Shown here: positions 1 to 33,426 of the stretch, piece by piece | Numbering within the stretch: position 1 is the first letter of the stretch | Layout: each line of letters begins with the position of its first letter | Assembly (NCBI GenBank): GCA_017535435.1 | Contig: JAFXTY010000070.1 | Span: 1 to 33,426, forward strand | DNA: 33,426 nucleotides | Source of the DNA: Spirochaetia bacterium | GTDB lineage: Bacteria > Spirochaetota > Spirochaetia > CADAEX01 | Direction: 5' to 3' | Program-made: the position numbers and the translations under genes | Notes under the pieces: generated by a model | What the model was told of the DNA's origin: nothing | Database searches by the model: none | Seen by the model: only the letters and a program-made list of their open reading frames with translations

Positions 1-1299
1 ATCAAGGCATCTGCCCTTGAAAGCGAGTTTGCAGAGATGAACGGCTGGGAGGCTGAGCCTGAGGCTGCTACCCTTCTGGCTGGTCTTGGAATTCCCGAGG
101 AGATGCATGACAAGCTTATGAAGGAGCTGGACGGCGGTGACAAGGTGCGGGTGCTCCTGGCTCAGGCCCTTTTCGGAAACCCTGATATCCTGCTTCTGGA
201 CGAGCCTACCAACCACCTGGACCTTGAATCCATAAGCTGGCTTGAGGATTTCCTCAACCACTACAGCAACACCGTGATTGTTGTATCCCACGACCGTCAC
301 TTCCTTAACACTGTGTGCACCCATATCGCAGACATCGACTTCGGCCAGATCAAGCTGTATGCCGGAAACTACGACTTCTGGTACATGGCAAGCCAGCTGG
401 CCGCAAAGCAGCGCAAGGACGAGAAGAAGAAGCGGGAGGACAAGATTGCCGAAATGAAGGAATTCATCCAGCGCTTTGCCTCCAATGCCGCAAAGTCAAA
501 GCAGGCCACATCCCGTAAGAAAGTGATCGAGAAGCTGACCCTGGAGGAGATGCCCTCCACAAGCCGCAAGTTCCCATACATAAGCTTCAAGCCGGAGCGG
601 GAATGCGGGCGGAACATCCTGGATGTGAAAAATGTATCCAAGACCATTGATGGGATGCCTGTGCTCAAGGATTTCTCGCTGCAGGTGCAGAACGGGGACA
701 AGATTGCCTTTGTAGGGCCTGACCACCTGGCCAAGACTACCCTCTTCCAGATTGTATCCGGGGAGCTCAAACCCGATTCCGGCAGCTATGAGTGGGGTCT
801 TACCATCACTCCGGCCTACTATCCGAAGGACAACTCAAGTTACTTCACCGATAAGATGAACCTGGTGCAGTGGCTCCAGCAGTACACCACCTCTGATGAT
901 GAGAGCTATCTCAGGGGTTTCCTGGGAAGGATGCTCTTCTCCGGCGACGAGGCCTTGAAGAGCGTGAATGTCCTTTCCGGAGGAGAGAAGGTGCGGTGCA
1001 TGCTGGCCAAGATGATGCTGAGCGGAGCCAACACCCTGATCTTCGACGAGCCCACCAACCACCTGGACCTTGAGTCTATACAGGCGCTGAACACCGGCCT
1101 GACAGAGTTCACAGGGGTTATCCTGATGAACACACACGACCATCAGTTTGCAGACACTGTGGCAAACCGGATAATCGAGTTCTGTCCAGAGGGAAAGATA
1201 ATCGACAAGAGGATGGGCTTTGACGAGTACCTGATGTCTGATGATGTGAAGGCACTCCGGGACTCCATGTACCATGAGCACCAGCGACTTTCTATCTAA
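1..1299 (+). CDS. ABC-F family ATPase (YkpA/YbiT-like), 5' partial
   Basis: The reading frame is open from base 1, so the N-terminus and first Walker A lie outside the window. What remains is the first-domain signature region (LDGGDKVRV) and Walker B (LLLDEPTNHLD, then SHDRHF), a charged KRKDEKKKRED linker, and a complete second ATPase domain with LSGGEKVR and FDEPTNHLD. There are no membrane segments, as expected for ABC-F proteins, which act on ribosomes in translation or antibiotic protection. The second Walker A reads GPDHLAKTTL in place of the usual GxNGxGKTTL, and the second switch reads NTHDHQF. From memory, similar AKTTLF variants occur in YkpA/YbiT-like ABC-F proteins, so this is probably a subfamily trait and not decay. 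It overlaps the next gene by 26 bp, implying translational coupling. The family is sure; the subfamily is likely. Confidence 0.9.
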   Translation: MKASALESEFAEMNGWEAEPEAATLLAGLGIPEEMHDKLMKELDGGDKVRVLLAQALFGNPDILLLDEPTNHLDLESISWLEDFLNHYSNTVIVVSHDRHFLNTVCTHIADIDFGQIKLYAGNYDFWYMASQLAAKQRKDEKKKREDKIAEMKEFIQRFASNAAKSKQATSRKKVIEKLTLEEMPSTSRKFPYISFKPERECGRNILDVKNVSKTIDGMPVLKDFSLQVQNGDKIAFVGPDHLAKTTLFQIVSGELKPDSGSYEWGLTITPAYYPKDNSSYFTDKMNLVQWLQQYTTSDDESYLRGFLGRMLFSGDEALKSVNVLSGGEKVRCMLAKMMLSGANTLIFDEPTNHLDLESIQALNTGLTEFTGVILMNTHDHQFADTVANRIIEFCPEGKIIDKRMGFDEYLMSDDVKALRDSMYHEHQRLSI

Positions 1300-2455
1300 G
1301 CCCTATACCGTGCGGCTTGAGAAGCTCCTCTCCAACGGCTGCAGCCTGGCCCATGTGGACGGAATGGCTGTGTTTGTCCCCTACGGGATACCTGGTGAAG
1401 AGGTGCAGATAGAGATAACAGAATCCAAGAAAGGCTACCTGATGGGGAGGTTAATGGGTATTACAGACGCCTCTCCCGACCGGGTTATTCCGAAGTGCCG
1501 ATTATTCGGCAGGTGTGGCGGCTGCACGCTGCAGCATATAGGCTACAGCCAGCAGCTGGAGCTTAAGAGGCAGATGCTGGCCGAGGCCCTGGAGCGGACC
1601 GGGCACCTGACCGAGGCCGACCTGGCTGAAGCACCTGTGACAGTGCATCCCTCGGAGCCTTACGGCTACCGGGTGCGGGTGCAGCTCCATCCTTCAGAAG
1701 GCGGCGGGGCCGGGTTCATGGCCAGCGGCTCCAACCAGGTGCTGAAAGCCTCCAGCTGCAACACCTGCTGCCCCGGCATAAACCGGCTTCTGGCCGGTGG
1801 TGCGGAGGCTGCTGGCGAAGGAGGCCTGATCCTGAAAGAGCGCACCACCTTCTTTGCCCCCGACGGGGAGCAGGTGTTCAGTGCAGCCGCCGGGAACAAG
1901 ACCCTGGATATAGAGATAAAGGGCAAGACGCTCAAGGCCAGCCCACAGTGCTTCTTCCAGAGCAACCGCAGTATGTTTGAGAAGATGCTTGCAGTGCTTG
2001 ACGGTATGGTTACCAGCGGTGACACCTGGCTTGACCTTTACTCCGGCATAGGAGTGCCTGGAATCTTCTTCACCGACCGTTTCAGACAGCTTTTTTTCGT
2101 GGAGGAAAGCCCTGTCTCTGCCCGGTACGGAGCCCTTAACACCCAGCCCTACGCCAACTGCCACTTCTTCAACATGCGGTGCGAGGATTGGGCCCTTTCC
2201 AAGCGCAGGTGCAGGAATGCCGATGCTATCTTCGCAGATCCTCCCCGCACAGGGCTCTCCACTGCAGTAAAGCAGTATCTGATCAAGCTGAAGGCCAAGA
2301 AGCTCTACTACCTCTCCTGCAACTTTGTCACATTGGCCCGGGATCTTGGGGAGCTGGTTCACGCCGGTTATCGGATAGAGAGCTTTGATATGTTCGACTT
2401 CTATCCCCAGACTGCCGACATGGAATGTTTAGTAGGAGTATCGTATGGATCTTAA
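1274..2455 (+). CDS. 23S rRNA/tRNA m5U methyltransferase, RlmD/TrmA (RumA) family
   Basis: This is a SAM-dependent RNA uracil-C5 methyltransferase of 393 residues. An N-terminal TRAM-like segment (about 10-65) is followed by a [4Fe-4S] cysteine set C75, C81, C84 (FGRCGGCTLQH), with the fourth ligand near C165/C166 in a PGIN context. The substrate-site CFFQSN lies near 226, the SAM-binding DLYSGIG near 254-260 and ADPPRTG near 321-327. The catalytic nucleophile is C349 in SCNFVTLARD, where the family usually has SCNP, and the general-base Glu is in MEC at 384. Whether it modifies 23S rRNA (RlmC/RlmD) or tRNA (TrmA/TrmFO-like role) cannot be told from sequence alone. The start at 1274 lies inside the ABC-F gene, and the end overlaps the chorismate mutase gene by 11 bp, giving a tightly packed operon. 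Confidence 0.93.
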   Translation: MSTSDFLSKPYTVRLEKLLSNGCSLAHVDGMAVFVPYGIPGEEVQIEITESKKGYLMGRLMGITDASPDRVIPKCRLFGRCGGCTLQHIGYSQQLELKRQMLAEALERTGHLTEADLAEAPVTVHPSEPYGYRVRVQLHPSEGGGAGFMASGSNQVLKASSCNTCCPGINRLLAGGAEAAGEGGLILKERTTFFAPDGEQVFSAAAGNKTLDIEIKGKTLKASPQCFFQSNRSMFEKMLAVLDGMVTSGDTWLDLYSGIGVPGIFFTDRFRQLFFVEESPVSARYGALNTQPYANCHFFNMRCEDWALSKRRCRNADAIFADPPRTGLSTAVKQYLIKLKAKKLYYLSCNFVTLARDLGELVHAGYRIESFDMFDFYPQTADMECLVGVSYGS

Positions 2456-2717
2456 TGAACTCAGGAAAGAGATTGATGCTGTGGACCGCCAGATCGTGGC
2501 CCTGTTCGAGAAGCGTCTGGAGATATCGGAGCGCATGGCAGAATACAAGAAGAACACAGGAATGCCAGTGCAGGACAAAGCACGGGAGGCTGAAAAAATA
2601 GCGCAGGTTCAGAGCCAGGCCCACACCGACTTCAGCCGGCAGCACATCGAGGAGCTCTATACTTTACTTATGTCATTAAGCCGGAAGCTCCAGGAGGAGC
2701 TGATAAAAAAAAGTTGA
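2445..2717 (+). CDS. aroQ: Stand-alone chorismate mutase, AroQ class
   Basis: A 90-residue all-helical chorismate mutase converting chorismate to prephenate in phenylalanine and tyrosine synthesis. Helix 1 carries the AroQ signature LRKEIDAVDRQIVALFEKR, which provides the conserved Arg residues; a second motif, YKKNTGMPVQDKAREAEK, supplies the active-site Lys and Arg, and the C-terminal helix has the EELYTLLMSLSRKLQ pattern. No prephenate dehydratase, dehydrogenase or DAHP synthase domain is attached, and the length matches a monofunctional enzyme. Its start lies in the last 11 bp of the methyltransferase gene. Its stop codon (2715-2717) overlaps the 3' end of the convergent tRNA-Arg, so no terminator separates the two transcription units. 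Confidence 0.9.
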   Translation: MDLNELRKEIDAVDRQIVALFEKRLEISERMAEYKKNTGMPVQDKAREAEKIAQVQSQAHTDFSRQHIEELYTLLMSLSRKLQEELIKKS

Positions 2718-2789
2718 TCCACACCCGATTCGAACGGGTGACCTCCTCCTTAGGAGGGAGGCGCTCTATCCAGCTGAGCTAGTGGACCA
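2714..2789 (-). tRNA. tRNA-Arg (anticodon CCU)
   Basis: A full cloverleaf can be folded: a 7-bp acceptor (TGGTCCA with TGGATCA, one G-U), a GCTC/GAGC D-stem, anticodon stem CCTCC/GGAGG with loop CTCCTAA, and T-stem ACCCG/CGGGT with loop TTCGAAT. Loop positions 34-36 are CCU, reading AGG. The discriminator is A and no CCA is encoded. A run of eight T follows within a few bases and could terminate transcription. The 3' end overlaps the convergent aroQ stop codon by 4 bp. Confidence 0.96.
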
Positions 2790-2797
2790 ACGGATTA

Positions 2798-2826
2798 ACT
2801 ATAATCAAAAAAAGGCTTTACTGCAA
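2798..2826 (-). promoter_or_regulatory. Candidate promoter of tRNA-Arg
   Basis: On the minus strand TTGCAG (2826-2821, overlapping the end of mazG) and TATAGT (2803-2798) are 17 bp apart, placing a start about 1-8 nt before the tRNA. The -35 match is poor (3/6), so co-transcription with the upstream mazG operon remains possible. Confidence 0.4.
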
Positions 2827-3225
2827 GGATGCTTTTTTCTTCTTTTCCTCTTCCTTCACCTGGTTCCAGAGCTTCAGCACCTCTTCGGGTGTGCTGGCCT
2901 TGGCATCACCGAAAATGTGAGGATGACGCCGTATCAGCTTCCCGTTTACGCCGGCTAATACATCGGCCATCGTGAACTTGCCTTCCTCGGCCTTGATCTG
3001 GGTTATCATGGCAGCTACCAGAAGCACATCACCAAGCTCCTCGCAAAGGTTCTCATCGTCCTTCTTGTCAATGGCCTCCAGGGCCTCGTTGCACTCCTCC
3101 AGAAGATCCTTCTTAAGGCTTTCCGCAGTCTGCTTCCTGTCCCAGGGGCAGCCGTCGGGGGCCCTGAGCTTCTCGATTATACCGCAGAACTGTTCAAAAA
3201 GTGCTTTTCTATCCTGTTTTTCCAT
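2818..3225 (-). CDS. mazG: MazG-like nucleoside triphosphate pyrophosphohydrolase
   Basis: A short (about 135 residue) all-alpha NTP pyrophosphohydrolase that hydrolyses (d)NTPs, often non-canonical ones, to NMP and PPi. It contains the family opening LRAPDGCPWDRKQT and the Mg-binding ExxE...ExxD set in LLEECNEALEAI and CEELGDVLL, followed by VNGKLIRRHPHIFGD. It is a single-domain form, about half the length of E. coli MazG. I chose the ATG at 3225 because GAGG sits 6 nt upstream; a GTG at 3237 would add four residues and overlap the previous stop. It is the last protein gene of the hflK-hflC-rlmI-like run and is followed 28 nt later by tRNA-Arg. Confidence 0.9.
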   Translation of the reverse strand: MEKQDRKALFEQFCGIIEKLRAPDGCPWDRKQTAESLKKDLLEECNEALEAIDKKDDENLCEELGDVLLVAAMITQIKAEEGKFTMADVLAGVNGKLIRRHPHIFGDAKASTPEEVLKLWNQVKEEEKKKKASLQ

Positions 3226-3233
3226 AATCAGCC

Positions 3234-4409
3234 TCACAGAACCTGGAGAATAAAGGTCTTAAGATACTGCCCCTCTGGGAAGGACATCTTGAGGGTGTGG
3301 TCGGCAGGCTGGGAAAGGACAGCAAGGATGCGCACATCCCGGCCGCTCTGCCCTGCGGCAATCCGGACGCAGTCCCGGAAATCCTCCATAGTGACAGCCC
3401 CGGAGCAGGAGCTGGTTATAAGGATATTGCCGCTTGTAAGCTTCTCCAGGCATTTCCTGTTAAGACGGACATAGGCCTTCCGCGCCTGCTCCACTGCATC
3501 GTGGCTCTTGGCAAAGGCAGGCGGGTCGCACACTATTATATCGTAGGAGCCTGGGCGAACCATATCCAGGTATTCGAACACATCCCGGTTCACAGTCTTC
3601 ACATCGCAGGTTTTCTCGGAAATCTTATTCAGACGCACCATCTCCTTAAGGAGGGACCGGGCCTTCTCAGAGACATCCACACCTGTAACCTGCACAGCGC
3701 CACCGGCTGCCGCAGAGAGGGAGAACCCGCCGGAGTTGCAGAAAAGATCCAGCACCTTTTTCCCATTGGCCATGAGACGGAGGGCCTGCCGGGCAGTACG
3801 CTGGTCCAGGAAAAAGCCTGTCTTCTGGCCGCTCTGACAGAGGGCTATCATCTTAAGGCCGTTCTCGAAGAATATCGCCTTGTCTATGTTCTCGCCGAAA
3901 GTGACCACAGGGGCACAAGAAGGGTCATCAGAGCGTTTTATCACACATTTTGGGGAAAGTACCTCAACCAGTGCCTTTGTAATCAAATCCGAGGCCTCCT
4001 CGAAGCCCTCAGCCCCCAGCTGGAATACAGCGATGCTGCCGAACACATCCACGATAAGGCCTGGGAACCCGTCGGCATCGCTATGCACCAGCCGGAAGCC
4101 GGTGGTATCGGCTTCCAGAAGCGAACGCTTCTGCTTCAGGAGAGACCTGAAGCGGCTGGTGAAGAAGGACTGGGTAAAGCCATCTATGTGCTCACGGCTC
4201 ACCATCCGCACCCGGATGCTGTTCCTTCCATGCCATGTGCCGGTACCCAGGAAGGTGCCGTCGGCAGCCAGCACATCCACCAGAGAACCTGGCTTAAGAT
4301 TCAGAGAACGGTCCACATCCTTCTCTATGGCACCGGAGAAAACCCAGGGGTGGCCTCCCTTGAGGGGCATGTCCCTCCCCCTTTTAAGAACAACCTGTGG
4401 CAAAGACAT
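3234..4409 (-). CDS. Class I rRNA large-subunit methyltransferase, RlmI-like
   Basis: A 391-residue protein with the RlmI/YccW domain order. An N-terminal PUA domain (about 1-75, with GHPWVFSGAIEK) binds RNA, a central EEHEE-type domain follows, and a C-terminal Rossmann methyltransferase carries KVLDLFCNSGGFSL (SAM motif I), VTGVDVS and the catalytic-region DPPAFAKS, then SCSGAV. The family methylates cytosine-C5 in 23S rRNA (m5C1962 in E. coli). The gene lies between hflC (9 nt upstream) and mazG, and an AAGGAG site precedes the ATG. Specificity is inferred from the family; related RlmK or Cj-type enzymes share the fold. Confidence 0.88.
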   Translation of the reverse strand: MSLPQVVLKRGRDMPLKGGHPWVFSGAIEKDVDRSLNLKPGSLVDVLAADGTFLGTGTWHGRNSIRVRMVSREHIDGFTQSFFTSRFRSLLKQKRSLLEADTTGFRLVHSDADGFPGLIVDVFGSIAVFQLGAEGFEEASDLITKALVEVLSPKCVIKRSDDPSCAPVVTFGENIDKAIFFENGLKMIALCQSGQKTGFFLDQRTARQALRLMANGKKVLDLFCNSGGFSLSAAAGGAVQVTGVDVSEKARSLLKEMVRLNKISEKTCDVKTVNRDVFEYLDMVRPGSYDIIVCDPPAFAKSHDAVEQARKAYVRLNRKCLEKLTSGNILITSSCSGAVTMEDFRDCVRIAAGQSGRDVRILAVLSQPADHTLKMSFPEGQYLKTFILQVL

Positions 4410-4418
4410 AGCTTCTCC

Positions 4419-5456
4419 TTACGGCTTCTTGTCGCCCAAATATTTAAAGTACTCTAAACCAGTAGAGAATATCTTGTTGAAGGCAGGAATTGTATCCTTG
4501 TAGCTCTCCATAAGACGCCAGAACTCGAAGAACTCCTCGTCCTTGGAATAGGCATCTGCATAGATGGCAGTAGCCTCGGCATCGGCCTGTCCCTTGATCT
4601 CGTTTGCCTTCTTGTTGGCCTCGGATATTATGGACATCCTCTCGTTTGTAAGCCTTCCCAGCCACTCAAGCTTCTTACCTTCGCCGTAGGAGCGGTAGGC
4701 CTGGGCTATCTGGTTCCTGTCCTTGATCATCCTCTTGTAGACGCTTTCTGTAAGGTCATCTGAATACTTGATCTGGCGCAGGATTATATCTATAAGCTCC
4801 ACACCGAACTCGGGAGTAAGACGGCTTGCGGCAACCAGCATCTCCTCTGACAGGGCATTACGGCCCACCTCGATGGAATCATAGATGACGATAGTCTGGG
4901 TCTGGCCGGAAGGATCCTTAAGCACCTGCTTCTTTGCTCCGTTCTCAAGCCCTTCCTCGATGCTCTCCTCTATGCTCTCCCCTTCAACCATAAGCTCAGA
5001 CTCTCTCTTGATCTCGTTGATCACGTTGGAGTTCCTGACAACTTCCCGCAGGAAGTTCTGTGAAATTACAGTACGGAGGGATGATTCAATAATCTCGTTG
5101 AGACGTCCCTGTGCCGCATTGATAGTGGTTACAGATGCGTAGAACTTTGCAGGATCCACAATCTTCCACCGGGCTGTGGCATCAACCCATACGAATAGTT
5201 TCTCCCTGGTAGGGATACGCTGGGATTCGCCGTCCCATGCCATAATCTTCTTAGGATACTTGGTCACCTTGTCCACGATAGGAACCTTGAACTTGAGACC
5301 TGCGTTGTATTCTGTCTTTATGATACGTCCGAACCGGGCAACAATTGCCTGCTCCCCTTCGGAAAGAATATACATAGGGCCGGATGCCACAAAGAGGAAG
5401 ACCAGCACAATGAGAGCGCCGACAGTAATCTTGATGTCATTCTTTCTTGCTGTCAT
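4419..5456 (-). CDS. hflC: HflC-like SPFH membrane protein
   Basis: HflC partners HflK in a large membrane cage that encloses and modulates the FtsH protease. The 345-residue protein has a short basic N-terminus, one membrane anchor (about 12-31), the SPFH/band-7 start LSEGEQAIVARFGRI and a long charged helical region (about 230-310) ending in GQADAEATAIYADAY, typical of HflC. An acidic stretch near 155-175 (ESIEESIEEGLENGAKK) plus QTQTIVIYD is an insertion relative to E. coli HflC as I remember it. It overlaps hflK by 4 bp (ATGA), so translation is coupled. Confidence 0.93.
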   Translation of the reverse strand: MTARKNDIKITVGALIVLVFLFVASGPMYILSEGEQAIVARFGRIIKTEYNAGLKFKVPIVDKVTKYPKKIMAWDGESQRIPTREKLFVWVDATARWKIVDPAKFYASVTTINAAQGRLNEIIESSLRTVISQNFLREVVRNSNVINEIKRESELMVEGESIEESIEEGLENGAKKQVLKDPSGQTQTIVIYDSIEVGRNALSEEMLVAASRLTPEFGVELIDIILRQIKYSDDLTESVYKRMIKDRNQIAQAYRSYGEGKKLEWLGRLTNERMSIISEANKKANEIKGQADAEATAIYADAYSKDEEFFEFWRLMESYKDTIPAFNKIFSTGLEYFKYLGDKKP

Positions 5457-6433
5457 CTTGCACCTCCCTTGCCCTGAAGATTCTTGAGGGGCAGGAAGTT
5501 CTCCAGGTTCTTGTCCACCAGATCCCCCGCATTGCCGTTCTTGAGGACAGACTCGATCATCTCGATGTAGAGCCTTGTCTTGGTTATATCCTTGCTCTTG
5601 GCATATTCCTCATAGACTGAGTTGAAGCGGGCAGCCTCTCCCTGGGCCTGGTTCACCCTCTCCTTGGAATAACCCATGGCCTCCTGCACAATCTGGTCGG
5701 CCTGTCCCCGGGCCTTTGGAATCTCGTTGTTGTAGGCCTCTTTACCTTCGTTGATGAAACGGTTCATATCCTGCTGGGCCTTGGTGACATCCTCAAAGGC
5801 ATCCTGCACCTCGCCCCTCGGCGGAACAATGTTCCTGAGTTTCACAGCAATGACATTGATGCCCAGGTTGTAGCTTCCAAGGACGCTGTTCATAAGCTCC
5901 TGGCCCTGGATCTCTATGTTGTTCCGCTCCTCGCCGATGACATCCATGATGGTACGGTCCCCCACCAGCATGTTCAGGGTGGACTGGGAGATATCCCTTA
6001 TGGTCTTCTCCTTCTCAAGTACGTTGAAAAGCCATGCCCTGGGGTCTGTGATACGGTACTGGATGATCCACTCCACATCCACGATGTTCAGGTCGCCTGT
6101 CAGCATCACCGATTCATCGGGATAGTCGTTGGTCTGGGAACCGCCATATTCGTTGGTCCTGAAACCGAAGGACATATTCTGTATAACCTGGGTGGGAACA
6201 TTGTAGTTCCGCTCAATGCCGAAGGGAAGCTTCATATGAAGTCCCGGCCCTGTTATCCGGTTGAATTTTCCAAGTAAAAGTATTACTGCCTCTTCCCGCT
6301 GGTCCACCTGATAGATACCTGTTGCCAGCATTCCCACAATAAGCACACCAAGGATGATGGTTGTGAGAGTCTTGCGGCTGGGCATCTTGAACTGAGGCGG
6401 CCTGTAGGTGAAAGGAGGATTTCTGTCGCTCAT
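5453..6433 (-). CDS. hflK: HflK-like SPFH membrane protein
   Basis: This 326-residue protein begins with a proline-rich cytoplasmic lead (NPPFTYRPPQ), then one membrane helix (about 23-42) and an SPFH domain starting VDQREEAVILLLGKF, with the HflK hallmark LHMKLPFGIERNY. The C-terminal coiled coil has KARGQADQIVQEAMGYSKERV. With HflC it forms the FtsH-regulating complex. AGGAGAAG precedes the ATG and directly abuts the U-tract of the rpmB terminator, leaving no room for a promoter. The hflK-hflC-rlmI-like-mazG set therefore appears to depend on read-through from the rpmB promoter. Confidence 0.93.
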   Translation of the reverse strand: MSDRNPPFTYRPPQFKMPSRKTLTTIILGVLIVGMLATGIYQVDQREEAVILLLGKFNRITGPGLHMKLPFGIERNYNVPTQVIQNMSFGFRTNEYGGSQTNDYPDESVMLTGDLNIVDVEWIIQYRITDPRAWLFNVLEKEKTIRDISQSTLNMLVGDRTIMDVIGEERNNIEIQGQELMNSVLGSYNLGINVIAVKLRNIVPPRGEVQDAFEDVTKAQQDMNRFINEGKEAYNNEIPKARGQADQIVQEAMGYSKERVNQAQGEAARFNSVYEEYAKSKDITKTRLYIEMIESVLKNGNAGDLVDKNLENFLPLKNLQGKGGAR

Positions 6434-6444
6434 TCTCTTCTCCT

Positions 6445-6478
6445 AAAAAAAAAGGGGTTACCCTATTGTAACCCCTTT
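6445..6478 (-). terminator. Intrinsic terminator after rpmB
   Basis: On the minus strand an 11-bp inverted repeat (AAAGGGGTTAC/GTAACCCCTTT, 6-nt loop) runs straight into nine U residues. The hflK Shine-Dalgarno begins immediately after the U-tract, so it probably works as a partial attenuator between rpmB and hflKC. Confidence 0.9.
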
Positions 6479-6496
6479 CAAACACAATGTCAAAAC

Positions 6497-6685
6497 TCAG
6501 GCCTTTGTAAGGAATCCCCTCTTAAGGCATGATGTACAAATCTTTACTGTCATAATTCTTCCATCAATAACTGTTCTCATCTTAAGAAGATTTGGTTTCC
6601 ATACTCTCTTTGTCTTATTCTGTGCGTGGCTTACATTGTTTCCGGTCATTACACCTTTTCCACATAAATCGCATCTTCTAGCCAT
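6497..6685 (-). CDS. rpmB: 50S ribosomal protein L28
   Basis: A 62-residue L28 with the family start MARRCDLCGKGVMTGNNVSH, then KTKRVWKPN and the C-terminal KICTSCLKRG. It carries two CxxC pairs (CDLC and CTSC), which makes it the zinc-binding, cysteine-containing form. I start it at the ATG preceded by GAGGTG; an in-frame start 48 nt upstream would add sequence foreign to L28 and would begin at the promoter itself. Codon use is strongly AGA/GTA/ATG-type, giving a local reference for highly expressed genes. It has its own promoter and terminator. Confidence 0.97.
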   Translation of the reverse strand: MARRCDLCGKGVMTGNNVSHAQNKTKRVWKPNLLKMRTVIDGRIMTVKICTSCLKRGFLTKA

Positions 6686-6704
6686 TTCTTCACCTCGTCT
6701 TGGT

Positions 6705-6733
6705 AGATTATCAAGTTTATCTTTTTTTGACAA
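6705..6733 (-). promoter_or_regulatory. rpmB promoter
   Basis: TTGTCA (6733-6728) and TAATCT (6710-6705) are separated by 17 bp on the minus strand. The expected start near 6698 leaves a leader of about 13 nt that still contains the GAGG site. Confidence 0.75.
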
Positions 6734-6751
6734 TACCTTTATAAAATATTA

Positions 6752-8800
6752 TCATTTTTTACCCATGATTGCGCCTGTCGGACACACCTTTACACACTCG
6801 CCGCAACCGTCGCACTTTGTATCCACCAGAGAGTGTCCGAAGGGAGCATGCATCCTGGTCTTGAAGCCACGGCCGTCGAAGGAGAGGATATTGAGCCCCT
6901 TGATCTCGGCACAGGCTCTTACACAGGAGCCGCAGCTTATGCACTTTCCTGTCTCGATCCTGATATCTTCATGGGAATCGTCCCTGTCATAGCCCCTTCT
7001 CTCACCCTTGAACAGGTGGGCATCGGCACCATAGCGTGTCGCATATTCACGGAGCTTGCAGTCCTTCTCTTTCTCGCAGCCGCACTTAAGGCACCGCTGT
7101 GCCTCGGCTCTCGCCTTCTCTGCTGTGAAGCCGGTCTCGATCTCCTGGAAGCTGCTCTTCCGCTTATCCATAGCAATGACAGGCATAGTTATGCGCTCAG
7201 CCTTCTCCTTCCCCTCGAAAAGGGATTCCGGGACTTCATCAAGAGGCCCCATGGAGGAGTTGAAGAGCACAGGCTCTCCTGTAACCTCTTCCCCTGCCAG
7301 GTACTGGTTGATGGAGTATGCGGCCTTCCGTCCTGCAGCAGCGGCCCTTACAGCGATATCGGCGCCGGACTGGCAGTCGCCGGCAGCAAAGATTCCCGGC
7401 CTTGAAGTCATGAATGTCTTAGGATCTGCAGCCACAGTTCCCCGCTTTGTAAGCTCTATACCCAGATCTGAAAAGCAGTCGGTGATAACCCGCTGCCCGA
7501 TGGCGGCGATTATAGAGGTGCAGCTTTCGGTGAACTCAGAGCCTTCTACTGGCACTGGGCTCCGACGCCCCGAGGCGTCAGGCTCTCCAAGCTGCATCCT
7601 GATGCACTTGAGAGCCAGGCCATCACCTGTCCGCTCTGCAGCCAGGGGGGCGGTGAGGTACTGAATCTCCACACCCTCGGCCAAGGCCTCCTCTATCTCG
7701 AAATCGCTGGCCGGCATCTCGGCCCTGGTCCTGCGGTACAGGATGATGGCCTTGGAGCCCAGCCGGACTGCGGTCCGGGCTGCATCGATAGCAGTGTTTC
7801 CGCCGCCCACTATAAAGGTCTTGGTGCCCAGGTCAACAGCCTTTCCTTCGGCAACCTTGCCTAAAACTTCGATTCCGGCATATATACCCTGGTTTTTCTC
7901 CCCTTCTATCCGCATGGAGGAAGAGCCCTGGGCACCGGCGGCGATGAGGAGGGCGTCAAAATCTTTCTCCAGCTCCTTTGCCTTTATGTCTCTGCCGATG
8001 GCAGTGTTGTATTTCACTTCCACACCCAGCTTCTCGATGGCGCCGAACTCATCCATAAGGACAGAGTCGGGCAGCCGGTAGTATGGAATACCGTAGCGGA
8101 GCATACCGCCGGACTTGGCATGGGATTCAAACACAGTAACCTTGTGGCCGGCCAGAGCCAGGTAGTAGGCGGCTGCCATTCCGGCAGGGCCTGCACCGAT
8201 TATTGCCACCTTCTTGCCTGTTGCTGGTGCCGGGGATGGGAACTGGGGAGCCCCTTTGGCTTTCTTCTCGGTGTCTGCGATATAGCGTTTCATGTAGCAG
8301 ATAGACATAGGCTCCTCAACCCGTGTCCTGCGGCACTGGTCCTCGCAAGGGCGAGGACAGATACGGCCAAGACAGCCGGCGAAGGGGGTCTTCTCCCTTA
8401 TCTTGTCAGCAGCCTCCAGCTCCTTTCCTTCAGCTACTAAAGCCATGAAATCCTTTATGGGGATGTTGGCAGGACACTCTGACTGGCAGGGGGGCATACA
8501 GTCGCCGCAGTGATCGGACACCAGGAGGTTGATGCACATCTTACGTGCCTTGTCCACCTCGCCACCCTCTACTGTGACAACCATTCCTTCCCGCACTTTT
8601 GTGGCACAGGATGGGACAAAGTTGCCCTTGCCCCCTTCCACCTTCACAGCGCATACAAAGCAGCTGGTGAAAGGCTGAAGTCCCTGGGCATTGCACAGAG
8701 TGGGTATGTCGAAGCCGCATTTCCGGGCAGCTTCAAGTATAGTAGTTCCCTGGGGAACTGCAACATCTATTCCGTTTATTTTAAGATTCACTTCGTTCAT
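6752..8800 (-). CDS. stnC: Electron-bifurcating transhydrogenase subunit, StnC-like (NfnB/GltD-like flavoprotein with ferredoxin domains)
   Basis: A 682-residue multi-cofactor protein. Residues 1-80 form a complex-I-type [2Fe-2S] ferredoxin (C36, C47, C50, C65). About 98-180 is the GltD/NfnB N-terminal Fe-S region (CGDCMPPCQSECP and GRICPRPCEDQC). A GltD-like core follows, with an FAD site (IIGAGPAGMAAAYYL) and an NAD(P) site (FIVGGGNTAIDAA), then a final FAAGDC motif. The C-terminus has CLKCGCEKEKDC and two [4Fe-4S] clusters (CISCGSCVRAC, CDGCGECVKVC). This order matches the NfnB-like subunit of the Sporomusa-type transhydrogenase, which couples NADPH, NADH and ferredoxin by flavin-based bifurcation. 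It is the last gene of the LysR-CysQ-like-stnABC run, 1 nt after stnB. A glutamate synthase or formate dehydrogenase subunit is less likely given its partners. Confidence 0.82.
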   Translation of the reverse strand: MNEVNLKINGIDVAVPQGTTILEAARKCGFDIPTLCNAQGLQPFTSCFVCAVKVEGGKGNFVPSCATKVREGMVVTVEGGEVDKARKMCINLLVSDHCGDCMPPCQSECPANIPIKDFMALVAEGKELEAADKIREKTPFAGCLGRICPRPCEDQCRRTRVEEPMSICYMKRYIADTEKKAKGAPQFPSPAPATGKKVAIIGAGPAGMAAAYYLALAGHKVTVFESHAKSGGMLRYGIPYYRLPDSVLMDEFGAIEKLGVEVKYNTAIGRDIKAKELEKDFDALLIAAGAQGSSSMRIEGEKNQGIYAGIEVLGKVAEGKAVDLGTKTFIVGGGNTAIDAARTAVRLGSKAIILYRRTRAEMPASDFEIEEALAEGVEIQYLTAPLAAERTGDGLALKCIRMQLGEPDASGRRSPVPVEGSEFTESCTSIIAAIGQRVITDCFSDLGIELTKRGTVAADPKTFMTSRPGIFAAGDCQSGADIAVRAAAAGRKAAYSINQYLAGEEVTGEPVLFNSSMGPLDEVPESLFEGKEKAERITMPVIAMDKRKSSFQEIETGFTAEKARAEAQRCLKCGCEKEKDCKLREYATRYGADAHLFKGERRGYDRDDSHEDIRIETGKCISCGSCVRACAEIKGLNILSFDGRGFKTRMHAPFGHSLVDTKCDGCGECVKVCPTGAIMGKK

Positions 8801-8801
8801 A

Positions 8802-10550
8802 TCAGATAACCCTTATAGCCCCGAATTTACACTTCTCAATACACATCTTGCACCGCACGCACTTGGCAGGGTCTATGACATGCGGCTTCTTTACAGAGCC
8901 TGTTATTGCCTGCACCGGACATACCTTGGAGCAGGCTGTGCAGCCTTTGCACTTGTCAGCTTCTATCTCAATCTTTATAAGAGGCTTGCATACACCTGCA
9001 GGACATTTTTTATCCTTTATGTGAGCAATGTACTCGTCCTTGAAATAGCGGAGTGTGGTCTTCACCGGGTTAGGTGCCAGCTGACCGAGGCCGCAGAGGG
9101 AGGATTTGCCTACAACATCTGCCAGCTCCTCCAGCAGGGCCAGGTCTTCCATGGTCCCCTCTCCCTGGGTTATCCGTTCCAGGATCTCCATCATACGCTT
9201 GGTGCCTATGCGGCAGAAGGTGCATTTGCCGCAGGACTCAGCCTGGGTAAACTGGAGGAAGTATTTGGCCACATCCACCATGCAGGAGGATGAGTCCATC
9301 ACTATCATACCGCCGGATCCCATTATGGCGCCGGTGGCACCGATAGATGCATAGTCGATAGGTGTGTCGAACAGGCTCTCGGGTATACAGCCGCCGGCAG
9401 GACCACCCATCTGCACTGCCTTGAGAGGCAGACCAGTGGAGGAACCGCCGCCGATTTTCTCTACAATCTCACGGATGGTAAGTCCCATGGGAACCTCCAC
9501 CAGACCTACCCGCTTAACCTTTCCTGCCAGGGCGAACACTTTGGTTCCGAAGCTCTGGCCATAGGAATATTTATTGAAGGATGCAGCCCCGGATACCAGG
9601 ATGCGGGGAACGTTTGCGTATGTCTCCACATTGTTGATATTGGTAGGCTTAGAATTAACTCCCGATTCTGCAGGGAACGGAGGCCTCAGGTGAGGCATAC
9701 CCCGCTTTCCCTCGATGGAGGCGATAAGGGCAGTCTCCTCGCCGCATACAAAGGCGCCGGCTCCCTCCTTTACATGGAGAACGAAGTTCTTGCCGGAACC
9801 CAGTATGTTGTTCCCCAGAAGGTTCCTCTTCTCGGCGGCATCAATTGCTATCTTAAGACGCTTGAGGGCCAGAGGGTATTCGGCACGGCAGTAGATATAG
9901 CCTTCGTCGGCCCCGGTTGCCCAGGCACCTATAAGCATACCCTCGATGACGCTGTGGGGGTCTCCCTCCAGGATGGCCCGGTCCATGAATGCACCTGGGT
10001 CACCTTCGTCCGCGTTGCAGACCAGGTATTTCTTATTCCCTTTTGCCCCCTTCAGGAACGCCCACTTCTGGCCTGTCAGGAAGCCGGCGCCGCCACGCCC
10101 CTTGAGGCCCGATTCCTTAAGCAGGTTTATCACATCATCACCGCTCATGGCAAGGGCTTTCTTTATCCCCTCGTAGCCACCTGTGGCAATGTATTCATCT
10201 ATGTTCTCAGGATCAATTTTTCCGCAGTTCTTAAGGGCTATCTTGACCTGCGGCCCCACAAAGCTTTTGGTTCCCTCATCATCGAAGATGCGGTTTGTCT
10301 CCGGCAGTCGGCCGCTTTTTACTCCATCAAGAAGCTTTTCTGCAAAGGCTACATCCACCTTGCCGAATGCTGTCTTTACGCCGGCTGCCACAACCTCTAC
10401 AATCGGTTCCTGGAAACAGATTCCGATACAGGAGGTCTTCTTGAGGACAATGTCTGCAGTACCAATATTCTTATCGAAAAAGTCGTAGACTTCCTGGGCT
10501 CCGGATGCGATTCCGCAGGAGCCAAGTCCAACTATGATATCTGTCTTCAT
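8802..10550 (-). CDS. stnB: NuoF/HydB/StnB-like NADH-binding flavoprotein subunit
   Basis: A 582-residue NuoF-type subunit. The N-terminal thioredoxin-like [2Fe-2S] domain (1-100) shows C12, C41 and C45, but the first Cys of the usual Cx4C pair appears as Ile. The NuoF core carries the FMN site (GLKGRGGAGFLTGQKW, CNADEGDPGAFMDR), the NADH-binding GAGAFVCGEETALIAS and the N3-type cluster SCGKCTFCRIGTKRM. The C-terminus adds a two-[4Fe-4S] ferredoxin (CKGCTACSKVCP, CVRCKMCIEKCK). This architecture is shared by bifurcating hydrogenases (HydB), HndC and StnB. No hydrogenase large subunit is in the window, and the downstream NfnB-like gene favours the transhydrogenase. It overlaps stnA by 4 bp. 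Confidence 0.85.
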   Translation of the reverse strand: MKTDIIVGLGSCGIASGAQEVYDFFDKNIGTADIVLKKTSCIGICFQEPIVEVVAAGVKTAFGKVDVAFAEKLLDGVKSGRLPETNRIFDDEGTKSFVGPQVKIALKNCGKIDPENIDEYIATGGYEGIKKALAMSGDDVINLLKESGLKGRGGAGFLTGQKWAFLKGAKGNKKYLVCNADEGDPGAFMDRAILEGDPHSVIEGMLIGAWATGADEGYIYCRAEYPLALKRLKIAIDAAEKRNLLGNNILGSGKNFVLHVKEGAGAFVCGEETALIASIEGKRGMPHLRPPFPAESGVNSKPTNINNVETYANVPRILVSGAASFNKYSYGQSFGTKVFALAGKVKRVGLVEVPMGLTIREIVEKIGGGSSTGLPLKAVQMGGPAGGCIPESLFDTPIDYASIGATGAIMGSGGMIVMDSSSCMVDVAKYFLQFTQAESCGKCTFCRIGTKRMMEILERITQGEGTMEDLALLEELADVVGKSSLCGLGQLAPNPVKTTLRYFKDEYIAHIKDKKCPAGVCKPLIKIEIEADKCKGCTACSKVCPVQAITGSVKKPHVIDPAKCVRCKMCIEKCKFGAIRVI

Positions 10551-11026
10551 TTCTTGTACTCCTCCAAAAGCTCCTTAAGGCGGGCTCTGGTCATCTTTCC
10601 ATACACCTTTCCGTTGATCATGACCACAGGGGCCAGGGAGCAGCAGCCCAGGCAGGATACTATCTCCAGGGTGAACAGCCCATCGGGAGTGGTCTCGCCG
10701 CTCTTTATTCCCAGGTAGCTTTCCGCTTCATCTATAAGGGAGTCGGCACCAGCCACAAAGCAGGCAGTTCCCTTGCACAGCTTTACTATATTCTTTCCAA
10801 GGGGGGTGAACCGGAACTGTGAGTAGAAGGTTCCTACACTGAAGAATTCAGCTGGCTTTATCCCTGTCACCTCGGCAACTGCATTCACTAAATCTTCGGC
10901 CAGATAACCACGGCGGCGCTGTATCTCCTGCAGAAGAGGGATAATCCTGTCCTTGGTTCCGCCGATGTCGGAGACAACTTTTTCAGCCTCGCTCAAAACA
11001 CCATTGCAACAACATTTGTCTTCCAT
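10547..11026 (-). CDS. stnA: NuoE/HydC/StnA-like [2Fe-2S] subunit
   Basis: A 159-residue NuoE-type subunit with an N-terminal helical bundle (RRRGYLAEDLVNAVAEVTGI, then VGTFYSQFRF) and a thioredoxin-like [2Fe-2S] domain with CKGTAC and SCLGCC ligand pairs. It passes electrons from the NuoF-like flavin to the rest of the complex. I start at the ATG at 11026; it overlaps the previous stop by one base (TAATG) and has GAGGAAAT upstream. The longer frame opening at 11080 would run 54 nt into the cysQ-like gene and adds unrelated residues. The extra N-terminal CCCNG is unusual but not part of the cluster pattern. Confidence 0.87.
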   Translation of the reverse strand: MEDKCCCNGVLSEAEKVVSDIGGTKDRIIPLLQEIQRRRGYLAEDLVNAVAEVTGIKPAEFFSVGTFYSQFRFTPLGKNIVKLCKGTACFVAGADSLIDEAESYLGIKSGETTPDGLFTLEIVSCLGCCSLAPVVMINGKVYGKMTRARLKELLEEYKK

Positions 11027-11799
11027 TATTTCCTCGCAAAACTTTTGCGGATGGTCTGGACTGCTTCGGGTGTGCCGCATACTGCGTAATCCCGTAGTGC
11101 GCTCCTGTCCACCAGCTCTTTATATTCTATCTTTTTTCCATTCAGGTATTCAAGTTCGAAACCAAGCTTCCTGATCACTGCATGGGAGGCGGCTATATCC
11201 CAGATGAAGCTGTTGTTGATGAGGGCTCCGCTTATCTGAGAATGAAGAATGATGGCAGACATACTGATTATGGAGGAGCCTGAGTTACGCACCTTGCCGC
11301 AGAAGCTGGAAAAATCGAAATAGCGGTGGGCGGTGGAGGGGGCCATAACCTGCATGGGATAGGCGGTCTCCTTCTCCAATTTAAAGGCCCGACCGTTCAA
11401 AGTGACGCTGCCATTCTCCTCGGCCACCAGCAGGCTGCCGGCAGGGCCCCAGGATGGAGCGTAAACTATGCCGCCCACAGGCTCCAGGTTCTTTAAAAGC
11501 CCCAGGGCTATGCACCAGCCCGGCATTCCCATGCTGTAGGTGTCGGTGCCATCCAGAGGATCCAATGCAAAGGTGTATTCGTAGTCCGGGTTATAGGAAC
11601 TGGTTGAAGCTTCTTCTGCAATTATGTTCACTCCTGGATAATATTCCTGGATCACACTGGTTAGGGCCTTGTTTATAGCTATGTCCACTGCAGTGACCAC
11701 AGAGCCGTCGGTCTTGAAGGAACGGACAGCGCTGCTCTGGGCATCAAGGGCAAAGGAGCCTGCATTCTTTATGTGATTCACCAGGGGCAGAAGTTCCAT
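11026..11799 (-). CDS. Inositol-monophosphatase-family phosphatase, CysQ-like
   Basis: A 257-residue Mg-dependent, Li-sensitive-type phosphatase. Metal ligands are visible in IIAEEAS, FALDPLDGTDTY and, near the C-terminus, FIWDIAASHAVIRKLG. CysQ members hydrolyse 3'-phosphoadenosine-5'-phosphate to AMP; others act on inositol-1-phosphate or fructose-1,6-bisphosphate, and the sequence does not decide between them. It begins 1 nt after the LysR stop and shares a TAATG junction with stnA, so regulator, phosphatase and redox complex are one unit. An NrnA-like DHH protein at 18723 could also act on PAP, making this one of two candidate PAP phosphatases here. Confidence 0.85.
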   Translation of the reverse strand: MELLPLVNHIKNAGSFALDAQSSAVRSFKTDGSVVTAVDIAINKALTSVIQEYYPGVNIIAEEASTSSYNPDYEYTFALDPLDGTDTYSMGMPGWCIALGLLKNLEPVGGIVYAPSWGPAGSLLVAEENGSVTLNGRAFKLEKETAYPMQVMAPSTAHRYFDFSSFCGKVRNSGSSIISMSAIILHSQISGALINNSFIWDIAASHAVIRKLGFELEYLNGKKIEYKELVDRSALRDYAVCGTPEAVQTIRKSFARK

Positions 11800-11800
11800 G

Positions 11801-12706
11801 TCAGCCTGAAATAGTCGGGTAAATATCGGCCCATCTCATGATAAGATCGCGGAAATCCTTAAGTGGTTTGGAGAAATATTTCTCGCTGTGATAGATCATG
11901 TAGTATTTGCGTCTGAAGTTCTTGTCCGGAACAGGGATTGCAATGAGCTCGCCGCTCTTTATCTCCTTGTGGACAATGCTCTTGGTAAGGAAAGCCATTC
12001 CCATGTTGTTCTCCACCAGTTTCTTTATAGCCTCGCTGTTGGAGATCTCGTACTTCATGCACATATCAATCTTGTTCTTTTTAAGGAAGGCATCCACAAC
12101 CTTGCGGATCACGGAGCCCTGCTCGTGCATGATTATCTCCCTCCCATCCAAGTCCTGCAGGTTCAGTTCCTGGGTGCTGGTGAACTTGCAGTTGGGGCTT
12201 GCCACCAGCACAATCTCATCCTCCAGAATCTCATGGACAGAAATCTTAGGGTTCTGCACCGGGGCAGAGATGAATCCGATATCTTCCTTGAGCTCCGAAA
12301 TGCTCTCGATGATATCCTTGTTTGTGGCAGTCTGGATAGAGATGCTGATCTCGGGCCGGGTCTGCTTGAAGTCCCTGATGATGTAAGGAATGTGGTAAGA
12401 TCCGAAACTTTCTGAAGCCAGGATGCTTATCTTGCCCTTGTTGTACTCCTGGAAGTCCTTGATAGCCTCCTCGGCCTGGGACTCCATGTCAAAAATCCTC
12501 TCTGCGATTGTGTAGAGATTAAGCCCTGCATCGGTAAGAATGACCTTTTTGCCAATGATGTCAAGGAATTTAAGGTTGTAGTGGCTCTGCAGCTGCTTGA
12601 TCTGCTTGGTTACAGCCGGCTGGGTTATGCAAAGGAACTCAGCAGCCTTTGTAAGACTCTTGTACTTGGCTGTAAAATAAAAGGTTTTTAAGTGATATAA
12701 GTTCAT
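11801..12706 (-). CDS. LysR-family transcriptional regulator
   Basis: A 301-residue LysR regulator. The winged helix-turn-helix (about 1-60) has SLTKAAEFLCITQPAVTKQIKQLQ and a linker helix. The periplasmic-binding-like effector domain (about 90-295) starts KGKISILASESFGSYHIPYII. It resembles CysB/CysL-type members, but the effector cannot be read from sequence. It is the first gene of the stnABC unit and so probably controls its own operon, although LysR genes are usually divergent from their target. It has no Shine-Dalgarno; the promoter puts the transcript start about 5 nt before the ATG. Confidence 0.92.
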   Translation of the reverse strand: MNLYHLKTFYFTAKYKSLTKAAEFLCITQPAVTKQIKQLQSHYNLKFLDIIGKKVILTDAGLNLYTIAERIFDMESQAEEAIKDFQEYNKGKISILASESFGSYHIPYIIRDFKQTRPEISISIQTATNKDIIESISELKEDIGFISAPVQNPKISVHEILEDEIVLVASPNCKFTSTQELNLQDLDGREIIMHEQGSVIRKVVDAFLKKNKIDMCMKYEISNSEAIKKLVENNMGMAFLTKSIVHKEIKSGELIAIPVPDKNFRRKYYMIYHSEKYFSKPLKDFRDLIMRWADIYPTISG

Positions 12707-12717
12707 AACTATTGTTT

Positions 12718-12746
12718 ATGATATACTTACTCAAGTTTATAGTCAA
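12718..12746 (-). promoter_or_regulatory. Promoter of the lysR-cysQ-like-stnABC operon
   Basis: TTGACT (12746-12741) and TATCAT (12723-12718) are separated by 17 bp on the minus strand. The expected start near 12711 gives an almost leaderless mRNA (ATG at 12706), with no purine-rich site in between. Confidence 0.72.
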
Positions 12747-12754
12747 GAGGAAAA

Positions 12755-12776
12755 TAATGTTATATTATGTTATATT
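12755..12776. repeat. Candidate LysR operator: tandem 10-bp repeat with T-N11-A palindrome
   Basis: The 10-mer ATGTTATATT occurs twice head-to-tail (12757-12766 and 12767-12776), one helical turn apart, 11 bp upstream of the -35 box. The overlapping 12755-12767 is TAAT-N5-ATTA, fitting the LysR T-N11-A box. It is AT-rich, so a chance match is possible. Confidence 0.45.
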
Positions 12777-12785
12777 TAAAATCGA

Positions 12786-13487
12786 TTACTTCAGGAGATC
12801 AAGCTCTGACAGCTGTCTCAGGTCTGTAATCTCAGGCACACCCAGGGTGTTCTCCGGCCAGTTCCGCTTTACAGAGTAGTGCTTGAGCCACACGCACTTT
12901 ATTCCTGCCCCATGAGCTCCCTCTATGTCCACACGGTAGTCGTCGCCTACGTAGATGACTTCATCCTCGGTGACACCAAGGTTCTTGAGCATCATCCTGA
13001 AGGGTGCAGGATCCGGTTTGGCAGGAATTCCGTCGGTGCCGGAGAGGATGTAGCTGTCAAAGTACTTGCAGGCCCGCTCGAACTCGGGGCTCTGGAGTGC
13101 TCTGGTGGAGCCGTCCCGCTGGGAGTTGCAGATAAGACCCAGCTTGTATTTTTTCTTAAGGTTTATGATAACTTCTTCAGCTTCAGGGAAAAGCTTCATG
13201 GCATCGATGACAAACTGCCAATACTCGTCGGCAAGCTTGTCCAGAAATGCATCGCCAAGGTTTTTTCCATAGAGGGCCTGAAGCTCAAGCCACTGGTTCT
13301 TGCGGTTGAAGTCTGCGGCAAGGAAGTGCTTTTTCCGGATCTCACGGAAATGCCCCATGAATGTCTCAGTGTCAGTGATTCCCAAAGCCTCAATCAGTTT
13401 GTTCTGGGCATTCTTCTCCCCATCCTTATAGCCGCTGGCAGCATCTCCAAGTGTCTGCACAAAGTCAAAAACCAATGCTTTGATCAT
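12786..13487 (-). CDS. HAD-superfamily hydrolase
   Basis: A 233-residue HAD-like phosphatase with an alpha-helical C1 cap (about 15-100). Motif I is VFDFVQTLGD: the nucleophile Asp is present, but the acid/base Asp two residues on is Val (DxVxT). Motif II is LICNSQ, motif III Lys lies in GIPAKPDPAPF and motif IV is YVGDDYRVDIEGA. Other HAD proteins with FDFVGT or FDVWNT start motifs exist, so it may still be active or act on phosphoanhydrides; the substrate is unknown. GGAGGG precedes the ATG. It lies 73 nt after the aldehyde dehydrogenase, beyond a strong terminator, and I see no clear own promoter, so expression by read-through is likely. Confidence 0.85.
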   Translation of the reverse strand: MIKALVFDFVQTLGDAASGYKDGEKNAQNKLIEALGITDTETFMGHFREIRKKHFLAADFNRKNQWLELQALYGKNLGDAFLDKLADEYWQFVIDAMKLFPEAEEVIINLKKKYKLGLICNSQRDGSTRALQSPEFERACKYFDSYILSGTDGIPAKPDPAPFRMMLKNLGVTEDEVIYVGDDYRVDIEGAHGAGIKCVWLKHYSVKRNWPENTLGVPEITDLRQLSELDLLK

Positions 13488-13517
13488 ATTCCCTCCATAT
13501 TTATTAAACCATTAAAT

Positions 13518-13544
13518 AAAAAAAAGGCTCCCCGAGGGGAGCCT
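13518..13544 (-). terminator. Strong intrinsic terminator after the aldehyde dehydrogenase
   Basis: On the minus strand a 9-bp perfect stem (AGGCTCCCC/GGGGAGCCT, 2-nt centre, realistically 8 bp with a 4-nt loop) is followed by eight T. It ends the citrate-synthase-like/aldehyde dehydrogenase operon. Confidence 0.95.
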
Positions 13545-13560
13545 CATAAGCTTAGACAAA

Positions 13561-14997
13561 TCAGTCAAGGTAAGCTGGCTTGTGTGGCATATCAACTCTG
13601 TCGTCGCCGATGAGCTTCTTAGCCTTTGCAAGATACTTTCCGAATACTTCGTCGTCTGTTGCAACATACCATGCTCTTGGAACAGCAAGTCTTGTTGTGT
13701 TGATGAAGTGTCTGAAGTTGATGTTGTCAGAGTGGCTGTTTCCTGTCCATGTACCGCAACCGATTGTTGTTGTGAATTCCTGGCCAGCGAACCAGCTTCC
13801 GGAGTTAACAACTGTGTTAGGCATGTTGATGTTTACACGGCCTGTAGGAATGAACTCAGCAAGTCTGTACCACTGCTCTGGCTTTGTTGAATGAAGTGCG
13901 CAGCTGTGACCAACACCGGAGAAGTACAGGTTCTTCTTGAGATCGTGGATTTCTGTCTCGAAATCTTCCCATGTCCATACTGTGAGGACGAGAGAAAGCT
14001 TTTCGTTGGAGAACATATCTTCTGGACCAATCTTCTGTCCCTTAACCATGATGAACTTTGTTCCTTCTGGTACGGAGATTCCAGCAATCTTAGCGATTGT
14101 CTGAACTGGTTTTGCAACGATGTCTCTGTTAAGAGTATGTCCATCAGGCCACATAGCAGCTCTGAGTTTCTCTCTGCTTGCATCATCCAGCAGGTATCCA
14201 CCTACTTTCTTGAGTTCTTCCATCATCTTGTCGTAAATGCTTACGTGGATGGAAACTGCGTTCTCGGAAGAACATGATGTTGCGTTATCGTAGCACTTGG
14301 AAGCTGCGATGCACTGAGCAGCGTGCTTCAGGTCTGCAGATGGGTCTACGATTGCTCTTACGTTACCAGCACCTACTGTTACGGATGGTGTACCTGCAAG
14401 GTGTACAACCTTGATAAGTGCCTTTCCACCAGTTGCTACTGCGAAGTCACACTTCTGCATAAGCTCTACTGTCTTCTCGTTGGAAGGCTCTGCGATTACC
14501 TGGAACAGGTCCTCTGGAGCTCCGATAGCCTTGAGTGCTTTTCTTCCCCAGTTAACTGCGTTTACTGTAGCAAGCTTTGTTCTTGGGTGTGGTGAGCAGA
14601 TCATAGCGTTTCTTGTCTTAAGAAGTGTAAGACCGATGAATGCAGCTGTGATACATGGGTTTGTACATGGACATACGTTAGCAACAACGCCCATTGGTTT
14701 TGCATAAGTTGTGATTCCTCTGATTGGGTCTTCCTTGATGATTCCACAAGTCTTTGCACCCTTCATATCCCACAGGATACCTCTTACCTTACCAGCTTTT
14801 CCGTACTTGTCAGCGTAAACGCCCATTCCGGATCCTTCGTAAGCCAGCTTAGCGCCTTCTTCAGCAACCTGCTTCTGGAGATACTGCCATCCAACGATAG
14901 CAACGATTTCATCTACTTCTTCCTGTGTCTTGAACTCGATCCACTCGAAAGCTTTTCTACCGCGTTCATACATTTCAGCAATGTTTTCTTCAGCCAT
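13561..14997 (-). CDS. CoA-acylating aldehyde dehydrogenase (EutE/SauS-like)
   Basis: A 478-residue aldehyde dehydrogenase of the acylating type, which converts an aldehyde, NAD(P)+ and CoA to an acyl-CoA and NAD(P)H (or the reverse). The nucleophile is C242 in CYDNATSCSSENAV, the pattern of AdhE/EutE/SauS enzymes and not of hydrolytic ALDHs. Other family landmarks are KPMGVVANVCPCTNP (about 100-114), ATGG (188-191), VTVGAGNV and the C-terminal TTIGCGTW. The end of the chain resembles sulfoacetaldehyde dehydrogenase SauS from memory, but the aldehyde is undetermined. Codon use is T/A-ending with AGA for Arg, as in rpmB, pointing to very high expression. It follows the two citrate-synthase-like genes after 101 nt containing two hairpins, and has a U-tract then AGGAG before its ATG. 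Confidence 0.9.
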   Translation of the reverse strand: MAEENIAEMYERGRKAFEWIEFKTQEEVDEIVAIVGWQYLQKQVAEEGAKLAYEGSGMGVYADKYGKAGKVRGILWDMKGAKTCGIIKEDPIRGITTYAKPMGVVANVCPCTNPCITAAFIGLTLLKTRNAMICSPHPRTKLATVNAVNWGRKALKAIGAPEDLFQVIAEPSNEKTVELMQKCDFAVATGGKALIKVVHLAGTPSVTVGAGNVRAIVDPSADLKHAAQCIAASKCYDNATSCSSENAVSIHVSIYDKMMEELKKVGGYLLDDASREKLRAAMWPDGHTLNRDIVAKPVQTIAKIAGISVPEGTKFIMVKGQKIGPEDMFSNEKLSLVLTVWTWEDFETEIHDLKKNLYFSGVGHSCALHSTKPEQWYRLAEFIPTGRVNINMPNTVVNSGSWFAGQEFTTTIGCGTWTGNSHSDNINFRHFINTTRLAVPRAWYVATDDEVFGKYLAKAKKLIGDDRVDMPHKPAYLD

Positions 14998-15008
14998 TTT
15001 TTTCTCCT

Positions 15009-15067
15009 AAAAAAAATTTTTACGTAGCGTCCCTACGTGAATAGACCCCTGCCGTAAAGACAGGGGT
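15009..15067 (-). promoter_or_regulatory. Double hairpin plus A5U8 tract before the aldehyde dehydrogenase gene
   Basis: On the minus strand, hairpin 1 pairs ACCCCTG (15067-15061) with CAGGGGT (15051-15045). Hairpin 2 pairs ACGTAG (15038-15033) with CTACGT (15027-15022). Five A and eight U follow, then the AGGAG of the next gene. The A5 spacer makes it a poor terminator, so I favour an attenuator or an mRNA processing/stabilising element that sets different levels for the two cistrons. Confidence 0.6.
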
Positions 15068-15098
15068 TAAAATCAGTCAAGCCGAGAGGCCTGCATCA

Positions 15099-16220
15099 TC
15101 ATTTCTTTCCTTTTCCGTGAACGACCTTTCTAGCGTCGTCAAGAACGAAGTCAATAGCGAAGCCGGATCCAGAGAGCTCTTTAGCCTTTCTGTCCCACAT
15201 CTTCTTCCATTCTTCTGGTGTCTGAGCCTGGCCACCCTTGAATGCGCCTCTCTCCTTGAGGGATGGAACTGGTCTGTCTGTTGGGCCATCGTACCACTCT
15301 TTTGGAGTAAGGGTCTTACCATATGTATCGAAGCCGTCTCTCTCGCACTCTCTCTCAATCTCTTCGCAAACGTGTGCGCCAGCGGAGAATGCTCTGGTAA
15401 CGCCCATGATACACCATGCAGCATCTGGTGTGAAGTCAAGGTCCATCATTGCAGCTGTAGCAGCAGCCATGAAGTCAGCCTCAACATATCCGATCTTAGC
15501 CTGAGCAGCCTTAACAACTTCCTTCAGGAATGGGATATACTTAAGCTCTTTCTTTCCAGCAAGAGCCTTCTCAGCATATGCCATAAGATCTTTTGGTGTT
15601 GGGTCCTTAACATACTTCTCATCGATTCCGAAGTGATCCTCGTGATAGCACTCTTCTACACAAAGAGCAGCTGCATCTGCAGCAGAGATTCCCTTCTCAG
15701 CAATCATGTTGTAGTATTTCTCAAGCATGTAACCGAAGTTCTTGAATGCACCATAAGCCTCACCGAATGCAAATACAGAAGCACCTGCAGCCTGTGTAAG
15801 GTATGATTTTCCTCTAGCTACCAGTCTTGCAACCAGTGCTGGGTTGGAAAGTCCGTCCTCAAGTCCTACGAGAAGGATATAATCGAGAACTTTTCTCTCC
15901 TCTACCAGAGGGATTCTAGCCTGGAAGTCGATGAACAGAACATCGCAAACACCATAGCCAGCTTCTACCAGCTCTGTTGTATCATAACCTCTGGTTACGA
16001 TTCTGTGGATGTTCTTGTATGCAACTTCAGAAACCCACTTGAAGTGAGCTCTGTTGTCGTCTGGGAGACAACCAATCTCTCTGTTTGTATAGTCAAAAAG
16101 AAGGTTAGGATTTCCGAGGTTACCAATAACTCTTCTCTTTGCATGCTTCATGCCAGCGATTCTCTCATCGCAAACCTTTCCGGTCATTCTATTAACAGCA
16201 ACGTCTTTCAGATCACCCAT
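15099..16220 (-). CDS. Citrate synthase/citryl-CoA lyase-like paralogue B (catalytic His replaced)
   Basis: A 373-residue protein homologous to its neighbour and to citrate synthase. The first catalytic His motif (GxxHG) is GEAYG, with Tyr at 156. The second His region is rebuilt: DHFGIDEKYVKDPTPKD, with DPTP where DPRA is usual. The Asp segment is kept (MDLDFTPDAAW, D260), as is GPTDRPVP near 312. About 80 extra N-terminal residues and a basic C-terminal extension (after about 325) are absent from paralogue A. It cannot be an ordinary citrate synthase. It may be the partner subunit of a heteromer with A, since citrate-synthase active sites lie at a subunit interface, or it may use a different acid/base. 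It overlaps A by 13 bp, with AGGAG inside A. Codon use is rpmB-like. Confidence 0.82.
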   Translation of the reverse strand: MGDLKDVAVNRMTGKVCDERIAGMKHAKRRVIGNLGNPNLLFDYTNREIGCLPDDNRAHFKWVSEVAYKNIHRIVTRGYDTTELVEAGYGVCDVLFIDFQARIPLVEERKVLDYILLVGLEDGLSNPALVARLVARGKSYLTQAAGASVFAFGEAYGAFKNFGYMLEKYYNMIAEKGISAADAAALCVEECYHEDHFGIDEKYVKDPTPKDLMAYAEKALAGKKELKYIPFLKEVVKAAQAKIGYVEADFMAAATAAMMDLDFTPDAAWCIMGVTRAFSAGAHVCEEIERECERDGFDTYGKTLTPKEWYDGPTDRPVPSLKERGAFKGGQAQTPEEWKKMWDRKAKELSGSGFAIDFVLDDARKVVHGKGKK

Positions 16221-17104
16221 TTTTTAAATTCTCCTGTCTTAAGTTCGTTCATAGCATAAGCTTCTCTTTCTGACTGAAGAGGAACTTCTCTGTCTTCTGG
16301 TCCGATGTACTTGATCATTGAAAGGTCAAGCATCTGTACCATTGGTTCGTTTCTGGATGCACCCCAAGCTCTACCTTTCTTCAGTGTGAAGAGAGCGTGG
16401 CAGGAGCAGCTGTAACCTCTGGTTACGCATCCGATTGTCCAAGCTGCGTTTGGAGAGAATCCCATGTCGGAGAGAGCTGTGTTACCAGCACCGATCATGT
16501 TAACTGCTACATAGGATCTTCCTTCAGCAAATCTTCTTGCATAGAAGTGTTTCTCAAGAGCTCTCTGGAATTTCAGGTAAACACCTACAACTCCGATCTC
16601 TTCCTGTTTCAGGTGTGTCGGTTCTGCTCTTGGGTCGCCGTCAAGGTGCTGTGGCTGTCCCATTCCCATTACTGCTCTACCTGCATCCATGTACTCATCA
16701 ACACACTCTACAGCAACCTGTTCAACTGTCTTGTGCTCAAGAACTGCTCTGTCGAGGTATTTTTTCATCATGTAGCCGTGCTGTGCTCCAGGTCCATGAG
16801 CTCCACCGAATGTTGCAATAGAAGCACCAACTGCTGCTGGAAGCATTGGATGTCCGTTCATAACACCGATTGCAGCTGCTGCTGAAGGTGACATTGAGTG
16901 CTCAAGGAATTCTGCAACTTCGTAGTCGAGCATTGCTCTTTCATTCTCTGCAGGAATTCTGCCCTGGAAAAGAATGTACAGTCCATCGATAAATGTGTAG
17001 CCAGCGTTTGCGAGCTCGCGCACATCAAAACCGCGAAGAACTGTTTTTTCTTCTGTCTTGTAAGAAATACCAGTCTTTCTCTGGATCAAGGGTTTACGAT
17101 CCAT
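16208..17104 (-). CDS. Citrate synthase/citryl-CoA lyase-like paralogue A (Gln at second catalytic His)
   Basis: A 298-residue protein of the short citryl-CoA lyase/citrate-synthase type, lacking the N-terminal region of full citrate synthase (446 residues in the neighbour). LRGFDVRELANAG and LYILFQGRIP begin the fold. GGAHG keeps the first catalytic His (H103). The GxGHxxx...DPRA motif aligns without gaps to GMGQPQHLDGDPRA, so the second catalytic His is Gln150, with another His three residues on (H153). The Asp segment is SDMGFSPNAAW (D213). GPEDREVP near 268 matches GPTDRPVP in B. It is the first gene of the operon, with AGGAGG before the ATG and its own promoter. The reaction is unknown; citryl-CoA-type cleavage or synthesis with a different oxoacid or aldehyde is possible. 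Confidence 0.84.
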   Translation of the reverse strand: MDRKPLIQRKTGISYKTEEKTVLRGFDVRELANAGYTFIDGLYILFQGRIPAENERAMLDYEVAEFLEHSMSPSAAAAIGVMNGHPMLPAAVGASIATFGGAHGPGAQHGYMMKKYLDRAVLEHKTVEQVAVECVDEYMDAGRAVMGMGQPQHLDGDPRAEPTHLKQEEIGVVGVYLKFQRALEKHFYARRFAEGRSYVAVNMIGAGNTALSDMGFSPNAAWTIGCVTRGYSCSCHALFTLKKGRAWGASRNEPMVQMLDLSMIKYIGPEDREVPLQSEREAYAMNELKTGEFKKWVI

Positions 17105-17179
17105 ACTTTACTCCTCCTAAAAATATTAAATTCACCTTCCGTCTCGATGTTTCCGGTAAAATTTTTTTTGTTTGGCTTA

Positions 17180-17208
17180 AGTTTAATCATTTCAGAGAAA
17201 TTGTTCAA
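17180..17208 (-). promoter_or_regulatory. Candidate promoter of the citrate-synthase-like/aldehyde dehydrogenase operon
   Basis: On the minus strand TTGAAC (17208-17203) and TAAACT (17185-17180) are 17 bp apart, with a long AT-rich stretch upstream (about 17210-17260) resembling an UP element. The leader would be about 70 nt. The -10 match is modest, so the exact boxes are uncertain. The whole 260-bp gap 17105-17364 holds only this and the gltA promoter as far as I can see. Confidence 0.5.
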
Positions 17209-17306
17209 TAGAAAGCAAATTGCAACTTTAATATTTTATTTCATAATTTTAATAACTGGAAGTTATTGCTTTGTGATTTTTATTCATATTCAGTTCACAA
17301 TATTGC

Positions 17307-17335
17307 TTGATTATAAGATTTTTTTCACTTATAAT
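17307..17335 (+). promoter_or_regulatory. gltA promoter
   Basis: TTGATT (17307-17312), a 17-bp spacer and a perfect TATAAT (17330-17335). The start near 17342 leaves a leader of about 23 nt that includes the AGGAGG site. Confidence 0.85.
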
Positions 17336-17364
17336 GTACCTCTATATAGCAACAGGAGGAAGCC

Positions 17365-18705
17365 ATGGAAGCATTTATAAAGAAGATGACAGAAACAGCA
17401 ATCAGCAACAATTCCATCGATCCCGCACTTTATTTAAAGTACAACACCAAACGAGGCCTTCGGAATGAAGACGGCTCCGGAGTGGTGGTGGGACTTTCCC
17501 AGATCGGCGATGCCCATGGTTATATCTTTGATGAGGGAACCCTGGTTCCGGACGAAGGTAGACTTACCTACCGGGGAGTTCTGATCAACGACCTGGTCTC
17601 CAATGCTATAAATGAAAAAAGACATGGCTTTGAGGAGACAGCTTTCTTCCTTCTTTTTGGAAAGCTTCCTACAGCCGAAGAGCTGGAGGAGTTCAACAAT
17701 GTTCTGGATGAGTGCAGGCAGCTCCCAGCCGGATTTGCCGAGGATATGATACTCAAGGCTCCCAGCCGGGATGTGATGAACAAGCTGGCCCGGAGCGTGC
17801 TGGTATGCTACTCCTACGATGCCGATGCCGACAATGTGTCAATAGACAACGTACTGCGCCAGTGCATAGAGCTGATAGCCCGGTTCCCAACCATGATCGC
17901 CTACGGCTACCAGGCAAAGGCTCACTACCACGACGGCAAGAGCCTTTTCCTCCACGCTCCGGCCCCGAAGATCGGGACTGCGGCCAACTTCCTGCGGATG
18001 ATCCGACCCGACACCAAGTACACCGAACTGGAGGCCTCGGTCCTCGATATCGCCCTTATCCTCCACGCAGAGCATGGCGGTGGTAACAACTCCACCTTCA
18101 CAAACCATGTGGTGACCTCGGCCCAGACCGACACCTACGCTGCCATAGCCGCAGCCCTCTGCTCCATGAAAGGCCCGCTCCACGGCGGCGCCAACAAGAA
18201 GGTGAAGAGGATGATGGAAGACATAATGGAGAATGTTCCAGACTGGAAAGACGACGGAAAGCTCATAGACTACCTCCGGAGGATTCTGCGCAAGGAAGCC
18301 TTTGACAGAACAGGGATCATCTATGGCTATGGCCATGCCATATACACCCTGTCGGACCCGAGAGCCCTGCTCCTTAAGAAAAAGGCTGCCGAGCTGGCCG
18401 CTGCCAAGGGCTTCGACGACGAGTTCGCCCTGTATAACACTGTGGAGCGGCTTATTCCCGAGGCATTCGAGGCAGAGGGCAAGAACCCCAGGTCCAGCAG
18501 CGTGAATGTGGATTTCTACTCCGGCTTTGTATATAAGATGCTGAATATCCCCACAGCCCTGTACACACCGCTCTTTGCCATGGCCCGCATCGCCGGCTGG
18601 TCTGCCCACCGGATCGAGGAACTGGTAAGCGGCGGCAAGCTCATAAGACCTGCATATCGTGTGGTGGCTCCAAAACGGCCTTACACCCCTATGAGCGACA
18701 GATAA
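17365..18705 (+). CDS. gltA: Citrate synthase (canonical)
   Basis: A 446-residue citrate synthase condensing acetyl-CoA and oxaloacetate to citrate. All three catalytic residues are visible: H273 in GPLHGGAN, H324 in GYGHAIY...SDPRA and D383 in VNVDFYSG. The C-terminal RPAYRVVAP provides the phosphate/carboxylate-binding arginine region. The N-terminus has about 30 residues before RGLRNEDGSGV. Codons are CTG/CGG/GCC-rich, unlike the divergent paralogues A and B on the other side of the shared 260-bp promoter region. It heads an operon with nrnA and trpR. The segment probably gives 2-oxoglutarate for glutamate synthesis in an incomplete TCA pathway; 2-methylcitrate synthase activity cannot be excluded. 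Confidence 0.94.
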   Translation: MEAFIKKMTETAISNNSIDPALYLKYNTKRGLRNEDGSGVVVGLSQIGDAHGYIFDEGTLVPDEGRLTYRGVLINDLVSNAINEKRHGFEETAFFLLFGKLPTAEELEEFNNVLDECRQLPAGFAEDMILKAPSRDVMNKLARSVLVCYSYDADADNVSIDNVLRQCIELIARFPTMIAYGYQAKAHYHDGKSLFLHAPAPKIGTAANFLRMIRPDTKYTELEASVLDIALILHAEHGGGNNSTFTNHVVTSAQTDTYAAIAAALCSMKGPLHGGANKKVKRMMEDIMENVPDWKDDGKLIDYLRRILRKEAFDRTGIIYGYGHAIYTLSDPRALLLKKKAAELAAAKGFDDEFALYNTVERLIPEAFEAEGKNPRSSSVNVDFYSGFVYKMLNIPTALYTPLFAMARIAGWSAHRIEELVSGGKLIRPAYRVVAPKRPYTPMSDR

Positions 18706-18722
18706 GGAAACTATATATAAAA

Positions 18723-19679
18723 ATGGAAAAAATCATCCAGGCTATAAAAGAGCACAGCACCTTCTACATCTTCGGCCATGTGGATCCGGACGGGGACTGC
18801 ATAGGAAGCCAGCTGGCCCTGGCCAGGTTCCTGACCCAGCTTGGAAAGAAGACCTCTCTTTATTCCAAGGGAAAGTTCGAGCGGCTGGAGATACAGCGTT
18901 TCCAGAGCCAGTTCGCCCATTCTTTTGCACCTGCTGACAAAGAGGGAATAGTGATTATTGTAGACTGCTCCACCCCGGAGCGGACCGGCTTTGAGAATGA
19001 GGGGATAGACAAATTCCCCACCATTGTGATAGACCACCACTCCGCCGGTGAAGTGTTCGGCGACTTCCGGTATGTCAGGCCCCAGGCATCGGCCTGCACC
19101 ATGCTTATCCTGGACCTTATCGAGGCCATGGGTAAAAAGCCCTCGAAAGAGGTGGCCGAGCTCCTTATGCTTGGGCTCTGCACCGACACCGGCTTCTTCA
19201 AGCACCTGACCGAGACCGGCGCGCCGGCTTTCGAGGCCGCCGCAAAGCTGACTGCATACGGGGCATCTCCCAACAAAATATATTTTGATGTGAACGGCAA
19301 CAAGAAGGCTGCCACATTAAAGCTTATTTCCCAGGCCCTGGACAGGGCAACCCTGTATCTGGACGGCAGGCTAATCATAACATACGAGACACTGAAGGAT
19401 TATGAGACAATCCCAAGAGAATGCCGGGACATAGATACCGTCTACCCTCTTCTTCTTGCCACCGAGGGGGTGCAGGTGGCTGCATCGGTAAAGGAGGACG
19501 ACCCTGATAAGGTGACTGTAGGGCTCCGCACCAGGTGTGACACCATCGATCTGGGTGCCGCCGCAGCGCTTTTGGGCGGAGGTGGCCACAAAAAGGCAGC
19601 CGGCTTCAAGATTATGAATTCCAATGCCGAAGCAGTGGTAAAGCTGCTGGTTGAGCATTTCTCAAAAATACTGGTATAG
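18723..19679 (+). CDS. nrnA: DHH/DHHA1 phosphoesterase, NrnA-like
   Basis: A 318-residue DHH-family protein. The Mn-binding residues appear in GHVDPDGDCIGS (about 18-29), IIVDCSTPERTG (about 78-89), the DHH motif VIDHHSAG (about 102-109) and a downstream LCTDTGFFKH. The C-terminal DHHA1 domain ends with the substrate-binding GGGGHKKAAGF. NrnA proteins degrade nano-RNAs and some also dephosphorylate PAP, like CysQ. It starts 17 nt after gltA. The only purine-rich site (AAGGAAA) is about 15 nt from the ATG, so translation may be coupled or weak. Confidence 0.9.
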   Translation: MEKIIQAIKEHSTFYIFGHVDPDGDCIGSQLALARFLTQLGKKTSLYSKGKFERLEIQRFQSQFAHSFAPADKEGIVIIVDCSTPERTGFENEGIDKFPTIVIDHHSAGEVFGDFRYVRPQASACTMLILDLIEAMGKKPSKEVAELLMLGLCTDTGFFKHLTETGAPAFEAAAKLTAYGASPNKIYFDVNGNKKAATLKLISQALDRATLYLDGRLIITYETLKDYETIPRECRDIDTVYPLLLATEGVQVAASVKEDDPDKVTVGLRTRCDTIDLGAAAALLGGGGHKKAAGFKIMNSNAEAVVKLLVEHFSKILV

Positions 19680-19689
19680 GAATAGAATT

Positions 19690-19986
19690 ATGGAAGATAA
19701 GGAAAAAATTCTTGAACAGTCCATGGCCGAGCTGGCAGAAACACTCTCCACAGTAAACGACAGAGAGCTTCTCAGAGATTTTCTCAAGGCGCTCCTGACC
19801 CCTCAGGAATATAATGCAGTTGCATCCCGATGGGCACTGGTACGGCTTCTGGACCAGGGGATGACCCAGCGGAAGATTTCCGAAACCTTGGGACTCTCGT
19901 TATGCAAAATAACAAGGGGAAGCCGTGAGATGAAAAAAGAAGACTCCCCCTTTCAGAAGATGATAGATATCTGCAAGAATCTATAA
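19690..19986 (+). CDS. trpR: TrpR-family transcriptional repressor
   Basis: A 98-residue all-helical protein that matches the Trp repressor family. It has LLTPQEYNAVASRWALVRLL in the core and a helix-turn-helix reading MTQRKISETLGLSLCKITRGS, with the TRGS that in E. coli TrpR contacts tryptophan and DNA. I chose the ATG at 19690, which has AGGAAT upstream; an earlier in-frame ATG at 19651 lies within nrnA and adds unrelated residues. It is the last gene of the gltA-nrnA unit. A tryptophan or aromatic-acid response is inferred; a YerC-like member is an alternative. It ends 1 nt before the convergent SurA-like gene, with no terminator between them. Confidence 0.85.
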   Translation: MEDKEKILEQSMAELAETLSTVNDRELLRDFLKALLTPQEYNAVASRWALVRLLDQGMTQRKISETLGLSLCKITRGSREMKKEDSPFQKMIDICKNL

Positions 19987-19987
19987 A

Positions 19988-21496
19988 TCAGTCAAATGTA
20001 AAATACTTGCTGAATGTCTGGTGGAAGTTGTCCTGAAGCTTGTCAGATGTCAGGAAGTAGTTGATGATGTCTGTCTCTGCGATCTGTCCATCAATCTGAT
20101 TTCCATACAGCTTGACTGCCTCGTCAATGTCATCCCTGGAAGACTCTTCTGCAAGCTGGAGCACTACAACGCCGCTGTTCAGTATGACAGGTTTGGAATA
20201 CTCCTCTCCCTTGATGGAGAAGGCCTGGATAAAGAAATCCTTGCTGTACATAGCACCGGAAAGATCCAGTTCTCCCTGCTCCACACGAACCTGGCTGAAG
20301 TAATTGATGGCACCATAGTTGACGCAGAAGGGCGCAGTGTCATACACAGAGATGCCTGCCTTTGAAGCAGCACCATAGATACCTTCGGTCTGAGCATCCT
20401 TTATGAATGTCTCGGCTGCATTCACAGCCTTATCCTCTACAAAGCCCCGCTCGTAACGGTTCACATAGTTCTTTATGGCACGGATTGTGTCGGCAGATGC
20501 AAGGTCAGGATCGGCTGCAGCAGAAGTACAGCGGTAAATCACATAATCGTTTCCAGATTTGATGATGTCGGAAACTGCACCCTGAGCCAGAGCCAGGATT
20601 TTATCCAGGTCTGCATCGCTGAACTCAGACTTGAGCTCGTAGCTGTAGGAGACTCCCATTGCTCCGCCGTTGTCTGCAAACACATCGGTGGACTGAGCCT
20701 TTGCTGTATCGGCAAAGGATTCAGGATCGGACTGAACCATCTTAAGCACTTTCTTGGCATCGCTTTCGCTTGAGAGGGTAATCTTGCTCAGGCCGATGCG
20801 CTTGAAATTCTTAGGATTCTGCTGTGCATATGCTGTAAGGTCTGCATCTGGAATTCTGTCCAGAGGGAAGAACATAAGATGGAAGCTGCGCTGGTTCTTC
20901 ATAAGACCGTAGGTATAATCCTTCTCTGCATCAGCACTCTTCTGTCCATAGAGATAATCGGAAATATAATACTCCTTGAGCAGGTTCTCCTTGAAGTCTC
21001 TGCGGTACTCTTCCCTTTTATAGGAAGGAGTGTTCTGATAGGCCTCCACATCAAACTCGCCGTTGTTCTGATAAGGACCATGCTCAATGATAAGCTTGTT
21101 AAGCTGCTCTGAAGAGATATGGGTCTTATTCGACTCAACTTCGGAAAGGATTCCTACATGGACAACTGTGCGCTCAAAAGCACCCCGCCATACACGGTAC
21201 ATATCCCATTTCCAGCTGGAGCTGTCCCCTTCAGGCTTGATCTGCTGTCCAAGAATCTCACGCTGCTGTGCAAAATAGCCGTTCTGGGAGAACTCAATAT
21301 CCTCTTTTCCATATTTTCCGAAAGAGATGGAACTGGTTGTTCCTCTGACTGCATCGCCTACAACAGGTGCACCTACAAATGTTACTGCAATTACTATAAG
21401 AAGTATAACAGAGAAAATATAGAGCACCGGATGCCGGCTGTTCTTCTTTTCCTGTTCAATAGCATTTTTCTCAAGTTGTTTTTCTTTTTCTGCCAT
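19988..21496 (-). CDS. Membrane-anchored SurA-N/parvulin-type chaperone (PpiD-like)
   Basis: A 502-residue protein with a charged cytoplasmic N-terminus (KEKQLEKNAIEQEKK), one membrane helix (about 24-46, LYIFSVILLIVIAVTF) and a large extracytoplasmic part. The SurA-like chaperone domain covers about 70-210. A parvulin-like segment at about 225-315 has ITLSSESDAKKVL, FADTAKAQSTD and DNGGAMG, though several catalytic positions are not obvious, so peptidyl-prolyl isomerase activity is uncertain. It probably helps fold exported or outer-membrane proteins, similar to E. coli PpiD. There is no Shine-Dalgarno, and the promoter places the transcript start within about 2 nt of the ATG, implying a leaderless mRNA. 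Confidence 0.82.
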   Translation of the reverse strand: MAEKEKQLEKNAIEQEKKNSRHPVLYIFSVILLIVIAVTFVGAPVVGDAVRGTTSSISFGKYGKEDIEFSQNGYFAQQREILGQQIKPEGDSSSWKWDMYRVWRGAFERTVVHVGILSEVESNKTHISSEQLNKLIIEHGPYQNNGEFDVEAYQNTPSYKREEYRRDFKENLLKEYYISDYLYGQKSADAEKDYTYGLMKNQRSFHLMFFPLDRIPDADLTAYAQQNPKNFKRIGLSKITLSSESDAKKVLKMVQSDPESFADTAKAQSTDVFADNGGAMGVSYSYELKSEFSDADLDKILALAQGAVSDIIKSGNDYVIYRCTSAAADPDLASADTIRAIKNYVNRYERGFVEDKAVNAAETFIKDAQTEGIYGAASKAGISVYDTAPFCVNYGAINYFSQVRVEQGELDLSGAMYSKDFFIQAFSIKGEEYSKPVILNSGVVVLQLAEESSRDDIDEAVKLYGNQIDGQIAETDIINYFLTSDKLQDNFHQTFSKYFTFD

Positions 21497-21504
21497 AATA
21501 CTTT

Positions 21505-21533
21505 ATTTTATCATCGGGGACACCCTGTGTCAA
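21505..21533 (-). promoter_or_regulatory. Promoter of the SurA-like gene (leaderless)
   Basis: A perfect TTGACA (21533-21528), 17 bp, TAAAAT (21510-21505) on the minus strand. Only 8 nt separate the -10 box from the ATG at 21496. Confidence 0.85.
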
Positions 21534-21575
21534 TTCCAGCACCATAAGCCCCATAAAAAATATTTAAAAACCTTA

Positions 21576-21605
21576 TTGACACCAAGATTGAATAATTGAT
21601 ATATT
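21576..21605 (+). promoter_or_regulatory. tRNA-Asp promoter
   Basis: TTGACA (21576-21581), 18-bp spacer, TATATT (21600-21605), 14 nt before the tRNA. Confidence 0.85.
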
Positions 21606-21619
21606 CTTGTTTGTCAGTA

Positions 21620-21694
21620 GGGGGCGTGGCGAAGCTGGTTTATCGCGCCGGCCTGTCAAGCCGGAGATCGAGGGTTCAAGCCCCTTCGCTCCCG
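21620..21694 (+). tRNA. tRNA-Asp (anticodon GUC)
   Basis: Acceptor GGGGGCG/CGCTCCC (one G-U), D-stem GCGA/TCGC, anticodon stem CCGGC/GCCGG with loop CTGTCAA (GUC at 34-36), T-stem GAGGG/CCCTT with TTCAAGC. The discriminator is G and CCA is not encoded. It is a single-gene transcription unit with its own promoter and terminator. Confidence 0.97.
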
Positions 21695-21696
21695 AC

Positions 21697-21725
21697 GGGG
21701 TGCTTTGAAGCACCCCATTTTTTTT
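21697..21725 (+). terminator. tRNA-Asp terminator
   Basis: GGGGTGCT/AGCACCCC stem (21697-21716) with a 4-nt loop, then A and eight T. No T-tract exists on the other side, so it does not look like a terminator for the convergent rib operon. Confidence 0.93.
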
Positions 21726-21727
21726 GT

Positions 21728-22192
21728 TCAGAGCTTCTTCATCAGGTTGACCATCTCCACAGCGGAAAGAGCACAGTCGTAGCCCTTGTTGCCAGCCTTG
21801 CTTCCAGCCCGCTCGATAGCCTGCTCGATATTCTCGGTGGTGATGATTCCAAAGAGAACAGGAATGCCGTTCTTAAGCCCAACCTGAGCCACACCCTTGG
21901 ATACTTCGTTGCATACATAGTCATAGTGAGATGTTGCGCCCCGGATCACTGCACCTACTGCGATGACTGCATCATACTTTCCACTGGCAGCCAGCTTGTC
22001 GGCAATAACAGGAATCTCGAAAGCTCCCGGAACCCATACTGCGGTGATATTGTCATCCTTCACACCGTGGCGCACCAGGCCGTCCACAGCTCCGTCCAGA
22101 AGCTTCTTCACAATGATCTCGTTGAAACGGGAAGCTACGATAGCAACCTTCATTCCCTCTGGAGCAACTAATTTTCCTTCAAACAGTTTCAT
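21728..22192 (-). CDS. ribH: 6,7-dimethyl-8-ribityllumazine synthase
   Basis: Lumazine synthase, 154 residues, condensing 5-amino-6-ribitylaminouracil with 3,4-dihydroxy-2-butanone-4-phosphate. Hallmarks are [27 protein letters not shown] and [21 protein letters not shown], which holds the catalytic His. The family often assembles as a 60-mer capsid or a pentamer. It is the last gene of the ribDEBAH operon, 21 nt after ribBA, with GAGGTATGAA before the ATG. Confidence 0.97.
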
Positions 22193-22213
22193 TTCATACC
22201 TCGCTTATATAGT

Positions 22214-23419
22214 TTAAAATTTTGTAAAAATATGTCCCATCTTATCTTTCTTGGTCTGCAGATAGAACCGGTCGTACTGCTGGGGTTCCACCTCTATGGG
22301 AACCCGCTCTGCAACCCGCAGTCCGAAGCCGTCCAGGCCATAAACCTTGTTGGGGTTGTTGGTCATGAGACGGAGAGATTTCACACCCAGGTCCCGGAGA
22401 ATCTGGGCTCCGATCCAGTACTCCCGCAGGTCGGGCTGGAAGCCCAGCTTAAGGTTGGCTTCCACAGTGTCGCACCCCTGCTCCTGGAGCACGTAGGTCT
22501 TGAGCTTGTTTATAAGCCCTATTCCCCGCCCCTCCTGCCGCATGTAGAGCACCACGCCCCGCCCCTCCTGCTGTATCAGCTCCATGGCCTTATGCAGCTG
22601 CTGACCGCAGTCGCACCGCTTGGAGCCGAACACATCGCCGGTCATGCACTCGGAATGGACACGACACAGCACATTCTCGCCGTCGCCGATATCTCCTTTA
22701 AGCAGGGCGATGTGGTTCTCTCCGGTGATGTCATTCACATAGCCGTAGATATCGAAGTCGCCGTAGTCGGTGGGAAGCTTTGCCTTGGCCTCCCTTATCA
22801 CATGCTTCTCGTGGATGCGGCAGTAGTCCTGCAGCTCCTTGATTGTTATGAACTTGAGGTTGTACTTTTCTGCCAGCTTCCAGAGCTTAGGGGTGCGCAT
22901 CATAGTGCCGTCGTCATCCATCACCTCGCAGCAGAGACCGCACTCCTTAAGGCCTGCCAGGCGGCAGAGGTCAACAGTGGCCTCGGTATGGCCGTTCCGC
23001 ACTAGCACTCCGCCCCGCCTTGCAGTAAGGGGGAACATGTGGCCCGGCCTGCGGAAATCCTGGGGCCTTGACTCGTCGTTCACGCACTGGAGTGCAGTGA
23101 TGGAACGCTCTGCCGCAGAGATTCCGGTGGTGGTGCTTATATGGTCTATGGAGACAGTGAATGCTGTCTCGTGATTATCTGTATTCTCCGACACCATGGG
23201 GGGCAGTCCCAGCTTTGTGGCCAGGGCGGCGCTCATAGGGGTGCAAAGAAGCCCCTTGGCATAGGTTGCCATGAAGTTCACATTGGCCTGGGTTGCAAAC
23301 TCTGCGGCACAGATCATGTCTCCTTCGTTCTCCCGGTCCGGGTCGTCGGTGACCAGTATTATTCTTCCGTTACGAAGCTCATCAAGGGCCTCTTCTATCG
23401 TGTTGTACTTAAAATCCAT
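22214..23419 (-). CDS. ribBA: Bifunctional DHBP synthase / GTP cyclohydrolase II
   Basis: A 401-residue fusion supplying both riboflavin precursors. The N-terminal half (about 1-200) is 3,4-dihydroxy-2-butanone-4-phosphate synthase with [10 protein letters not shown] and the ribulose-5-phosphate region RPGHMFPL. The C-terminal half is GTP cyclohydrolase II with zinc ligands in [18 protein letters not shown], the catalytic [11 protein letters not shown], and LMTNNPNKV. Both active sites look intact. It overlaps ribE by 11 bp. The internal GTP cyclohydrolase II domain is the entry step of the pathway. Confidence 0.97.
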
Positions 23420-24059
23420 TTTCCCTTAAAAACTCCTCTGTTATTCTGCTTCTGTGGGGCTCTTCCTGCTCTTTCCGACCAAGAAGGCGCTCCACATATT
23501 TTCCAACAATATCGTTCTCCAGGTTCACCACATCACCAGACCTCTTTTTCAGAAGTGTGGTATGGGAACTGGTGTGGGGAATGATGGAGACTGCAAAATC
23601 CCTGTCACCCACCTTGGCCACAGTAAGGCTTATGCCGTCTATGGCTATGGATCCTTTCTCAACAATCAGGGCCAGGATGTCTGGTGATGTGCGGACATAG
23701 ACCCAGGTTGCATTGCCCTCCTGCTCCAGGGCAGCGACGGTGCCGGTGCCGTCGATATGGCCGCTTACTATGTGGCCTCCGAACCGGCCGTCAGCCGGCA
23801 TGGCCCGCTCCAGGTTCACCAGGTCGCCGGCCTTAAGCTGGCCCAAGTTGGAACGGCGCAGGGTCTCGGCCATCACATCGGCAGTAAAGCTTTTTGTATC
23901 CATAGTTGTGACAGTAAGACACACGCCGTTCACCGCAATGCTGTCCCCCGGCCTTGTACCGGAAAGGACCAGCTCTGCCCCTATCTGGATGCGACCTGAG
24001 TTTCCGCTCAGGGACACATGGCGTACTGTTCCTGTCTCCTCAATTATTCCTGTAAACAT
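23409..24059 (-). CDS. ribE: Riboflavin synthase alpha subunit
   Basis: A 216-residue riboflavin synthase that dismutates two lumazines to riboflavin. It is built of two homologous lumazine-binding beta-barrels: [13 protein letters not shown] with [13 protein letters not shown] in the first, and [13 protein letters not shown] with [12 protein letters not shown] in the second. The C-terminal helix needed for trimer formation follows VERLLGRK. It overlaps ribD by 16 bp and ribBA by 11 bp, so the genes are translationally coupled. Confidence 0.97.
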
Positions 24060-25156
24060 TTTGAAACCTCGTATTCAATAAGAATATCGTCTCCTAAAAT
24101 CTGTGTCCTGGTGCGGCAGAGCTGGAATGCATCGGCGACCTGTTGGGCACCGGCACCTGACACCGGCCCCAGCGCCCTTTCTCCGCCGAAAATCTTGGGT
24201 GCCACATAGCTGTAGATATGGTTCACTATTCCTGCCTCAAGGGCGCTGTAATGGACCTGGCTGCCCCCTTCTATAAGAAGGCTGTCTATGGAACGCCTTC
24301 CCAGCTCAGACACCAGAGCCTTAAGGTCAGGCCTCCCGTCGGCACCGGGAAGGGAGAGCACCTCTGCACCCATCTGCTCAAGAGCCCCTTTCTTATCAGC
24401 AGAGGCTTTGCCGCCGCACACCACCATAAGAGGTATATCTCGGGCTGTCTGCACCAGATTGCTCTCCAGCGGTATCCGCAGTTTAGAATCCAGCACAATG
24501 CGCAGGGGGTTAACTCCTCCCGGCAGACGGCAGTTCAGCATAGGATTGTCAGCCAGCACTGTGTTTATCCCCACAAGGATAGCGGCATAGCGGTTTCTAA
24601 GCCTATGGGCATGGTTCCTTGCCTCCTCGCCTGTAATCCATTTAGAGGCGCCGGTCACAGTGGCAATGCGTCCGTCGGCAGTCATGGCATACTTAAGTGC
24701 CACATAGGGTTTTCCAGTTGTGATGTAATGAAAGAAAATGGAGTTAAGAGCATCGCACTCCTCTTTAAGGAAGCCAGTCTCCACCTGTATTCCATGCTGT
24801 CTCAGATACGCAATCCCTTTGCCGGAAACCAGGGGATTAGGGTCGGCAGAGCCTATGATGACACGGCCCACACCAGAATCAACCAGAGCCTCTGTGCAGG
24901 GCGGCTGCTTGCCAGTGTGACAGCAGGGCTCAAGAGTAACATAGATATCGGCACCTTTTGGGCTCTCTCCCCTGCGGACGCAGTCGGCCAAAGCCTCCCG
25001 TTCTGCGTGGAGGCTGCCATACTTTGTGTGATACCCCTCGCCTATGATCCGTCCATCTTTTACAACAACAGCGCCTACTAGCGGATTGGGACGGGTTTTT
25101 CCCTCTCCTTCCGCAGCCAGCTGGATGGCCCGTCTCATATACTGTTCTTCTGGCAT
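24044..25156 (-). CDS. ribD: Bifunctional pyrimidine deaminase/reductase
   Basis: A 370-residue RibD. The N-terminal deaminase (about 1-145) has the zinc site HAE and LEPCCHTGKQPPC. The C-terminal reductase (about 148-365) begins KYAMTADGRIAT, with GASKWITG, VGINTVLADNP and LIEGGSQVH. It performs the second and third steps of riboflavin synthesis. It is the first gene of the operon. Its only plausible Shine-Dalgarno, AGGGG, is separated from the ATG by seven U and lies in the expression platform of the FMN riboswitch. Confidence 0.97.
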   Translation of the reverse strand: MPEEQYMRRAIQLAAEGEGKTRPNPLVGAVVVKDGRIIGEGYHTKYGSLHAEREALADCVRRGESPKGADIYVTLEPCCHTGKQPPCTEALVDSGVGRVIIGSADPNPLVSGKGIAYLRQHGIQVETGFLKEECDALNSIFFHYITTGKPYVALKYAMTADGRIATVTGASKWITGEEARNHAHRLRNRYAAILVGINTVLADNPMLNCRLPGGVNPLRIVLDSKLRIPLESNLVQTARDIPLMVVCGGKASADKKGALEQMGAEVLSLPGADGRPDLKALVSELGRRSIDSLLIEGGSQVHYSALEAGIVNHIYSYVAPKIFGGERALGPVSGAGAQQVADAFQLCRTRTQILGDDILIEYEVSKCLQE

Positions 25157-25180
25157 AAAAAAACCCCTGACCCGGGGCAG
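25157..25180 (-). terminator. FMN-riboswitch expression platform: small hairpin with U7 that contains the ribD Shine-Dalgarno
   Basis: On the minus strand CCCC (25177-25174) can pair with GGGG (25167-25164), followed by seven U that touch the ribD ATG. That GGGG is the only ribosome-binding site. CTGCCCC (25180-25174) is also perfectly complementary to GGGGCAG (25316-25310) in the aptamer. This suggests mutually exclusive pairings and control of initiation, with possible weak termination. Confidence 0.7.
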
Positions 25181-25193
25181 AAACGTGAAAAAA

Positions 25194-25322
25194 ATCTTCT
25201 CTCATCCAGACTATACTGTCGGCTACGGAATCGCACCGTATCGTGCCCATTGAAAAGGGCTCGCTGGCTTACGCTCTAAAAGCGCTCACAGCCGGTAGGG
25301 AAATGCTCCCTGCCCCGAAGAC
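25194..25322 (-). promoter_or_regulatory. FMN riboswitch (RFN element)
   Basis: The minus-strand sequence has the RFN landmarks: GTCTTCGGGGCAGGG at the 5' side, CCCTACCGGC, GCGAGCCC, GATTCCG and the 3' block GCCGACAGTATAGTC followed by GGATGAGAGAAGAT. P1 pairs GTCTTC (25322-25317) with GAAGAT (25199-25194). It senses FMN and controls the ribDEBAH operon. Confidence 0.96.
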
Positions 25323-25328
25323 AAATCA

Positions 25329-25357
25329 AGAATATCATTTTATCCCCTATATGACAA
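25329..25357 (-). promoter_or_regulatory. Promoter of the rib operon
   Basis: TTGTCA (25357-25352), 17 bp, TATTCT (25334-25329) on the minus strand, putting the start near 25322, exactly at the 5' strand of riboswitch P1. Confidence 0.7.
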
Positions 25358-25371
25358 GCCCCTCGGCAATA

Positions 25372-25400
25372 TTGACATTTCCGTCTTCTCATTTTATCTT
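25372..25400 (+). promoter_or_regulatory. Promoter of the DbpA-domain protein gene
   Basis: A perfect TTGACA (25372-25377), 17 bp, TATCTT (25395-25400). The leader is about 22 nt and contains AAGGA. It is divergent from the rib promoter, the -35 boxes being 14 bp apart. Confidence 0.8.
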
Positions 25401-25428
25401 ATACATAGAAATATTACAGAAGGACACA

Positions 25429-26553
25429 ATGGTTAACAGGGAGCAGAGGATTCTCCAGGTATTACACGATGGGGGCTTTAGCGAGCTTACTTTTCTCCAG
25501 AAGTCAATTATACCTTTGGCATTGGATGGAGAAAACATAATTGCCGAAACTGGAGTAAATGCAGGAAAGATTGTAAGCTACATCATTTCCTCCATCATCT
25601 ACCTTGACGATTCTGATCCCGGTTTAAAAGTTTTAGTTATCGTTCCATCTGTGGAAGACGTAAAGAAAGTATCAGAGCAGTATGCGCTGTTCTGCAGAGA
25701 AGGAGGCTCGAAAATTTCGGTTGTCTCCTTCTCCGAGGAGAATAATACAAAAGGAGAGCTTGCTGTCCTGGAGAAAAAGCCGGACATCCTGATCTCTACG
25801 CCAGACAAGATTATAGATCATATCAGGCTGGGCAACTTTGACACCGACTCCATCTTGACCTGTATTGTTGACTGCGGAGATGAACAGTACAACGGCTTCT
25901 CCAACGACATCGAGTTCATCCATTCTGCGTTTTCCGTGCTGACCCGGTTCTGGGTCTTCACAAAAGACAGAGAAATGATACCTATTTTTCACCACCTTCT
26001 GATTGATCCCCAGATTATTTACAGCAACCGGGGAATCAAGAGCAGCACATCAGAACGACAGGAGGAAAAAATGGAATTCAGTGCAGATCAGGAAACCAAG
26101 TACGCAGAACTTATAAAGAAAATGGTCAAGAGCATCAAAGAGGAAGAGGATCCAAACGAAATGAACCAGTTCAAGAAGCTGGTGAAGAGAAATGTTCCTT
26201 TCACAATGAGGGGATATTTCAGCGCATACCTTTTCAAGACTCTGGTTACAAACACCAAGCCGGCACATGCCCCAAGCCAGAACAGAGCCGATAAAGATTA
26301 TAAAACTCTTTTCTTCAACATCGGCCGCACACGGGGACTGAACCCGCAGGCACTGCTCCGCTTCATCGCCGCAACTGCAGAGATTGACGGTTCAGAGATT
26401 GGACAGATAAAGATGCATGACAATTATTCCTTTGTGGATGTGGCAGAGCCATCTGTCCAGAAAGTTCTGGACACCCTTAACTCAAAGGTATACAGAGGCA
26501 GGACTTTAGCTGTCAATTTCGCGAAGAAGAATACAGAAGCTCCGAAAGCCTGA
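25429..26553 (+). CDS. Degenerate DEAD-box-like protein with C-terminal DbpA RNA-binding domain
   Basis: A 374-residue protein with one RecA-like domain (about 1-205), a charged linker (about 210-260) and a DbpA-type RRM-like domain (about 300-370: LFFNIGRTRGLNPQALLRFIA, YSFVDV, GRTLAVNFAKK). The Q motif is good (FSELTFLQKSIIPLALDGENII), and motifs Ia (VLVIVPS) and Ib (ILISTPDKIIDHI) are recognisable. However, Walker A is AETGVNAGKI in place of AxTGxGKT, motif II is DCGD in place of DEAD and motif III (SAT) is missing. There is no second RecA domain. It therefore cannot be a normal helicase and is probably a ribosome-assembly or RNA-binding adaptor. I start at the ATG at 25429, with AAGGA upstream and a promoter; the longer frame would run into the riboswitch region. 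Confidence 0.83.
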   Translation: MVNREQRILQVLHDGGFSELTFLQKSIIPLALDGENIIAETGVNAGKIVSYIISSIIYLDDSDPGLKVLVIVPSVEDVKKVSEQYALFCREGGSKISVVSFSEENNTKGELAVLEKKPDILISTPDKIIDHIRLGNFDTDSILTCIVDCGDEQYNGFSNDIEFIHSAFSVLTRFWVFTKDREMIPIFHHLLIDPQIIYSNRGIKSSTSERQEEKMEFSADQETKYAELIKKMVKSIKEEEDPNEMNQFKKLVKRNVPFTMRGYFSAYLFKTLVTNTKPAHAPSQNRADKDYKTLFFNIGRTRGLNPQALLRFIAATAEIDGSEIGQIKMHDNYSFVDVAEPSVQKVLDTLNSKVYRGRTLAVNFAKKNTEAPKA

Positions 26554-26901
26554 TTATCTTTCGTTGTTGTTCTGGCAGTCGATGCAGAACACTGCGTAAG
26601 GTATTGCTCTAAGCCGTCCCTCAGAAATTTTCTTTCCGCACTGCAGGCAGATTCCAAACCGCTTTGCATCGAGACGGGATAATGCCGCTTCAATGCTTGT
26701 GAGTTTATCAGCGTCCTGGCTGCTCATGCTTTCAAGCATTTTTCTGTCAATCTCATCAGAGGCGATATCCACATCATCCTTAGGGTCGGCGCTGGAGAAA
26801 AGGGAATGGAAGGAATTGTTCTGCGAATTAATGTTGTCCAGAAGTTCCTGCTTTAAAGATAAAAGTGATTTTCTCATCTCCTCTTCAAATTTTTCAGTCA
26901 T
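26554..26901 (-). CDS. dksA: DksA/TraR-family zinc-finger regulator
   Basis: A 115-residue protein with an N-terminal coiled coil (about 1-70, containing DPKDDVDIASDEIDRK) and a four-Cys zinc finger CLQCGKKISEGRLRAIPYA...CIDC (about 84-108). DksA binds RNA polymerase in the secondary channel and modulates rRNA and stress promoters with ppGpp. The tip acidic residues of E. coli DksA are roughly placed by PKDDVD, but I cannot confirm the exact DxxDxA match. GGAGGG precedes the ATG. A perfect TTGACA (26956-26951) lies upstream, but no convincing -10 follows it. The gene ends directly against the convergent DbpA-domain gene. Confidence 0.9.
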   Translation of the reverse strand: MTEKFEEEMRKSLLSLKQELLDNINSQNNSFHSLFSSADPKDDVDIASDEIDRKMLESMSSQDADKLTSIEAALSRLDAKRFGICLQCGKKISEGRLRAIPYAVFCIDCQNNNER

Positions 26902-26959
26902 AATTCCCTCCTTTACTATTTGCAGAACAATTGCACAAAAAGGGCTGGTATGTCAACAG

Positions 26960-26987
26960 AAAAAATAAATTTTTTATAAAAATTTAT
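26960..26987 (-). terminator. All-A/T hairpin terminator after lspA
   Basis: ATAAATTTTT (26965-26974) and AAAAATTTAT (26978-26987) form a perfect 10-bp stem with a 3-nt loop, overlapping the lspA stop codon, with five T following on the minus strand. No G or C is in the stem, so it may be weak. Confidence 0.55.
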
Positions 26988-27487
26988 GATATTTTTTTAG
27001 AACCCAGGAAGGAGAACACCAGAAGAAAACCGCATACCACTATGGCGGCATCGGCCACATTGAAAGTGGGCCACCTGTCAAGACCGAAAAGGCCGTAGAA
27101 TTTCACATCAATAAAATCCACAACACCCAGAGGCCGGAATATCCGGTCCACCAGATTTCCCAAACCGCCACCCAGAATACCGCAGGCAGACCATCTCTGA
27201 AGCCTGGTCAGGGAATCGGTCTTAAGAAGATAAACAGCAATAATACCCAGGATGACAAGGGGAACTGCGGAGAATAAAATAATTTTAAGCCACTGTGCCA
27301 TGGAAGTTCCTATGCTGAAGGCAATGGCTGTGTTGCGGGCATGTATTATGCGCAGGAAGCCTCCCATAAAGCTGGCCCCTATTCCATTTACAGGAATAAG
27401 CACAGTTATGAGCCACTTGGTGAGCTGGTCTGCAAGCACTACACCCAGGGTAAGAATAAATGGCAGTTTCTTGTCGTTCTTATCCAT
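26984..27487 (-). CDS. lspA: Lipoprotein signal peptidase (signal peptidase II)
   Basis: A 167-residue integral membrane aspartyl protease that removes signal peptides from prolipoproteins after lipidation. Four hydrophobic segments are visible (about 8-28, 60-85, 90-108, 135-160). Catalytic regions are ARNTAIAFSIG and GGGLGNLVDRIFRPLGVVDFIDV, which carries the two active Asp. I prefer the ATG at 27487, with AGGA 8 nt upstream; a GTG at 27493 would overlap the Nif3-like stop. Lipoproteins are abundant in spirochaetes, in line with the suggested host. Confidence 0.94.
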   Translation of the reverse strand: MDKNDKKLPFILTLGVVLADQLTKWLITVLIPVNGIGASFMGGFLRIIHARNTAIAFSIGTSMAQWLKIILFSAVPLVILGIIAVYLLKTDSLTRLQRWSACGILGGGLGNLVDRIFRPLGVVDFIDVKFYGLFGLDRWPTFNVADAAIVVCGFLLVFSFLGSKKIS

Positions 27488-27489
27488 TA

Positions 27490-28248
27490 TCACAGTCCTG
27501 TGGGAACATCAATGAAGATTGTCCTGAGATCCAGATCAGCGGAAACTTTCTTCGCCACATTCTGAACACCATACACCTCGGTGCGGTAATGCCCTGCAGA
27601 GATCATATTGATCCTGTTCTCAAGACAGGTATGATAGACCACATGAGCCGCATCTCCTGTTATATAAAGGTCCACATCCTCATCAATGGCATCAGATACA
27701 TCATGCTCGCCGCCACCGGTTATCACCGCACCGGTCAGATTCTTCTCCCTGCCGAAGGAAAGGCATGCCAGCATCTCGGCTCTGCTGTATCCAAGCCTGG
27801 CAAGGACCTGCTCTGTTGTCACAGGCTCCTTGAAGGTGCCCTTCACCCCCACATCAATCCCCCGGAATTTTCCGAAAGGCTTTAAATCGGCAAGTCCTGC
27901 CGCAGCAGCCAAAGATACATTGTTTCCCAGTTCAGGATGAATATCCAGCGGAAGATGAGCCGCATAAAGAGCCATGTTATTTTCCATGAGAAATTTGAGC
28001 CGCTGGTAGTGGCTACCGGTGACACACTGCTCATGTCCCCAGAAAAGGCCGTGGTGCACAAACACCATCTGGGCACCTGCTTCCCTGGCCCGGCGGAAAC
28101 TTTCCATGCAGGCATCAACTGCAAAAGCAATGCAGGTTATATCTGCAGTATTCTCCACCTGCACTCCATTCAAAGAGATATCAGTTCCTGCCAGAGCATC
28201 AATGGCAAGAAAGCTTCTGAAATAGGAATCAAGCTCTTCTAACCTCAT
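27490..28248 (-). CDS. Nif3-like dinuclear metal-centre protein (YbgI/DUF34)
   Basis: A 252-residue member of the Nif3/YbgI family, which forms toroidal hexamers with a two-metal site. The motifs are DISLNGVQVEN, the metal-binding MVFVHHGLFWG (about 59-69), HLPLDIHPELGNN and, near the C-terminus, ISAGHYRTEVYGVQNVA, which provides the last His and Glu ligands. The cellular function of the family is unsettled; a GTP cyclohydrolase I type 2 annotation is common but poorly supported. It lies 2 nt before lspA. It has no Shine-Dalgarno, and its promoter puts the start on the A of the ATG. Confidence 0.9.
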   Translation of the reverse strand: MRLEELDSYFRSFLAIDALAGTDISLNGVQVENTADITCIAFAVDACMESFRRAREAGAQMVFVHHGLFWGHEQCVTGSHYQRLKFLMENNMALYAAHLPLDIHPELGNNVSLAAAAGLADLKPFGKFRGIDVGVKGTFKEPVTTEQVLARLGYSRAEMLACLSFGREKNLTGAVITGGGEHDVSDAIDEDVDLYITGDAAHVVYHTCLENRINMISAGHYRTEVYGVQNVAKKVSADLDLRTIFIDVPTGL

Positions 28249-28254
28249 ATTTTT

Positions 28255-28283
28255 ATTATATATTATAAATCTCTTCTTGACAA
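28255..28283 (-). promoter_or_regulatory. Promoter of nif3-like-lspA (leaderless), sharing its -35 with the divergent promoter
   Basis: On the minus strand TTGTCA (28283-28278), 17 bp, a perfect TATAAT (28260-28255). Six nt separate the -10 box from the ATG at 28248. Confidence 0.85.
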
Positions 28284-28305
28284 CAAAGAGTCATTCTTAT
28301 GTAAT
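28277..28305 (+). promoter_or_regulatory. Promoter of the Lon-like protease operon (leaderless), overlapping the divergent -35
   Basis: A perfect TTGACA (28277-28282), 17 bp, TGTAAT (28300-28305). Six nt separate the -10 box from the ATG at 28312, with no Shine-Dalgarno. Five of the six -35 bases are shared with the opposite promoter. Confidence 0.82.
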
Positions 28306-28311
28306 TGAAAC

Positions 28312-30654
28312 ATGGAATTAAAAGCAAAAGACCTGGACTATTCAGTCCCCCTGAAAAAAATTCAAGAATACAGAAAAACAAAATTAGATGAGACAGTGAT
28401 CGGGCAGCCGAGGGCCCTGAAGGCGCTGCAGTTCGGTGTAGGAATCAATGCAAAGGGCTACAACATCTTTGTAATCGGAGATTCGGGAACAGGAAAGCGT
28501 TCCACTGTAAGAAAGGTCCTTACAAAATACAAGAATCGCCGCCCTCTTAAGGATGTGGTATGTGTCTGCAATTTCTCCGATCCCGACTCACCTAACATTC
28601 TCTACTTCCAGAAGGGAAAAGGAATAGAGTTCAAGGAGGCTGTAAGGAACTTCATAACACTGGCAAGAAAGAAGCTGCGCATCCAGACCGAGAACAAGGT
28701 TTTCAAAAGCGAGAAGACCGAGATATTCAATTTCCACGAGAACGAGGACAACAAGCTCAGGGATGATTTCGAGAGAAGGTTGAACAAGGATCATTTTGCC
28801 CTTATAAGATCCAAGGAAGAACCTGACCAGGGACCGGAACTCTATCCTGTCTACAACGGCAACCCGGTTTCCCTGGACGAGCTCAGGGATATGATGAACC
28901 AGAAAAAGCTGTCCAAGAAGGAATATGAAAGCTGGAGAGTCAGATACTTCCGCCATATGGACAAGTTTGATGATGTGTTCCGCAAGATCCAGATAAATGC
29001 AGCAGCCCTGGATGAGAAAATTGATGAGCTGAAGAAGAAGCATGCCGCCCCTTTCATCGCATCCGGGCTTGAGAAAATAAGGATGGAGTTCAAGGACAAA
29101 GAGGTGAACGATTATCTGGATGATATGAAGAAGGATATACTGGATCATCTTGATCTCTTCTTCATAGAGAATCCGGAGCCGAAGGACAGGGAGAAGATAG
29201 AGAGCGAATTCACCCGCTACGAGGTGAACGTTCTGGTGGATAATTCCAAGACTAAGAACTGCCCTGTCATCTACGAGACTCACCCTTCCTACAGCAATCT
29301 GTTCGGCTCCATCGAGTACAGGCCCGAATCCTCCACAGGAGAACCCAAGAGCAGCTTCATGTGCATAAAGAGCGGTTCCCTCCTTAAGGCATCCGGTGGC
29401 TTCCTGGTCATAAATGCAGATGATGTGTCGGTGGATGACTCATGGGAGTATCTCAAGCGGACACTTAAGAACGGAGAGCTGCAGATACAGCCTCAGAGCA
29501 GCCCCTTCAGCACAGCGGGATCATTCATAAAGCCCCAGCCTATAAAGATTGATGTGAAGGTGATTCTTATCGGAGATTTCGAGACATTCTTCAAGCTGTC
29601 CCATTCCGATGTGGACTTCGGCAAATATTTCAATGTCCTTGCTGTATTCGAGAGCCAGATGCAGTACAACGAGGAGAACATAAGGCAGTTTGTCTGCTTT
29701 GTTGTCGAATTTGTCAGGAAGATGAAATATAAGCCCATAACTGACGAAGGAATCGGATATGTGCTTAAATATGCAAGAAGGCTGACAGAGAACAGAAGAA
29801 AGCTTTCTGTCCGCTTCTCAAAAATCACCGACCTTATCTCCGAGGCCAACTACTGGGCAAAGGAGATGGGGCTTAAGGAGATCACAGTGGAGTCCCTTAA
29901 GAAGGCAGAGGATGAGAAGCGCTATCTTGTGAGCATGTACGAGGATCATGTTTTCGACGAGCTTGAGAATGGAAACATAAAGATCCAGACCGACGGCAAG
30001 AGAGTGGGAGCTGTAAACGGCCTCACAATAGTAAGGGATGCCTATGAGTTCGGACACCCTTCCCTTATCACTGCAGTATGCTCTGCCGGAGATGACGGCA
30101 TTATAAGCATTGAGCACGAGTCTGATCTTTCCAGCGAGATTCTTGACAAGGCTGTGATGATTACAGATGGCTTCCTCCGCGCAAAATACGAAGACAACTA
30201 TCATATGTCCTTCAGAGCCAGTGTCTGCTTTGAGCAGTGCTATGGAGTGGTGGACGGCGACTCTGCCTCGGCTGCAGAAATATATGCAATTCTTTCATCA
30301 GTGACAGGAGTGCCCCTGCACCAGGACCTGGCAGTGACCGGCTCCATGAACCAGCATGGTGACATCCAGCCTATAGGTGGAGTGAGCGAGAAGATAACAG
30401 GCTTCTTCAAACTCTGCAAGCAGAGGGGCCTTACCGGAAAGCAGGGGGTGATTGTCCCGAAGAGCAACATAGACAACATCCTGCTGTCCCAGGAGATAAT
30501 TGATGCGGTTGCGAAGAAACAGTTCCACATCTATCCTATCTCCACCATCGATGAGGGAATAAAGCTCTTCACCGGCATGGATCCAGGAGCCTTCAACGCT
30601 CTGGCCAAAAAGAAGTTCAAGGCTTTGAGTGCCAAGGTTAAGAACAGCAAGTGA
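28312..30654 (+). CDS. AAA/Lon-like ATP-dependent protease (LonC/Lon-related family)
   Basis: A 780-residue Lon-related protease. The AAA domain is split: Walker A IGDSGTGK lies at about 55-62, a long helical insertion (about 120-300) follows, and the second half carries KASGGFLVINADDV as the Walker B region. The C-terminal Lon protease domain (about 575-765) has the Ser-Lys dyad S651 in VDGDSASAAE and K694 in IGGVSEKITGFF. There is no classic Lon N-domain, so it differs from housekeeping LonA. It probably degrades unfolded or regulatory proteins in the cytoplasm. The next gene overlaps it by 4 bp (GTGA). Translation seems to start on a leaderless mRNA. Confidence 0.9.
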   Translation: MELKAKDLDYSVPLKKIQEYRKTKLDETVIGQPRALKALQFGVGINAKGYNIFVIGDSGTGKRSTVRKVLTKYKNRRPLKDVVCVCNFSDPDSPNILYFQKGKGIEFKEAVRNFITLARKKLRIQTENKVFKSEKTEIFNFHENEDNKLRDDFERRLNKDHFALIRSKEEPDQGPELYPVYNGNPVSLDELRDMMNQKKLSKKEYESWRVRYFRHMDKFDDVFRKIQINAAALDEKIDELKKKHAAPFIASGLEKIRMEFKDKEVNDYLDDMKKDILDHLDLFFIENPEPKDREKIESEFTRYEVNVLVDNSKTKNCPVIYETHPSYSNLFGSIEYRPESSTGEPKSSFMCIKSGSLLKASGGFLVINADDVSVDDSWEYLKRTLKNGELQIQPQSSPFSTAGSFIKPQPIKIDVKVILIGDFETFFKLSHSDVDFGKYFNVLAVFESQMQYNEENIRQFVCFVVEFVRKMKYKPITDEGIGYVLKYARRLTENRRKLSVRFSKITDLISEANYWAKEMGLKEITVESLKKAEDEKRYLVSMYEDHVFDELENGNIKIQTDGKRVGAVNGLTIVRDAYEFGHPSLITAVCSAGDDGIISIEHESDLSSEILDKAVMITDGFLRAKYEDNYHMSFRASVCFEQCYGVVDGDSASAAEIYAILSSVTGVPLHQDLAVTGSMNQHGDIQPIGGVSEKITGFFKLCKQRGLTGKQGVIVPKSNIDNILLSQEIIDAVAKKQFHIYPISTIDEGIKLFTGMDPGAFNALAKKKFKALSAKVKNSK

Positions 30655-31418
30655 GACAGAAAGAGGATTTTAATACATACTACCGCAATATATGGCTCGA
30701 CCGGTGGGATGCCCTTAAGGATGCATTTGCCGGCGAGTCCGATTACTGCACACTGGAAGAGGGGCTATTAAAGCCATACTTCCTGGACAAGGCCTCCACC
30801 TACCCTGCCAAGGCGCTGGATGTGCAGAGGGGGGACAGCGTGCTGGACCTGTGCGCCGCCCCAGGTGGCAAGACACTGATACTGGCCCTGGCAAAAGGAG
30901 AGGCCGGCACACTGGTGGCCAACGACAAGTCGGCAGACCGGAGGATGCGGCTCAAGGCTGTGGTCAACGAGCATCTGCCGGCATCCATTGCCAGCACTGT
31001 GCATATAACAGGCTATGACGCCGCCACCTGGGGTTTGTACCAGAAGGATATGTACGACCGGGTGTTGTTGGATGCCCCCTGCTCATCAGAGCGGCATGTG
31101 CTTTCATCCCCCTACTACTTAGCCCAGTGGACCCCGGCAAGGACCAAGCAGCTGGCCATACGGCAGTTCGCAATGCTGGCAGCCGCCCTGGATGCAGCCA
31201 AGGCAGGGGGCAGGATTGTCTACTCCACCTGCTCCATATCGCCACTGGAAAACGACGGCGTAGTGGAGAAGCTTTTCAAGAAGCGCAAAGATATGTTCGA
31301 CATCATAGAGCTGGAACCGGAGATCGGCGAGAAGACCAAGTACGGCATCCAGATATTGCCCGATACAACAGGTGCAGGGCCAATCTACTACTGCTGTCTG
31401 GAGAAGCGCTATGGCTGA
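30651..31418 (+). CDS. RsmB/NSUN-type RNA cytosine-C5 methyltransferase
   Basis: A 255-residue SAM-dependent m5C methyltransferase. SAM motif I is VLDLCAAPGGKT (about 64-75), motif IV DAPCSSERHVL contains the first Cys, and motif VI YSTCSISPLENDGVV holds the catalytic Cys. It lacks the NusB-like N-terminal domain of E. coli RsmB and is nearer in size to NSUN4/NSUN-type enzymes; the target is rRNA or tRNA. The start is a GTG within the stop of the protease gene (GTGA), with no strong Shine-Dalgarno, so it is likely translated by re-initiation. Confidence 0.9.
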   Translation: MRQKEDFNTYYRNIWLDRWDALKDAFAGESDYCTLEEGLLKPYFLDKASTYPAKALDVQRGDSVLDLCAAPGGKTLILALAKGEAGTLVANDKSADRRMRLKAVVNEHLPASIASTVHITGYDAATWGLYQKDMYDRVLLDAPCSSERHVLSSPYYLAQWTPARTKQLAIRQFAMLAAALDAAKAGGRIVYSTCSISPLENDGVVEKLFKKRKDMFDIIELEPEIGEKTKYGIQILPDTTGAGPIYYCCLEKRYG

Positions 31419-32520
31419 TGTCTCAATCCTCAAGTGTCCCGACTATGGCGAAGAGAAAGTTGTTCAAATAATGAACAAACTCCTGGACAGCGTTGGCCTG
31501 GATAAAATCAGGGGCAAGAAAATACTGCTTAAGCCCAACATACTTTATGCCTCCCAGCCAGAGAAAGCAGTCACCACCCACCCTTCCGTGCTCAAGGCTG
31601 TCATAAAGTATCTGCAGAAGAATGGCAACACCATATTCGTGGGAGACAGCCCTGCATTCCAGAATCAGGATTCAGCCGGGAGCCGGGCTGGGCTTAAGCA
31701 GGTCATAGATGAATGCGGTGCCACCTGGCAGGACTTCACCCAGACTGCAACCATACCGGCACCAGAGGGAAGACTGGTCAAAAGCTTCCAGCTGGCCTCA
31801 ATCCTGAAGGATGTGGACATAGTAATATCCATGGCCAAGATGAAGACCCATTCCCTCATGTACTACACCGGGGCCATAAAGAACCTGTTTGGCCTGGTGC
31901 CTGGGCTCTCCAAGTCGGCCCTGCACCTGCGCTTCCCGGACCGGGACAACTTTGCCCAGATGATCGTGGACTTAAACCTTGCAGTAAAACCTGACTACGC
32001 AATAATGGATGCCATAGTGGGCATGGAGGGGCCGGGCCCGGGAAGCGGCTATCCCCGGAATGTGGGGTTGCTACTGGCATCAGACAATGTGCTGGCTCTG
32101 GATCTTACTGCAGCCCGTATCATGGGCTATAAGGCTGAGTCACTGCCGATACTCTCCCAGGCCCTTGAGAGCGGCTTCTGGCTTAAACCTGGAGAGGCAA
32201 TCAACTGCCCTCTTGAGAAAGCAGAAGACCTCCTTATAAAAGACTACCGCCTTATCCGCCATCTCCACGATGCATCAATGTTCCGGGACTACATGCCGGA
32301 GTGGGCCTTCCGTCTTGTTAAAAACCTGACAGTCAAGCGCCCTGTCTTCAATCCCAAAATCTGTAAATTATGCAGTGAATGTGTCCGCATCTGCCCTGCA
32401 AAGGCCCTGTCGGTGCAGGAAAACAGAATCAAGGCCGACTACACAAAATGCATCCGCTGCTACTGCTGCCACGAGATCTGCAGCCATCATGCCATAACTC
32501 TTAAGAAAAAAGTGTTCTGA
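31411..32520 (+). CDS. DUF362 protein with C-terminal 2[4Fe-4S] ferredoxin domain
   Basis: A 369-residue iron-sulfur protein. The DUF362 domain (about 1-290) contains ILLKPNIL, VGDSPAFQN, MAKMKTHSLMYYTGAIKNLFGLVPG and AIMDAIVGMEGPGPGSG. The C-terminus has CKLCSECVRICPAKA and CIRCYCCHEICSHHA, two [4Fe-4S] clusters. The exact activity of the family is not established; redox chemistry or cluster handling is likely. I chose the ATG at 31411, which has GGAGAAG upstream and overlaps the methyltransferase by 8 bp; an in-frame ATG at 31372 lies deeper in that gene and adds unrelated residues. It is the last gene of the protease operon. Confidence 0.88.
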   Translation: MADVSILKCPDYGEEKVVQIMNKLLDSVGLDKIRGKKILLKPNILYASQPEKAVTTHPSVLKAVIKYLQKNGNTIFVGDSPAFQNQDSAGSRAGLKQVIDECGATWQDFTQTATIPAPEGRLVKSFQLASILKDVDIVISMAKMKTHSLMYYTGAIKNLFGLVPGLSKSALHLRFPDRDNFAQMIVDLNLAVKPDYAIMDAIVGMEGPGPGSGYPRNVGLLLASDNVLALDLTAARIMGYKAESLPILSQALESGFWLKPGEAINCPLEKAEDLLIKDYRLIRHLHDASMFRDYMPEWAFRLVKNLTVKRPVFNPKICKLCSECVRICPAKALSVQENRIKADYTKCIRCYCCHEICSHHAITLKKKVF

Positions 32521-32532
32521 AAAATGTCACAC

Positions 32533-32607
32533 TTATCTCCTACAACTAAGAATTGATTGTTTACTATTTTTAGCATATAATCAAAAAAACACTTAATTAG
32601 GAGATAA
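32533..32607. repeat. 10-bp inverted repeat flanking the scaffold-gene promoter
   Basis: TTATCTCCTA (32533-32542) is the exact reverse complement of TAGGAGATAA (32598-32607), and the second copy includes the Shine-Dalgarno. The two copies bracket the -35 and -10 boxes. It could be a two-site operator; the upstream copy is outside the mRNA, so it is not an RNA hairpin. Confidence 0.45.
32553..32581 (+). promoter_or_regulatory. Promoter of the Fe-S scaffold gene
   Basis: TTGATT (32553-32558), 17 bp, a perfect TATAAT (32576-32581), the same pair of hexamers as at gltA. The start is near 32588 and AGGAG precedes the ATG. Confidence 0.87.
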
Positions 32608-32610
32608 ACT

Positions 32611-33312
32611 ATGGTTTATTCGGCAGAAGTGGAACATATGTGTCCATTGGCAAAGGCTGCCTATCATGGTCCTGCCCCGATTCCCGAGGAAGGAAAATGG
32701 GTTCAGGTGAAAGAGATAAAAGATATTTCCGGCTTCACCCACGGTATCGGCTGGTGCGCTCCTCAGCAGGGGGCCTGCAAGCTTACCCTCAATGTGAAGG
32801 ACGGCATTATCCAGGAAGCGCTGGTGGAGACTATCGGATGCTCCGGCATGACCCACTCCGCCGCAATGGCCAGCGAGATCCTCATCGGCAAGACACTGCT
32901 TGAGGCCCTCAACACCGACCTGGTGTGCGACGCCATCAACACAGCTATGAGAGAGCTTTTCCTCCAGATTGTATATGGAAGATCCCAGTCTGCATTCTCC
33001 GAGGGTGGCCTTGTGGTAGGTGCATCCCTTGAGGACTTGGGCAAAGGACTCCGGAGCCAGGTGGGAACCATGTTCGCAACCCTTAAGACAGGCCCCCGCT
33101 ACCTTGAGATGGCAGAGGGCTATGTGGAGAAGGTGGCTGTGGACAAGGACGGAGCAATCATCGGCTACAAGTTCATAAACTTCGGCAAGATGATGGACTT
33201 CATCAAGAAGGGCGATGATCCTAAGACAGCTATGGACAAGGCCCGGGGACAGTACGGACGGACCACACCTGAGCAGGGTGCTGTGAAACTGATAGACCCA
33301 AGGAAGGAGTGA
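32611..33312 (+). CDS. NifU/IscU-like iron-sulfur cluster assembly scaffold protein
   Basis: A 233-residue protein with IscU-like features. There is an N-terminal lead (VYSAEVEHMCPLAKAAYHG), then WCAPQQGACKLTLNV and a Cys in VETIGCSGMTHSAAMASEIL, matching the scaffold cysteine segment, and ALNTDLVCDAINTAMRELFLQIVYG, which places further Cys residues. The C-terminal half (about 140-233) is not part of classic IscU and has KTAMDKARGQYGRTTPEQGAV. No IscS/SufS cysteine desulfurase is in view. It is followed 4 nt later by a GGGtGRT-family gene, a pairing I recall in other anaerobes. It has a strong promoter and Shine-Dalgarno. Confidence 0.82.
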   Translation: MVYSAEVEHMCPLAKAAYHGPAPIPEEGKWVQVKEIKDISGFTHGIGWCAPQQGACKLTLNVKDGIIQEALVETIGCSGMTHSAAMASEILIGKTLLEALNTDLVCDAINTAMRELFLQIVYGRSQSAFSEGGLVVGASLEDLGKGLRSQVGTMFATLKTGPRYLEMAEGYVEKVAVDKDGAIIGYKFINFGKMMDFIKKGDDPKTAMDKARGQYGRTTPEQGAVKLIDPRKE

Positions 33313-33316
33313 GAAG

Positions 33317-33426
33317 ATGGCACTGTTTGAAAGCTATGAACGCCGGGAGGCTCAGATCCTCAAGGCTATCGGTAAATATGGAATCAAGTCTATAGAAGAA
33401 TGCAGGAAGATCTGCGAAGAGAAAGG
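33317..33426 (+). CDS. GGGtGRT-family protein, 3' partial
   Basis: The first 36 codons run off the window. The N-terminus MALFESYERREAQILKAIG, followed by KYGIKSIEECRKIC, matches from memory the start of the GGGtGRT protein family, a conserved protein of unknown function of about 330 residues usually next to a NifU-like scaffold. AGGAAGGAG lies at the end of the preceding gene, so the pair is co-translated. The characteristic GGGtGRT motif would lie outside the window. Confidence 0.65.
   Translation, partial: MALFESYERREAQILKAIGKYGIKSIEECRKICEEK

Follow-up and report, generated by a model that had tools for sequence, protein, structure and literature searches.

How might a citrate-synthase fold be put to use once most of its catalytic residues are gone? 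Two overlapping genes, here called A and B, raise this question in a window of 33,426 nucleotides (the whole stretch of DNA that was analysed). This window corresponds to contig C17 in a genome of 1.7 Mb; the assemblies closely related to that genome belong to Spirochaetia and come mostly from ruminant forestomach. An earlier note on this DNA had described a tandem pair of citrate-synthase-fold paralogues with complementary changes in the catalytic residues. The open reading frames and the Pfam and NCBIfam matches bear out the tandem pair and its fold. On the minus strand the order is A, B, a dehydrogenase and a HAD hydrolase, and the features on which the argument rests are the following:

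16208..17104, minus strand: gene A, 298 aa, assigned to the citryl-CoA-lyase fold from the ORF list and family match.
15099..16220, minus strand: gene B, 373 aa, divergent paralogue of A by the ORF list and family match.
16208..16220, minus strand: overlap of the end of A with the start of B, 13 bases; the same overlap is found in Opitutia.
13561..14997, minus strand: acylating aldehyde dehydrogenase (SauS/SucD/AdhE type), third gene of the cassette.
12786..13487, minus strand: HAD-family hydrolase with a DFVQT motif.
11801..12706, minus strand: LysR-type regulator, downstream, of uncertain operon membership.
17365..18705, plus strand: ordinary citrate synthase (PRK14032), divergent from A.
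Residues of gene A: H103 at 16796-16798, Q150 at 16655-16657, H153 at 16646-16648 and I204 (Asp position) at 16493-16495.
Residues of gene B: Y156 at 15753-15755, D249 at 15474-15476 and M251 (Asp position) at 15468-15470.

Are A and B citrate synthases? Neither is the full-length, two-domain protein with His-His-Asp that makes up this class. The Pfam model Citrate_synt (PF00285) finds A above its cut-off (2e-10) and B below it (8.5e-5), in both cases through the C-terminal half only. What the two share with citrate synthase is the homology of the C-terminal domain and the spacing of the Asp position to an Arg (+25) and a His (+32), but the second His and the Asp itself are lost. The nearest profile match for both is the citryl-CoA lyase 6hxp (A 1.9e-22, B 4.3e-15). 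Common to this family (NCBIfam PRK06224 / NF004864-NF004869) and the pair are the fold, the length of A, the first His, the Arg of DPR, an R......H landmark and a GPxxRxxP tail. B also resembles the citrate synthase homology domain of ATP citrate lyase over ~200 residues (6qcl, 6hxn; 1.5e-10), although A and B have no acyl-CoA-synthetase domain and have lost the triad. Judged by these comparisons, A and B are citryl-CoA-lyase-fold paralogues. We do not file them as citryl-CoA lyases, because they fall below the curated cut-offs (111.7 bits for A and 68.3 bits for B against 212 in the PRK06224 models; 116.2 against 193 for the A protein of Opitutia) and because A has lost two of the three catalytic residues; their occurrence as two paired genes also sets them apart from that family. 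Single-chain structure models of A and B are of low confidence (mean pLDDT 50 and 51) and carry no weight in what follows.

The Asp of citrate synthase takes a proton from acetyl-CoA, the enolate is held by the first His, and all three catalytic residues come from one chain. An example of this His-His-Asp triad is His214, His253 and Asp307 of MsCS (PMC6386500), and the intact citrate synthase adjoining A in the window provides an internal reference for it. What is left of the triad in A? The first His, H103, is invariant in 13/13 orthologues, and so is Gln150, which occupies the place of the second. The alignment of the A profile to 6hxp is ungapped at this second site, with Q150 opposite the catalytic His, H153 opposite a Tyr and H103 opposite the first His. 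The earlier note was thus right to align GMGQ with GxGH, its positions for H103, Q150 and Y156 agree with the residue check, and the idea that H153 is an ordinary second His hidden by misalignment is ruled out. H153 is nevertheless invariant among the orthologues, and it is possible that it substitutes functionally for a lost residue. The anion-binding Arg159 and Arg229 are invariant as well, and the GPxDRxVP motif is present in both A and B, as the note had it.

The catalytic Asp is another matter. In the window citrate synthase, 6hxp and 6qcl, an Arg follows it by exactly 25 residues and a His by exactly 32; A and B keep both of these landmarks without exception. By this spacing the Asp position holds Ile or Val in 13/13 A and Met, Ile or Leu in 12/12 B, which goes against the earlier statement that both chains keep the Asp segment. 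A multiple alignment that includes the window citrate synthase is shifted by two residues and sets the Asp opposite N202 of A and D249 of B, a register that we disfavour because the spacing is equal in four protein groups. In B the first site is Tyr in 11 of 12 sequences and Phe in the remaining one (G008), the second site is Ile, Val or Tyr with no conserved His, and the Arg of DPR is replaced by Ala or Thr. By alignment and spacing, then, A is left with a single member of the catalytic triad and B with no member at all. The supposed complementarity of the two chains does not survive this comparison, and of the expected fixed Gln and Tyr only the Gln is fixed; the view that this site differs from an ordinary citryl-CoA lyase site holds, with Q150 in place of the second His and the Asp lost. 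With Tyr or Phe, and neither a His nor an Asp, at the homologous sites, B resembles a partner without a catalytic function. Since most residues required by citrate synthase are lost, A and B probably run a reaction unlike that of citrate synthase, possibly in the breakdown of carbon-phosphorus compounds.

Could both proteins have given up catalysis altogether? Purifying selection acts on both genes (dN/dS against the nearest diverged species is about 0.05 for A and about 0.08 for B), so that the residue changes are neither chance nor decay. A and B might assist the dehydrogenase, which they always adjoin, as CoA sensors or as a scaffold, and such a role would suit the loss of two members of the triad in A and of all three in B. 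A precedent comes from ATP citrate lyase, whose citrate synthase homology domain has been argued to act allosterically rather than catalytically (PMC10115795). We consider this unlikely, as A is better conserved than B (mean column identity among orthologues 79% vs 66%) and the invariance of His103, Gln150, Arg159 and Arg229 in A exceeds what a scaffold would need.

How constant is the pairing? An initial scan of named genome contigs yielded 13 loci. In the class Spirochaetia 11 of 395 searched genomes are positive (10 from one family and G588, a distant spirochaete of another family), as are 6 of 223 in the order of the Opitutia hosts; each of these metagenome assemblies has both genes, and A alone or B alone was found nowhere among the 395 and 223 genomes. 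B directly follows A in every genome found with A, in agreement with the adjacency that the earlier note had proposed to look for, and the order A, B, dehydrogenase is constant in all loci long enough, in two phyla and including G588. An AGGAGA stretch, resembling a ribosome-binding site, lies inside the end of gene A near the overlap. Because the genes co-occur throughout the genomes searched and look translationally coupled, an A/B heteromer is the natural reading, and we infer from the coupling and co-occurrence that it is obligate. The heteromer is thus the part of the earlier model that stands. Its other part, a composite active site at the A/B interface to which each chain supplies part of the acid/base set, would also be served by pairing and coupling, yet it is very improbable given that the sites of B homologous to the triad hold no catalytic residue, show neither a conserved His nor a conserved Asp, and in G008 even have Phe for the first-site Tyr.

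Relatives outside the pair give a wider view of the missing Asp. Other spirochaetes carry solitary citryl-CoA-lyase-like proteins (loci L037 and L038) with an A-like N-terminus and a PQH..DPR motif. Their Asp position is lost too (Pro), but they keep both His residues (GYHHPQH), are encoded by single genes and have no such dehydrogenase alongside; the loss of the Asp therefore extends beyond the A/B pair. The solitary gene of L037 (region 1671-9963, G055) lies about 4 kb from genes for PEP mutase and for phosphonopyruvate-decarboxylase-like and iron-alcohol-dehydrogenase-like proteins, a set of phosphonate synthesis, to which we give no weight because L038 is without these neighbours. Is the pair then a remodelled hydroxyacyl-CoA lyase or synthase of the citryl-, citramalyl- or malyl-CoA type, with H153 or another residue replacing the lost acid/base, the dehydrogenase perhaps running reductively in fermentation, and nearby phosphonate genes incidental? 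The fold is that of citryl-CoA lyase, H153 is invariant and its PQH motif recurs in the Asp-less relatives with both His, and a citrate synthase adjoins A in spirochaetes, though only in those of the window's family. However, the Asp responsible for making or taking up the enolate proton is missing in both chains, the scores lie well under the lyase cut-offs, and the linkage to phosphonate genes recurs across separate gene arrangements. Taken together, this makes a remodelled lyase doubtful, if a serious candidate.

What does the dehydrogenase add? The Cys of its SCSSENA motif is conserved, and its nearest relatives, SauS and SucD (8cei), use anion-bearing aldehydes. SauS is its best named family, with 456 bits for the window protein and 484 bits as a second score in model NF047625, both below the cut-off of 600; the PhnY model TIGR03250 gives only about 20 bits. 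The gene belongs to the same family as the SauS and SucD acylating aldehyde dehydrogenases, but no SauS or SucD case is known with a citryl-CoA-lyase-like pair. The SauS match could mean a sulfonate cassette, with sulfoacetyl-CoA as the product or substrate of the dehydrogenase and as the target of A/B. Besides the score under the cut-off, the neighbours of the cassette are phosphonate and not sulfonate genes, and on chemical grounds the release of sulfite from sulfoacetyl-CoA needs reduction rather than enolate chemistry; a sulfonate role is accordingly improbable. In two Opitutia, and in the family's spirochaetes wherever the contig extends far enough, the HAD gene adjoins the dehydrogenase. 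Its position +2, usually the second Asp of phosphatases, is Val in spirochaetes, Tyr in L033 and Asp in L030. We reject a classical phosphonatase, as the alignment has no conserved cap Lys and the nearest solved relatives are haloacid-dehalogenase-like, but the protein could still be the enzyme that cleaves the C-P bond.

The gene context in Opitutia points to phosphonates, since in three of these genomes the cassette sits inside a phosphonate-degradation cluster. Loci L033 and L049 share the order HpnZ-like alcohol dehydrogenase, XRE-cupin regulator, phosphonoacetate hydrolase PhnA (over cut-off) and A. In L033, B, the dehydrogenase and the HAD gene follow, and at a greater distance there is an organophosphate-family MFS transporter; the contig of L049 breaks off within A, and L030 carries B and the dehydrogenase from the same genome. 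In L104 the cassette is accompanied by HpnZ-like, PhnX-like, 2-hydroxyacid dehydrogenase, PhoD-like and organophosphate-type MFS transporter genes, together with a relative of the XRE-cupin regulator of L033 and L049. Across the order, PhnA or PhnW over cut-off occurs in 4/6 cassette-positive and 4/217 cassette-negative genomes (Fisher p = 1e-5, kinship ignored). PhnW over cut-off is absent from the spirochaete G588 and from G061 and G065, and PhnA from G062, G061 and G065.

Is the same true of the spirochaetes? A transaminase of the PhnW-AepZ type (E <= 1e-60) is found in 9/11 genomes of the spirochaete family and 9/49 others of the class (p = 1e-4, kinship ignored); here as in Opitutia the cassette hosts fall into few lineages, which these enrichment p values do not take into account. 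The cut-off of TIGR03301 (PhnW-AepZ) is reached in 8/11 genomes of the family, one of them (G009) without the cassette, and in the Opitutia G062 and G063; that of TIGR02326 is reached in Opitutia only. The window's own genome has only fragments of the transaminase, at contig ends. Phosphonate genes adjoin the cassette in Opitutia only, and the spirochaete transaminase lies elsewhere in the genome, next to a fused TRAP transporter. This arrangement (L062, L063, L065 and L068; the transporter apparently of the TAXI type) is a possible unrecorded uptake route for aminophosphonates. A second copy of the transaminase, in G002 (L064:6712-13009), accompanies ornithine-cyclodeaminase-family and Asp/Glu-racemase-like proteins. 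Could the enzyme be a biosynthetic AepZ? PEP mutase was not found in the nine genomes of the family that were tested, which rules this out; the transaminase is thus not for phosphonate synthesis. Known C-P hydrolases are likewise missing over cut-off, PhnA from all five spirochaete genomes tested and PhnX from all 16 genomes tested. With the catabolism of 2-aminoethylphosphonate (PhnW, PhnX, PhnY, PhnA) the system shares the genes in or near the Opitutia cassette and the spirochaete transaminase, and it differs by having no PhnX over cut-off in the cassette genomes tested and an acylating dehydrogenase in the place of PhnY.

How could these pieces fit together? Our preferred reading, to which we give a probability of about 0.4, is an A/B heteromer with its active site in A only and B as a non-catalytic, degenerate partner; it would act on an acyl-CoA that the dehydrogenase makes from an anionic C2 aldehyde, most likely phosphonoacetaldehyde. 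This aldehyde would come from 2-aminoethylphosphonate via the PhnW-type transaminase in spirochaetes and two Opitutia, and from 2-hydroxyethylphosphonate via the HpnZ-type alcohol dehydrogenase in other Opitutia. The acylating dehydrogenase would convert it to phosphonoacetyl-CoA, which A/B might take towards acetyl-CoA (or phosphonoacetate), with phosphate as the eventual product. Elsewhere, a BKACE enzyme of flavophos synthesis has been predicted to yield phosphonoacetyl-CoA (PMC12871164). In the active site of A, His103 would bind the enolate or carbonyl, Gln150 occupies the place of the second His, Arg159 and Arg229 are kept, and a hydrophobic residue takes the place of the proton-abstracting Asp. 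The order of A, B and dehydrogenase with its overlap in two phyla, the linkage to phosphonate genes and the anion-aldehyde relatives of the dehydrogenase speak for this reading; against it stand the unlinked transaminase of spirochaetes, the hosts where PhnW or PhnA is missing, the transaminase without cassette in G009 and the SauS score of 456 against 600. The substrate and reaction of A/B, and phosphonoacetaldehyde as the aldehyde, are what we infer from such evidence.

Why would an enzyme keep the His and discard the Asp? A His without an Asp fits an enolate formed by the loss of another group (e.g. phosphonate), or a reaction that involves no enolate (e.g. thioester transfer). The first case suggests a more specific, and rather unlikely, version of the preferred reading, in which A/B would be a citrate-synthase-fold carbon-phosphorus hydrolase acting on phosphonoacetyl-CoA. 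His103 of A would hold the leaving acetyl-CoA enolate while water attacks the phosphorus; the base Asp would be unneeded because the group that departs from the alpha carbon is a phosphonate rather than a proton, and the absence of the Asp would open space for the phosphonate group. The thioester would act as the electron sink, as opposed to the Schiff base in PhnX. A literature search that covered few subscription journals returned no described enzyme with such an A/B pair, as the earlier note had anticipated, and nothing relevant on a citrate-synthase-like protein in phosphonate catabolism or on phosphonomethylmalate with citrate synthase.

Whatever the reaction, the database label citryl-CoA lyase is very probably wrong for such genes, because the pair is without the residues that define that chemistry and yet is conserved in two phyla. 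The pair also offers a test case for a citrate-synthase fold without its catalytic Asp. If the link to phosphonates is true, a CoA-dependent route would join the short list of ways in which carbon-phosphorus compounds are used, and it would operate in rumen and gut spirochaetes where known C-P hydrolases are not found over cut-off. 2-Aminoethylphosphonate was first found in rumen protozoa.

Some other features of the window deserve mention. Downstream of the cassette (6752-11080) lie NuoE-like and NuoF-like genes and an iron-sulfur flavoprotein oxidoreductase, with the other complex I genes absent, and L033 has NuoE/NuoF-like genes downstream of its cassette too. The NuoE-like frame of the window (10547-11080) overlaps an inositol-phosphatase-family gene (11026-11799) by 55 bases, so its true start may be later. 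A DEAD-box-helicase-like protein is encoded at 25243-26553, and its DEAD motif seems to be VDCGDEQ.
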